This document shows positions 1 to 64,000 of a stretch of DNA of 64,000 bases, piece after piece (position 1 is the stretch's first letter; every line of letters begins with the position of its first letter). The notes beneath the pieces are model-generated. The model searched no databases. It saw nothing but the letters and a program-made list of their open reading frames with translations, and was not told the DNA's origin. Both the position numbers and the translations under genes were made by a program. This stretch comes from Shinisaurus crocodilurus (taxonomy: Eukaryota; Chordata; Lepidosauria; Squamata; Shinisauridae): assembly GCA_021292165.1 (NCBI GenBank), contig CM037880.1, positions 209,648,255 through 209,712,254 on the forward strand. Direction: 5' to 3'.

Positions 1-46
1 GAGCCTACAAGGCTATCGAGTCCAATGCCCTGCTCAATGCAGGAAA
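1..46 (-). repeat. CR1 LINE 3'-end fragment
   Basis: The sequence matches, with few changes, the 3' terminal part of the CR1 copy at 46270-46318 (shared GCCTACAAGGC and CTGCTCAATGCAGGAA words). It is the end of a minus-strand CR1 cut by the window edge. Confidence 0.7.
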
Positions 47-57
47 CTAGAGGAGGG

Positions 58-122
58 GTCTCCCATCCAAGTAATAGCCAGGCGTGACCCTGCTTAGCTT
101 TCCAAGCTCACACAAGCTGAGC
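58..122 (-). repeat. 5S rRNA-related segment, probably SINE-borne
   Basis: Read on the minus strand it contains AAGCTAAGCAGGGTCACGCC followed by a diverged TTGGATGGGAGAC, which are words of the 3' half of 5S rRNA. It lacks the 5' half and is diverged, so it is a pseudogene or the 5S-derived part of a SINE rather than a 5S gene. Lizard genomes are known to hold 5S-derived Sauria-type SINEs. Confidence 0.5.
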
Positions 123-209
123 CAGCGTGAGCCACAGGCCTGTAGCCTATGGCACTTCCATGTAGCCTACGGCAAGGCTGGGCAGCCTTCCAGCTTGCAG
201 GTCTACTTT

Positions 210-231
210 AAACAAACAAACAAACAAACAA
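210..231. repeat. (AAAC)n microsatellite
   Basis: About five AAAC units. A SINE/LINE-like tail (GGAAAGGCAGTGTGCAAATTT, then AACAAACAAATAA) follows at 288-320. Confidence 0.85.
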
Positions 232-321
232 CCTAAAACCCCCAAGGTCATCTTGAGCACCATTTGCCACCTTGAGCATTATTTGGTGGAAAGGCAGTGT
301 GCAAATTTAACAAACAAATAA

Positions 322-857
322 GACCCACCAATTAGAGCCCAGTGCAAAATAGGAGCTTGAGAGGCAGTGGAGCAGACAAAGACTCAGAATTAAGGGACAG
401 AATACCTCCGTGCACATGCTCAGAGAAAGGATTTGTTTTCAGTAGCAGAACTCAGTACACAGTCCTTTCACACCAAAACCTGTTTCGGGTCCCCCCTCTC
501 CCCACAAAACTTTCTTCATTTCAGCAGCCTAATTTAGAAAGGCGGGGAGATGGAAGGAACTTTTTTGTTGTTGCTATTGTTAAACATTTGGGAGATGGAA
601 ACCTTTGCTAGTCTAGCTCTCCTGTTAGCCTGTTAACAGAAACTAAATAGCACTGGGTGCCTGGACAGCCTTGTAAGACTTGGTCCATGGCTTTCTGCCA
701 AAGTGCTGGTGCCGAAGCTACTCCAAAAACAAGTCTATTCTAACGATATAGTCCTTTATGTGTATTAATTATGTGTATTAATACACCTTAGAATCTTCCT
801 CCACTTCCATTTGTAAATAAGCCTCTGCTAAGTCTATTTTACACATTTTCTACGTAA
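322..857. other. No recognised feature
   Basis: Mixed-composition sequence. Its 89-codon frame (342-611) has no family features. I see no repeat or gene signal. Confidence 0.5.
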
Positions 858-1018
858 TCAGTGGCCCGCCAGGAACCCAGAAGCCACTTCCCCAGCTTGA
901 CTCGGGGGAACTTTAGTCGAACCGGGGAAGGGGTAAGCGGGATGGAGTTTGGGGGGGTCGAGCGCAGGTAGTCTGCTGGATTTCCACACCCTGAATGAAA
1001 TCCTCACACATCCCTAAC
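858..1018 (-). mobile_element. hAT-like non-autonomous element, TAGGGATGTGTG type
   Basis: The reverse complement begins TAGGGATGTGTGAGG and then aligns with the element at 9123-9300: both carry the CGACCCCCCCAAACTCC / CAACCCCCCCAAGCTCC block, a CTTACC...TTCCCCGGTTCG block and a CCGAGTCAAGCTGGG-like block. There are no coding regions. hAT assignment rests on the terminus type seen in related copies. Confidence 0.5.
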
Positions 1019-1951
1019 ATGATCACATTTGGTCATTTGCAAACATTTTCTGTGGACATGGTCTTGCGCTCATGTTCAGGGTTCTAACAGGGCAGGGTCA
1101 CATGTTTTTCAAGCAGAAGAGAAATTCTTGTACATTTCTATGATAATGCAAGGCAAATGGAAGTTGTGTTAATGTGCTTGAGAAAGGCAAATAACCCTCA
1201 GTGTTGTATACATTTGGGAGTCCTTTCTGCAGTCAGGGCAAAACTCCCATTGATTACAATGAATTCTGACATGTATATAGCTGAAACCCTGGGATCATTA
1301 AACTCAGTGGGTGTTTTGCATTGATTTTTGTTGGGCTTCCTAATGTATAGTATTTGCTTGAGCCTAGCCTCAAGACTTCTCAAGTCTGTTCAAGAGCTCT
1401 TCCTCATCTTCAGTAACCTCCTTGATTTGAACGCCTAATGTATCAAATTAATGAACTGGGAATTAACAAGTAATGGACTAGCAAATAAATTAAGTCAGAA
1501 AACTCCTTAGGATACTTTTTTGCTACAACCCAGTGACTGCTGCAGGTACTGGGGCCTTAGTACACATGATAATTTCTTCTGCTTGCCCCATTCATTTTAA
1601 AGGAGGGCCAGCCCTCAAGTATAAGAGCTCCACCTATGCTGCATTTATCACATGGACTTCTTGACAATGACATCTGAGTGCAATGTTTGAAAATGTTATA
1701 AAAATCTGAAGGCATTGCACGTTTCTGAAATGTGTTGGAGAAATTCAGCCCTCTCCCAAAGAAAATATTCACCAAACACCTCCCAACCCCCCAATTTTGC
1801 CATCTGCAACTGCGCATCCAGTTATAATACTGTTTATTATTATGCTAATATAGTTGAAGGACACAATTAGCTAGGCCCCTATTCCAGACAGTCTGGAATT
1901 TTCCTAATTTTTCCTTCTTCCCCTATTGCTTCTTTCATCCACCGAAATGAG
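1019..1951. other. No recognised feature
   Basis: AT-rich sequence with only short spurious frames. I see no gene or clear repeat. Confidence 0.5.
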
Positions 1952-1954
1952 TTA

Positions 1955-2074
1955 AGGCACAATCCTATAGCATGTTTACACAGAAAAGAGGCCTACAACT
2001 CCCAGCAAGGGTGACTGGGGCATGCTGGGAGTTGTAGGCCTTTTTTCTGTCTAAACATGCATAGGATTGTGCCT
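1955..2074. mobile_element. Harbinger-like hairpin MITE, family A
   Basis: A near-perfect fold-back element. The arms run from AGGCACAATCCTATAGCATG to the matching CATGCATAGGATTGTGCCT and it is flanked by TTA on both sides (1952-1954 and 2075-2077), the target size typical of PIF/Harbinger. The centre carries CTACAACTCCCAGCA in both orientations. Other copies: 12266-12380, 24515-24633, 36806-37010. Confidence 0.75.
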
Positions 2075-2129
2075 TTAGTGAATTAGTGGCTAGATTGACA
2101 ATGGGGACCAGAAGGTCTGAGCATATAAC

Positions 2130-2273
2130 AGCAATTCTGGCCAGCTTGCACTAGCTGCCTGTACGTTTCCAAACCCAGTTCAAGGTACTGGTTTTGACCT
2201 AGTGGGTCAAAAAGCTACTTGTCTATTGGGTGATACAGAAATTGAATGAATGAATGAATGAATGAATGAATGA
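2130..2273 (+). repeat. L2-type LINE 3' fragment with (GAAT)n tail
   Basis: TAGCTGCCTGTACGTTTCC and the next 40 bases translate to the L2-clade LPV.FQTQFKVLVLT-like block seen better in the L2 copies at 13.4 and 28.2 kb. It ends in a diverged '...TTGGGTGATACAGAAATTG' tail and a GAAT microsatellite at 2243-2272. Confidence 0.6.
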
Positions 2274-2482
2274 TGCTGAATCTCAACATTAATAGGTTTG
2301 TAAGCTGTATCAAGCAGGTTCATAATTCTTGGATGCATGCAGCCCTGACTTTGATCCAATGGACCTTAATATTTTTTTTGTAATTCAAACTGAGATTGAT
2401 TACAGAATAATTTTGTGCCTCCACAGTTTTCATGACTAAACAGCCGATGGAGGCCCTCTATCTAGAGATGCTTTCGATTTTA

Positions 2483-3070
2483 TAGGGATGTGGCCGAGCA
2501 GCCCATCGGACAGGAGCAAGGCCCGAACTGGGCCTGCTCGTGTCCGCGCGGGCTCTACCTGCAGGGTCTCGTAGTCCGCTGGTCCCATCGTGTCACTTCC
2601 GGTGCAGCGGAAGTGACGCGATGGGACCCTGCTCCATCGCGCTGGACCCCGCGCTCTGTTTTTGGCGGGGGAAACCTGGTTCCCCCCGCCAAAACTGAGC
2701 ATGGGCAGGGTCCAGCCTGGATGGAAGACACGACAGAGTCGGTGGCGGCGGAGGCGGCAGCAGCAGTGCGCAGGGATGGGACCCTGCGCAGGCTCAGTAC
2801 GTCGCGCGGGGGGTGCCGGTGCCGGATGTGACGCGATGGGACAGGCTTGGGCGGCTCGCAACGGAGAAGCGAGCCACCGCTGGATCAAGGTAGGCCCGCG
2901 CGAGCCCCGCATGGATGTGAGCAACGGGACCAGTGCAGGCGGCACGGGCTGCTCTCTGCGGAGCGTGAGGAGCCAGGTAGGCCCGCACTCGTCATGGAGA
3001 GCCCACGCGGGCATGAGCGGGCCGAGTTCTGGCCTCACTCGTGCCCGCGCGGGCAAAAGTTACATCCCTA
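2483..3070. mobile_element. GC-rich hAT-like non-autonomous element, copy 1
   Basis: Bounded by inverted ends TAGGGATGTGG and GTTACATCCCTA. The inside is CpG-rich with an internal palindrome around 2582-2630 (TCCCATCGTGTCACTTCCGG facing CGGAAGTGACGCGATGGGA). It shares the CCCGCGCGAGCCCCGC and GGCATGAGCGGGCCGA words with the copies at 20174 and 27172. Long open frames on both strands here come from GC bias. I could not find a matching 8-bp target duplication for this copy. Confidence 0.65.
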
Positions 3071-3454
3071 AAAATGAACTGAAATGATTTTCTCATACAT
3101 TTCTGCCTGTATCCTATGGTTCTTCAGATGCTGACTGTGATTGCTCGCTTACTTGCTGATTAAACTTAGCTGTCTCAAACAGCATTGCAATTGTGTTTTT
3201 GCTTGAAGTGAAATTTTGAGGTGGATCTCAAAACTTCTACTTATGTGAAATATTGAAGGATTTTTTTGAATGCAGCATAGAAACAGTAAGCATTAAGACT
3301 GTATCTCAGGGGAAATAATATGGTCTTCTATGCCTGGCATCAAAAAGCTAGTGGTTTGTAGCTCAGTGGTGTAGATTACATGTGTTAACTTATATACAGA
3401 TTCCTGGTTTATTCTCCAGCATCTCCAGGTGGGGTGAAGAAAGAATCCTGCATG

Positions 3455-3667
3455 TAGGGGTGGACAATTCACCTCGCAGTGGGTGTAGCGAGTCGAAATT
3501 GGCCTCGCTCATGCCCGCTGGAGGCTCGCGGGGACTTACCTGGTCCCTGGGGCGGCTCGCCTCTCCGCGCCGCTCAGAAGATCGAGGCTGGGGGGGCGCC
3601 GCCGGATCGAGGCAAGGTGGCGGTGAGGCGGCCCCCCCATAAGGTTTGTGAGTCATGACCACCACTA
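3455..3667. mobile_element. GC-rich hAT-like element, copy 2 (TSD CCTGCATG)
   Basis: Starts TAGGGGTGGACAATTCACC and ends TGACCACCACTA. It is flanked by perfect 8-bp duplications CCTGCATG at 3447-3454 and 3668-3675, the target size of hAT transposons. The site is inside a recognisable SINE, which confirms the boundaries. The inside shares GCCGCTCAGAAGATCGAG with copies at 40036 and 45125. Confidence 0.85.
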
Positions 3668-3709
3668 CCTGCATGAAACCGTGGTGAACCACTGCTAGTC
3701 AATGTAGAC

Positions 3710-3845
3710 CAGACTTCCCCAACTTAGTGCCCCAGATCTTTCAGATTTCAACTCCCATCAACCCCAGCCAGCATGACCAATAGTCAGGAATGCTGGGAGT
3801 TGTAGTGCAAAACATCTGGAGGGCACCAGGCTGGAAAAGACTGCT
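3710..3845. mobile_element. hAT-like hairpin MITE (TSD ATGTAGAC)
   Basis: Inverted arms: CAGACTTCCCCAACTTAGTG against CACCAGGCTGGAAAAGACTG, with CAACTCCCATCAACCCC facing GGAATGCTGGGAGTTGTAG. Perfect 8-bp duplications ATGTAGAC lie at 3702-3709 and 3846-3853, within the SINE. A relative is at 6195-6340. Confidence 0.8.
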
Positions 3846-4000
3846 ATGTAGACATTACCAAGTTGCGGTCGAAAAAGACGATTGACAATTTCCTCTTTTT
3901 ATAATTTTCTTTTTGTAATTTTATCCTGGAAGACAATCTTACTCGGTCACGAGTGATCACCTATTACTACTAGATGGATCAATGGTCTGACTTGTAGCAG

Positions 4001-5404
4001 AAAACAGCCCCCTAATTTTGTGGGGAATGAATTGACCTGTGAAAGAAAGTGGGGTGGCACTTTTAAGGGAAAAAATGGGTTTGCTGACAATTTTGTTTCT
4101 CAAATTTCTTTATATTCCTGACTGAAAAAAAGTTGAGATTATTATCTTTTTAAAGAACATTAGAGAAACCAAAACCGACAGATTTATCCATCCAGCTGCA
4201 GGGCTTTGAGTGCTTTGCTCTTAAAAGTCTGGGTCTGAATCCCTATGTATCCACCCATATCAGTGCTGAATTAGGGTTGCTACCTCTTTTTTGGCTTGCC
4301 AGAACTAGAAATCTTAGTTTTGTTCACAAAGTTATCTACCGCTTTTACATGATGTACTACACTATTGGATTCAGGCCTCCTGAAGTAATGAGTTCTGCAG
4401 GCTAACACAAGCTGTAGGGACACATTGCTTCCTTTCAAAGTCTTTCAATAGTATTTAATTAGTTTCTTAGAAAGACCTATTGTCCTCATGTATTGCTGTG
4501 CTGATTCTAAATGATTGGTTGATAATTTGTCAGCCTTCCTGAACCATAAACACCTATTTTTTTCAAGCAGTCTATTCTCCTACAGCAATCCCTACACGAT
4601 GCAAGCTAACTTTAAGGGTAGGTTTCCCCACAATTTCCTGGAGCTTTAAGAAAACATACCATTTGAGGAATTTTGTACTCTGAGTTGCATTTAGAATCCA
4701 GGATTTGGACAAAAAAAATCTGATTAAAGTAAAAGCAGAGAAATACTTCATATTTTTGTGTGATTTGCTTAGCTCTGCAATCAAATGTTCTTCCTCACTG
4801 AACCTAATCTTTTGGCCTGTATATGGTAATACCGTACTTATTTCAGATGACTTTTGGTGCAATGGCAACTTAATTGCCTACCATCTTATGGCTAATATTT
4901 ATTTTGCTGCTATTTGTTTATTTATTGTTTTTAAAAACGTTATTATGTTGTGCTGTACAAATTATTTTAAATTTGTTACTGTAATATTTTAATTAATTGT
5001 TGTTTTGGCTTGACTTGATTAGCTGCCTTGGGCATCTTAAAAGAAACATGCAGGAAATATTTTAATTGGTAATATATCCAGCAGCCACATCTATTTTTGT
5101 ACTGTACTGTAATATTGACATGTGGTGCCATAAATGAAGATGAGTAAAAATCCAAAGGAGTATGTATGAAATATTTTTAAAGACACAGTCTTCCTTTTGC
5201 TTTGTTGATTGCAAAGTACAGGAAAAAAACAAACCTTTAAAAATAATGAAGAAGGCCAATGAGTAGAAACATTCAATTCCCACAGGATCCCACTACCGTA
5301 GGATTGCATTCTTATATAGATAGTTGGGGTAAAAATGTTTTTTTTATTAATATGACATACTTTTTCACAGACTGAAAAATTATTCCTGCCCCTTTCCAGT
5401 CACA
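4001..5404. other. No recognised feature
   Basis: AT-rich DNA; short frames at 4572-4992 and 5062-5309 have no protein-family signs. I see nothing else. Confidence 0.5.
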
Positions 5405-5492
5405 TGCAAGCCTATGCATGTTTCCTCAGAGGTGGAAGTCCTATTGAGTTCATGGGGCTTACTCCCAAGTAAATGTACATAGGATTGCAGCC
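5405..5492. mobile_element. Harbinger-like hairpin MITE, family B
   Basis: Fold-back of CCTATGCATG against GTACATAGGATTGCAGCC with a centre of GGGCTTACTCCCAAGTAAATG, followed by TTA. The same family occurs at 23295-23388 and 50782-50868. The left arm is partly eroded. Confidence 0.6.
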
Positions 5493-6194
5493 TTATTGGG
5501 ATTTACTTACCGGTAGTAGCACTATCTTCAAATTAACTAAGCAGCACCTCCAAAGAGAACCAGTCTCCATTAGCAGCAGCAACAAGAAAAACACTGTTTT
5601 CTGACCCATACGTTATTATGAAACAGTGTGATGTATCTTTAAATGTTGTTTTCAAGATGCTACATCTTTACCAGTCTAACCACTGTTAATGTTAACTAGG
5701 TTTCTTCTACATCAGGCTTACCAAATTGACTACAATCCTGGTTGAAAACTCTGGTTAAGAGAAGAACCCCGATTGATTCGCCTTTGCCATGGTCACCACC
5801 AGGCCAGCACCAGGGGTTGGCATCACTGGGCACTTACAAAGGTCCACACTCCAGCACGGGGCACACACTGCTGACTCCCAGAGCCCTCTGTTCCTCCTGT
5901 TCCTTCTCCTCCTTGCTCTTGCTGCCTGTTTGCATGTCCACTCCATGTGTGTGAGCAGTGACAAGAGCAAGGAAAAGGAGCAACAAGCACCAATCGCCTT
6001 ATCTTCTCCTTGTGAGGAGTGGTGTGGATTGGATCCACAGGGAGAGGGCGGGCAAATGGGCAGTGGTGATAGAGACAAAAAAGGGAGCCAACACAGGGAA
6101 TGGGGCCCTCTGAGGGCATCTTGCCGAAGCCCCCTCCCAAAATCTGGAGCTGACGTTGGCCATGGCGAACGTCAGAGCAGATGCAATGTTAAAT
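5493..6194. other. No recognised feature
   Basis: Moderately GC-rich. The 163-codon frame at 5789-6280 runs into the repeat at 6195 and shows no conserved domain, so I do not call it a gene. Confidence 0.5.
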
Positions 6195-6340
6195 CAGTCT
6201 TCCTCAGGCTGGTGCCCTCCAGCTGTTTGGGATTACAACTCCCATCAGCTCTAGTCAGCATGGCCAATAGTCAGAAATGATGAATGTTCCAATGATGGAT
6301 AGTCCAAAGCATCTGGAGGGCAGCAGATTGGGGAAGGCTG
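6195..6340. mobile_element. hAT-like hairpin MITE (relative of 3710-3845)
   Basis: Arms CAGTCTTCCTCAGGCTGGTG and ATCTGGAGGGCAGCAGATTG...GGGAAGGCTG. The centre carries TACAACTCCCATCAGC and GCATGGCCAATAGTCAG as in the copy at 3710. No clean target duplication was found. Confidence 0.65.
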
Positions 6341-8608
6341 TTCTAAACCATGGCTGAAGTTGATGAAATAGGAAGAGGAGAATTAGCATCAGAGTGCGTG
6401 TTGTAGGGCTCATAATGTAGGAAGCCAGAATTACATCCACACTGGACTTTTGTATCAGATTCTTTCCTGTAAATTCACATATTAAAAACTATATAGTTGG
6501 TACATTAAAAAAAAAACACAAAACCCTGCAAGTCATGCCTGTTAGCTCTATGCCTTTAAGGAGAATTTTGTTTCTCTCTCACTTTCCGCATTTTTCCCAC
6601 CAAAAGGGGGGGGGACCCGGATAATTTCTGCACTCCAAGTTGGTTAGCTGCTCCTTAACATCACTGTCACAAAAAGTCAAAACTATTGCACGTAATTGCA
6701 AGTTTGCTGATTGCTGACACTTGTGACGGGTGCTATCTGCCAAACCATAAGCAGTTTTGTGTAATGTGCCTATTTATTAAATGTTGAGGTAGTTTTTATA
6801 GCTTAAAGCCACAAACGGAATCTTAAGAAGTGTGATGTGTAAAATATTTATTATTCAGAAATAAGCTTTTGAAGCTGTCAGAGATGGTTGTAACAATAAT
6901 ATTACCAGCATACTAAAGCCGTTTGTCTGGGACCAAGCCTGTCAGATATAAATAAATTTGACAAGCCAACGAAGCCCCTTCATATTGTCAGCTGCATTTT
7001 TTTTAAAAAAAAACAAACAAAAAAACCCTGTGAACTAACTATAAAACTCTATCTTAACCTCTTTTTCTGACATTCCTCAAAATCTACATGCTTTAACAAA
7101 GGAATTGATTTAGAAAATCCATAATGTATTTTCTAAGAGTGGAACCTAGGACTTAGCAGATCAGAGACATTCATGCTCAGCTCAGTCAAACTACCAATCC
7201 TGTTTGGTGATCAGGCCTGCCCTGCAGCCTCACATACTCCTTCCTCTCCCATTTTCCCTCTTGAATGCAGGTTCCCTGCCTTCACATCATGGTTTTCACT
7301 AACCATCATTTGCCGTGATGATGGCAAATGATCATTGCTTCCACTGTCGCCATTTCCCCCTAGAACTGTCCTCTTTCTTTAGCTTATTTTTAAATTTGCT
7401 TATTTATTTTCTTTTGCCATTGTCATCCTGCTGCATTACAGAGTTTTCTGTGTGGTCACCCAAGAGTTTTTAAGATCATGAGTTCAGCAAAGGTCTGAAG
7501 AGGGAGTCAACTGTACTTCTCTATCCTCCTCCATTCAACTTGGGGCCCTCAAATGTTAAGGGCTCCCAGTCACAAGGAGGAGCGTATGTGATTACATCTA
7601 GATCTCTTTTCAGAACTCCACCTGATGCAGGTTGGGGGATGGAGCCAGATGGGTGTGCAACCTCAAGAACTGGACAAGGAGACATATCCCACATGGAGGG
7701 CCAATGCCTTAACTTGACGTAATTGAAGAGTAGATTCAGTGGGATTGCTTGAGAAAACTAGTAATAGAATGACCAGTTGCCAGAAAGAAATGAGCAACCA
7801 TGTTGGCTGACTATGCCTGAATGCACACAAGAAATATCGGCAGGAGGAAAAAGAGGGATACCTGCTCATGTTTATTCTTTCTACAGCTACGTCTATGGGC
7901 TCAGGAAGGTGAGAAGTTATGTGTGATAGGTATTGTCATCCATGTGTATGTGGTTAACCTGACAAAACCCAGGATCTGATATGATTGGATGCTTCTTTCC
8001 CCATGCCAATTAGTACCCCCACCCTGTGAACATTATCAAAATGGGATACATTGAACATGCTTTTGTCTCTTTGGCCCTGAAGATCACTGCTTAATTGTTT
8101 TAGCCTCCAGAAGAGTCCCATGTAACTACCATGAATGCAAGGATGCTCTTCTTCTTTATGTGAGTGCTGAACTAGCTTACAGACTGTATCCATATAATGC
8201 TAGTCAGAAATTATGTTTTTAAGGAGTCACAATATTATCTGCATGGAACGATATTAAGCTGAAAAGCTAAAAAAAGTAAAATAAATGTATTATTAAAGGC
8301 TACCTGGCTTTCTATACAAAATTATTGTATTCTTTGAGGGAACTATGTTTTCAAACGTTTCCACCACATTTTTCTGAAAGCAAAATTTGAAGTAAATTCA
8401 GAGACAAAACATCTGAGGAACTTTGAAGGAACATAAAAGAATTTAGCAAAATATCCTAAAGGGTGTTTGTAAATATAGCCTAATGCAACATTTTGGAGCT
8501 CTGTGGCCCACTTTGCTAAAATCAATAGCTGCTTTAAAAAGGTCATAATGACAATTTGTTGCACATCACCTTGATGGATTTTAGCAGATAACGCTGTACC
8601 TAAGTGTT
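6341..8608. other. No recognised gene or repeat
   Basis: AT-rich DNA with a G run at 6606-6613 and a small fold-back near 7300-7332 (CATCATTTGCCGTGATGATGG). Frames are short and lack family features. Confidence 0.5.
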
Positions 8609-8622
8609 CATTATTATTATTA

Positions 8623-8654
<32 letters not shown>

Positions 8655-8657
8655 ATT
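8609..8657. repeat. ATT/TTG microsatellite
   Basis: ATT units followed by imperfect GTT units. Confidence 0.8.
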
Positions 8658-8997
8658 AAAATAGCATTAGAGCTTTTGCATAACTTAGGTGAAAGTCATC
8701 ATGCAATGACAATATATGAGTGGCTTATCACCTACCAACTGACATGGTATGAAAGAATAATGTGTCATGCTCCTGGATTCAACATTTAATCAATACTATA
8801 ATCTTTGTGTAGAGTAGATTGCAGGTAATTTCACAATGCAGTAAGTTTTTATTGGGATGGGAGCGTAGGGATGTATGAGAAATTAGTTTCAGTTAATTTT
8901 TATCAGGATTTACCTAGTTTGCACCACCTGGACTGAAAACGAAATTGAACACTATCTGCAGTCAAGGTCTGTGCATTTCTAAACTTTCAGTATGATT

Positions 8998-9103
8998 TTT
9001 TTTTCTAATACTTTATTTAAATTTTTAAATAACATACAAAATAACATACATTTAATAACATTTAAATAACATACAAAAAAGGGGGGAAACACATACCAAT
9101 ATA
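8998..9103 (-). repeat. LINE 3' tail (L1-like), minus strand
   Basis: Read on the minus strand it is AT-rich 3' UTR ending in an AATAAAG polyadenylation signal and a short A tract. The 9-bp word AGTATGATT lies on both sides (8989-8997, 9104-9112), as expected of a retrotransposition target duplication. Confidence 0.5.
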
Positions 9104-9115
9104 AGTATGATTATA

Positions 9116-9354
9116 TTCCAGCAGGGATGTGTGCGGAGCTCAATCAGGGGGTGGAAGCGGGGTGAACTCACCCCACTCAACCCCCCCAAGCTCCACGCAA
9201 CTTACCTTTCCCCGGTTCGGCACAAGTCCCCTCGAGAGGAGCCAGGGAAAGGAACTTCCAGGTCCCGGTGCTACATTTTTAATGTAAATACCAGGGAAAA
9301 CCACCTTAAAATGGCCACGATTTGCTATTCGCTGCAGTTTTAAGGTAGTTTACC
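9116..9354 (+). mobile_element. hAT-like non-autonomous element, TAGGGATGTGTG type
   Basis: Begins CAGGGATGTGTGCGG and aligns with the reverse complement of 858-1018 (CTCAACCCCCCCAAGCTCC, CTTACCTTTCCCCGGTTCGG). A third AGTATGATT follows at 9355-9363. Non-coding. Confidence 0.5.
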
Positions 9355-9363
9355 AGTATGATT

Positions 9364-9770
9364 TATGGTCCCCACAAAAAAACGCATTTGATGGCATGTG
9401 TACTTTTGAAAAATGGACACAAACATGTTTTAATCAATGCAAGAAGAATGTGTAAATTTCAAAGATGAATACAACTGATGCATACATTTAGAAAAAATAT
9501 GCACAAAAATATGCATGAATGACTGTGAACAGAAAGAAAAAAAAGAACACAGTCTGATACAGACATGTGCTTCGAGATGAAATTTGGAGAACTTTATAAC
9601 GAACCTGAGTTTTGCTTGTATGCACATCCCTTCACTGAAGTTCCAAACCAAAGCTTACTGAAGTCATTTCATTTCCTTCAGGGAGAAAAAGTTTGTTCAC
9701 CTGAAGAAAGAACTGAAGCTAGCAAAAACCCACATCAGTACACCTAGTGAGTGCACAGCAGACAGGTATG
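9364..9770. repeat. AT-rich MITE-like repeat (TGCATTTTT family)
   Basis: Many words like ATGTGTACTTTTGAAAAATG and AAATATGCACAAAAATATGC are shared in style with 11640-11880, 39400-39700 and 60257-60780. It probably began at 8866 (TAGGGATGTATGAGAAATTAG) and was split by the insertions at 8998-9354. Confidence 0.4.
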
Positions 9771-9970
9771 AACATATTATATGAAGCTGCCTTATATTGA
9801 GTGAAGCCATTGCACTGCTTATTCTAATAGTTAGCAGCTCTGTAAGACCTCAGCCAAAGTATGTCCTCCTAACTATGTACAAACTGGAGATCATTGGCAT
9901 AATTCGGACTGGATTTGCAGAGTTGGATTTCCTGATAGTTGTAGGCTTCCATAATGTCAATCAACACCAT

Positions 9971-10378
9971 TTTAAGAACATAGGAAGCTGACTTACACTG
10001 ACTGGGGTCACAAACACAATAAGCCATGGTGGCTTATAAGCCATGTTTGTTTCCAGGGTGGCTTGCCGTGTTGTCTGAACCTGGCTAGAGTGGCTCGTGC
10101 ATGGTTAACGAACCACGCTGCTGGGTTCAGACAACATAACAAGCCATTCTGAAACAAACATGGCTTATAAGTCACCATGGTTTATCCTATTGTGTGTGAA
10201 CCCAGTCACTGAATCAGACCATTGGTCCATCTAGCCCAGTATTGTAGATGCTGGCTGGCAGTGGCTCTAAAAAAGTTTCAGGAAGGGAATCTTTCCAACC
10301 CTACCTGGAGATGCCAGGGATTGTACCTGGGACTTTCTGCATGCAAAACATGTGCTCTATCACTGAGACACAGCCCCT
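9971..10378 (-). repeat. tRNA-derived SINE, minus strand, split by a hairpin MITE
   Basis: The 3' end AACATAGGAAGCTGACTTACACTGA (plus-strand view) is followed, after the insertion, by ATCAGACCATTGGTCCATCTAGC, then CTACCTGGAGATGCCAGGGATT, and ends at the tRNA-like head GTGCTCTATCACTGAGACA. Same family as 3352-4000. Confidence 0.8.
10002..10206. mobile_element. Hairpin MITE family C (TSD CACTGA)
   Basis: Long inverted arms: CACAATAAGCCATGGTGGCTT facing CATGGTTTATCCTATTGTGT, with an inner pair TTGTCTGAACC and GGGTTCAGACAAC. Flanked by CACTGA at 9996-10001 and 10207-10212 in the SINE. Related elements lie at 16395-16600 and 41912-43604. Confidence 0.75.
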
Positions 10379-10448
10379 ACAGTTTTCTTTAAAAAGTTTG
10401 CCTTTCAATAAAATAAACATTAAAGAGATGCAGATATGTTCTCTATAT

Positions 10449-10546
10449 CCGAGTTCTCCAACCTTGGGTCCCCAGATGTTTTTGGCTGGGGCATGCGGGG
10501 AGTTGTAGGCCAAAAACATCTGGGGACCCAAGGTTGGAGAACACTG
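10449..10546. mobile_element. hAT-like hairpin MITE family E (TSD CTCTATAT)
   Basis: Almost perfect palindrome: TTCTCCAACCTTGGGTCCCC facing GGGGACCCAAGGTTGGAGAA, centre GCATGCGGGGAGTTGTAGG. Perfect 8-bp duplications CTCTATAT at 10441-10448 and 10547-10554. Other copies: 19012-19133 and 29877-29992. Confidence 0.85.
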
Positions 10547-10559
10547 CTCTATATCATCA

Positions 10560-11120
10560 CAGTTATATCACAAAGATGAGCGATGTGATTAGATACAAGA
10601 ATTTTACGGACTTTCAATTAAATCTATTAATTTAAAAAGTTTGGCTCCAACTTCATACATCATCTCACTCTGTGAATGTTCTGTGTGTGTCAGGCAGAGT
10701 CCCAAGGAGCCTTTCTTCACCACTGACCCATGAATGATATGCAGAGTGGTAATTATAATATTTGTTAAACACTATCCCTTAGGAATGTCTCCCTAGCTTT
10801 GACCCATGAAGGGCACACACAGGGATAATTTAGTTACAGTTCTCTTCAGACCTAACTCAAAAACACCAGGTATGTGGAAAAAATTGGCCAACACATAGGT
10901 CTCTTCTATTATTGTGTTCTCCAATTAAATCACATCTGTGTTTAACAGATCATGACATTTTAGTAAGAATGTTAACAATATCATTTGAAAGAAATGAAGA
11001 CTATGTTAGTTTCCTAAGCCCATGCTTAGGAATGGCATGATAAATGGCAGCTTTTTTGCTTTACCAATCTGAGAGCCAAGATAAGCCCAAACCACTGTCT
11101 ATATCAATTAATGTGGGTAG
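10560..11120. other. No recognised feature
   Basis: AT-rich sequence, no gene or repeat seen. Confidence 0.5.
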
Positions 11121-11122
11121 GG

Positions 11123-11160
11123 TCATTCATTCATTCATTCATTCATTCATTCATTCATTC
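11123..11160. repeat. (ATTC)n microsatellite
   Basis: About nine ATTC units. Confidence 0.9.
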
Positions 11161-11605
11161 AAACTGGTCATTGACATTACATACAGGGCTGGCATCAAAG
11201 GTAGGGCCCACATCCCAACAGGGGCCCACTGAGAAGAACCCCCTGGAGCTGATCCTCCTTTTCACCACTGCAACCTGATTATTCACCTGCATCTCGCTCT
11301 GGCCCACACACAATGGCGGTGGTGAGAAAGAAGGGTAGCAGATGCCACGGCCTCCTTGCTCAGTGGCTCTCTGCCCGTCAAGCTGGCAAGTAGTAGCAAT
11401 GATGAGAAAGAGGATGAGGAACAACAGCGCTTAGTAACAATAGCAGTGAGAAAGTACACTCCCTGAGGGAGGGGCCCCCATTGATGGTGTCTTGGCCAAG
11501 GGTGTCCAAAATCTGGATTAGATATTAAGAACACTGATTGGGCTGATCTATCAATTTTGTTTTTGTCTTAAGTTTTTAAGTCCATTCTGTCACACATCAG
11601 TTTGC

Positions 11606-11609
<4 letters not shown>
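11161..11609. other. Possible eroded hAT-like element
   Basis: CAGGGCTGGCATCAAAGGTAGG at 11184 is a hAT-type left terminus, and GGTGTCTTGGCCAAGGG near 11490 may be the right end. The inside is mixed and has no coding signal. Weak. Confidence 0.25.
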
Positions 11610-11636
<27 letters not shown>

Positions 11637-11637
11637 G
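11610..11637. repeat. (AG)n microsatellite
   Basis: About 13 AG units, followed to about 11880 by AT-rich sequence of the TGCATTTTT repeat type. Confidence 0.9.
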
Positions 11638-12265
11638 TCTGCATGAAAAACGGTATGCATTTTCATGCAAATTTCTACTAACAAGAACATTTTTGTATGT
11701 AGTTTTTAAAGCAATTTCCCCTAACATAGCACATTTTGGGTGTGTGCCGTTTCCCCCAATATATGCAATTTTATCAATTTTTAATAACTGGAAGACTGCA
11801 TTGCAAAAGTATGAATATCAAAATAGAGCTGCATTTCAGTTTGCATACTGGTTCAGAAAGGGTGAAGTAGGTAGGTTCACATGAAGATGAATTTCTCCCT
11901 CATCCCTAGACTGCATCATGCCAAAGGGACATATATAAAGGGACTGGGACCTATCAGTCAAGATTTTGAACTTTGCAGCACCAATCAGAATCCTTCCCTC
12001 CCCCCCTTTTGTATGAACTTCCACTGACAAATCCTAGATGGCTGCAGTGGAAGATTGCATTACTTGGATTTGTGCTAAAGATGCAGCTGGTGTTTTGGAA
12101 ACACACAACTTGTTCCACATGGCAGAGATAGCCTTGAACTGTCTCAGACAACAAGCTTCCAAGCCATGTTTGAAGTTGAAATGGAGTCTCAAAATCAATT
12201 TTTGGTATAAAATAGGAGTTGCTGTTTCAAAATGGTGTGTGTGTGTGGGGGTCCAAATTCTGTTA

Positions 12266-12380
12266 GGGTGCAATCCTGTGCAGGTTTAGACAGAAAAAAA
12301 GTCCTACAATTTCCAGCATGCCCCAGCTAGCAAGGAGTTGTAGGACTTTTTTCGTTCTAAACATACAAAGGATTGTGCCC
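12266..12380. mobile_element. Harbinger-like hairpin MITE, family A
   Basis: Arms GGGTGCAATCCTGTG and AAGGATTGTGCCC. TTA flanks both sides (12263-12265, 12381-12383). The centre is CTACAATTTCCAGCATGCCC facing AGGAGTTGTAGGAC. Confidence 0.8.
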
Positions 12381-12698
12381 TTAGGCATATTCATGTCTAC
12401 CTCCAACATCTAACTTCCATTGTTCAGTAGATCACCTAAAGCACAGCTGCTGCACTTGCCTTTTCTCTCTCAGAGAGTGGAAAGACCTGAAGTCCAGGGT
12501 AAAGGGAGTAAAGAATGTGCAGGAGGTAGCCAACAACAGACCACCAAGTTTTCAGCTCTCAGAAGAGTACAGTGAAATGAAAATCAATGGGAATAGCCTT
12601 AACAATAGCCTTAAAATCAATGGGAATAGTTTTAGGGATGGTGGGCCTGCTACTCCAAAGCAATGGCAGGTGTCAGAAGGAGTAGAAGCAACTGGTCC

Positions 12699-13040
12699 CG
12701 GTGATGCAGCTAGGGCTGAACCTTGGGGCCCAAGCTCAGGGCCCTGCAACCCAGCCCCCCCCGCCCAATATCCACCCAGGGAGTGGCAGGTGATGAGGGC
12801 TGCACAAGCAAACTCTATTTTATTCTTACAGTCATGATGGTGCTATGATGTGTTGTTGTTGTTGTTGTTGTTCTAACATATCAGGAATGCAGAAGCAGTT
12901 TTAAAGCATGGGATGGTGGTTGGAGGGGGACACACAAATGTTAATTGTGTGCTTCTCAACTGCCACATGGCCATTTATGGTCCGTCCGTCCCCATAACAC
13001 CATTAAATCCAGGGTCTAAAATTACCTAGCTGCACCACTG
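12699..13040. mobile_element. hAT-like non-autonomous element (TSD AC[T/C]GGTCC)
   Basis: Ends CGGTGATGCAGCTAGG and CCTAGCTGCACCACTG form a terminal inverted repeat. The flanks ACTGGTCC (12691-12698) and ACCGGTCC (13041-13048) match at 7 of 8 bases. It includes a GTT microsatellite (12851-12872). Non-coding. Confidence 0.8.
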
Positions 13041-13225
13041 ACCGGTCCCCAATGTAAATGCATTTAAAAAAAAAAAAAAAAAAAGTTGCACACCTTGGGA
13101 ATCAAAAGACAGGATAGAAATCACTATCCATCCATCAATGAATAAAATGTCTTTGGGTGCACCTAAAGTTGCTTCTGTTTGCTTTGGGACAGTCACATGG
13201 ATTTCCTTCAAAATGAGAAAATCGG

Positions 13226-14040
13226 TGTATTTATTTATTTATTTATTTATTTATTATATTTATCAATCGCCCATCTGGCCGGTCACCCGGCCACCCTGGG
13301 CGATGTACAATTAAAATACAACAAAACAACACAATAAAATATAATAATTAAAACAATATAAAAAATTCTCATTAAAAACCTAACCCACCCCATATTCCCG
13401 CCTGAACAGCCATGTTTTTAATGCATGGCGGAAGCTCATCACGGAGGGGGCATGGCGAAGGTCACTAGGGAGGGAGTTCCATAATGTGGGGGCCGCCACA
13501 GAGAAGGCCCTCTTCCTAGTCCCCACCAGCCTGGCTGCTCTGGCTGATGGGATAAGGAGAAGGCCGTCCGTGGCAGACCTTGTTGAGTGGCCTACTTGAT
13601 GTTGCTGGAGGCGCTCCTTGAGATAAACTGGGTCGGAGCCGTGTACGGTTTTAAAGGTCAAAACCAACACCTTGAATTCGGCTCGGCAAGCAACTGGTAG
13701 CCAGTGCAACTCATTAAGCACTGGCGTGATGTGATCACGCCGGCGGCTGCCCTTAATCAGGCGAGCCGCCGCGTTCTGTACCAGCTGAAGCTTCCGGACC
13801 GTCTTCAAGGGTAACCCCACGTAGAGCGCATTACAGTAGTCTAGGTGAGAGGAGACCAAGGCATGAACCACTGATGGGAGCAGGTGATTAGGAAGGTAGG
13901 GGCGCAGCTGCCGTATCAGATGGAGTTGATACAGCGCCGCCCGGCTCACAGCTGCCACCTGAGCCTCCATGGACAGCTGGGAGTCTAGAATAGCTGGGTG
14001 TATGAAGGAAAATAGGAGCGCAACTAGCTTGAACCTCATA
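13226..14040 (-). mobile_element. L2-type LINE, 5'-truncated
   Basis: A minus-strand L2-clade retrotransposon retaining the C-terminal quarter of its polymerase ORF, a 3' UTR with the GCCCAGGGTGGCCGGGTGACC-like run and a TAAA microsatellite tail at 13228-13255. Truncation at the 5' end is usual for LINE copies. Confidence 0.85.
13380..14039 (-). pseudogene. L2 LINE ORF2 C-terminal fragment
   Basis: An open 219-codon frame that belongs to a reverse-transcriptase polyprotein, after the catalytic domain. Visible family blocks in order are YQLHLIRQLRPYL, SSHLDYCNALYVGLPLK, KLQLVQNAAARLI, HITPVLNELHWLPV, EFKVLVLTFK and RRAFSVAAPTLWNSLPS. These are typical of the region downstream of the RT core in L2-clade elements. 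The polymerase YADD centre and the endonuclease are absent, so it is non-functional, but the frame is unbroken, suggesting a fairly recent insertion. The start is arbitrary because the copy is truncated. Confidence 0.85.
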
Positions 14041-14044
14041 CATT

Positions 14045-14700
14045 TATTTTACTTTACTTTTTGCATGTCCTGTGGATGCCTCTTCTGTGATGCACCATGG
14101 CCCTTGTTGCTTTATGCTAGGGGTATTTAGGAACAGAAGATGGATGTTCCCATACCTTTCCCTACCCCGGTTCAGTGGCACAGTACGCTTTCTAGTTTTG
14201 CAGTTCTATGATGAACTGCACCCCAAAACAGTAGAAGTAGTAGCACAAATTTATGTCTTTAACCTTCAAACAACCCTTCTTCAGGACCACTCCTATTCCA
14301 GGAAATGAAAGTTCCACGTATCATAAACAAGTCAACGACACAAAACCCAAGAGACCCTCTGAATTATTGAATGCTAAAATCAGTCTCAAATATATCGTGA
14401 ATTCTAGCTATATAAAAAGCACTTAGCACTTATTCAATGCCATACATTTTCAAGACATTCTACAAGGACTGACAAACCTATCCTTATAATTCCCCCGAGC
14501 AGTATGTACTATCCCCATTTTTATTGCATTCATAAGAAAAGAGAAGAACAGAAATTACATGGAAGTTTCTGAAGGCCAATATACCAGACCATGGACAGAT
14601 TGAGAATTATAATTGAAGATGCCTTTACACCATGTTTTGTTCATCCTTTTCCTTTGGCAGAGATTCTAGCACTTAACAATGACCCTGGAGACTTCAGAAC
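14045..14700. other. No recognised feature
   Basis: Unique-looking sequence with no domain or repeat signal. Confidence 0.5.
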
Positions 14701-14702
14701 AA

Positions 14703-15340
14703 AAGAACATAAGAAGATTCATGCTGGATCTTACCAAGGGTCCATCTAGTCCCGCATTCTGTTCATACAGTAGCCAACCAGCTGCCTGTGGGAAACCTCC
14801 AAGTAGAACATGAGTGCAATAGCACCCTCCCAGTTGTGTTCCCCAGTAAGTGGTGTGCCTAGATATACTGTCTTTGATACTAGAGGGAGCATATAGCCAT
14901 CAGGACCAGTAGCCACTGATACCCTTATCCTCCAATGAATTTGTCTAACCACCTTTTAAAGCCATCCAAATTTGTGGTCATCACTACATCTTGTGGTAGC
15001 AAATTCCATAATTTAACTATGTGCTATGTGAAAATGTACTTTCTTTTATCTGTCCTGAGTCTCCCACCAGTAAGCTTCATGGGATGACCCTGGGTTTTAG
15101 TATAATAAGAAAGGGAGAAAAATGTCTCCTTAATCCACTTTCTCCACACCATGCATAATTTTGTACACCTCTATCATGTATCTTCTTCTTTTCTGAGCTA
15201 AAAAGTCTGAGACATTGCAACCTTTCCTCATAGGGGAGTTGCTCCAACCCCTTGATCATTTTGGTTGCCATTTTCTGCACCTTTTTCAGCTCTGCAATAT
15301 CCTTTTTCAGGTGCAGTGACCAAAACTTTTTTTTTTTTTT
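14703..15340 (-). mobile_element. CR1-type LINE 3' end (older subfamily)
   Basis: Minus strand encodes a decayed KMIKGLEQLPYEERLQ block, matching the MIKGLETRPYEERL block of the CR1 copies at 46.3 and 59.6 kb, then a long 3' UTR. Several stops and frameshifts. It ends near 14703 by CATAAGAAGATTCATGCTGG. Confidence 0.8.
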
Positions 15341-15407
15341 GCTTTCTCATGAAGTGGGTGACAAGATGATTTGTCTTGTTTGTGACATCCAGCTGTGTGG
15401 GAAGAAT

Positions 15408-15475
15408 TTCATTTCATTTATTTCATTTCTATACCACCCCACAGCCGAAGCTCTCTGGGCAGTTCACAATGGCAG
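15408..15475 (-). repeat. L2-type LINE 3' tail
   Basis: ATTTCATTTCTATACCACCC and AGCCGAAGCTCTCTGGGCAG are the reverse complement of the tail that ends the L2 copy at 28680-28745. Confidence 0.75.
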
Positions 15476-15489
15476 GGTGGCTTGTTCAT

Positions 15490-15870
15490 GGGCAGAATGC
15501 CCCTGCCCCCACAGATTCTTGCACCCCACAGATTCTATTGCACAAGTGGTGGCTCCCACTGATTCTGTTGCAGAAGTGAGACCCACCACTTGTGCAACAG
15601 AGATTTAACGCTTCCCAGAGGAAGCTCCAAAATGAGTGGAAATGCACATTTCTGAATCAGGACAGGTCAGTGGAGCTCCCTTATGCAAGCTTCTCAGACT
15701 TGCCCCATTCCAGAAATAAGCATTTTAGCTTCTTTCTGGTTGCCCCTGGAAGTGCTAAGTCTGTGTTCTGCAAGTGGTGGATGCCACCTGCACACAGGAA
15801 TTGGTGGCATGCAGGAGAATCGGTGGAGGCATAAGCACTCCACTAGATTTTGCCCTGATATTCCCTCTCC
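15490..15870. mobile_element. MITE-like hairpin family D
   Basis: Weak inverted ends GGGCAGAATGCCCC and CTAGATTTTGCCC. Internally it aligns with 32904-33240: CACAAGTGGTGG, CTGTTGCAGAAGTGAGACCCACCA, TTCCAGAAATAAGCATTT. Non-coding. Confidence 0.55.
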
Positions 15871-16394
15871 TCAAATTTTGTTCCATCTTGAAAATCTAAA
15901 TTAAATTATTTAAATTAAAAATAAACAAACAAATAAACATGTCTTTAAATGAGGCCAATTCAATTTTGGGACAATCGGGTCATACCTGTGAGGGACATTG
16001 TGCAAAATCAATCGATGCTGGACCAGCATCTTTCCCACCCCCACTCCCTAGCTAGCCAAAATTCCCTGCCCCCCCATCTGCATTCAGTATTATGTTCAGC
16101 CAATCAAAGTGAGGCCAGCCTGCAGCTACCTAAAAGAGCTTCCTTTTGCCCCTTCCAAAGAAGGCTAGAACGCATCCTGCCTGTTGTAGCAAGCCAACTT
16201 AGCCCTTATTTAGCAGATGCAGAGTAAATCACAGTGATTCAAAACTGTATTGTTTATTTTATTATTGTTATTATGCTTTCTTACCCAAAGGCTCTCAAAG
16301 TGGCTTACAAGTAAACTGAAAAACAGTAGAAATAAATAAAACACCAGCTGAATCCATTTCATAGGGTTCACAGCCCAATTAAGATTGCAATCAT
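15871..16394. other. Mostly unrecognised; possible LINE tail
   Basis: 16250-16340 (TTATTGTTATTATGCTTTCT ... GGCTCTCAAAGTGGCTTAC) resembles a minus-strand LINE 3' end. The rest shows nothing. Confidence 0.35.
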
Positions 16395-16600
16395 GGACTA
16401 GGTTCACATGATGCAACATCCCACTGTGGCTTATAAGCCACGGCAGATTGTCATGTAATACGAACTCAGACTGTTTCCAGCAGGGTGGCTTGTTCATGGG
16501 CAGCAAGCCACCCTGACAACACATGGCTTTTTCTAGGAGTTGTTTCACCCATGATGGGTTGGTGAACCTAGGCAACCAAACGAAATCATCACACATCCCT
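16395..16600. mobile_element. Hairpin MITE-like element, family C relative
   Basis: Contains GTGGCTTATAAGCCACGGC and GGGTGGCTTGTTCATGGGCA facing GCAAGCCACCCT, words shared with 10002-10206. A hAT-type end CATCACACATCCCTA lies at 16583. Boundaries are uncertain. Confidence 0.4.
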
Positions 16601-17165
16601 ACCTGGAGGGCTACTTGAGGATATGATGGAGGTGGCAAAGTAAGCCTTCTTTGCTGCCTTCACCACCATGCAGTAGGCATACTTCTAAGTTCTTATGCTT
16701 GCTCCATCACCTTCATGATGAGTTTTAGTCTTTGGATTTAAATGTTCTCAGAGATTCTAACCACCCCTCTCTTGCCCAGCTCACTGGCTAGCTTTCCTTC
16801 AGTCGCTAACCCATTTTATTCTGGCAAACAGTGTAACGTCAACTATTTGTCATTCTAGAGGTCACGGCTCTTCATTTTGAATGCCCGCGTGGGGTGGCAT
16901 GTTGCTCCTTTGTGTCTCTTACATTTGAAAACTGTGTATTAAAAAAGAGAAATATATAATTGAGTTTCACAATGCTAGCCAATGCTCTGTGTGTGTGTGT
17001 CAGGGAAGTGGATATTATTTTTTCTTCTTTCACGGCATCCTGCATTTGCAATATACTCTTTAAGGAGCATCGCTTTTTGAACTACTTTGCACCACTAGAG
17101 TAATTGTATCCTGCTGGTGGCAAGAGAGCTGAGGATGAAGAAAAGCCAGCCACAGGTGTGACCAA
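16601..17165. other. No recognised feature
   Basis: A short GT run lies at 16989-17000. Nothing else is seen. Confidence 0.5.
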
Positions 17166-17167
17166 AA

Positions 17168-17187
17168 TAATAGTAGTAGTAGTAGTA

Positions 17188-17220
<33 letters not shown>

Positions 17221-17221
17221 G
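17168..17221. repeat. (TAG)n(TAA)n compound microsatellite
   Basis: About seven TAG units run directly into about ten TAA units. Confidence 0.9.
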
Positions 17222-17721
17222 AAAGAGCTTAGAATACCGACTGTACTGACTGAAGGGCTTTATTCAGTTGGGAAAAGTGTAGGATCAAAGGATATTTTCT
17301 ATGGATGAAGTCTTCCTTTAGTACCGTTCTTGCATCCCACAGAGTGTGCTGGTGAAGTGAAAACATTTAATTGGTTTTTCTCAACAGCCTATTGCCTGCA
17401 TCCTTCCAGAACACTGCAAAATAGATGCATCTGGAAGCCTTTCATTCCTTCTGGTATCCCGGTAGCCTATTCTCTCTCTCTAAATCAGTCAGACAACAAT
17501 CAGGGAAGCCTCCAGGTAGAGTTCAGATCAACAGCCTCTCAGTTTTAGTACATAGAACAAACAGGGCTGCATCCACGCATGAAGCGATAGTGTCACCTTT
17601 GCATTACATGAGAACCAATCACAATGCCGAAAAGCAGACTCCTCTGGTTAGCCAAAATGTTGAACAGGTTCATTCGCACAGACTGGAGGCTCTCTCTAGC
17701 CTTATTCAGACCTTTTAAATT
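17222..17721. other. No recognised feature
   Basis: Overlapping frames of 72 and 97 codons (17330-17718) have no domain signs. Confidence 0.5.
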
Positions 17722-17937
17722 AGGGGAAAGAAGTGGAGGTCGCTGACTCTGGTGTCAGTAGGGTGGTGTATCCGCTCCGGGTTTCAGTCTGTCCTTTGAA
17801 GGAGCTATCCATGGTGCTGAACCTATTTGGGGAAATGGGGCTCAGCACCATGAACAACTCCTTAAAAGTGCAGACTGAAGCCCTGAGCAGATATACCACC
17901 CCACTGACACTGCAACCACCAGCCTCCACTAGGGAAA
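17722..17937. mobile_element. Hairpin MITE family F
   Basis: Fold-back: AGTGGAGGTCGCTGACTCTG and GTCAGTAGGGTGGTGTATCC face GATATACCACCCCACTGACA and CCAGCCTCCACT, with CCATGGTGCTGAACC facing GGCTCAGCACCATG. A second copy is at 19775-19975 and a fragment at 18690-18765. Confidence 0.7.
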
Positions 17938-19011
17938 AATAAACATGCAAGGGGAGGGAATGTGCAAGCCCCTCCCCCTCTGCCATCACTTCTGTTGCCC
18001 TCTACTTCTGGAGGAAGACTTTGTGAAGAGGAGAAGAACCTCCTCTGTCTATGGGGGCTCTCCACATGGACCAAGCCACTGGAAGATCAGCATTCTGGAT
18101 CGTGTCGAGAGTCCCCACAGATAGAGTCATCCCTCCTCTTCACAAAGTCACCCTGCATGAGTAGAGGGTGATGAAAGCAATGGCAGAGTGGGTGGGGCTA
18201 GCATGCTCCTTCCTCATGTGTCTCCTGTTCCCCTATTTAGAATGCCTAAATAGGACTTCTCTCTCTCTTCAATTAACTAGAATGTATACACCTATCTAAA
18301 CAGGGCAGGAAGAAGGAGTTATGAAGGGCTGACACTATGCCTGAATTCTTTGGGATTCTCTCTCTCTCTCTCTAATACATACAGATAATGCACCATAACC
18401 CAACTCCAGTATAAGCTAACATAAGCTGTCAGCCATCTTAGAAAGAAGGAAGGAACTTCTGGGTCAAAAGCAGACATAGGCAGAGCCCTACAGAACTCTG
18501 TTCTCTAATAATCACTTTCTTATACCATGCTATTGAAAGCAAGAGATTAAAGTTCAGTGGACAAATCTGAACAGCAATTTGTGTTCACATTCCAGGATAG
18601 ACAGTGAGCCTTATTATTATTACTCTACTTCTTGTTCTAAAGGGGTGGTTGTGACATATGCAGTAGCCATCCAAGCATGATTCCTTTTATGCCCTCTCTA
18701 CCCAAAGCTACTTTAAAGGAGCTATGCATGGTGCTGAACCTATTTTGGGAAGTAGTAGTTTATATGATTTCCCAAAGACCCCCTTCCTCGCATCATTCAC
18801 CAACAAAGAGACTTTGGTCCCACTTTGGGGTCACCTCCCTTTACACAGGTTGTCCCATCTGAAGGGCATAAAAAAAATGAAAAAAAGAATGAAGTTCAAG
18901 GAAAGAATGTAATCACTCCTTTTCTCCAACAAAACTTGAGATTTCCCCAGAGCCTGTGGCATACTGGGCTCAAACACAGCTAAACTTCTAAGAATTTCCA
19001 TTGATATATTC
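17938..19011. other. Unrecognised, with a family F fragment
   Basis: 18690-18765 repeats the family F words CTTTAAAGGAGCTATGCATG and GTGCTGAACCTATTTTGGGA. A (TC)n run lies at 18356-18373. Otherwise nothing is recognised. Confidence 0.45.
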
Positions 19012-19133
19012 CCAGTGTTCTCCAACCTTGGGTCCCCAGATGTTTTTGGCCTACAATTCACAGCATGCCCCAGCCAGCTATGCTGGGAGTTGTAGGCCGA
19101 AAACATCTGGGGACCCAAGGTTGGAGAACACTG
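19012..19133. mobile_element. hAT-like hairpin MITE family E (TSD ATATATTC)
   Basis: Starts CCAGTGTTCTCCAACCTTGG, ends GGTTGGAGAACACTG; the centre has CAGCATGCCCCAGCC and TGCTGGGAGTTGTAGGCC. Perfect 8-bp duplications ATATATTC at 19004-19011 and 19134-19141. Confidence 0.85.
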
Positions 19134-19319
19134 ATATATTCAGTATATTTCTGCAACTTGTGCATTATTTGGTGTGCACACTTTCTGCCATTTGTTAAAG
19201 TCTCATGTTCAGTAAAGGACAAATGGGTTTATGATTCTGAAGAAGGATATTGTATAGTACACATTCCTTACCATAATTATTCATCTTAGCATCCTAATAT
19301 GAATATGCTAAATTTGATA

Positions 19320-19502
19320 GCTTCACAATAACCCTGTGAGTCAGGTTAGTTAGCCACAGAGGGAGGGAGGGAGGGAGGGAGGGAGGGAGAGAGAGAGAGA
19401 GAGAGAGAGGCCCAGCTTTAACCAGTGAGCTTCAGAACTGAGTGAGAATTTAAACCGCTCAGTTAGTTCTAGTCTAACACACTAACCACAGCACCACAAT
19501 GA
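19320..19502 (-). repeat. Diverged tRNA-type SINE with (GGGA)n(GA)n
   Basis: ATAACCCTGTGAGTCAGGTTAG and CTAACACACTAACCACAGCACC are the reverse complement of a Sauria/MIR-like SINE. A GGGA/GA tract (19357-19409) has expanded in the middle. Confidence 0.5.
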
Positions 19503-19774
19503 CTCATGTCAGGTTCTTCATGCTCTTTCCCTCATCATGTTTATTATTGTCTGTATCTATAGGTCAAGTTCTTTTTTATATGCCTGAGATGTACGAAACT
19601 GTGACAGCGCTGACATGTTAGCACAAAATGCATGTGGAAAGCCGAGAGTTGCTGCCATGCAATTATCGCCAGAATGTAATATAAAATTGGCTTTTGCTTT
19701 TGTTTGATTGATTTTACTTTTTTTTTTCACCACTTGCATTACATTAATCTTTAAAGAGTATCATTCCAACCACA
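19503..19774. other. No recognised feature
   Basis: Short AT-rich stretch, nothing seen. Confidence 0.5.
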
Positions 19775-19975
19775 CTGACCAGCAGTTGCTGGTGGCTCCA
19801 ATGTCAGTGGGGAGGGGTATCCACTCTGGGTTTCAGTCTGAACTTTAAAGGAGCTATGCATGGTGCTGAACCTATTTTGGGAAGACTAAAAGACTAAAAT
19901 CAGGACTGGATACACCACCCCACTGACATTGGAGTCACGTCACCTGCCTCCGCTGACACTACCTTTTCACTTCAC
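19775..19975. mobile_element. Hairpin MITE family F
   Basis: TGTCAGTGGGGAGGGGTATCC faces GGATACACCACCCCACTGACA, and TTTAAAGGAGCTATGCATGG matches the copy at 17722. The central arm is partly deleted. Confidence 0.65.
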
Positions 19976-20173
19976 GGAGGATGAGACATTATGGAGATTC
20001 CCTACAAGCTGCTCCTGAGTGGAATTCTTTTATCTTTCTGTCTGGATTGTTGCTTTTTTTTGTTGGAAAGGGCTAAATCTCCCAACTAGGAGTGAGGTCT
20101 TGCTAAATACATTATGTCAAAAGGTGGCATTTTATGTTGAATATTCTTGTTCATTGTGGTTTTCACAAAGAAG

Positions 20174-20639
20174 TAGTGATGTTAACATTCCTGGGGGGGG
20201 GAGCCCTGCCTCGCCTGGCCTCTCCGTAGCAGGGTCCCCCACGACTCGATTCTCCGCAGCGCGGAGCAATTCTCCACGCCACTCGAGCCGCCCGCGCCTG
20301 CTGCGACGGGACCCTGCGCCTGCATGCCGGGACTCTGCGCTGCGTCTTTTCCGTAAAAACCAGGGCAACAGGGCTTAAAACGGCCGTTTTAAGCCCTGTT
20401 GCCCTGGTTTCTATGGAAAAGATACAGTGCGGGGTTCTGGCACGCCGGTGCAGGGTCCCGTCACATCACTTCCGGCCAGCCAGAAGTGACAGGACGGGAC
20501 CGTTGCGGCAGGCGCAGGCAACTCGTCGCAGAGAGTCGAGCGGGGCCGGGATCCGGTAAGGCCCGCAAGTCTTGGGCGGGCATGAGCAGGGCCGATTTCG
20601 GCCCGCTCTGCCCGCTCGAGGCAAGCGGTTACATCCCTA
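20174..20639. mobile_element. GC-rich hAT-like element, copy 3
   Basis: Ends TAGTGATGTTAAC and GCGGTTACATCCCTA form the terminal inverted repeat; flanks CAAAGAAG and CAAGAAGA are a degenerate possible duplication. Two inner palindromes: CAGGGCTTAAAACGGCC with GGCCGTTTTAAGCCCTG at 20366-20405, and TCACTTCCGGCC with GGCCAGCCAGAAGTGA at 20464-20488. Confidence 0.7.
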
Positions 20640-22508
20640 CAAGAAGAAGAGATGAAGCTGACTGGAAGAGCAATGAATAACTTTTTTAAGATAGCTCATT
20701 TTGTATTTGGAATTAGAATGACATTTTAACACCCCCCACCCGCAAAATAGAATGGGAGGGAGAGAGAAAATTATTCACTTTGGCAGCTAAATAAACCTCC
20801 CCCTCTGTCTCTGAAACAGAACCTTAAAAATATATGGACTGTTCCAATAAACTCATATTTGACTGGCAGCTATTTTACAGAACATCTCCTCAGCTAATTT
20901 AGGCACTGGCACGGTGTCAGCCTAAGTGATGAACAGGAATGCTGGCAGAAAATAGAATGTGCAGCTGTTAGTGTGAGGTCATTACGACTTTCCAGCCCAA
21001 TATATGTCTTTGCCTATGAAGATATTGGTTACAAAGGAGAATGGCAAAAAAATTGCTGGGTTGATTCATTCAGAGCTGCTGCTATCAGAAATCATAAAGG
21101 ATTAGACTGGACAACAAACCCTTCTGATCTAGTCCCTAATGCATGGAAGAGGCTCTGCCTGACCACCAAGTACACTGGCTGCAACTCTGACATCTCTAGA
21201 TGACCTCATGGGACCTTAGCATTTGAATACAGTTTTCCATGCAAGAAAACTTAGGCGAGGGGGAACTCACACTCTGATATATACCTGGGATGAACGAAGC
21301 TTCAAGGTGGAAACTGGAGAACCTTGAGGAGCTCGGGTTTTGCTGCTTCACAGATCTCTAATGCCAGGGGGATCTTTGTGCAAGATGGAGAATGTAGGCA
21401 AAAGGCAGTGCTGAAAGTAGATCACGAGGATGAAGAACTGAGCTGAGATTTGGGGTTCTGGAAGTAACAAGGGCAACAGGAAGTAGGCCAAGTAGAGTTG
21501 TATTAGACAACAATCCCGGAAGTCTAGTGCACAAGGCAAGTTCTTACTCAGGCAAACTCTGAATCCAGTTTCTAAGCATTTTCACAAGACAAAGCCTAGC
21601 ACAGTTCAGTAATGTGTGATCTGTCCATTTTCGTTTCTCCACCCACATCTGATTTTTTTAAAAAAATCTCACTTTCTTTCCATCCCATTTCTCAAGAAAT
21701 TTGTGAAGTTTGGTAAGTTCCTATAAAAAAACCGAACACAATTTCTCACCCATCCCTACAAGTTACAACCTGGAATACACTTGCCAATGATTGATGATGG
21801 CTTCAGCCATTCTACTATTGTCCTGTGCATTTGAATTCTGCCAGGTCATTCTGCTCACCATCCCAATCCCATCAGAACACTGTTTCCTTTGCCCTATTCC
21901 ACCACATATGACCTATGTTCCCATAATGGAGAAGTTGCACTTCCATTTGAACAGTCCATGTAAAAAGCACCTCTTATAATACGGATAAACTTTGTGTTAG
22001 AACACTCTTTGATATTTTCTGATGTACATGCTCTTTTAAATTATCTACCTGTTTCTTGGAAGTTAAAGCTTGGTCAATGTAAATTGATTTTCTGTGCCCA
22101 TTTGACAGCTAAAAGACCGACACTGGAAAGATAAAAGCTCATCTCTTATAACACAATTGATTGAAGACTTAACGATGCTTTCACTATTTGAGCGGATGAT
22201 ATGCAGACACCACTTTCGAATGGACATATATATATGGATATATGGTCTGCCTTTGTTGAAGCTTATGTATAATTGATACATCTGGATTCATGCTTTTATT
22301 TGGATATTTAAATATCAGCAATTGTTAATTTCAGGTTTTTTCCATGTTTCTGTTTTGTTTGTTTCTTTTATTTAGATTTTGTTTTGATTTGGTGAAATTC
22401 ACAATACAAAAATGAAAAAAATGTAAGAAGCAGCACCTCTAAATGATATTGAGCAGATGTTTAGAAAAGGATGCTCAATATTTGTGCTGGTTGTTTTGTG
22501 CAAAAAAA
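20640..22508. other. Mostly unrecognised
   Basis: AT-rich. 21655-21765 ends in TTTCTCACCCATCCCTAC and may be an eroded hAT-like end. I see no gene. Confidence 0.4.
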
Positions 22509-22565
22509 TACTCAAGTCCCACTAGATAGATAGATGGATAGGCAGATGTTGGGACTTGAGTATGC
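22509..22565. repeat. Short fold-back
   Basis: TACTCAAGTCCCA and TGGGACTTGAGTA are perfect 13-bp inverted arms around a loop with three GATA units. Confidence 0.7.
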
Positions 22566-23114
22566 TGTGACAAAATCAACATCTAAAAGTAAACTCAGTA
22601 TGCAAGATTTGCACATGTTAAGCCACAGTTCACATAGAAAGATGCATCCCGCCCCCATCAAGAATGACCATCCTTCTGCCAAGCATGCTGTAATTCTATT
22701 CTCTGTTAAAGATAAAGACATCACGTCATGAATTTTCGGAGTGGAATCCTATTTCCTGCTTTACGGTGCTCAGATTGGTTTATAACAACAGTCCCTTTGG
22801 GGATTAAAAAGCTAAGGGAGTCATATTTCACTTGTATCTAAATTCAATAACAGTGTACTTTTCTGTGTGAGTGGCTGTCCATCCTGATAAGTGAGATGGT
22901 GGCTAAAATGAATCTGTCATCCCTAAATTAAATACTAAATTAACATCCGAACTCATAGCTCCACATCTATTTACCAAAGCAGAATCCCTCCTTCATGCTG
23001 AGGTGGGGAGGCCATTTGAAATGAATTCTTCATTAAAGGCTTTCTGGACTAAGTAAGGGATGTAAAACATACAGTTTTATATAATGGGTAGTAGGGGAAG
23101 GCATAAAACTCATA
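22566..23114. other. No recognised feature
   Basis: Nothing seen. Confidence 0.5.
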
Positions 23115-23170
23115 TGTAAGGACGTCTTATAGGTCCCTTCCAACTCTACTATTCTATGATTCTATGATCC
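23115..23170 (+). repeat. CR1 LINE 3' terminus
   Basis: TTCCAACTCTACTATTCTA followed by repeated TGATTCTA is the exact CR1 3' end seen at 60050-60070. Confidence 0.8.
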
Positions 23171-23232
23171 AGATTAGAGTGGCCCAGTTAAGACAGGGAA
23201 TTATTGTATTTCCTTTTAGCTAAACTATGCAT

Positions 23233-23261
23233 GCACACACACACACACACACACACACACC
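23233..23261. repeat. (CA)n microsatellite
   Basis: About 14 CA units. Confidence 0.9.
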
Positions 23262-23294
23262 AAAATTGCCAATCTAAACATGAGGACTAATGCT

Positions 23295-23388
23295 TCAGTT
23301 CTATGCACACCTACCAGGTAATAAGCACACTGGGTATAGTGGGACTTATTCTGGAGTAAACATGAGTAGGATTACATTGCACTTCACA
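23295..23388. mobile_element. Harbinger-like hairpin MITE, family B (eroded)
   Basis: TTCTATGCACACCTACCAGG and TTCTGGAGTAAACATGAGTA with GGATTACATTGC match family B at 5405 and 50782. Confidence 0.5.
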
Positions 23389-23604
23389 GAGTACAACATT
23401 TCCGGGATTTTACAGTTTCACAAAGCAGATATGGTTCTTCCCTCACATAAATTCCCTGCATGAAGAAGGCTAGTCTAGAAACTATTCTCTGACATCAACT
23501 TTCCATCTACAAGGAGATTTTAATATGGGAAAGAACTTCAAAACATGCTATGCTATAGTCTGAAAGTTTTAGTCCTCAGGATATCATACAGGTTATTCAT
23601 CTAA

Positions 23605-23747
23605 AAGCCAGTATAGCATATTGGTTAGAGTGTTGGACTGGGACTTGGGAGATCTAGGTTCTAGTTCCCACTCGGCCATGAAGCTTGCTGGGTGACTTTG
23701 GGCCAGTCACTGACTCTCAGCCTAACCTAGCTCACAGGGTTGCTGTA
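23605..23747 (+). repeat. Sauria-type SINE, 5' part
   Basis: Contains AGCCAGTATAGCATATTGGT, GTTAGAGTGTTGGACTGGGA (A box), GGTTCTAGTTCCCACT (B box), CTGGGTGACTTTGGGCCAGT and the conserved CACAGGG. It stops at TTGCTGTA, where a hAT element is inserted, and continues at 26594. Full copies lie at 39138-39386 and 60412-60653. Confidence 0.9.
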
Positions 23748-23899
23748 CAGGGCCGGATTAAGCTAGTAGGGGCTGTTGGAGCTGCAGCTCCAGGCCCCTA
23801 ACAGAAAATAGGCCCACAGTTATAGGGACACGCGGCGATTTCCCCCCCCTTCGGACGGCAGCAACGGCGCTTGCATTCGAGGATAACCAACAAGCCCCA

Positions 23900-24131
23900 T
23901 TCTCCTGCGGCGAGAGCAGAATTAGCGGAGCTCCAGCCGCGGGCCGACTCCGCTCCGCGGTCAGTGTGCGCATGCGCCCCACGACCTCCCACCCTCGAGC
24001 CTGCAGCTTTCGCGCTCCGTTCAACTATGTCCTCTCTAAGGCACTGTCTCTTCCTCCGGAAGCGGAAGCGGCGAGCCGAGGAGGCCGCGCGCGTGTGTGT
24101 GTGAGAGCGAGAGAGGAGCGCGTGAGAGAAG
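23900..24131 (+). promoter_or_regulatory. Captured CpG-island promoter (EIF2B5)
   Basis: Lies just upstream of the captured ATG. It holds a perfect NRF1-type palindrome TGCGCATGCGCC (23967-23978), tandem ETS-type CCGGAAGCGGAAGCGG (24056-24071) and a YY1-type AAGATGGCGGC across the start codon (24129-24139). These are standard parts of TATA-less housekeeping promoters. High retained CpG suggests recent capture or little methylation. Activity is not shown. Confidence 0.7.
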
Positions 24132-24287
24132 ATGGCGGCCCGCGGCGCCTCTGCGAAGCGTGGAGCCGGGTCCGGGGGCTCTCGGGGGTCCGAGCCCCCA
24201 GAGGAGCCGCCTCCACCGCTCCAGGCCGTGCTGGTCGCCGACAGCTTCAACCGCCGCTTCTTCCCCATTTCCAAGGACCGGCCCCGG
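24132..24287 (+). pseudogene. EIF2B5: Captured EIF2B5 first coding exon (eIF2B epsilon N-terminus)
   Basis: From ATG 24132 a 52-codon frame reads a Gly/Pro-rich start and then [14 protein letters not shown] (about residues 26-39) and RRFFPISKD (41-49). This is the start of the nucleotidyltransferase-like domain of eIF2B epsilon, the catalytic subunit of the translation initiation exchange factor. From memory the vertebrate protein has the same blocks with single substitutions (DSF-D/N-RR, KD-Q/R-PR). The exon ends in phase 0 at CGG with the donor GTGAGC (24288). No other EIF2B5 exon is seen in the window, and the piece sits wholly inside a hAT transposon, so this is a duplicated gene fragment, not the gene. 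The frame is undamaged. It could start a chimeric transcript. Confidence 0.85.
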
Positions 24288-24514
24288 GTGAGCGACGGGC
24301 AGGCGGCGGAGGGGGATGCGGGCAGCTGCCGCCGAAGGCCTCGGCCTCCTCCCTTCGTTCTCCGCCGGGGAGGTGCTTTCGGTCTTCGGCGAGCGTAGCG
24401 CTTCTGCAGAAATCGCACCCCGCAGATCAAGCAGGGGCCAGTTCTGGGCAGCATTTGAATTGAAATCCACTCCTTCCTTGCCAGCCACCTCTTCGTGCCT
24501 TGCCTCCAGTTAGG

Positions 24515-24633
24515 CTTGCCAGGATATTCTACATGTTTAGACATGAAAAAATCCTACAACTCCCAGCATGATAGCTGGGGCATCCCGGGAGATGTAGGAC
24601 TTTTTTCCTGTCTTAACATGCATTGCACCCTAA
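24515..24633. mobile_element. Harbinger-like hairpin MITE, family A (eroded ends)
   Basis: ACATGTTTAGACATGAAAAA and CTACAACTCCCAGCATGATA face GGAGATGTAGGACTTTTTTC and TCTTAACATGCATTGCACCC. Located in the intron-side cargo of the hAT element. Confidence 0.65.
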
Positions 24634-24654
24634 AAGGAGCAACTGGCAAAATTG

Positions 24655-24765
24655 ATTCATCATTACATTTCTATCCCACCATCCCCTCCCTCCTCCTTGC
24701 AAGGAGCCCAGAGCGGCTTATATGGCCCTCCTCTTCTTTGTTTTATCCTTGCAACAACCCTGTGT
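24655..24765 (-). repeat. Sauria-type SINE fragment
   Basis: CCTTGCAAGGAGCCCAGAGC, GCTTATATGGCCCTCC and TTATCCTTGCAACAACCCTG are the minus-strand 3' part of the SINE. Confidence 0.65.
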
Positions 24766-24799
24766 TTGTCAATATAACCCCAAGAGTCTCTGGTGCAGG

Positions 24800-25150
24800 A
24801 CTAATTTTGTGATGTGTGTTAAGGCTGAAGCGCTTGGGACTCTTCATTTAGAAAAAAAGAGGCAACTGGGCAGTGGGGCAGGGTGGGGATATGGCAGAGG
24901 TTTCTAAAGTTAATGTAAGATGTGGAGAAAGTAGATAAATTTTTTTCTCCCTCATAATACTAAAATGTGGGATCGTCCAAAGAAATGGATTGGTGGTAGA
25001 AAGTGCCTCTTCATACAATTCAGAATTCATAGAATTAACTGCCAGAAGATGTGATAGCCGCTAGGTTGGATAGCTTTAAATAGGCATTAGATAGCTTCAT
25101 AGAGGAGAGGTGTCTATTGATGACTATCACTCATGATGGCTACATGGAGC
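24800..25150 (+). repeat. CR1-type LINE 3' fragment
   Basis: GCGCTTGGGACTCTTCATTT gives the LGLF.LEKKR block, and GATATGGCAGAGG gives the GDMAE block of the CR1 C-terminus (compare LGMFSLQKRRLRGDMI in the copies at 46.5 and 59.7 kb). Stops follow, then a decayed 3' UTR. Confidence 0.6.
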
Positions 25151-25154
25151 ATCC

Positions 25155-25325
25155 AGGTTTATTTATTATTACCATCATATCATGCCTTTTTTACTTCTTG
25201 CAAGGAACCCAAGGCGACTTACATAGTCCTCCTCCTCCTCCTCCTCCTCCTCCTCCTCCTCCTCCTCCTCCTCCTCCTCCATTTTATCCTCACAACAACC
25301 CTGTGAGGTAGGTTAGGTTGAGAGT
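25155..25325 (-). repeat. Sauria-type SINE fragment with (CCT)n expansion
   Basis: TTGCAAGGAACCCAAGGCGA and ATTTTATCCTCACAACAACC plus CTGTGAGGTAGGTTAGG are the minus-strand SINE; the normally short TCC run has expanded to about 18 units (25227-25280). Confidence 0.75.
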
Positions 25326-25482
25326 CAGGGACTCTTTTATAATGTATTTCAGTTTACCCCACACAAAGCACTCACACACACAGAGCAGCCAGACAAAAGC
25401 AAAACACGCTTATAATTTGTAGGTATGTATAATGTATTCCAATTCTTATTTTTATAATGTATTCCAATTCTTATTTTTTAAA

Positions 25483-25952
25483 CCCACTTTTGCCATCGAA
25501 ATAAAATTCCATCCTCCATTTAATCATTTATTATTTATTTATTTATTTATTTATTGCATTTATACCCCGCTCTTCAGCCAGAAAAGGCTCTCAGAGCGGC
25601 TTACACAGATTAATAATAAGACATTCCCTGCCCTCAGGCTCACAATCTAAAAGACATGACACAAAAGGAAAAGGGATTGGGAGGGAGGAGGAAGAATGCC
25701 AAACTCAGGCACCAATATAATGTTTGGCATTCTTCCTCCTCCCCCCCAATCCCTTTTCCTTTTGTGTCACGTCTTTTAGATTGTGAGCCTGAGGGTAGGG
25801 AATGTCTTATTATTACCGGTAATCTGTGTAAACCGCTCTGAGAGCCTTTTCTGGCTGAAGAGCGGGGTATAAATGGAATAAATAAATAAATAAATCATTA
25901 ATTTCTACCCACTTTTGCCATCAAAATAACATTCCATCCTCCATTTAATCAC
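25483..25952. repeat. Large near-perfect inverted repeat between direct repeats
   Basis: Arms 25526-25704 and 25722-25895 are nearly identical reverse complements (TATACCCCGCTCTTCAGCCA facing TGGCTGAAGAGCGGGGTATA) around a 17-nt loop. Each arm is a LINE-type 3' end with ATTT repeats at the outer edge. A direct repeat of about 45 bp (CCACTTTTGCCATC through CATCCTCCATTTAATCA) lies just outside both arms. Confidence 0.85.
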
Positions 25953-26039
25953 TTGTTAACATTATAATTAATTTATAATAACTTTCCATTTAAGAAAAAA
26001 AAAAATCACCCCTATCAAGTGAAAAAAAATGACCCAGGT

Positions 26040-26155
26040 CCTTTTTTTTTACTTGATCCATTCGTTCTTTTTTTTTTTTAAACTATAGTCTGGTCCCCCA
26101 ACAGTCTGAGAGACAATGAACTGGCCCCCTGTTTAAAAAGTTTGAGGACCCCTGT
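26040..26155. repeat. hAT-type terminal fragment
   Basis: Ends AAAAAGTTTGAGGACCCCTG, preceded by GGTCCCCCAACAGTCTGAGA. The reverse complement, CAGGGGTCCTCAAAC, is a common vertebrate hAT end. The left end was not found. Confidence 0.5.
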
Positions 26156-26274
26156 TGTAATCCTTACATCAACCCTGTAAGGCAGGTCAATAGCATTCTC
26201 TCCATACAGCACATGGGGGGGGGCAGCTGAGTAAGAGCTCGGTTCGTGTACATTGTTGCCTAACAGTCTGCATA

Positions 26275-26410
26275 ATTCCCGAAGGGGTGGGCTGTGTTAG
26301 TCTATTGCAGCAAGAACAACAAGAGAGTCTTGTGGTACCCTAAAGACCAACACATTCATTCTGACATAAGCTTTCACGGACACTGCCCACTTCCATCAGG
26401 TTTTATTGAG
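26275..26410 (+). repeat. Dispersed reptile repeat, family not named
   Basis: The words GTGTTAGTCTATTGCAGCA, TCTTGTGGTACC and CATAAGCTTTCACGGACACTGCCCAC occur in a repeat I know from reptile genomes (SINE-like) but cannot name with certainty. Confidence 0.4.
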
Positions 26411-26593
26411 TTAACAAGCTTATTGTTTACAAAAAAGAAATATTTTCAATATGCTTCTGTTTTGGCACTTTAATGGTAATTAAAATATTTAATTTGTTTT
26501 AATATAAAATTGCGTCTTCATTTTATTTATTTCCATAAAAAGGCCCACCAAAATCCTCAGCACCAGGCCCATAATGTTCTTAATCCGGCCCTG

Positions 26594-26716
26594 TTGCTGT
26601 AAGGATAAAAATGGAGAGGAGAACCTTGTAAGCTACCTTGTACTCCTTGCAAGAGGAAAAAAGGTGGGATATAAATGTAATGTAATGTAGTAGTAGTAGT
26701 AGTAGTAGTAGTAGTA
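26594..26716 (+). repeat. Sauria-type SINE, 3' part, with (GTA)n
   Basis: Continues the SINE of 23605-23747 after the duplicated TTGCTGTA: AAGGATAAAAATGGAGAGGA, AGGTGGGATATAAATGTAATG, then a GTA microsatellite (26686-26716). Confidence 0.9.
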
Positions 26717-27171
26717 ATATGCAGACTGGTTCAAATAGATGGGGCAGAATGATTCAAAATACAGTTATGCTCAAATACCTGAGTTTTATTTAGTTTAGAC
26801 CTATTGATTTCAATGGTATAAAAAAGGAAGCTGAAATTCAAATGGTCCAGGAGGTTGTAAACGCCTCCTTGAGAGAGGGAGTGGTGCCGGCCTCTTTGAA
26901 AGAGGTGGTGATTAGGCCACTTCTGAAAAAGCCTAACCTTGACCAGGATGATGTTAATAACTACAGGCCAGTAGCTAATATCCCATTCCTGGCAAGGTGC
27001 TTGAGTAGGTGGTTGCTGGTCAACTCCAGGCACTCTTGGATGAAATGGACTATCTAGATCCATTTCAATCTGGCTTCAGGCCTGGTTTTGGAACAGAAAC
27101 TGCCTTGGTTGCCCCGTGGGATGACCTTTGCCAGGACAGGGGGAGTGCGACCCTGTTGATTCTCTTCGACC

Positions 27172-27449
27172 CAGCGGTGTTCACGTACCTGTGGAGGGGC
27201 TCGCCTCTCTGCCGCCGCGATTCTCCGCGCCGGCGCCCCCCGCCTTGTTCTTCCAAGTGGCGCGGAGCGTCCTTCGTGCCGCTCGAGCTGCCGCCGACTG
27301 GCGCACTAGTCCCGTCGCATCACTTCCGCTGCGCCGCAAAGAGGCAAGCCGCCGCTGGACGCAGGTAGGCCCGTGAGAGCCCCGCACGGGCATGAGCGGA
27401 GCCAATTTCGGCCCGCTACGCCCGTGCAAGGTGAACGGTTAGATCCCTA
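27172..27449. mobile_element. GC-rich hAT-like element, copy 4 (TSD CTT[C/G]GACC)
   Basis: Inserted exactly inside the L2 RT motif LDLS.AFDT. Flanks CTTCGACC (27164-27171) and CTTGGACC (27450-27457) match at 7 of 8. The right end GGTTAGATCCCTA and GGGCATGAGCGGAGCCAATT match copies 1 and 3. Confidence 0.8.
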
Positions 27450-28548
27450 CTTGGACCTCTCAGTGGCTTTCGATACCATCGACCATGGTATCCTTCTGGA
27501 TAGGTTGTCTGGGTTGGGAGTTGGCGGCACTGCGCTCCAGTGGTTCCAATCCTACTTGGGCGGCCGATTGCAGAAGGTGGTGCTGGGGGATTACTGCACT
27601 GTCCTTTGGCAGTTATGCCATGGGGTGCCACAGGGCTCCCCCATGCTGTTTAACATCTACATGAAACCACTGGGAGAGGTTATCCGGAGGTGTGGGCTGA
27701 GATGTCATCAATATGCAGATGACACCCAGCTCTGTCTCTCCTTTTCATCTAATCCAGGTGAGGCAGTGGCTGTTCTGAATCAGTGCCTGGGCACGGTAAT
27801 GGACTGGATGAGGGCTAAAAAACTGAGACCCAATTCAGATAAGATGGAGGTACTGTTAGTGGGTGGTTTGTCTGCCCGGCTAAGTGATATTCATCCAGTT
27901 CTGGATGGGGTTGCACTCCCCCTGAAGGATCAGGTTCGTAGTTTGGGGGTGCTCTTGGATCCACAACTGTCACTTGAGGCACAGGTGAACTCAGTGTCAC
28001 GGAGCACCTTTTATCAGCTTAGGCTGATATACCAACTACGTCCTTATCTGGACAGAGATAGCCTAGCTACAGTTATCCATGCTCTGGTAACCTCTTGTTT
28101 GGATTGCTGCAATACGTTATACATGGGGCTGCCTTTGAAAACGGTCCGGAAACTTCAGCTGGTCCAAAATAGGGCAGCAAGATTATTAACGGGGAATGGT
28201 CGACGTGAACATATTATGCCAGTGCTTTCTCACTGGCTGCCAGTCTGTTTCTGGGCCCAATTCAAAGTGCCGGTACTAACATTCAATGCCCTAAATGGCT
28301 TGGGGCCAGGGTATCTGAAGGATCATCTCTTCCCATATGTACCTGCCCAGACACTAAGATCTTCTTCAGCAGTCCTTCTCCGAGAGCCCCTGCCAAAGGA
28401 AGTGAGGCAGGTGGCTACCAGGAGGAGGGCCTTTTCTGCTGTGGCACCCCGGTTGTGGAATGAGCTCCCCAAAGACGCTCTCCTGGCGCCTACATTGTAC
28501 TCTTTTTGGCACCTGGTGAAGACCTTTCTATTCTCCCAGGAATTTTAA
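27450..28548 (+). pseudogene. L2 LINE reverse transcriptase, interrupted
   Basis: Long open frame of an L2-clade polyprotein that copies element RNA at the target site. In order: LDLSVAFDTIDHGILLDRL, GVPQGS.PMLFNIYMKPLGE (three residues fewer than usual at VLS), the catalytic YADDTQL (about 27712-27732), WMRAKKLRPN, LGVLLDPQLSLEAQV, LPLKTVRKLQLVQNRAARLL, FKVPVLTFNALNGLGPGYL and RRAFSAVAPRLWNELP. The frame appears to start at 27373 only because the hAT insert happens to be open. The endonuclease and upstream RT are lost or frameshifted, so the copy is dead, though this part is unbroken. Confidence 0.9.
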
Positions 28549-28745
28549 CCATTTAATCTTGCAGTTGTTTTTAACTCTGTTATTGTAATTTGAACTGCTG
28601 CTGCTAGCTTTGCTGTTTGTTTTTTAATCTGTGGTTTAAAATTTTATTTTTATATTATATTGTATTTTATGGTTTTAACTGTTGTAAACTGCCCAGAGAG
28701 CTTAGGCTATTGGGTGGTATAAAAATGTATTAAATAAATAAATAA

Positions 28746-29876
28746 ATAAATTCTTTACTGGGTTATGGATTGAGCTGATAGAAAGTCAACTGTTATCCAA
28801 ATTCGTTTTTTTAGCTTCAGCACCACAACTCCACTGCAACCTGATCACCCACGTGTCCTGCTTCCTTTAGTGTTTTGTGTCCCCCCACCCCACCACTTCA
28901 CCCCTCTGCTTTGGTGTTGATTAATATGGTCAGGCATTGTAGGCAACACATTACACTTAATGCATTTTTCCCTATGGGGGACTAGAATCTTATCCTTAAG
29001 GTGATATTGAAACAACTATAACCAGTACATCCTCCTTTTTGCTGGAGTGGATTTTCTTTTGGCTATTTTAATTCTCCCCACCCCTCTGCCACTTTGTTTT
29101 GTTTTCCATTTAGTAGTCCTGAGATTTCTATATGAATTTACACAAGGCAGGGCAGGATAGGAACTAGCAGCGCTGAAGCAAAGTACACTGTGTAGAGAAA
29201 GAGCAGAGAGTGTGTGATGGGAATTATAGTAAGGACCAAGGAGTGTACCAGAACCAGGAGTCCAGAAAACATGTTGGCTTCAAAACCTCATCATTCATCA
29301 AGTTTCTAAGTGAAACCTATGAAATCTATGAAAAAGGAATGCTGTGGCTGACACATTCCAGGGCCCAAGTTTCCCGAAGAAATAACTGCAATTCTGTATT
29401 GATTTTCTTCTTAACCAGACTTGTTTTTTATTGATCTTTTCCTTAACCAGACTTCATGCCTCAAGCTTACCTTGCTAATTACTTCAAATACCTGGAACCA
29501 AGTCTTACAACTTGCTTTCATGCATTCCATTTAAGCCACCTCACTTAAGATAGATCCTATTTTATTGACTTCCTTCAGAATTAGGCTGCCTGGTTCAAGG
29601 CTGCCTTACTAATTAGATTGAATATCTGATACTAATTATTTTCCCTTGTTTCAGGGCATTTCATTTAAGACAGATTACAATTTAGAAGCACATCCTGCTG
29701 TGCCTGAAATAATCAGGATTGGAAATCTTGTAAGCGAAAGCACCTCGCATGGATGGTCCTACTTAGCCTACTGACATGTCAAACCTGGGGGAGGTTCAAA
29801 AGCTGACTATGAAAAGGTGAGAGGGGTGGGTCTGCTCCTTCAAGCCTTTATTTAAACATTCCAGCCATTCTTTAAC
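28746..29876. other. No recognised feature
   Basis: AT-rich sequence without gene or clear repeat. Confidence 0.5.
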
Positions 29877-29992
29877 CCAGTGTTCTCCAACCTTGGGTCC
29901 CCACTCCAGATGTTTTTGGCCAAAACTCCCAGCATGCTGGGAGTTGTAGGCCAAAAACATCTGGAGTGGGGACCCAAAGTTGGAGAACACTG
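29877..29992. mobile_element. hAT-like hairpin MITE family E
   Basis: CCAGTGTTCTCCAACCTTGG faces AAAGTTGGAGAACACTG; the centre is the palindrome ACTCCCAGCATGCTGGGAGT. No matching target duplication. Confidence 0.8.
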
Positions 29993-30329
29993 CACCAGTT
30001 CTAGGCTCTCGGGACTGAGTGAAAAAGTAGTTCACATCGATGGTTTGTTAGCTGCTCTTTGCCCAAATGCTCTTCCATATATTTTTTTTAATTAATAAAA
30101 CATAGTAGTGCTCAAATGACCCCCCCCCATACATTAACTGAATTAAAGCTTGACATTTGGTTTATTTTTTTAATTTATTGATTAATACTTATATACTGCA
30201 TAAAATAATAAAATCTCTAAGCCGTTAACATATTTCCCTTCCCCTGGCCACATGCAACTGTGGGCAGGGAGAATTTTGTGTGGGGGGGGGAAAGGAGAGT
30301 GGGAGACCACTGTGGGGTGATCTCACCCT

Positions 30330-30990
30330 CCAATCAGGTTTCAGTTGGGTGGTGCGTTAAGGGCCGATATTAGGCCTGAACACCCCCACCCACTGCCTCT
30401 TTCTTTTTGCAGCGCCCTCCCTCCCTCCCTGTTCTCAGTGTGGGCTTTGCTGACCACCATTTCCAGGGGCCGAGTAGGAATTTTGGCTCATTGTCCTGAT
30501 TGGCTGGGGGCAACGTGTGTGTTTTGCCTACTCTACACTGTGTTTCAGGGTTGGGTGTTTTTTTTTATTTTGGGGGTTGGTGATGTGGTCCAATCTGGTC
30601 ACATTTGGCTAGTAAGTGTGGGAATAGGCAGTGGCGTAGGGTTCGGTGACCATCCGATGTCAATGTCAGGTGGCTGGTGAGACCCAAGGCTCCCCGTTTA
30701 CAGAGTTTTGCGGCTTAGTGGTGGGAGATAAGGATTGCCAGTGAGGCTGACTTTCCTCACACGAATTGGTGTTTTGCAGCATCGTGATATGGCGACTGTG
30801 AGAAAGCCTCCCAGCACCCACAAGGGTGTATTACTGTGGGGTGGCGAAGTGCAGCGGGATACCCGGGATACCTCACTGGCCAATGGCAGGTTTTTAGTTA
30901 GTACCCACACTTTCTCCTTTCGAAGATCTTGATTATTAATAAATGTGGCCCTAATTATTTTTTATACCATATATTTGTGTCTCGCCTCTT
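30330..30990 (+). repeat. LTR-like repeat, copy 1
   Basis: Aligns over about 650 bp with 44200-44960. Shared words: AATTTTGGCTCA/CATTTTGGCTCA, GCCTACTCTACACTGTGTTT, AGGTTCGGTGA-type, TAGTACCC.CACT and ATTAATAAATGTGGCCCTAATT, the last holding an AATAAA signal. AATAAA near the 3' end followed by a TGTGTCTCGCCTC-type segment resembles an LTR R-U5 region. No coding part is attached, so it would be a solo LTR. Class uncertain. Confidence 0.5.
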
Positions 30991-31109
30991 CTTTTCCCCT
31001 TTATGCATACAAAAAAAAAATAAACATCACTGTTTAAAATACACTATTAAAATACACCATTTAAACTACAATAACAATAAAAAGCAGTACAAAGAAAAGT
31101 AAGATGGAG

Positions 31110-32053
31110 CAGCATATGATTAATTTAACTGCAATTCTTTACAAGCCAGAGAAAGCTTGGGTGAACAAATGCATCATCAGGAGGCATTTAAAACATTATC
31201 TCATTTTCTGCCTCCCGAAGTGCATGCAGGATGGGCGCCACCACCAGATAATGGGCACCACCACCGAGAAGGCCCACTTCCGAGATATTATGTGGCAGCA
31301 TTCTGTTGGTTGTGGAACAACCAGCAAGCCCTCTTCTGAAGATCTTAACGGTAGGCTGTATATATATACAGGAAGGTGATCTGTAGGCATCCTGGTCCCA
31401 CGTTGTTTTGGGCTTTGTATATCAACAACATAACCTGGAACATGCCTTGGTAGCTAAGGTAGCCAGTGCAATTCTTTCAACACAGTTGTAATGTGAACAT
31501 GGCTGGATGACCCACTGAGCACCCTAGCTGATGCATTCTGCACAAGCTGCAGCTTCCAAACCAAGTACAAGGGAAGCCCCACACAGAGTGCATTATAGTA
31601 ATCTAGTTGTGAGGTTACCAGTGCATGAACCACAGTGGCTAGGCTATCACTACTATCCAGGAATGGGCATAGTTGTTGCACAACCAATGTTGATAATGGA
31701 CACTCCAAGCCACTGGGGTCACCTGGGCCTTCAGTGACAAGGATAGATCCAGGAACACCCCCAAAATGACCTGTGCCTTCAGAGAGAATGCAACCCCATG
31801 CAGAACAGGTAAACAACCCAATTCCCAGTCCTGGGAGGGAACCACCCATGCTTAAGGTTTCTGTCTGATCAGGATTCAGTTTCTTTTCTTTCTTAGTTTT
31901 TTTCAATTTATTGGCCCTCATCCAGCCCACAACTGCATCCAGACACTGGTTCAGAACAGGCATGGCCTCCCCTGACTCAGATGCTACGTAGAAATAGAGC
32001 TGGGTGTCATCAGCATTCTGATTACTAAAGATTACTGTGCTGCTGATAAGCAA
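31110..32053 (-). pseudogene. L2-type LINE, decayed RT C-terminus
   Basis: The minus strand keeps ADDTQLYFYVASESGEAMPVL (start of the catalytic centre lost at the Y), WMRANKLKK, SLATVVHALVTSQLDYYNAL, KLQLVQNASARVL and TTVLKELHWLP. Downstream, in other frames, is a diverged WAFSVV.PI block (31196-31300). The copy is 5'-truncated and several frameshifts separate the blocks. Older than the L2 copies at 13.4 and 27.5 kb. Confidence 0.8.
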
Positions 32054-32903
32054 AGTATTTTTTTACAACTAATTTTCTACTACATCAAAATCACTAGTTT
32101 GATCAACAAATCAAAAGGGATATTTGGCAGAGTCCTAATTCTAAACTCTGGCTAACATCTGGCAACCAGTTTTCTTTCTTTATATTATGTGTGAAGTCCT
32201 GATTAGCATAGGGCAGGTTTCCTTAAATACCTGGATAAGCTTCCAAGCTTACATTACTAATTAGTCATATATCAGTTACTGTCAAACTTCCCTAAGAAAT
32301 TTCCAACTTTCTCAGCAGCACTAACCCTTACATTGGCAAGGTCCTATTAAATTATGTACCGTGGGACCAAAAGCTCCCCCTCCGCTGCACCCTGTCAGAA
32401 TCTCTATGTTCAAGCTGTCGTCATCACTATCTTCCATGACCAGCTCTCTAAGAAACTGGAAGCTATTAATCCAATGAGCCTGCAGTCTGTAGCTTGGGGA
32501 TAATGAAACTTTGAAGAAAATAGACCCAATCAGATGTGCTGTGTGTGATCATCAACAATGCACAAACAACAGGAAAGGCCAGAAGCGGTTATAAAGATTA
32601 CTGTGCTGCTGAAAAGAAAAATGCTAATACTGTGAGAGCCGTTCTCAAGATTAATCTGACATTAATTAGTATGTATGTGTGTTTCTCAGTCAATTGCCCA
32701 TTAACTTTGATGGTGGATGGAGCAGACGCCATACTTTACTAGCCCATATTCTGCTCCATAGACTAAGCCAGGGGTGGGGCAACTGGTTGCCCTTCTGGAG
32801 GGCCACAAGTTGCCCACATCTGCACTAGGCAATGGTTCCTGCTGCTTTTTCTTTCCATTTGTGATAGTCAGGGATAAAAACTTCTCGCCCCTCTCACAAA
32901 AGG
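32054..32903. other. No recognised feature
   Basis: AT-rich; nothing seen. Confidence 0.5.
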
Positions 32904-33240
32904 GAACAATGGGCAGAATCCAATGGGGCAATTACAGTCCTGCTTATTCTTTTCTGCACCGCCAATTCCCTTCCACAAGTGGTGGTTCTCACTAATTCTG
33001 TTGCGCAAGCAGGACCCACCAGTTACACAAGGAAGATTTCGTGCTTCCTAGGGGAAGATCCCTTATGCGAGCTCCACCGACCTGAATCCTTCCAGAAACA
33101 AGCATTTCTGCTCATTTTGGGTTGTCCTGGAAGCACTACATCACTGTTGCACAAGTGGTGAGGCCACTCTCACAATAGAATTGGTGAGGCATAAGGTGAT
33201 TGGTGGGGGTGGAAGCACCCCATTGGATTCTGCCCACTGG
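32904..33240. mobile_element. MITE-like hairpin family D
   Basis: Inverted ends GGGCAGAATCCAATGGGGC and CACCCCATTGGATTCTGCCC. The inside matches 15490-15870. Non-coding. Confidence 0.7.
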
Positions 33241-33521
33241 TGGCCTTGAGCTGCAATGGAGCAAATCAACTTCCTAGGACCTAAAGCAACATCCAAAGAA
33301 CAGCAAGGGGAACAGAACCATGCAGTTCCCTGATTGCCATTTTAAATCCCTTACCCATTTAAGCATAACAGAACTGAGGGAAGCTGCTGGTATAGTATAC
33401 CCTGTGGGGTGGGGTGGGGGACAGCGGCTGGGTTCAGGTAACGGAAAGACGGTGGTTTCTTCTTGTGCAACTTGGAAATTGTCCTGGCTTGGCTTGACAC
33501 CCAGGGGAAGAGGCCAATAGA
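33241..33521. other. No recognised feature
   Basis: Flank of the large hAT insertion; continues at 37550. I could not assign it. Confidence 0.5.
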
Positions 33522-33899
33522 CAGGCCTGGTGCAAGGCAATTTGGTGCCCTAGGCAAGATCAGATATTTAGCGCCCCCCCTTCCCACTTGAGCAGAGGCG
33601 TAGCGTGGGGGGTGCAGGGGGGGCCGGCCGCACCAGGCGCAACATCTGGGGGGGCGCGCTCGCAGCTCTCTGCCCCAGCTCTTCCTCCTCCTGCTCCCCC
33701 CCCGAGAGGCGGCTGCCCTTGGAGAAAGGGGCGGATCAGCCGCCCCCCCCTCGCTGCTTGCTGCCGCCGCCGGCGCCGCGCCTGCCAGGGTCGTGCGCCT
33801 CGGAGAGCGCGCGTGCGGGGCGGGAGGCGAGGAAGGAGGCGCCGGCCGGTGCGTCGCGGGCCGGGCAGGCGGAGGGCAGCCGCGCGCGGCGCGTGGGCC

Positions 33900-33940
33900 A
33901 TGGAGCGCTGAAGGGGCGTGTGGCGCTGGTGACCGGCGCC
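33900..33940 (+). pseudogene. DHRS11: Captured start of a short-chain dehydrogenase (DHRS11-like)
   Basis: ATG at 33900 begins MER, then one base is missing from what would be a Trp codon, and the next frame reads KGRVALVTGAS. This is the N-terminal beta strand and the first half of the TGxxxGxG nucleotide-binding loop of classical SDR oxidoreductases. The MERW...ALVTGAS arrangement is that of DHRS11 as I remember it. Similarity stops right after TGAS (about 33940), where the sequence changes to another GC-rich region, so the loop is cut. The 300 bp upstream are CpG-rich and probably its promoter/5' UTR. Other SDR genes remain possible. Confidence 0.55.
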
Positions 33941-34184
33941 TCTAAGCCGCTTCCCTTTTCCCCTGCGCCGTTTTGCTCCACCTGCGGAAGCTCCGCAGCA
34001 CCTCCTCGCGAGGAGAAGGCCAGGAGCAGGGCGGGCCCGTCCGGGCTCAAGGCGGAGCCGGCTCCGGGAAGTGGCGGTTGCGGCCACACCGCCTCCTTTG
34101 AGGGCAGCGGCAGAAGCGATAGCGCAGCGCAGCGCAGCACGTTCTCCTTCCCCTGCACATGTCCGCCCGAGAAGCAGGAGGAGG

Positions 34185-34354
34185 ATGGCTGAAGCTGGGG
34201 ACGCTGCTGCTGCCGCCACCCCGACGCCGCTTGACCGGAGCAGGCGAGCTGTGGGGGAGCTGGGCGGCGGCACTCAGGCCTCGCACAGGCTCCTGGCCTA
34301 TAGCGATGCGTTCAACAACGCGTCGCGTTGTTGTCCATCATCGCCACCGTCATG
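34185..34354 (+). pseudogene. TMEM175: Captured TMEM175-like first coding exon
   Basis: ATG 34185 starts an Ala-rich 42-codon stretch ending in RLLAYSDA, then, after a 17-nt insertion (34311-34327), LLSIIATVM and a consensus splice donor GTGAGT at 34355. RLLAYSD fits the RxxxFSD signature of the first helix of TMEM175, the lysosomal K+/H+ channel (vertebrate proteins continue SDALLSIIATVM). The 17-nt insertion breaks the frame and creates the fold-back CAACAACGC/GCGTTGTTG. Later exons are absent and the piece is inside a transposon, so it is a dead gene fragment. An ETS-like CCGGGAAGTGGCGG lies upstream at about 34064. Confidence 0.75.
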
Positions 34355-34880
34355 GTGAGTCGGAGGCTGCTGTGGGCCGCCGGGAGGGTCGCCGCCGCCA
34401 CCCTCTTCCTTCTGTGGGCGGCGGAGGCCCCTGTGCCGTTGGCACCTGCGTGGCTGCAGGCAGAAGTTCAACGGGGGAGGGATTTCCTCATTACTGCATG
34501 CCAGGCCGGGGTGGGTGGGTCACCCTTTGCTGCTTTATGCATAGAAAGCTTTTTCCAGGCATGTGGGAGTGATAAAAGCTACACCTGTTGAACTTCCTGT
34601 CTTATGGCGCTGCAGAAGGTATAGAACCAGTGTCCTTTTGAAATAATGTACTATGTGACACCTTGAATCTTTCTGCCTGAGGTTTTCAGATGCCCCCCTC
34701 TCCCCTGTCCGTACATCCCCTTTTACAAATAGGGTGTCCTTAAAAGACAGGGTCCTTTGAAGACGCACACAGAGCATATGGAAATTAGCATATGCAAATT
34801 TGTGCATTTGTTGTTGTAGGCCTGAGCCCAGAGGTACCTAGCACTGCCCCTGGTGACAACAGGGGTGACTAGGAAACTTG
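34355..34880. other. Captured intron-like sequence
   Basis: Follows the TMEM175-like donor. GCAGGCAGAAGTTCAAC (34457) and GTTGAACTTCCTGTC (34588) form weak inverted arms and may mark a small MITE. An ATT microsatellite follows at 34883-34914. Confidence 0.35.
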
Positions 34881-34915
<35 letters not shown>

Positions 34916-35156
34916 AGAAATCGCAGCCAGGGTGCTGCTCTTCTACATCAAAAGAGCATGGTATCTGGGTTACAAAGATATAACCACAACTTCCCCCCTT
35001 TAAAAGTAAACACCATATGGCGGAAAAGAACGTGGGCCACCAGCTCCCCAGTCGACTTTGCCTTCTATACAACCACATCACAGTAATCATCTTTGTTATA
35101 CACTGCATTATACAAACAATACATGTGCTTAGGGGGTAAGGGTTTCTTTAACTAAT

Positions 35157-35249
35157 CTAGTGGAAGAGACTCGAGTGCTAAAATCCATGGGTTAGGGGGC
35201 GCAAATTACTTGCCTTGCCCCGGGTGCTGACAACCCACGCTACGCCACT
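35157..35249. repeat. Internal copy of the inner hAT right terminus
   Basis: CTAGTGGAAGAGACTCGAGTG to CTACGCCACTG is repeated, with few changes (one is an extra ACTCG unit), at 36110-36209, where it forms the true element end. Confidence 0.9.
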
Positions 35250-36109
35250 GCGCGTAAGTGGCAACTTTGCTGCCGCCCCGCCCGGACTGCTTTGCATGGG
35301 GCTGGCCCGGCCCGGCCCCCTGCCTGGATCGGGTCCCCCAGCAAACTTTGTGTCGCTCGCCGCGCAGGTGCCTCGGGCCGGACGCGGGCAGGAGGGGAAG
35401 GCACCCCGCCAGGCGGCGGCGGCGGCGAAGGAGGCGACGCTGCCCGGGCTGGGCGCATTTCAGCGGCGCGGCGCAGGCGCGGCAGAGAGTCCGGCGGGTG
35501 GACGGGCTGCTGCCTGCCTCGCCTCGCCCTGGCAGGCAGGAGTGCCTCGACGCCCGGCTCGGCTCAGCAGAGGGCAGATTGATCGGCCCATCTGCATAAT
35601 CGATAGGGCAGCGAAGAGGGTGGCCGGGAAATGGCTGCGATGCCCGCCCGCCCGCCGCCGCCGCCGCCGCCGCTCCCCTCCGCCGGCCTTCTCGCCACGC
35701 TGCGCGGGGAGCGAGCCTCTGCCCCGGAGGAGGCGCCCCGGCACGCTGCCTGCCAACATGTCACTGGCGCCTGGAGCCCCCCCCCCGGCACCCTCCTTCT
35801 GCCTAGGTAGGGGGCACCCGGAGAGTTGCAAACAGGAGCCCCCCCCCCCTCGGCCCACTTGCCTTGTTGGCTTAGTGCTGAGTCGTCCTGTGCTTATCTA
35901 AATATTTGCAAAAGCGCCTTTTTTTTTTTTTTAATTGCTCGGAGCAAACCGAGTCGTGTCCTTTGGGGGGGGGGAGAAAATGTCCGGGGGTTGCGGCGAT
36001 TGGTGCCAAGTGCGTCTTTCGCCCAGACCTTCGCCGTTGGGTCCTGCGAAGCGCCCGTGGAAGCCGCCTTCCAGCTCGCCTTGGCCACCGGGTCTTGCCT
36101 TTGGGCCCA
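35250..36109. other. GC-rich captured segment, gene not recognised
   Basis: CpG-island-like DNA with CCG and GGC runs, lying between the two copies of the hAT right terminus. An ATG context CCAACATGTC (35758) opens a short frame (MSLAPGAPPP...) ending near CTAG and GTAGGG, which would suit a first exon with a donor. A second frame starts at 35633 (MAAMPARPPPPP). I do not recognise either. The 228-codon frame at 35215-35901 is most likely GC bias. Confidence 0.4.
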
Positions 36110-36209
36110 TCTAGTGGAAGAGACTCGACTCGAGTGCTAAAATCCACGGGTTAGGGGACGCAAATTACTTGCCTTGCCCCGGGTGCTGACAACCCACGCT
36201 ACGCCACTG
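36110..36209. repeat. Inner hAT right terminus
   Basis: True right end, followed directly by the CACTTGAG duplication. Near-identical to 35157-35249. Confidence 0.9.
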
Positions 36210-36217
36210 CACTTGAG

Positions 36218-36800
36218 CCCTCCCTCCCTCCAGCCCTATGCCCATTATGAAATAAATTTCCCTCCCTGGGAACTGCCGAGCCACATAGAAAAACTTTGTG
36301 GACTTTGAGACTTTTCCTTTGTGTTCACGAGGAAAGCAAAGAGGCAACATCAGCCCAGCTATGCCAGGAACTCCCAAGGGCCTTCTCCCACTCCATATAT
36401 ATGTAAAAGCCTGTCTCCTCCTGCAGGCAGCACAAGGGATATGAAAAAAGGATGTGAGAGAGGTGTGGTGGCGCTACCTGTGAGGAATAGAGACAAAAGG
36501 GCGTCTTGCAGCCTGTGCTACCTCGCAGGGTGGAGGTGCAGAGACACCGGTTTGACTCGTACACCTTCTGGGTTGCAGGGGGGGGGGATGCATGTAGTAG
36601 AAACATAGCAAAGAGAGAGCCCGTGGATCATCTGGTTCAAATTTAGGAGGGGATTTACGAAACTTGCTACTTCCCCTCCTCTATCACTTTGTTGCAATAT
36701 TTCTTTATCAGAATAATGTATATTATCCTGTCTTTCCCTTTACCAGCCTAGTGCTCAAGGCAGACAACAATATTCAAAGTACAGTAAAGAAAACATCAAC
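36218..36800. other. Outer hAT body, not recognised
   Basis: No transposase motifs; short frames only. A G run lies at 36580-36588. Confidence 0.4.
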
Positions 36801-36805
36801 AGCTC

Positions 36806-37010
36806 AGGGCACAATCCTAAACTCGCTGAGGCAGAAAAAAGCCCTGCAACTCCCAGCATTCACCAGCCAGCATGGCTGGCTGTTGGAACGCTGGGAGTTG
36901 TGGGGCTTTTTTCTACCTCAACGTGCATAGGATTGCACATGGCTGGCTGGGGAATGCTGGGAGTTGTAGGATTCCCCCCCCCTCCAAACATGCATAGGAT
37001 TGCATCCTAA
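36806..37010. mobile_element. Harbinger-like MITE family A, one and a half copies
   Basis: CAGGGCACAATCCTAAACTC faces ACGTGCATAGGATTGCAC. A further right half, GGAATGCTGGGAGTTGTAGG then CATGCATAGGATTGCATCC, follows at 36931-37010. The cores hold CAACTCCCAGCATT in both directions. Confidence 0.7.
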
Positions 37011-37549
37011 AACCATTTAAAACCAAAACACAGAAACAGCATGGTAAATAATTAAAACATTGGAGCCCCAGCTAGCTTAAAATACCTTTCCCTCCCTCCC
37101 TGGTTGCTGGAAATAACTGCTTTCAGGGGACCTTGAGCTGAGGAACCTGAGGCTCGCGCGAGGGAGGGAAGGCGAAGGAGGTGTTTGCAGGTGCATCCTT
37201 GAGAGGGAAGGCGAAGGAGGTGCATCCTTCCAGCCGCCCACCAGCCTCCCATCATTGGCCCCTGCCCGCCTCCCCTCCTCCAGTCTGTAGCCTTCTCTGC
37301 CTCTTTTGATGCTGGTTGTGAGGAGGAGCCTGCCTGCTGCTGTTCCTGGTAACGAGCTGGAGGAGAGAGAGGGAGGGGTGCGCTTCTTTCGCCTTCCCTT
37401 CCCCGCCACAGGACATGATTGGTAAAACAAACTTGGTAAAATACGTGATGTATTTTTTTTCCCCCAAGGCATTTCTGGCGCCTCCTTTAGCCCAGCGCCC
37501 TAGGCAGCCGCCTAGTTGGCCTAATGGTAGCACCGGCCCTGCCAATAGA

Positions 37550-39137
37550 AGGTGTTGGGGAGTCATCCTCAGAGTCTGAGACTGCGGGAAGGCTATGTGC
37601 TCAAACCTGGAATGTATATGATGGGGTGCTGAGGGTTTTCCCTTAAGCTGGGTGACAAATGGCTCATCAGATTCTGAGTCCTCCTTGGGGTACTGCTGGG
37701 CCTCTGAGCTCGGGAACACAACAAGAATAGATACAGGACTTTGAATCCGCAAAGTGCAATGTACTGATGTACTCTGTTCAGAACATGAATTAATCATCTG
37801 TGCTTCTTCCCTCCCCCTCCATCTTTGTTATTTTACAATCTTCCTTGGCAGTAAACCCAGCGGCCAGTGTTTGAAAAGCAGCAGCACACTGATATCAGTA
37901 ATATAGAACTGGATATTTTTCATATTCCCATTCTCCGTTTCAGACTGCAACTGCCTGTACCTTAGGCTGTGTCTGCACAGACGCTTTCTCCCGGAGTGCT
38001 TGTGCAACTGCCAGAAGCAATCTACACCAAGCTGTGGTTCTGAACTGAAGCCGAGTTGGAAGATCTAAAACAGCCAGCCAGCAATAGGAATGGTCTGCAT
38101 ACCTGCTGGAGTGGTGTTTCTGTTTGGTCTTCTTCTCACCATACCATTCCATTTTTAGTGGTATGATCTCCTCCCTTTCTATCATGTCCAAGCAAGAGAA
38201 GACCATGTAGGCTAAATACCATCATACTCCTCCACTTTTCCCTTCTCTTGGGCTCTGTGACATCAACATTCATCAAACCATGATCCTAGGTGATCCAATT
38301 CTACCTAAATCTTTGAGACTATATAGCAGTTGCTACTGTGCAATATTTCCGATAATCTCTTCAGATGAGAAAACGTTACTGTGGGGATGTTGTGAATTGA
38401 ATGGCTGGCATCATGGGTTGCCATTTTAGAAAAAGTTGTTGAGGTCATTCCAAACTTAGTCATCCTCATATAGATAGTTGCAGAGTCAAGGAGTAACATG
38501 AGATAACATAAGAAGAGTAAGATAGATCCTGATAACTGAAGCACACAGTACAATTGTCCTGGTTGATATCAAATATATACCATTATCTCGTTTTATCAGA
38601 AAGCCTCTTCTTACATGGGAAGTCAATCATTTGTAGCCTCTGGCGACATAATTAAGTCTGATGTTACTTCCCTCTTCTGCTGCTCAGAAATCCAGAGACA
38701 CTGAAGGATGGGAATGCTGGGATGACAATGGGTCAGAAGTTAGAGGCAATCATCTCTCCATCCAATAGAGATGTGTCTTGGTAAACTTTAAGTGGCTGCC
38801 ATGTGGCTCTCAGCCATATGAATCACTCCAATTCTCTTCATATACTGAATCTCCTCATACCCTAAAAGAGCATATACCCTTCCCCAATTGGACAAGTATC
38901 TTGAACAATGTGGGGAAAATACAGTCACATTTCCAGTCTTGGAGCAAATGTAAGATGGAGGTTTGATTAATGGAAACTGTTAGTTCAAAGAATTATATTC
39001 ATCACGTATGTGGTAAAAGCCCCATCTACTGCACAATAAAGATTTGTTGTCAGTCATTGCAGGTGCAGATAGCTCTCTTGCACATTCTTCAATAGAGTTA
39101 ATTCTGTAGTTTCAGGTTGGGATACAAGGATTTTGCT
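37550..39137. other. No recognised feature
   Basis: Unique-looking DNA. The minus-strand frame at 37252-37797 spans the hAT edge and is not a gene I recognise. Confidence 0.45.
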
Positions 39138-39386
39138 TATTTATTTATTTATTTATTTATTATATTTATGCCCCGCCTTTTTTCCTGCAAGGAACCCAAG
39201 GCGGCTTACATAATCCTCCTCCTCCTCTCCATTTTATCCTCACAACGACCCTGTGAGGTAGGTTAGGCTGACAGTCAGTGACTGGCCCAAAATCACCCAG
39301 TGAGTTTCATGGCTGAGCGGGGACTAGAACCCAGATCTCCCGAGTCCCAGTCCAACACTCTAACCACTATCCCACACTGGCTCTTT
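39138..39386 (-). repeat. Sauria-type SINE, near full length
   Basis: Reading the minus strand: AGCCAGTGTGGGATAGTGGT, GTTAGAGTGTTGGACTGGGA, GGTTCTAGTCCCCGCTCAGC, CACTGGGTGATTTTGGGCCA, CCTCACAGGGTCGTTGTGAG, a TAAGCCGCCTTGGGTTCC-like tail and (AAAT)n. The internal A and B boxes for Pol III are present. Confidence 0.92.
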
Positions 39387-39389
39387 TAT

Positions 39390-39700
39390 TCAAATTTTCC
39401 CCGTTCACACCCCGAAATGCAAACACGAACGGAAGTGCATTTTTAGGGAAAAGCTTGCATGTTCCCAAACTCATGTTTACATTTGAAAAATGTACACTTT
39501 TTTTTAAAAAAAGGTGCACTTTTAAAATGCACTTTTTAAAAATACATATCTTTATGGTTTAATCTGTGGTAGGGGGAGTGGACATTTGGGTGTGCACTTT
39601 CAAACAATGTGTAGTGTACCAAAATGCACATTTTTCCTGTTTGAACAGAAGGAAAACAGATTGCAATTGCAAACAGGACCAAGGTGATCTGAGTATCAAG
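39390..39700. repeat. AT-rich MITE-like repeat (TGCATTTTT family)
   Basis: Words GGAAGTGCATTTTTAGGGAA, AAAATGTACAC and AAGGTGCACTTTTAAAATGC match the style of 60257-60780. Non-coding. Confidence 0.45.
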
Positions 39701-39718
39701 GTGGTGTTTGGAGGATCT

Positions 39719-40418
39719 TGGGGCAGTATCCAACTGTGTCATTCTGCTAGCTCAAATGACATTGCGTTAGTAGAAACTAGGTTCTGAACCATGCACAAGA
39801 GGAGAAGTTACATTTGCACGAGTGTGATTGTGCAAGCAGTTGCACAACCCATTCTGCAGGCACTTGTGCATTATGCATGCACAACCGGTTGCACAATGGG
39901 CTGTGCAACTAGTTGCACATTATGCTTGTGCAACCTGTTGTGCAACTGGTTTTGCATTACACTTGCCCAACTGGTCACACAATGGGTTGTACAAGTGTAA
40001 TGCAGAAATGCTTGTGCAATGGAATGATTCGGCAGTAGTGAGGGACGCATTCACCTCGCGCGGGCGTAGCGGGCCAAAATCAGTCCTGCTCACGTCTGTG
40101 CGGGGCTCGCGCAGGCTTACCTGGCTCCAACGGTGGCTTGCCTCTCTGCGGCGAGCCGCCTGCACCGCCTGTGCTGGTCCCATCGCGTCACTTCCATCGC
40201 GGCAGAAGTGATGGACGGGACCAGCGAGCCAGTCGTGGCCAGCTCGAACGGCGCAGAGAAAGCTCCGCGCCGCTCAGAAGATCGAGCCAGGGGGGCCGCC
40301 ACCATGGAGAGGCGAGCCCCCCCAACAACTCAGGTAAGACCCCCAACAACTCGGGTATTCGGCAGAGTTCCGCTAACCCTATTTGAGTTTACAGAATGAC
40401 ACTGTTGGATACTGCCCA
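39719..40418. mobile_element. Hairpin element family D relative with TGCACAA repeats
   Basis: Inverted ends GGGGCAGTATCCAACTGTGT and ACACTGTTGGATACTGCCC, with CATTCTG facing CAGAATG. The interior 39800-40020 holds over a dozen TTGCACAA/TTGTGCAA-like words in alternating orientation. A GC-rich hAT is nested at 40036-40357. Confidence 0.7.
40036..40357. mobile_element. GC-rich hAT-like element, copy 5 (TSD TTCGGCAG)
   Basis: Flanked by perfect TTCGGCAG at 40028-40035 and 40358-40365. Contains ATTCACCTCGCGCGGGCGTA, TCCCATCGCGTCACTTCC facing GAAGTGATGGACGGGA, and GCCGCTCAGAAGATCGAG. Confidence 0.85.
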
Positions 40419-40482
40419 TAGTGATCTCAAATCCAGTTTCAGGCTGGATTTCATACTTTTTAATTAACTGCCCCCGGAATTA

Positions 40483-40672
40483 TAACACAGGAAGCTGCCT
40501 AATGGGGAAGACCACTGGGCCATCTATCTCAATACTGTCTACACTGACTGGCAGTGGCCCACTGGGTTTTCAGATGGGGCCTTTCCCAGCCCAGCCTGGA
40601 GAAGCCAGGGATTAATCGAAGACCCTCTTCATGCAAAGCATGTGCTCTACCACTGAGCTACAGCTTTTCTCC
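40483..40672 (-). repeat. tRNA-derived SINE
   Basis: Plus-strand view: CAGGAAGCTGCCTAATGGGG at the 3' end, CACTGACTGGCAGTGGCCCA, CCTGGAGAAGCCAGGGATTA and the tRNA-like head CATGTGCTCTACCACTGAGC. Confidence 0.85.
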
Positions 40673-41911
40673 ATCGCAGTTCTACTGGATTTCCAGATAA
40701 CTCTCAGAAGTACAAAACAGTCTATGTCCATTGATCCATAGAAACACAGTACTTAAAATGGTGCTTTCTATAGTCTGAGTCTCTTCCCTCATTATTCATT
40801 TTTCATATCACAGTCAAGTCTTCTGGAATTGGACAAAGGAGAGCAAAGACACCAGCTCTTTCAGAAAGTTTCCCCCCCATGGCCCAATGTTTCAGTTGGG
40901 TTAAATGGACTGGTACTAATTCAGCTAACCAAGGAGCTGATCTATTCATTTTTAAAAGGCATCGGTGGACCATCCATTTGTTTGCATCACTTTAATTTAC
41001 CATTTCTCCATTACTTTGGCAACTTTAGAAAAGGCTGATGCTCTCCCATGCTATACTTCCCAATAACATCATCTGTACTAAAGAAGCTATTTGGAAGAAG
41101 AGGTCAAGGGCCCAGTGGAGTCAACAGTATCATTGCACAATTCGCTGTGGCTCAAAGGGGCAATCTGAAGAGTATAGTTAGTCTATTGAGCCTGACCAAA
41201 TCCATTGCCATCCATAAATTTTAAGTGCTCTATCAGGAGACATAGCAACACATTTCTTTTTAAATGAGTCCATATGACTCTATCTCCCAAAAGGTGACCG
41301 AAAACCACACTACCAGAAACCAAAGAGGGAACACTCTAATTGCACATTTATGCCATTGCTCTGTGCAGTGTAGTTGATGATAGAGTGAAGTGACAGCTGG
41401 TTAGGGCCTATGCTCAAACGTCCAGCCATTTGAGTCTCCTTTAAAGTTCACTCTTTAATAGGTGTTTCACATTTAATTACTTGTTTTAACCAATTAGTAG
41501 AGAAAAAGAGAAAGTGAGTGTCGCAAGTCCAAATCAATATGGTGTGTGGAAATTGCAATTAGACACAGACATGAATTTCATGAGGGCCCTACAAATGGGA
41601 GAAGTTTGACTTGCATATTCTGTCCCTCACCCACAATTTCCTTCCTTGCACAATCACAACTTTGTATGCGGCATGCCCAGATTTATCATCACAGGCAGTT
41701 CATTTGATGTTGGCATTAGTCCATTAAGAAAAATGGAAGAGTATTTTGCATTATGGGCAGATATTCATAATGTCTGTTTTTTACTAACACCCCTCCCCCC
41801 CACACACAAACTCAACATAATAGTAGAGAAGTATAACAGTTATTATGGATTTTCTCTCCTCCCCCCTGCAAAAAACACACAGAGAAATGACTTGCTGTAG
41901 AGCTTGTTGAC
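40673..41911. other. No recognised feature
   Basis: Unique-looking sequence without gene or repeat signal. Confidence 0.5.
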
Positions 41912-43604
41912 TGTGTTCAGACAACATGATAATGCACACTCAAGGGTTGAGTATGGGTTGAGTGTGGGTTGTCGTTGAACTGTGGGTTGTTGTTGAAACA
42001 TGGGTTATCATGTCTGAACCCAGCTGAGATAACAAACTATGGTGAACAACCCACAGTTCAGAACCCATCAACAAATCATGGGTTGTTAAGAAAGGGGTGG
42101 ATTGGGTGTACCTGATCTGAAATTGTATTTTAATGCTTGCAGTTTTGTTGGGTTGAAGGAATGGGTGACATTGAGAAATAATAGACTTCTAGAATTAGAA
42201 GGGCATGATCTAAGGTTTGGATGGCATGGATATTTGTGGTATGACAAAGTTAAGGTTAATGTAGATTTTAAGAACCACTATATCAGAAGAGCATTATTAA
42301 GAGTTTGGAACAAATATAAGCCTAGGTTATGCCCAAAATTACCCCTATAGATATCACCCCAAGAGGCGCTATACAGGAAAGAAATGACAAGCAATGAGAA
42401 TTGGTTAAAATACCGAGAAATATTGGAATCACGTCAGGGAACATATTGGATTAAAACATGAGATTGTTTAGCAACAGAAGGTTATAACTTACATTGGTTT
42501 TCATACATGCAATTATCAGAGAGATTTAATGTGGATAAAAGAATGTATGATATAGAACAGGATAAGTCTGAATTTGAAATACAATTGTGTACAGGTGATG
42601 ACCATGTAATTGCAAAAATGTATAAATTTCTGCTGAAGTTAGGGACAGAAGAAGAACAAGTTAAGGATTGTATGATTAAATGGGCAAGGAACTTTGGACA
42701 TAATATAAAGATGGAACAATGGGAATGTATGTGGACTAAAGGTATAAAATTTACATTGTGTTCTGATCTTAGAGAGAATGTTTACAAGATGATGTATTGT
42801 TGGTACCTAACCCCTGTGAAATTGGCTAAGATGTATAAAAATGTGTCAAATGTATGTTGGAAATGTCAAAACCATGAAGGAACATTTTATCATGTTTGGT
42901 GGACATGTAAAAAAGTGAAATAATATTGGATACAAATACACACATGGATACAAAAGATTTTAAAAGTGAATATTCAACTTAAACCAGAAATGTTCTTATT
43001 GGGCATAATGGATTTACAACTTGAGAAAGACTATGGAACATTATTACAATATATGATGACAGCAGCAAGAATAATCTATGCTCAAAAATGGAAAGAAGCA
43101 GCAATACCAACTATAGAAGAAAAATTGTTGAAAATTTTGGACTTAGCAGAGATGGCAAAATTGACTTGTTTAATTAGAGAAAAAATTTTATCTTCATTTA
43201 TGAAAGACTGGAACCTCTGGTGGACTTCTTGGGGAAGAGGGAAAGTGACTTAATAACTTCGGGTTTTGATTTTTGAATATTAGTAAAGGTGATAGAAATT
43301 ATTTCTGTGAAAATAGAGAAAACTTAGATTGGATATGGATTGGTAATGTTTGTCAGACAAAGAGGCGGAAGCCAAATATGATTTGTTTTTGTTTTGGAAA
43401 ATTCAATTAAACAAACAGTAAAAAACAACAACAACAAACTATGGGTTGTTCGTGGTTAACAAGCCATGACTTGTTAGCGCAGCTGGGTTCAGACAACACA
43501 ATAACCCACATCTCAACAACAACCCATGGTTCAACAACAACCCACACTCAACCCATACTCAACCCTTGAGTGCAGGTTATCGTGTTGTCTGAACCCCATC
43601 ATTA
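41912..43604. mobile_element. Hairpin MITE family C, split by an L1
   Basis: Left part TGTGTTCAGACAACATGATA, ACTCAAGGGTTGAGTATGGG and TCTGAACCCAGCTGAG; right part AGCTGGGTTCAGACAACAC, CCCATACTCAACCCTTGAGT and CGTGTTGTCTGAACCCC. Without the L1 at 42088-43431 it would be a fold-back element of about 350 bp. Confidence 0.8.
42088..43431 (+). pseudogene. L1-type LINE ORF2 C-terminal part
   Basis: A 5'-truncated L1 retrotransposon encoding the region downstream of the RT domain. Three open stretches (42102-42350, 42507-42923, 42966-43253) share one frame and are separated only by in-frame stops. Visible blocks: VPDLKLYFNA, RRALLRVWNKYKPRL, then the Cys-rich NVCWKCQNHEGTFYHVWWTC (about 42849-42908) and PEMFLLGIMD, MTAARIIYAQKWK. 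These are typical of the vertebrate L1 C-terminal domain. The 3' UTR ends in an A/CAA-rich tail. Flanking repeats CAACAAATCATGGGTTGTT (42069-42087) and CAACAAACTATGGGTTGTT (43432-43450) match at 17 of 19. Confidence 0.88.
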
Positions 43605-44199
43605 TGTAATTAAGCCTCCTGTAGATCATGGAGCTGAAGTGTAATAGCCTCAGGTTTGGGGCATAGGCCAGCATCATGTGAAACGGCAACAAGGGTCAAT
43701 GATAAATAACAATTAAGAATAAACAATATCCCAAAACTCTTGTCAGTGGCAATCCTCCATTTTTCAAACAACTGTAAGAATATGCATATATACACCCTTG
43801 TAAGATATATTTCAAAAAAAATTAAAATACCATTAATCTAGACCTCTGTGCCATTAAATGGGGAAAGATGCAAAACAATGCTAGGATGTGAACATCCATA
43901 TGGAACCACATGCAAAATAACATCAGAAGATCACGTATCTAGTTTTCCAGGTAAGTGTCTTGAACATATAAAGTTGACTTCTGGTGATGTGGAAAGATCC
44001 ATTGAAGTAGTCGAGGCATCACATGTCTCATATTGTTCACAAACTACAATGAATCTTTGGCTACCGGTGTGTGTGTGTGGTTCAGATGACCACACACACA
44101 CCGGTCATGGAGCCACATGGGCTAGCCCCATCCCCTGTTGTGCCAGGAAGCTACACACACCCCAGTATTCACATTACCCTTCCCCCACCAATGCGTAGC
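43605..44199. other. Unrecognised, with a GT fold-back
   Basis: At 44063-44105, ACCGGTGTGTGTGTG faces CACACACACACCGGT around TCAGATG. Otherwise nothing is seen. Confidence 0.6.
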
Positions 44200-44960
44200 T
44201 GTTGGTGGGAGGATAATTTGCACATGTGCAGGAATAGGATATGAAGTTGTTTCAATTTGAAACCACCAATGGGCTTATGGTGGGGGGAGGGGCGGTGGAG
44301 GCCTTTATTAGGCAGCGTTGCTTCTCCCTCTGCCTCTTTTCTCAAAGCAGCTCCCCACCTCCCTCCCAATTCACAGTGTAGGATTTCTGGTTGAGGGTTG
44401 ATGGGGCCAAGTAGGCATTTTGGCTCACCATTGCTGATTGGCCTGGTGGTGGTGTGCGTGTTTCGCCTACTCTACACTGTGTTTTTTGGTTGGGTGCTTT
44501 TTTGTTTTGCGTAGTTTCCCTAATTCGGTCACATTGGCAGTAAGTGCGGGTTTTAGGCAGTGGGGTGAGGTTCGGTGATCATCCCACAGCACCTTTCAGG
44601 TGACTGGCGATACCTGAGGCTTCCCTGAGCCTGGTTTCACGGCTTGGCCAGGGGAGATAGGGTCCGCCTTTCAGGCCAATTCCTCTCACCCGCATGGCGT
44701 TTCACAGCCCCGTGAGGAGGTGACATGGAGGAGGCCTTCCGACACGGCATGGCATAAAACTGGGGGGTGGCCAGTTACAGCGCCACTCCTCGGATTGGGA
44801 TGCTTTGCTCATTTAAGGGTATACTGGCCAAGGGCCAGTTTAGCTAGTACCCGCACTCGTCCCTTCCCAGATCCTCGAATCAATAAATGTGGCCCTAATT
44901 TGCACCGTCATTCTGTGTCTCGGCTCTTTATTTCCTTCTTTGCGCACGCAAATACATTGT
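44200..44960 (+). repeat. LTR-like repeat, copy 2
   Basis: Homologous to 30330-30990: CATTTTGGCTCACCATTGCTG, GCCTACTCTACACTGTGTTT, CAATAAATGTGGCCCTAATT (AATAAA) and TGTGTCTCGGCTC. It also has a TTTCACAGCCCCGTGAGGAG block. Likely a solo LTR with no coding region left; class not determined. Confidence 0.5.
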
Positions 44961-45124
44961 TTGTAAAAAAAAGAGGCCCTATGTGTATACCCTTGCATGA
45001 AAGAAATCTATGTGCGCATGTCAGTGTGTGAGGGAAAGTAAGAAGCAAGTCTGCCTATTTGCTGTTCATTGGAATTGCACCACAACTAGGCCTGTGCCGA
45101 AACTCCACCTGCCATTTCACAACT

Positions 45125-45455
45125 AGGGGTGGACGATTTCACCTCGTGCGGCGTAGCGGGCTGAAATTGGCCCCGCTAAGGCCCATGCGAGGCTCGCGGG
45201 GACTTACCTTGTCCCCGGGGCGGCTCGCCACTCCGCGCCGCTCAATCCGCCAGCGCCGGCCGCGCTGGTCCCGTCGCGTCACTTCCAGCCTGCCGGAAGT
45301 GACGCGACGGGACCAGTGTGGCCGGCGCCGGCGGTTCGAGCGGCGCGGAGAGCAGCTCCGCGCCGCTCAGAAGATCGAGGCGGGGGGGCGCCGCCGCGGA
45401 GAGGCGAGCCGGCGGAGAGGCAGGCCCCCCAACAGGTTCATGGACACCACTATAA
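45125..45455. mobile_element. GC-rich hAT-like element, copy 6
   Basis: Starts TAGGGGTGGACGATTTCACC; right end TTCATGGACACCACTA. The inner palindrome GTCCCGTCGCGTCACTTCC facing GGAAGTGACGCGACGGGAC is perfect, the best kept of the family. The target duplication is unclear. Confidence 0.75.
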
Positions 45456-46231
45456 TCACATCCTCTTCTTTTCCCTGCAAAAGAGGCAGCTGTCTCTCTG
45501 CCTCTATCACAGGGATGTTGAGAATTTTGGAGATATTTCTCAGGGTGCGGGGCTTCGGGGCTTACCTTACAGTAAGGAGGTGGCCGAGGGGGTTGTGCGA
45601 GCTCTTTATTTTACCATTGTTATCCTGTTCTTTCCTTGCAGCCTCTCCAGCGGCTTGCACTTCTTGGAAAGCTCCCTAGAGGACTTAGCCAAGACTTCCT
45701 CCCTTAATGCTTTCCAGTACTGCTGCTGCTGCCTCCCAACGAGTACCTGAAAGCTGCACAAGGCATTTTTGGTTTGGTTTTGTTGATGTTAAAAGTCATT
45801 TTACAACGAAGCAGGAGGAGGAGGAGATGACGACGGTGGAAGAAGAACTCGGCTTCTTTAAGGCAGCAGGTATATTAGTCAAGTATATGAAATTTAGTTG
45901 ATTACTTAAACAGCATTAACTTGCATATGTGAAATAGAGTTCTAAATGAAAAAAAGATATTTTGTTTTTAGATGATGTGCAATGAGTTGCAACAGGCATC
46001 ATCTTCAAAGAGGCACTCTCCCTTCTCTCTGAAACATGAGGGAAGGCCTCTTTTAAGATGGTGCCAAAATAATTGCTTTTAAAACAAAAACAACCCCCCC
46101 CCCAAAAAAACCTACTGAGTAATTTAATCAGGCTCACTTTTTCAGTCACTTATCCAATGGAGATGAGCATGAGCCCCCAAACTTGGAGGCTTACGATCAT
46201 CCAGTGCAGAGTGGGAGGAGCAGTGGAGGAG
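45456..46231. other. Unrecognised, with exon-like signals
   Basis: A pyrimidine tract and acceptor-like TTTCCTTGCAG at about 45641, and an acidic short frame (EEEEMTTVEEELGFFKAAG) ending at GCAG with GTATAT at about 45871. I cannot assign a gene or repeat. Confidence 0.3.
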
Positions 46232-46322
46232 ATCATAGAATCATAGAATCATAGAAAAGTAGAGTTGGAAGGGGCCTACAAGGCCATCGAGTCCAACCCC
46301 CTGCTCAATGCAGGAATCCAGG

Positions 46323-49189
46323 TCAAAGCATCTCTGACAGATGTCTGTCCAGCCGCACCTTGAATGCCTCCAGACTGGGAGAGCCCACCACCTCCCTAGG
46401 TAGTTGATTCCATTGTCTTATTGCTCTGACAGTCAGGAAATTTTTCCTGATGTTTAGGTGGAATCTAGGTTCCTGTAACTTGAGCCCATTATTCCGTGTC
46501 CTGCAAACTGGGATGAACGAGAAGAGATCTTTGCCCTCCTCTGTGTGACATCCCTTCAAATACTGGAAGAGTGCGATCATATCTCCCCTCAGTCTCCTCT
46601 TCTGAAGGCTAAACATGCCCAGTTCTTTCAGTCTCTCCTCATAGGGCCTTGTTTCCAGTCCCTTTATCATCCTTGTTGCCCTCCTCTGAACCCTCTCAGT
46701 TTGTCTATGTCCTTGTTAAAGTGTGGTGCCCAGAACTGAACGCAGTACTCAAGATGAGGCCTAACCAGTGCCGAGTAAAGGGGAATTATCACTTCCCGCG
46801 ATTTGGAAGCTATACTTCTATTAATACAGCCCAAAATTGCATGTGCCTTCTTTGCAGCCACGTCGCATTGCTGGCTCATATTCAGTTTGTGATCTACCAC
46901 AATTCCAAGATCCTTCTCACTTGTAGTATTGTTGAGCCAAGTGTCCCCCATTCTGTAACTCTGCATTTGGTTTCCTCTCCCTAGGTGCAGCACTTGGCAT
47001 TTATCCCTGTTAAATTTCATTCTGTTGTTTTCGGCCCAGCGCTCCAGCCTATCGAGGTCACTTTGAATTTTGTTTCTGTCTTCCAGAGTATTAGCTGTTC
47101 CACCCAACTTTGTGTCATCTGCAAATTTGATAAGCATTCCCTGTACCTCCTCATCCAAGTCATTAATAAAAATGTTGAAGAGCACCGGGCCCAGGACCGA
47201 GCCCTGTGGTACCCCGCTCGTTACCTCTCCCCAGTTTGAGAAGGAACCATTGATAAGCACTCTTTGAGTCCGATTCTTTAGCCAATTGCGGATCCACCTG
47301 ATAGTTGTTCCATCTAGCCCACTCTTAGCTAGCTTACTAATCAGGATATCATGAGGCACTTTGTCGAAAGCTTTGCTGAAGTCCAGGTATATAATGTCCA
47401 CAGCATTCCCACAGTCCACAAGGGAGGTTACCCGATCAAAAAATGAGATCAGATTAGTCTGACAGGATTTGTTCTTGACAAATCCATGCTGGCTTCTAGT
47501 AATCACTGCATTGTTTTCAAGGTGCTTGCAGACTGACTTCTTTATAATCTGCTCAAAAATCTTCCCGGGGATTGATGTCAGACTGACTGGCCTATAGTTC
47601 CCAGGTTCCTCCTTCTTGCCCTTTTTGAAGATGGGAACAACATTTGCCCTCCTCCAGTCGTCTGGCACTTCACCTGTCCTCCATGATTTCTCAAAGATAA
47701 TAGACAGTGGTTCTGAGAGTTCTTCTGCCAGTTCCTTTATTACTCTAGGATGCAGCTCATCAGGCCCTGGAGATTTAAACTCGTTCAGAGTAATCAGGTG
47801 CTCCTTGATTTGCCTATCAATCTCAAGCTGCAATTCTGCCCCTTCAGTCTGCACTTCAGGTTTGCCAGGGGGGTCATAGACCCTCTTTTGGGAGAAGACC
47901 GAGCCGAAGTAGGAATTGAACACTTCTGCCTTTTCTTTGTCTTCTGTTATCAATTTGCCATCTTCATTGCGTAGTTGAACCACCAGTTCTTTCTTCTGTC
48001 TTTTACTGTGCATGTATCTGAAGAAAGCTTTTTTGTTGCTTTTAGCATTCCTCGCTAACCTTAGCTCATTCTCAGCTTTAGCCTTCCTGACACTATTCCT
48101 GCAGTTCTGTGCTACCTGCCTGTACTCTTCCCCTGTAGCCTGTCCTTCCTTCCACTTCCTATACGTGTCCTTTTTTGTTTTCAGGTCATCTTTGAGTTTA
48201 TTGTGAAGCCACATTGGCTTCTTCTGTTGCCCTCTGCCTTTTTTCCTTGTGGGAATTGTTTGCAATTGTGCCTTTAAAATTTCCTTTTTTAAAAACTCCC
48301 ACCCCTCCTAGGCTCCCTTTCTCGTGAGAGTCACTTGCCATGGGATCTTACTAATCATTGTTCTGAGTTTGTTAAAATTGGCTTTCCTAAAATCCAGGGT
48401 ACGTGTTTGGCTACACTCAGCTTTTGCTTCTGTTAGAATCAAGAACTCAAGTATAACATGGTCACTTTCCCCCAGAGTTCCCGAAACTGCCACTTTATCC
48501 ACTAACTCATCTCTGTTGGTTAGAATCAGGTCAAGGATAGCCGATCCTCTAGTTCCTTCCTCCACTTTCTGTAGGAGGAAGTTATCAGCAGCACAGCTCA
48601 GGAATTTCTTGGAGGGGCCATGTTTGGCTGAATAAGTCTCCCAACAGATATCAGGGAAATTGAAGTCTCCCATTACTACCACATCGTGCCTCCTTGAAAC
48701 ACTGGCAATTTGCTTTTCAAAAGTTCCATCCTCGTCTTCTCCTTGATTGGGTGGTCGGTAGTAGACTCCAACCGCCATGTTCGCTTTATTCTTTGCCCCC
48801 TTTATTTTAACCCAGATGCTCTCAATGGGGCTGCCAAGCTCCTCTTCCTGTATCTCTGTGCAGAGATACGTATTTTTAACATACAGTGCAACTCCACCTC
48901 CCTTTCTGTTGCTTCTGTTCCTTTTGAACAAGTTATACCCTTCAATTGCTGTATTCCAGTCATGGGAGTCATCCCACCAGGTTTCAGTTATCCCTATCAA
49001 GTCGTACTTGCCCTCATGTATCAAGAGTTCAAGTTCGTCTTGTTTATTGCCCATACTCTGGGCATTAGTATAGAGACATTGAAGACTATGTGCTTTATAG
49101 TCCGACTTTCCCCCTACATTTTGTGGTAGACTATCAATGGGCACCGCTGGAGCTGTTCTCTCCATTGTGGCATAGAGGCCTTCTTCCAT
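46323..49189 (-). pseudogene. CR1 copy A ORF2 (endonuclease-reverse transcriptase)
   Basis: Encodes the enzyme that nicks target DNA and copies CR1 RNA onto it. APE-type endonuclease at about residues 36-250, with likely catalytic N42, E69 (ITETWW), D175/N177 (GDFN) and S242-D243-H244. RT follows in the same frame: NYRPVSLTS, YLDFSKAFDKVPHD, GVPQGSVLGPVLF and the active-site FADDTKL (about 47103-47123). The C-terminal MIKGLETRPYEERL and LGMFSLQKRRLRGDMI lie after a frameshift near 46670-46690. One in-frame TAG at 48308-48310 replaces a Gln codon (CAG in copy B). The start ATG at 49189 lies 38 bp after the ORF1 stop. Confidence 0.93.
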
Positions 49190-49227
49190 TGGTACCCCCG
49201 AGTTTATGTCTCCCTCCCCTGTTGGAT

Positions 49228-50256
49228 TCAGTTTAAAGCCCTCCTGATTAAGTTCCTCATGCTGTGTCCAAACACATTCTTCCCAGTCCTTGTGAGGTGC
49301 AACCTATCCTTTGCCAGCAGTCCATCTTCCAGGAAGTGTAGCCCGTGGTCCCAGAATCCAAATCCCTCACGTCGGCTCCACCTTCGTAGCCAGTCATTCA
49401 CTCGGAGTATTTTTCTTTCCCTTTCTATGCCTCTTCCAAGTACTGGAAGGATGGATGAGAAAACTATCTGGGCCCCGAAGTTCTTGAGTTCCCTTCCCAG
49501 CTCTTCAAAGTCTGCCGTGATTTCTTTGTAACTCTGCTTGGCAGTATCATTTGTACCCACGTGGAAGAGAAGAAAGGGGTATGTGTCGGTGGGCTGCATG
49601 AGCCTCGGCAGCTGCTCTGTCACATCCTTAATCCGTGCCCCAGGGAGACAGCACACCTGGCGAGTCCATGGGTCTTCGCGACATACTTTGGCTTCGATCC
49701 CCCGCAGGAGGGAGTCTCCCACTACGAGTACTCTTCTCTTCCTCTTTCTGTAGGCCTTGGTTTGATTGCCTCCACTTGACTGACCCTCAGCCTCTTGCTC
49801 GGTGTCACGTTGGGTGCCCGGTAATCCGTCCTCTGCAGGCTGTCCTCTGCTCTCGTCCTCAAGTACATGGAAGCGGTTCCATAGCTCCACTGCTTCCACA
49901 GGCGCAGAGTGTCTTGTAGTTCTTCTGCTCCTAACAGTCACCCTTTTCCAGGGAGTTCCCCCTGCGTTATTTTCCCTTGCCTCTGCAGTCTCCGACTCCG
50001 CCTCATCCTGCAGTTGCCCTTCTGGCTCCTGTACTGTGCTTTGGTGCTATAGATCCACCGTTCTGTCTAAGAACTCCTCGCTTTCTCTTATGCTCCTGAG
50101 GGTTGACACTTGCTGCTCCAGTCCTCTGACCTTTTCTTCCAACAGCGTGACCAGCTTGCACTTGTTGCATGTGTAGGCCATGTTGATCTCTGGCAGGAAA
50201 ACAAACATTGCACACCCCTTGCAGGTCACCACCACTGCTGAGTCCTTTCCTTCCAT
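49228..50256 (-). pseudogene. CR1 copy A ORF1 (zinc-binding N-terminus plus GDSL esterase)
   Basis: N-terminal part 50047-50256: CxxC at residues 12/15 and 30/33 (TCKGC, TCNKC) suggests a zinc ribbon; LLEEKVRGLEQQVSTL suggests a coiled coil. A TAG at 50047-50049 then interrupts the frame. The rest (49228-49941) has a basic KRKRR patch and an SGNH/GDSL hydrolase: GDS (block I), GTND (block III) and DRLH (block V), all catalytic positions kept. CR1 ORF1 proteins are known to bind RNA and carry such an esterase. The start at 50256 is supported by the same MxGKDS start in copy B at 55170. Confidence 0.9.
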
Positions 50257-50279
50257 AGTGCTCTGTTTCTGTCTTCCTA

Positions 50280-50318
<39 letters not shown>

Positions 50319-50781
50319 AGGGACCTCCCCCTTGACCTCCCCTGCCAAACTCCTCTGCCAAACTCCTGTTTGCTCTCCCTGTTCGCTCGCTCTGTTCGCT
50401 CACTCTCTGGGAGCCTGCTTGCCTTTTCACAGTCCCAAAAACAGCTGGAGCCTTCCTGCTCCTTCCGCTCTCCATTTTCGCTAGGTGCCCAGTTTTTGCC
50501 GTCTAGCAAAGGCATTTCGGAGGGGGAGGGAAGGAGGCTGGAGTGGCTTCCGGATACCTCATATCCTGGCCTCTCTAGTCTCCTCCCCTCCCTGCCCCCC
50601 CAAAACGTCCCCTTCTTCCCCTCTCCGAGGATGCTTTCCTGACCTCAGAGAGCTGCCAGTGCAATTCTTTCCCCACCTGCTGTGAGGGGACGGGGGAGGC
50701 TGGGAGTCGGAGTTCCAATTACCATCTCCGTGGTCGGAGCGCTGTCTTCAACCATAGGATCATTTCCTTAACATGTTTTTA

Positions 50782-50868
50782 GGCTGTGATCCTATACCAA
50801 CCTACCTGGGAGTAAGCCATATTGAATTCAATGGAATTACTTCTGAGTAGACAATAGTGAGGTTGCAC
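50782..50868. mobile_element. Harbinger-like hairpin MITE, family B
   Basis: GGCTGTGATCCTATACCAAC and TACCTGGGAGTAAGCC face GGAATTACTTCTGAGTAGAC; TTA precedes the left end (50779-50781). The right end is eroded. Confidence 0.6.
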
Positions 50869-50938
50869 TATTGATAAATTAAGCTAATGGATTAATTGAC
50901 TAAACATTGCAGCCCAACTATTAACCTTTCTGTTGTGA

Positions 50939-50987
<49 letters not shown>
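50939..50987. repeat. (ATT)n microsatellite
   Basis: About 16 ATT units. Confidence 0.9.
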
Positions 50988-51841
50988 TTGATGTGATCAC
51001 AGTTTGCAGGCACACACCCATGTAAGAAAGCCATAACATTCATAATTGCATTAAGCTTAGTACTGGCTGTAGATAGCAATTAGCAATGGAATGAAACACA
51101 GACTGTCTGGGACAACATCCTGAACAAATGAGCAGAAAGGATGAAAACAAAATCTCAAATTAAATAGCTTACATAAAATGAGAAAGAAAGTTACAACTAT
51201 CAAGCCCACTAATGCCAATGCAGCAATATATAAATTACTGCTTCTATTCTGCCTTTATTTAGTACTAACAGCCTTCTAGGCACTGAAAATACGAGGCTGT
51301 ACATAACATACAAGACTTGCGACAGTGACAATTAACTAGCTCCCTGACCTTACCCTTATGAGTCATGAATTAGTCAGCCGTAAAGATGTCACTGAATGTT
51401 GCATGCCTTCTTACCCACTTGGCGGAGGTTTAGTTAATGGTCTTCCTTTCAGAGGCGTATGGAGGGTTCAGCTGAAAGAAAAGAAGCTCTAGGCATATAT
51501 TTACCATTTGATAATTTTTGTATTGTGATTGTTCCCCTAGGTCCTCTTTGGTGAAATTCAGGTCAGGTTGAATTTATGTTCCTCCAGAGTCTCCCCTTCT
51601 TCCTTACTACTACTCCTCAGACATTTTCTGCCTTTGGTGTCCTGTGCAAGCATAATATGCAAGTCCAATTCCACCAGGAAGCTGACCCCTGGAGCAACGT
51701 AATTGATCCCCCCTCTCCCGTTAAATCTAAAGCAAGTAACAAATCTTCAGCATTGCAGGGAAGCTCAGCGCAAATGAGACATTTTTTAAAAAATAGTAAA
51801 GCTTCAGATAGTACACGATTTTGATTCATTCTAATTTGCTT
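50988..51841. other. No recognised feature
   Basis: Nothing seen beyond short frames. Confidence 0.5.
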
Positions 51842-52015
51842 GTTTGATTGTTTATTTATTAAATTTGTATAGCTGCCCCATATCACAAGTACTGTAGGCA
51901 GCAATATAACAGTCAAAATACAATATAAAATTGAAAAAGCTGATTAAAAACTAACATCACAGTTAAAACACAGATCTAAAACAAGAGGACCAAGGAATAA
52001 AACATGACTTATTTA
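51842..52015 (-). repeat. LINE 3' tail
   Basis: TTTATTTATTAAATTTGTATAGCTGCCCCATA followed by an A-rich stretch resembles a minus-strand L2-type 3' UTR. Confidence 0.5.
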
Positions 52016-52439
52016 CAGATTTGATGATAGATTTTCTTGGGTAGAACTAATTTGATGGAACCTGAGGGTGCTACTTTTATTTCAGTGATTTGGGACAGTT
52101 GAAGGTATGGTCAGGGTGGGGGTCGGGGAGACCTGTCCATCGTAGGAGAAGAGAATCTATATCCTTGGTCACTGCACCTCTCTCCAGTTCTACCCCCATC
52201 CCTGATGTCTGGTGGCTCATCCACTGTGTTGCTTGGCTTGATGGTGCTGTTGTTTAATGGCAGGTAAGTTCACAATGCACATCCACAATTAATTTGTGTG
52301 ATCCATGCCCTGCCTGCCTTAAAGAGGCAGTAATATAGATAGCCACTCTTGAAAAAACCCATGCTGGATTTCTCTTGGGTTTTTGTTTTAAACAACTACC
52401 AAATACCTCTTTTTGGGGGAACAACTACCAAATACCTCA
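52016..52439. other. No recognised feature
   Basis: AACAACTACCAAATACCTC occurs twice (52391-52409 and 52420-52438), a short tandem-like duplication. Otherwise nothing is seen. Confidence 0.5.
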
Positions 52440-53850
52440 TGTTGCAGACAGCAGTGCTGTGCAACTACAAGCATTCTTGGAGGGTATTGATTATTTAGAC
52501 CCATTTCAGTCTGGGCTCAGGCCTGGTTTGTGGACTGAATTAGTTGCCCTGATGGATGACCTTTATTGCAAGAAGGGCAGGGAGAATATGACCTTTTTGC
52601 TTCTTCTCAATTTCTCTGTAGCTTTTGATACAATTGACTGTGGTATCCTCCTGGACCATCTCTATAGATGAGGATTGGATGCTCTGTATTACAGTGGTTC
52701 TAGTCGTAGCTGCAGGGCCAAATCCAGAGAGTGATGATGGGTGTGTGTGCTCCTCAGCCCCATTTCACTTGTGTTCTGGGGTACCCCAGGGCAGTCTTCT
52801 TTCTCCATCATTATTTAACATCTATATGAAGCTATTGGGAGAAATCATTGGGAGATGATCAATATGCTGATGACGTACAGCTCAATTTCTCTGCAACATC
52901 TGAATCAGGTTAGGCCATGCAAACCCTGGAACAGTGCCTGGATGCAGTGATGGGCTGGATGATGGCCTATAAATTGAGCTTGAATCCTGACAAGACAAAT
53001 GTGCTGTAGTAGGTGAGTGGTTCCCATATCCAAGAGATAAGCCCACTGCCTGCTTTGGATGGGGTTGCATTCCCTTTGAAAGAGCAGGAGGTACGCCATC
53101 TGGGGGTGCTCCTGGATTCATCATTGTCGCTTGAAGCCCAGGTGACCTCAGTGTCTAGCAGCACTTTTTACAAGCTTTGGTTGAATTGACAGCTGTGGCT
53201 GTTCCTGGACCAGGATAGCTTGGACACAGTAGTCCAGGGATTGGTAATCTCAAGACTTGGTCACTGCAATGCACCCTATATAGGTCTTCCCTTGAGGTCG
53301 GTCTGGAAGCTGCTGGTAAAAAATGCAGTTGCTCATCTCCTGATTGGAGTGGGGTATTGACAACACATAACATCTGTGGTGAAGGATTTGCACTAGCTGC
53401 CGATACGCTACCAGACCAAAGTCAAGGTTTGACATTAGTGTATAGAGCCCTGAACAACTCAGGACAAGCTTACTTGAGGGACCACCTCACCCCACATATC
53501 CCTGCCCAACTGCTTCATTTAGCTATGGACATTTTATTAACTGCCACATACTGTTTGCCTTGTGTCTACTAAAGACAGGGCACTTTGGGTGGCTGCACCA
53601 AGGTTATGAAGCTCTTCCAACTATTATTAAGCAAGAACCATCATTGTTGAGCTTCCATCACTTGCTCAGAACATTTCTTTTCAAACAAGCTTTCCCTGAT
53701 CAGTGACCCAGCCTATAAGCTTACCATTGTTTTATAAGACCGGTTTTAGTGTTGCCTTATCTGTATTGTATTATATTGGAATTGTTTTTCTTCACCACTC
53801 AGATATTTCTTATGGATTGAGTGGTATATAAATTTAATAACATACATGTA
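52440..53850 (+). pseudogene. L2-type LINE, heavily decayed
   Basis: Scattered RT blocks in several frames: DYLDPFQSGLRPG, LLLNFSVAFDTIDCGILLDHL (52585-52671), CSGVPQGSLLSPSLFNIYMKLLGEI (52770-52850) and a nucleotide-level YADD remnant (ATGCTGATGACGTACAGCTC) at 52864. C-terminal blocks follow at 53200-53520 (LVWR.LV.NAV, FDISVYRALNNSG-like). The 3' end is a GGATTGAGTGGTATATAAAT tail with a CATA microsatellite (53845-53876). Many stops and frameshifts; older than the other L2 copies. Confidence 0.8.
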
Positions 53851-53879
53851 TACATACATACATACATACATACATAAGA

Positions 53880-54847
53880 GGGTTCCTATTCCCAGTCCTT
53901 CCCATTCTCTATATTATCAGGGTCCCAGGCCATGCTACTCTGCTTGTTATGACCCTGGCCTACAAGAGTCAAGCCTGCTCCACACTGCACATCCTCATCC
54001 TGGGTTCTTTTTATTGGTCACACTGAGTGTGACACAAATTTAAGGAAGTGGGATGGAAAATGGAACCTGGCTTTTCTATAAATCCTATAATGGATCCTAA
54101 TAGTCAACTCATTGTCTGAGTGTGTATCTTTTGTAGCCAGAAGGCCACCATCTCACACACAGCAGGCTTAGGGAATAAATATCCTGGAAGGGGCTGCCTG
54201 GCAGGAACCCTGAACAGAAGTACTCCACACAGCAACATTTTGTTGCAGTTTCCACATGTAGACAAATATGTATGTCATTGCAATCACCTCATTCTTGATG
54301 GTGAAAGAAATGCCCTTCCAGAAATGTTAATCAGATGTCAAATCTGTGAGCATCAGCTTATGGAAAGGTGAATTAACTAATCTTTAAAAGCCAAGGCAAC
54401 GTCTCTGGGGAAAAAAGAATCATTACCACTGCAGTCTGCAGCAGTCAGGAAACAGCCATGTTCTGGGAAAACAAAACTAAACTGACAGATTTCAACATAA
54501 TCTCAAGGTATTAAGTGTACGATTGGATTCCTTTTCTTTCTTTTTTTAGTGCTTAAGACTGCTATTTTGCCTTTTATGCAAAAAGAAGGGAAGATATTTT
54601 TGTTTAGCTGATGCAAGCATAAATCAAAAGAATACAAATGTTTTAGTACCAAAATTATGACTACATTCAAGATTTGTTACAGTCAACTGCTACTATCCTT
54701 CCTTACTCTGAATAATGCTGTATTTACTGGGCTATCTAGTGGATTCTAATGGAATACATGCTGTCTCTATGTGTAGGTTTTTTTTTAAGCTGACTAGACT
54801 GGCCTAGGGATGGGAGAACCAGGGATGCTCAAACTTGCTGAAGTTCT
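53880..54847. other. No recognised feature
   Basis: Nothing recognised; one 83-codon frame (54120-54371) has no domain signs. Confidence 0.5.
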
Positions 54848-55280
54848 TAAAACTTTACTTTTTGTTCCTGACTCCCAGCTGAGCAGAAGCACGGGAGAGA
54901 GGCTCCAGCTGTTTTTGGGGCTGTAATAGGCAAGCAGGTTCCCAGAGAGAGAGCAAACAGAGCGAGCAAGCAGGAGTTTGGCAGTGGAGTTCGGCAGGGG
55001 AGGTCAAGGGGGAGGTCCCTAAGAAATTTTCTAGATTGTTTGTTTTGTTCTAGTAACACGTCCTTATAGACCAGGGGGACTCTGTTGTTAACAGTCAGGG
55101 AAGGCAGGGCAAGGCACCGGCCATTCCAGTACGAAAAGAAAGGCAGAAGCATAAAGGGAATAGAGAACTATGGACGGAAAGGACTCTCCAGTGGTGGTGA
55201 CCTGCAATGTGTGTGCAATGTTTGCTTTCCTGTCCTGCCTGAGATCAACATGGCCTACAAGTGCAAGCTGGTCACGCTGT

Positions 55281-55436
55281 TTTATTTATTTATTTATTTC
55301 ATTTTTATACCGCCCAATAGCCGAAGCTCTCTGGGCGGTTTACAGCAATTAACATGACAGTCCCTGCCCGCAGGCTTACAATCTAAAAAGACACGACACA
55401 CAAGGAAAAAGGAATGGGAAGGGAAGAAGGGAAGAA
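55281..55436 (-). repeat. LINE-type 3' end inserted in CR1 copy B
   Basis: TTTATTTATTTATTTCATTT, TATACCGCCCAATAGCCGAA and GGCTTACAATCTAAAAAGAC. The second half matches the arms of the inverted repeat at 25526-25895. Confidence 0.75.
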
Positions 55437-55465
55437 AAGGTCAGAGGACTGGAGTAGCAAGTGTC

Positions 55466-56006
55466 TGTGAGAGCTGGACTGACCCGGGTTCAAAAGCTCA
55501 CCTAGCCAGTGACCCTCAGTCCTAGTCATGCAGACGGAAGGAGGAGATAACAGCAGTTAATAAAGATTAAAGAGTTTATTTGTAAGACCCAATTACATGG
55601 GATTAAGGCAAGCAATGCTTCTCTTACGCAGAAGAGATTATCCCATCTCGCTACATCCTTGCAGATACAAGTCCAAGACCCCAGTGGCAAGGCTGAGATG
55701 AAGTGAAGTGACTGACCTGAAGTAGAAGTCCAGAACAAGTGAAGAGAGTGGTCACTGTGTCAATAAGCGTCTTGCTTTATAGTCAGACCCTCTACCTATA
55801 AATAGGATATTACTCACCAGTTATATAACCTATTCATCACAACATGTTTACCCCAAACCTGTCCCATAGTTGCTGAGTCATAGACCTTGACATTATGTCT
55901 GGTGACAGAAGACCTTGTGTACTTCACCTCAAGAGACATCCTCCATGTCAGGTGACAATCCTGATGTCAGGTGACAATCTCCATTCTGCCCATGCAAAAC
56001 CTAACA
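55466..56006 (-). repeat. Solo LTR inserted in CR1 copy B
   Basis: A 541-bp block bounded by TGTGAG and CTAACA, so on the minus strand it runs TG...CA. On that strand it has a TATA-like TATAAAG (about 55775) and, 200 bp downstream, an AATAAA (about 55573), the order of U3-R in an LTR. CR1 sequence rejoins on each side; flanks GTGTC and TCGTC agree at 3 of 5. No internal retroviral coding sequence is present. The family is not known to me. Confidence 0.65.
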
Positions 56007-56391
56007 TCGTCAACCCTCAGGAGTATAAGAGAAAGTGAAGAATTCTTAGACAGACCAGTGGAACTACAGCAGTAAAGTGTAGTACAGGAGCCAGAAGGGC
56101 AACAGCAGGATGAGGCAGAGCTGGAGAATGCTGAAGCAAGGGAAAATAACATAGAGAGAACTCCCTGGAAGAGGATGACTGTTAGGAGCAGAAGAACTAG
56201 AAGACATTCTGTGGCCTGTGGAAGCAGTGGAGCTATGGAACCGCCTTCAGGTGCTTGAGGACGAGAGCGGAGGACAGCCTGCAGAGGATGAATTATCGGG
56301 CACCCAACGTGACAGCGAGCAAGAGGCTGAAGGTCAGTCAAGTGGAGGCAATCAAACCAAGGCCTACAGCAAGAGAAAGAGAAGAGACGTA

Positions 56392-56610
56392 GGGATGTAC
56401 TAAAAAAAGTCGACGACGGGTTTTTGCCTCGAGCCAGCTCTGTTGTGTTTCACTCACCCTGAAAAGAGTTTTTTCGAGACTACTTCCTGGTTTCTTCCCC
56501 AACTCCCCGACTCATTTGCATTTTTGCATTACAAGCTGAGCCAGAGAGGCTGCTCTCTCAGCCTGCTTGGATTAACAAAGGCCAACTTCCATGATTAATA
56601 TTTCTGTGAG
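56392..56610. mobile_element. hAT-like insertion in CR1 copy B ORF1
   Basis: Interrupts ORF1 between the basic patch (KRKRR) and VGDSLL, which are adjacent in copy A. Begins TAGGGATGTACTAAAA, the terminus type of other hAT-like repeats here. Right end and duplication unclear. Confidence 0.6.
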
Positions 56611-57137
56611 TAACTTAGTGGGAGACTCCCTCCTGCGGTGGATCGAAGCCAAAGTATGTCACGAAGACCCATGGACTCGCCAGGTGTGCTGTCTCCCCGG
56701 GGCACAGATTAAAGATGTGACAGAGCAGCTGCCGAGGCTCATAAAGCCCACTGACACATACCCCTTTCTTCTCATCTACATGGGTACAAATGATACTGCC
56801 AAGTAGAGTTACAAAGAATTCATGGCAGACTTTGAAGAGTTGGGAAGGGAACTCAAGAACTTTGGGGCCCAGATAGTTTTCTCATCCATCCTTCCAGTAC
56901 TTGGAAGAGGAATAGAAAGAGAAAGAAAAATACTCCGAGTGAATGACTGGCTACGAAGGTGGTGTCAACGCAAGCGATTTGGATTCTGGGACCACAGGCT
57001 ACACTTTTTAGAAGATGGGCTGCATCTCACAAGGACTGAGAAGTATGTGTTTTGGCCACAGCATGAGGAACTTCATCAGGAGAGCTTTAAACTGAATCCA
57101 ACAGGGGAGGGAGACATAAACTTGGGGGTAACAATGA

Positions 57138-59992
57138 TAGAAGGCCTCTGTGCCACAACGGAGAGAACAGCTCCAGCAGTGCCCAATGATAGTCTACCAC
57201 AAAATGTAGGAAGAAAGTCGGACTATAAAGCACATAGTCTTCGATGTCTCTATACTAATGCCCAGAGTATGGCCAACAAACAGAACGAACTTGAACTTTT
57301 AATACATGAGGGCAAATACAACTTTATAGGTGTAACTGAAACTTGGTGGGATGACTCCCATGGCTGGAATACAGCAATTGAAGGATATAACTTGTTCAAA
57401 AAGAACAGAAGCAACAGAAAGGGAGGTGGAGTTGCGCTGCATGTTAAAAATACGTATCTCTGCACAGAGATACAGGAAGAGGAGCTTGGCAGCCCCATTG
57501 AGAGCATCTGGGTTAAAATAAATGGGGCAAAGAATAAGACTAACATGGCAGTTGGAGTCTACTACCAACCACCCAATCAAGGAGAAGATGAGGATGAAAC
57601 TTTTGAAAAGCAAATTACCAATGTTTCAAGGAGGCATGATGTAGTGGTGATGGGGGACTTCAATTTCCCAGATATCTGTTGGGAGACTTATTCAGCCAAA
57701 CATGGCCCCTCCAAGAAATTCCTGAGTTGTGCTGCTGATAACTTCCCCCTACAGAAAGTGGAGGAAGGAACTAGAGGATCGGCTATCCATGACCTGATTC
57801 TAACCAACAGAGACGACTTAGTGGATAAAGTGGCAGTTTCGGGAACTCTGGGGGAAAGTGACCATGTTATACTTGAGTTCTTGATTCTAAAGGAAGCAAA
57901 AGCTGAGTGTAGCCAAACGCGTACCCTGGATTTTAGGAAAGCCTATCTTAATAAACTCAGAACAATGATAAGTAAGATCCCATGGCAAGCGACTCTAATG
58001 AGAAAAGGAGCCCAGGATGGGTGGGAGTTTTTAAAAAAGGAAATTCTAAAGGCACAATTGCAAATAATTCCCACAAGGAAAAAAGGCAGAGGGCAACAGA
58101 AGAAGCCAATGTGGCTTCACAAAAAACTCAGACCTGAAAACAAAAAAAGGACACATATAGGAAGTGGAAGGAAGGACAGGCTACAAGGGTAGAGTACAGG
58201 CAGGTAGCACAGAACTGCAGGAATAGTGTCAGGAAGGCGAAAGCTGAGAATGAGCTGAGGCTAGCAAGGGATGCTAAAAACAACAAGAAAGCTTTCTTCA
58301 GATACATGCATAGTAAAAGACAGAGGGAAGTGGTTCAACTACGCAATGAAGATGGCAAATTGATAACAGAAGACAAAGAAAAGACAGAAATGTTCAATTC
58401 TTACTTCGGCTCGGTCTTCTCCGAAAAGAGAGTTTATGTACCCCCTGGCAAACCTGAAGTGCAGACTGAAGGGGCAGGATTGCAGCTTGAGATTGATAGG
58501 CAAATGGTCAAGGAGCACCTGATTACTTTGAATGAGTTTAAATCTCCAGGGCCTGATGAACTGCATCCTAGAATAATAAAGGAACTGGCAGAAGAACTCT
58601 CAGAACCACTGTCTATTATCTTTGAGAAATCATGGAGGACAGGTGAAGTGCCAGATGACTGGAGGAGGGCAAATGTTGTTCCCATCTTCAAAAAGGGCAA
58701 GAAGGAGGAACCTGGGAACTATAGGCCAGTCAGTCTGACATCAATCCCTTGGGGAAATTTTGGAGCAGATTATAAAGAAGTCAGTCTGCAAGCACCTTGA
58801 AAACAATGCAGTGATTACTAGAAGCCAGCATGGATTTGTCAAGAACAAATCCTGCTAGATCAATCCGATCTCATTTTTTGATCAGGTAACCCCTTGTGGA
58901 CTGTGGGAATGCTGTGGACATTATATACCTGGACTTCAGCAAAGCTTTCGACAAAGTGCCTCATGATATCCTGATTAGCAAGCTAGCTAAAAGTGGGTTA
59001 GATGGAACAACTATCAGGTGGATCCACAATTGGCTACAGAATCGGACTCAAAGAGTGCTTATCAATGATTCCTTCTCAAACTGGGGAGAGGTAACGAGCG
59101 GGGTACCACAGGGCTCAGCCCTGGGTCCAATGCTATTCAACATTTTTATTAATGACTTGGATGAGGAGATGCAGGAAATACTTATCAAATTTGCAGATGA
59201 CACAAAGTTGGGTGGAACAGCTAATACCCTGGAAGACAGAAACAAAATTCAAAGCGATCTCAATAGGCTGGAGCGCTGGGCCGAAAACAACAGAATGAAA
59301 TTTAATAGGGATAAATGCCAAGTGCTTCACCTAGGGAAAGGAAACCAAATGCACAATTACAGAATGGCGGACACTTGGCTCAATAATACTACAAGTGAGA
59401 AGGATCTTGGAATTGTTGTAGATCACAAACTGAATACGAGTCAGCAATGTGATGTGGCTGCAAAGAAGGCAAATGCTATTTTGGGCTGCATTAATAGAAG
59501 TATAGCATCCAAATCACGTGAAGTGATAATTCCCCTTTACTCAGCACTGGTTAGGCCTCATCTTGAGTACTGCATCCAGTTCTGTACACCACACTTTAAG
59601 AAGGATGTAGATAAACTTGAGAGGGCTCAGAGGAGGGCAACAAGGATGATAAAGGGACTGGAAACAAGGCCCTATGAGGAGAGACTGACAAAACTGGGCA
59701 TGTTTAGCCTTCAGAAGAGGAGACTGAGGGGAGATATGATAGCACTCTTCCAGTACTTGAAGGGTTGTCACACAGAGGAGGGCCAGGATCTCTTCTCGAT
59801 CATCCCAGTTTGCAGGACACGGAATAATGGGCTCAAGTTACAGGAAGCCAGATTCCACCTGAACATCAGGAAAAATGTCCTGACTGTTAGAGCAATATGA
59901 CAATGGAACCAACTACCTAGGGAACTAGTGGACTCTCCCACTCTGGAGGCATTCGAGGTGCAGCTGGACAGCCATATGTCAGAGATGCTTTG
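57138..59992 (+). pseudogene. CR1 copy B ORF2 (endonuclease-reverse transcriptase)
   Basis: The endonuclease is open (57138-58192): TNAQSM, VTETWWDDS, GVYYQPPNQGED, GDFNFPD and SDHV are all present. Frameshifts near 58130-58190, 58740-58800 and 58870-58900 separate it from RT pieces with ELHPRIIKELAEEL, NYRPVSLTS, YLDFSKAFDKVPHD, GVPQGSALGP and FADDTKLGG (59190-59216). The frame stops at 59898 (TGA in place of CGA of copy A) and 30 more codons follow to 59992. The 456-codon frame starting at 56822 is an accidental ORF1-ORF2 fusion. Confidence 0.9.
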
Positions 59993-60184
59993 ACCTGGAT
60001 TCCTGCACTGAGCAAAGGGTTGGGCTCAATGGCCTTATAGGCCCCTTCCAACTCTACTATTCTATGATTCTATTAGTAAAACAGCACACAGAAAGGCTCT
60101 TAGTACAACCATGCACTGCTGGTTTCAGGTGTTTGATTGTCCCAAGCAAGACACTTAAAAAAATATATATTTAAATTTTTCAAA

Positions 60185-60256
60185 CAATGTAGGGGGTTGG
60201 ACTCGGCCTTGTAGGCCCCTTCCAACTCTACTTTTCTATGATTCTATGATTCTCTG
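60185..60256 (+). repeat. CR1 LINE 3' terminus
   Basis: GGTTGGACTCGGCCTTGTAG, CCCCTTCCAACTCTAC and TCTATGATTCTATGATTCT: a severely 5'-truncated CR1. Confidence 0.85.
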
Positions 60257-60780
60257 ATACTTCAAATCTTGGTTCAGTGCACTCCCATTTTCATCTGTGA
60301 CCTGTTTTTCAGTTTGAACAGGAAAAGTATGCATTTTTCAAAGGTCAGGCATTTTTAAAGTTGTGCATTTTTAAAGTGCACATTTTGCAAAAGTGAATGC
60401 AAATTTGGGAATTTGCAGTGGTGAGAGTGTTGGACTGGGACTCAGGAGATACGGGTTCTAGTCCCCGCTCGGCCATGAAACTCACTGGGTGACTTTGGGC
60501 CAGTCACTGACTCTCAGCCTAACCTACCTCACAGGGTTGTTGTGAGGATAAAATGGAGAGGAGTAGGAGGCTTATGTAAGCCGCCTTTGGTTCCTTGCAG
60601 GAAAAAAGGCGGGGTATAAATATAATAAATAAATAAAATAAAATAAATTTTTGGAGAACATGCGCTCCTGTTCAAATTCGAGGTTATGAATGGGGCATTT
60701 TTCAGTGATTCGCAAACTGAAACGAAAGTCTCATACTTTCGTATGAGACTCATACATATTGAATCTGTGTTCAGTATTGA
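60257..60780. repeat. AT-rich MITE-like repeat (TGCATTTTT family), split by a SINE
   Basis: GTATGCATTTTTCAAAGG, GTTGTGCATTTTTAAAGTGC and, after the SINE at 60412-60653, GGGGCATTTTTCAGTGATTC. Non-coding. Confidence 0.45.
60412..60653 (+). repeat. Sauria-type SINE, near full length
   Basis: GAGAGTGTTGGACTGGGACT, GGTTCTAGTCCCCGCTCGGC, CACTGGGTGACTTTGGGCCA, CTCACAGGGTTGTTGTGAGG, CCGCCTTTGGTTCCTTGCAG and an (AAATA)n tail. Confidence 0.92.
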
Positions 60781-62439
60781 CAGTGGGACAATGCCCTTCA
60801 CTGCATCTAAAGGTGGCAGGCTAACTTAGGGAATGCAGACCAGGCCACATGACACACAGCTCTCTCCTCCAATATTTGCTGCCTCCTCTCAGCATCTGCT
60901 GCCTGAGGTGACTGCCTCATTCTGCCTAATGGTAGGGTCAGTCCTGTCAGTAGGCTCCAACAGTTTTATGGTTAGTGAATTTTGCTATAATAGCCCAAGT
61001 ATGAATTGTTTTTAGGTGTGGATTGTATGACAACATTGTTTTAATTTAATGAATTCAAAGCTTGCATGAAGACCATATGTTCAAAAGGCAGGGTAATAAT
61101 TCTAAATCAACAAATAAATTCACAGCTGTGAGTTGCAATAAAGAGGTTTCCATGTATTTCCTTTATGATCCTTGTCTAATATGTAGTAGAAGCACTGCTT
61201 GATTTTCATAAGCCAATCCTGGGAGGCAGGGGAAATACAAATAAACCTGACTTCTTTTAGCAGCAACTTCAGACAAATATTAATATTTTTTTAAAAAAAG
61301 AACCACACAAAGTCATTTCCTGTTGCTTCTTAATGATCAGCCAAGATTTCCATTGAATAGGACGTAATCCAGAGAGTCAGAAGGCAATGCCTCTGCCTGT
61401 GTCTCTCTGTGTTTTCTCTAATAAATCACAGCATGGTTTTGGATAGCCCAAGCTGTAGGAACCCATTCTAGTAACATCGACCATGGCTGCTTGATATTCA
61501 TTTAGACACAGTTGGGCACAATCACAAATAAAACCAAGCTCTGAAATCATTGTTAAATCAGAAGCTGCAATACAAATTTACCACTTAGCAATAAAATAGT
61601 TCAATTGCATTAAGTAATCAAATTCAAATGCCTTTAAGGAAAGGCATCAGTAGCTACCTAGAAGTGACTAACAGAGTCACAAAAAAGCAATTGCTCCAAC
61701 TTTATATTCCCACCTGTTAAAATCTTATTGTGACATATAGTATGACAGACTGTCCTCACGGGAGAAGAAATTAGAGCATTCTTTAAATAACATCAAGACT
61801 GTAATAACTCAAGAAGAGAAACAGCATATTTAGGACACTTCTACACTGAGGCAAAATCCACTAACAAATGTGATTTGTTTGTACCAAGCACTCAGGCATG
61901 ATGATCGTGCATGGGATCACCATCTTTTTCCTCACGTGAAATGTCACAGCAGTGGAACTGGCAGTGTATCTTGCTCCCTAATGTTATTCACCACCACACC
62001 CATTAAATTGCCATCCCAATCCATTTATCAAAATCAACCTAAATTTATTTTATTCCTGGTACCTAGGTTAACTCAAACAATGGTTTACTAAGAGCTCAAA
62101 AACCCGGACAAACTACAGTTTCCAGGGATCTTTGCGCTGGGATATTTTCATTGGGAAGACATTAGGGCCTAATGAAGGTCCATGGAGCAGCTCAACATCA
62201 CCACCCTTGCAGGTGCTGGAAGTTCAGTTAGTATTCAATTTGGGGGGGAAGGGGGAAGAAGATGTAAGGGCAGCTCATAATGGCTTGGGCTTATTAATGA
62301 TTTTGGCTCAGAATACCTCTATTTCTAAACTCTTTGCATATTCTGAACCTCTCAATTCCAAACCACGGCAACATCAGTAGTGTCTGCTCATCCCCCATTG
62401 TAGCAGATAGAGCAGATAGGACCAGTAGTATAGATGACA
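60781..62439. other. Mostly unrecognised; one hAT-type end
   Basis: 60900-60949 ends CTAATGGTAGGGTCAGTCCTG, a hAT right terminus similar to that of the outer element at 37541. The left end was not found. The rest (60950-62439) shows no gene or repeat. Confidence 0.4.
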
Positions 62440-62650
62440 GAGAGTTTTGCTTAGACTTGGAATAGGGAGACCTGGGTTCAAATCCCAGCATTGTCACTGA
62501 GTTCACTGGGTGGCCCTGAATAAATTACCAGTGTTATGGGGTGGCTGTATAAATATAGTAAATAAATTTCATTTCATTTATTACATTTCTATACTGCCCA
62601 AAAGCCAAAGCTCTCTGGGCAGTTTACAATTTATAAATAAATAAATAAAT
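62440..62650. repeat. Diverged tRNA-type SINE followed by L2-type tail
   Basis: GACCTGGGTTCAAATCCCAGC is a B box, and GTTATGGGGTGGCTGTATAAAT an eroded SINE 3' part (plus strand). TTTCATTTCATTTATTACATTTCT and AAAGCTCTCTGGGCAGTTTACA at 62565-62640 are an L2-type tail on the minus strand. Confidence 0.6.
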
Positions 62651-62997
62651 TGATGATTAAAAAAAAATACCATGACAACTAAATCCATTTGAATTTCTAG
62701 TTTAGATGTGTGCTCATAATGCAGCCAGACTCAGAGCCCACCCAGAAGATCATTTTAAGGGTATTAAGATTTTGATTCAAGACTGCATACCTTAGGGTGT
62801 TGTTGTTGTTTTAAACATTTTAAGTATGAATTCAATTTCCAACATAAACTGTGTTCTGATATGGGGCTGCTTGTTATATAAAGGAACAATACAAAATTTG
62901 AGAGTATGATTCCATCTACATTTTAGGATGTTGCTTCTCCAATGAGCCCCAAATTCTCATTTATATATTACAAGTTGTTGTTTCAATGTATGAGGTG

Positions 62998-63490
62998 TGC
63001 TATAGCCAAAGCTCTCAGAGTAACATACACAATAAAAACAAATACAATATAACAAATAATTAAAAAAATATTAAAAGAATTTAAAAAGCTTTAAAAGCAG
63101 CTACAATAATTTAAAATAATGTTAAAAGAAGTGATAAATATCAAAACATCTAAAAGACAGGAAAAGATCATTTGAAAGTGCAACATTAAGCATATCATTA
63201 AAAAATAAAATGAGAAAAGTTTTAAAAAAAAATTTAAAAGGCCTGGAAGAATTAAAAGGTCTTTGCATGGTGCTGGAAAATCAACAAAGTAGGCACCAGG
63301 TGGACATCTCTATGGAGGTCATTCCACAATTTGGGAGGTCATCACAGAAATACCCATTCATGAATAGCCACCCACCAAATCTCAGTGTGTGGGAGTACTT
63401 GGAGCAGGGCATGATATCAGGGCATGAGCAGGAACATATGAGAAGTCAGTTCTTGGCATGTTATGGGCACCTTAAGGTCCAGCAGATGTA
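62998..63490 (-). repeat. L2-type LINE 3' end, diverged
   Basis: TATAGCCAAAGCTCTCAGAG is the tail, followed by A/T-rich 3' UTR (AAAAGGCCTGGAAGAATTAAAAGG). GAGGTCATTCCACAATTTGG is the reverse complement of the L2 PLLWNDLP-type block. No open frame. Confidence 0.6.
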
Positions 63491-64000
63491 TTTTCAAGAA
63501 CCGATGTTCTAATGCTTGAGAAAAGCATTCATTAGTATATAGTTTCAGACAGTGTAATTAGCAAATATGTTAAAATACCATTGGGTTGATGTCTTTGTGT
63601 ATGCATTCAGCAGATGATTGACAACATACTTCATTATATTGTGCATTGTTCTTCATATAGTGTCAGAAGACCTAGATTTTTGTTAGAGGTATTCTCAAAC
63701 TACTTGGGGTTAACTGATAACAGGTTTGTTATCAGATCAGGCTAGATTGTAATTTATAAACTATGATAGTTTACTATAGCAGCACAGAAAATTAGAAGTA
63801 AATTCATTCAGTTAACTGCTGGGTCCTGTTTAGGGGAATCTCTTCATCTAAATTCAGAAGACTTGGTGATTTCAGGTTTACAAATCTGATTTCTGTATCA
63901 AAGCGCAGCTGCAGTATTCATACTTATATCTTGAGGCTGGTGGATATTTATAGTTATCTTTGGAGATTCAGTTGCCTGTTTCATGTTGAGAGGTTTGACA
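63491..64000. other. No recognised feature
   Basis: AT-rich end of the window; nothing seen. Confidence 0.5.

Follow-up and report, generated by a model that had tools for sequence, protein, structure and literature searches.

The analysed window, a 64,000-nucleotide stretch of the Shinisaurus crocodilurus genome (contig CM037880.1, assembly GCA_021292165.1), carries the 5' ends of three host genes—EIF2B5, DHRS11 and TMEM175—between the TIRs of hAT transposons (Table 1). Members of the hAT superfamily have short TIRs that start with CAG and end with CTG, a pattern that the ends of element 1 and element 2b fit, and 8-bp TSDs are a trait of the superfamily that is present in element 1, element 2b and copies carrying DHRS11 cargo. 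A window-wide scan for 8-bp TSDs combined with TIRs having CAG/CTG ends recovered three perfect pairs, against a single pair in total across 200 order-1 Markov simulations built per 1-kb block, and showed the element coordinates given in the first-pass annotation to be right. The accompanying proposal that both carriers are hATs was borne out as to superfamily, but the second carrier proved to be the nested element 2b; the outer hAT was rejected in this role, as the cargo sits in the element nested within it. No hAT transposase domain was detected inside element 1 or element 2b by six-frame Pfam scans.

Table 1. Transposon features and host-gene pieces in the window
Feature	Position	Strand	Evidence or remark
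Element 1, non-autonomous hAT, 2846 bp	23748-26593	+	TIR CAGGGCCGGATTAAG 14/14, TSD TTGCTGTA
EIF2B5 5' end (upstream region, exon 1, intron 1 start)	23911-25231	+	Match to parent locus
Motif AAGATGGCGGC spanning the EIF2B5 ATG	24129-24139	+	Sole occurrence in the window
Open coding part of EIF2B5 exon 1, followed by the GT donor at 24288	24132-24287	+	Match to human eIF2B epsilon
Outer hAT (element 2), in which the carrier is nested	33522-37541	+	TSD CCAATAGA, TIR 11/14
Element 2b, composite nested hAT	33593-36209	+	TSD CACTTGAG, TIR 13/14
Element 2b base unit, 1658 bp, multicopy Pack-hAT	33593-35250	+	Genome copies
DHRS11 upstream region and exon 1 start	33665-33942	+	Related element L046, copies
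TMEM175 5' end (upstream region, exon 1, intron 1 start)	33942-35109	+	Parent locus L048
TMEM175 exon 1, donor ATG|GTGAGT intact	34185-34354	+	17-bp extra stretch that the parent lacks
hAT right end of the base unit	35110-35250	+	98.6% to the L046 right end over 139 bp
Further CpG-rich multicopy cargo, no gene assigned	35251-36108	+	Genome copies
Second copy of the base-unit hAT right end	36109-36209	+	93% to 35155-35250

The EIF2B5 piece matches its parent locus on C3 at 97% over positions 164-1484 of element 1, rising to 99.5% over 184 bp in exon 1, whose translation aligns with human eIF2B epsilon (E 6e-16); this homology ends at the GT donor, also when the query is extended past it. At the parent, protein matches continue in order up to residue 482. 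The motif over the ATG, which we take to be YY1-like, is conserved in 17 of 19 copies, and all 19 cargo copies diverge from the parent by 1.1-2.1%. For this and the other genome-wide cargo searches, the best 40 candidates were scored per query; 20 of the 40 scored EIF2B5 places, hand-picked and including the window, were fetched. Both TIRs of element 1 were present at 14 of these 20 (TSD 8/8 in 13 and 7/8 in one), with two of the 14 representing the same site. The TIR pair was absent from the first-fetched stretch at the other six, one of which gained the pair when the stretch was extended. Among the 20 places were also a longer 3884-bp form (TSD 8/8) and the parent locus itself, and at four the EIF2B5 cargo lies inside a third TIR element, which has taken it over. 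The right joint of the piece shows, by eye, 38 bp of SINE-like homology.

The nested element has a composite build, and its base unit is multicopy in its own right: 27 of 40 scored places match it from base 1-4 to at least base 1548, all 12 full-length loci that were checked have distinct 8/8 TSDs, and a shorter form (L049) likewise has its own 8/8 TSD. The DHRS11 piece in the window, whose left edge was inferred from copies without it, has lost one base and is truncated within exon 1, leaving 15 codons that reach E 0.077 with an X placed at the frameshift and give no DHRS11 match in the protein search without it. Its identity is nevertheless settled, because the related element L046 carries the whole DHRS11 exon 1 (E 1.7e-14). 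The TMEM175 piece is 95.5% identical to its parent locus (1168 versus 1173 bp). Its exon 1 gives E 0.025 with two frames joined, weak by itself, and no TMEM175 match in a single frame; here it is the parent locus on C2 that settles identity, with an exon 1 peptide matching at E 8e-6, a later exon matching strongly (E 8e-12) and some weaker matches, all in order. Another locus, L047, has the intron part of the TMEM175 piece and no more of it, and the TMEM175 capture joints show about 1-3 bp of homology by eye. Since L046 contains the complete DHRS11 exon but no TMEM175, the anatomy suggests that a single TIR family captured DHRS11 first and TMEM175 later.

Across the genome, all 40 scored DHRS11 matches (the best 40 of 293 candidates) are 96-100% identical, with both ends and 8/8 TSDs at four of six places; the parent locus was not located and may be one of the 40. 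The TMEM175 exon 1 stretch is transposon cargo at 37 of 40 scored places, and the cargo without an assigned gene (35251-36108) matches at all 40 scored places of 76 candidates, the window included, with 92-100% identity over 856-858 of its 858 bases. Nearly all complete copies examined have their own 8-bp duplication. The repeated sampling of CpG-island 5' ends by hATs that the first-pass annotation had read from the window alone thus holds beyond what it could see—all three identified cargos being multicopy genome-wide—and so does its idea of a Pack-hAT system in which captured 5' ends are multiplied with their upstream regions and donor sites copied along.

Two other origins for these pieces were weighed. 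That the window holds real genes broken up by hATs could draw on the still open EIF2B5 exon 1 and its near-identity to the parent; however, the cargo is multicopy with distinct TSDs, and the parents with later exons on C3 and C2 refute the window as a real gene locus for EIF2B5 and TMEM175, so that we regard this reading as virtually impossible. Retrocopies or segmental duplications to which hAT flanks were added later are hardly more credible: we found no evidence supporting them, the limits of the pieces fall at TIRs and TSDs in many unrelated places, and both origins are refuted for the complete copies examined, in which the pieces are genomic and unspliced, with upstream region, exon 1, donor and the start of the intron. 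Taken together, the TIRs, the distinct TSDs, the multicopy cargo, the EIF2B5 and TMEM175 parent loci and the unspliced structure indicate, with a probability of roughly 0.83, that the elements are multicopy Pack-hATs carrying host-gene 5' ends and presumably moved by a hAT transposase acting in trans.

Under this Pack-hAT reading, short non-autonomous hATs would have acquired genomic 5'-end DNA of EIF2B5 in one case and of DHRS11, then TMEM175, in the other, probably through template switching during repair or replication, where the joints share short or SINE-like stretches of homology. Transposase supplied in trans would then have moved the elements, spreading cassettes of upstream region, ATG and donor to dozens of sites, and the captured upstream regions may have promoter activity. 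The bias toward 5' ends could stem from open CpG islands at the time of capture or from better amplification of island-bearing elements.

All three identified cargos are 5' ends with an ATG, and with a donor in their full-exon forms, although these are three genes in two TIR families, picked out by high GC. The initial claim that the window holds 5' ends only is therefore upheld for these three, with the further CpG-rich cargo standing outside it. The companion claim, that internal or 3' exons are absent, agrees with six-frame Pfam scans that returned no host domain at the cut-off in the window outside 26594-28550, 46701-49999 and 54981-59499, the reverse transcriptase being the best of the sub-threshold matches; but the blank is weak, because the same scans missed all three known first exons. 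A GC-rich insert at 27171-27449, considered as host DNA, was ruled out because it belongs to a repeat family represented six times in the window. Internal exons inside hATs might be present yet overlooked, with CpG-island first exons more conspicuous—a possibility also fed by the first reading having been done by eye on GC-rich stretches. We consider this unlikely: besides the uniformity of the identified cargos, internal exons are what a scan for protein domains would be expected to pick up best, yet it gave sub-threshold matches only, and a genome search showed one TMEM175 internal exon to be single-copy, with one candidate and one match.

A stronger contender, which we rate somewhat short of even, places the bias in amplification rather than capture: any DNA would be captured, and carriers of CpG islands, unmethylated and open in the germ line, would be cut and copied more often and would for that reason be the ones observed. 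Consistent with this, the three cargo islands have a CpG o/e of 0.85-0.98, compared with 0.16-0.21 in four stretches free of cargo, and five of six measured copies of another GC-rich MITE family, hAT-like and lacking any recognised gene, reach 0.88-1.13; likewise, multicopy animal Pack-TIRs tend to high-GC sequence as described in PMC8277862, whereas single-copy ones do not. However, the EIF2B5 copies are so little diverged (1-2%) that little CpG decay is expected under either view. A broader scenario of ongoing promoter dispersal is more doubtful. It would have hAT TIR families keep gaining CpG-island first exons, the island itself driving amplification (unmethylated, open and perhaps germ-line transcribed), accessibility filtering for 5' ends, and many promoter, ATG and donor cassettes able to serve other genes as first exons by being spliced to them.

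The assumption that Pack-type elements are known only from plants is not supported by published work: in 100 animal genomes, 208 of 370 reported Pack-TIRs are hATs (PMC8277862). The multicopy ones described there number four, three from frogs and one from alligator (Tan et al. 2021, PMC8277862), among them Pack-hAT-N8_XT of the western clawed frog with a 291-bp piece of the CAPSL 5' UTR, illustrated by three copies. As set out in that study, a Pack-TIR holds 100-5000 bp of non-TE sequence between the ends of one TIR element and has a parent elsewhere at ≥90% identity, with a captured-to-parent length of 80-120%, no spliced-mRNA retrocopy and no TE within 100 bp around the parent (PMC8277862). 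In the present elements, non-TE sequence of that size lies between the TIRs, the two parents match at the identities given above, and upstream sequence, donor and intron are present; the TMEM175 piece falls within the length range, and the EIF2B5 window piece lacks about 1.2 kb present in the parent and in the longer form L026. Both element 2b and element 1, moreover, occur with unchanged cargo at several sites with differing TSDs.

The likeness to the animal Pack-TIRs of PMC8277862 extends, as far as they are described there, to hAT ends around non-TE DNA, distinct TSDs, a parent elsewhere, short joint homology and high GC of the multicopy members. In contrast to the cases of Tan et al. (PMC8277862), each identified cargo here occupies all or nearly all of the 40 scored places, two genes appear to have been captured in succession by a single TIR family, and the EIF2B5 cargo has been taken over by a third TIR element. 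Pack-MULEs and plant Pack-TYPE elements (PMC8903248) are similarly described as non-autonomous TIR elements multiplying gene pieces, but occur in plants and mostly in other superfamilies, with maize Pack-hATs also listed; a GC bias in captured pieces is cited for rice Pack-MULEs in PMC8277862. Gene capture by bat Helitrons (PMC4778049) offers another vertebrate DNA transposon with gene pieces. The present elements, unlike bat Helitrons, have TIRs and 8-bp TSDs. Helitrons are rolling-circle elements without either.

Animal Pack-hATs being known already, the present case is a variant with far-multiplied first-exon cargo. With two parents known and EIF2B5 copies so little diverged, it becomes possible to test both how the capture works and whether a CpG island aids multiplication. 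For annotation, the finding carries a warning: most scored exon 1 matches of EIF2B5, DHRS11 and TMEM175 in this genome lie in transposon copies rather than in genes. If general, it would mean a vertebrate genome with many young mobile gene starts, start codon and splice donor included, from which new first exons and chimeric genes could arise directly.

The window lies at positions 209648255-209712254 of contig C5 in the 2.19-Gb genome (G000). A scan of its whole length for 8-bp duplications beside inverted ends returned elements 1, 2 and 2b as the three top-ranked matches, in agreement with the first-pass annotation, which had named hAT elements as the carriers of host fragments. Under a strict pair filter (exact TSD, CAG/CTG ends, TIR of at least 11/14 and length of at most 5 kb), three pairs were recovered from the real window, as against one pair in total over 200 simulations from an order-1 Markov model built per 1-kb block. 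A domain scan of the three elements found no transposase domain. The interior of element 1 contains a long inverted repeat (25530-25902, 89.6% over 384 columns). Elsewhere in the window, tRNA-like matches at 10306-10377 and 40601-40667, both on the minus strand, are probably SINE heads.

Coordinates of transposable elements in the window and at fetched loci (locus coordinates on the strand used in the analysis)
Feature	Place	Coordinates	Basis or content
Element 1	window	23748-26593	TSD + TIR pair; EIF2B5 exon 1 region
Element 2 (outer)	window	33522-37541	TSD + TIR pair
Element 2b (nested in element 2)	window	33593-36209	TSD + TIR pair; DHRS11 and TMEM175 5' pieces
GC-rich hAT-like MITE, six copies	window	2483-3069, 3455-3667, 20190-20640, 27171-27449, 40038-40357, 45125-45455	
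Third TIR element	L023	673-3228	
Third TIR element	L024	682-4407	
Third TIR element	L025	690-2966	
Third TIR element	L028	from 682	

EIF2B5 exon 1 is open in element 1 (24132-24287, E 6e-16), and the match ends at the GT donor even with a longer query, which indicates that the captured piece is genomic. The parent gene was located at L027, where human EIF2B5 matches in order across 18 kb, up to residue 482. With the left 1753 bp of element 1 as query, the best 40 of 6963 candidates contained 75 matching stretches; 20 of these 40 places, hand-picked and including the window and L027, were fetched. Both TIRs were present in 14 of the 20, with a TSD of 8/8 in 13 and 7/8 in one; two of the 14 represent the same insertion site on two contigs. 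The copies in L010 (contig C442) and in the window have a common TSD and 99% identity, this pair being an alternative haplotype or an assembly duplicate. A longer form of 3884 bp (L026; TSD ACCGGGAC, 8/8) holds ~2.5 kb of EIF2B5. Across exon 1 and the adjoining part of intron 1, the 19 cargo copies compared, with L027 left out as the parent, differ from that parent by 1.1-2.1% and among themselves by a mean of 1.26%. The exact donor is retained in 18 of the 19 and the YY1-like motif overlapping the ATG in 17, while a 5-bp insertion common to seven copies frameshifts the last codons; the script found no start codon in one copy (L014).

Eight of the best 40 places begin to match at element-1 position 356 or 357, and in all four of these that were fetched the EIF2B5 cargo sits inside a different TIR element, with ends CAGGGGTCGGCAACC / CAGGGGTCTGCAACC, which fuses a second GC-rich piece to the cargo of element 1. 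Flanking repeats measured 7 bp in L023 and 6 bp in L025, with none in L024, and the right end was not found in L028, so this third element was not placed in a superfamily. By eye, its GC-rich piece resembles the MITE family of the window. That family, which may be an older captured promoter, has a CpG o/e of 0.88-1.13 (five of six copies measured), flanking duplications of 8/8 in two copies and 7/8 in one (two of them judged by eye) and, at a similar position in all six, a GGTARG motif resembling a splice donor. Several copies also contain an ETS/CRE-like palindrome.

Element 2b contains the start of DHRS11 (15 codons, one base missing) and a TMEM175 exon 1 that is longer by an extra 17-bp stretch, both matches being weak on the window sequence alone. 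In a first look at the best 40 of 5208 candidates genome-wide, 27 of the 40 scored places began to match at base 1-4 and continued to 1548 or beyond, which defines a base unit of 1658 bp (33593-35250). Nine others held 378-1658 plus 1-72 and lacked the DHRS11 part, one began at 272, L047 held only 835-1659, without exon 1, and the last two were L048 and L046. Judged by match extent, the TMEM175 exon-1 stretch is transposon cargo at 37 of the 40; in contrast, an internal TMEM175 exon with its flanks (211 bp) gave one candidate and one match genome-wide, namely itself. Distinct 8/8 TSDs were found at all 12 full-length loci examined (L034-L045), and likewise at the shorter L049; L050 showed a single end within the fetched stretch. 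L048 is the TMEM175 locus: it lacks hAT ends, its exon 1 is intact, and a later exon matches strongly (E 8e-12), with weaker collinear matches besides. The 17-bp stretch is absent from this parent and present, as such or as a variant and with the donor, in all 12 displayed of the 13 copies scanned for TMEM175 exon 1, indicating that it arose after capture. In the window (34311-34333) it forms an inverted repeat, each arm 9 bp long (CAACAACGCGTCGCGTTGTTG), perhaps a template-switch scar.

L046 is a 1810-bp element (TSD 8/8) with the same ends as element 2b; its DHRS11 exon 1 is whole, with 44 codons and a GT donor after them. This composition suggests that one TIR family captured DHRS11 first and TMEM175 second. 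All 40 scored places for DHRS11 (best 40 of 293 candidates) matched at 96-100%, and the parent gene could be among them; both ends and an 8/8 TSD were present in four of the six examined, and the 44 codons were kept in all six. The window copy runs from the base unit through an 858-bp CpG-rich stretch (35251-36108) to a second right end, the two right ends (35155-35250 and 36109-36209) matching at 93%. Because the 858-bp stretch is multicopy independently (40 of 40 scored, the best 40 of 76 candidates), this copy looks like two Pack-hATs, i.e., non-autonomous elements holding captured host DNA, fused through use of the outer end.

By eye, ~38 bp of SINE-like homology is common to intron and hAT at the right EIF2B5 joint, and the TMEM175 joints show ~1-3 bp. 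These homologies fit capture by template switching, in gap repair or during replication, as modelled by Tan et al. (PMC8277862), with transposition following afterwards. The 5'-end bias could have been set at capture or at amplification. The cargo islands have a CpG o/e of 0.85-0.98, as against 0.16-0.21 in four cargo-free stretches. Tan et al. (PMC8277862) describe high GC in multicopy and not in single-copy Pack-TIRs, which would favor a filter at the amplification stage.

The first-pass annotation described Pack-type elements as well known in plants and gave no clear equivalent in squamates. Animal Pack-hATs are already published: PMC8277862 gives 370 Pack-TIRs in animals, of which 208 are hAT, with four multicopy cases. 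Its main text names the alligator, and the words lizard, anole, Anolis and reptile are absent from it; a search of open-licence papers found no squamate Pack-hAT case. The same annotation had taken every recognisable host fragment to be a 5' gene end, which stands for the three of three cargos with an identified gene, the cargo at 35251-36108 having no gene assigned and lying outside this count. This 5' pattern looks new, as do the degree and pattern of capture: several high-copy families, serial capture and cargo handed to a third element.
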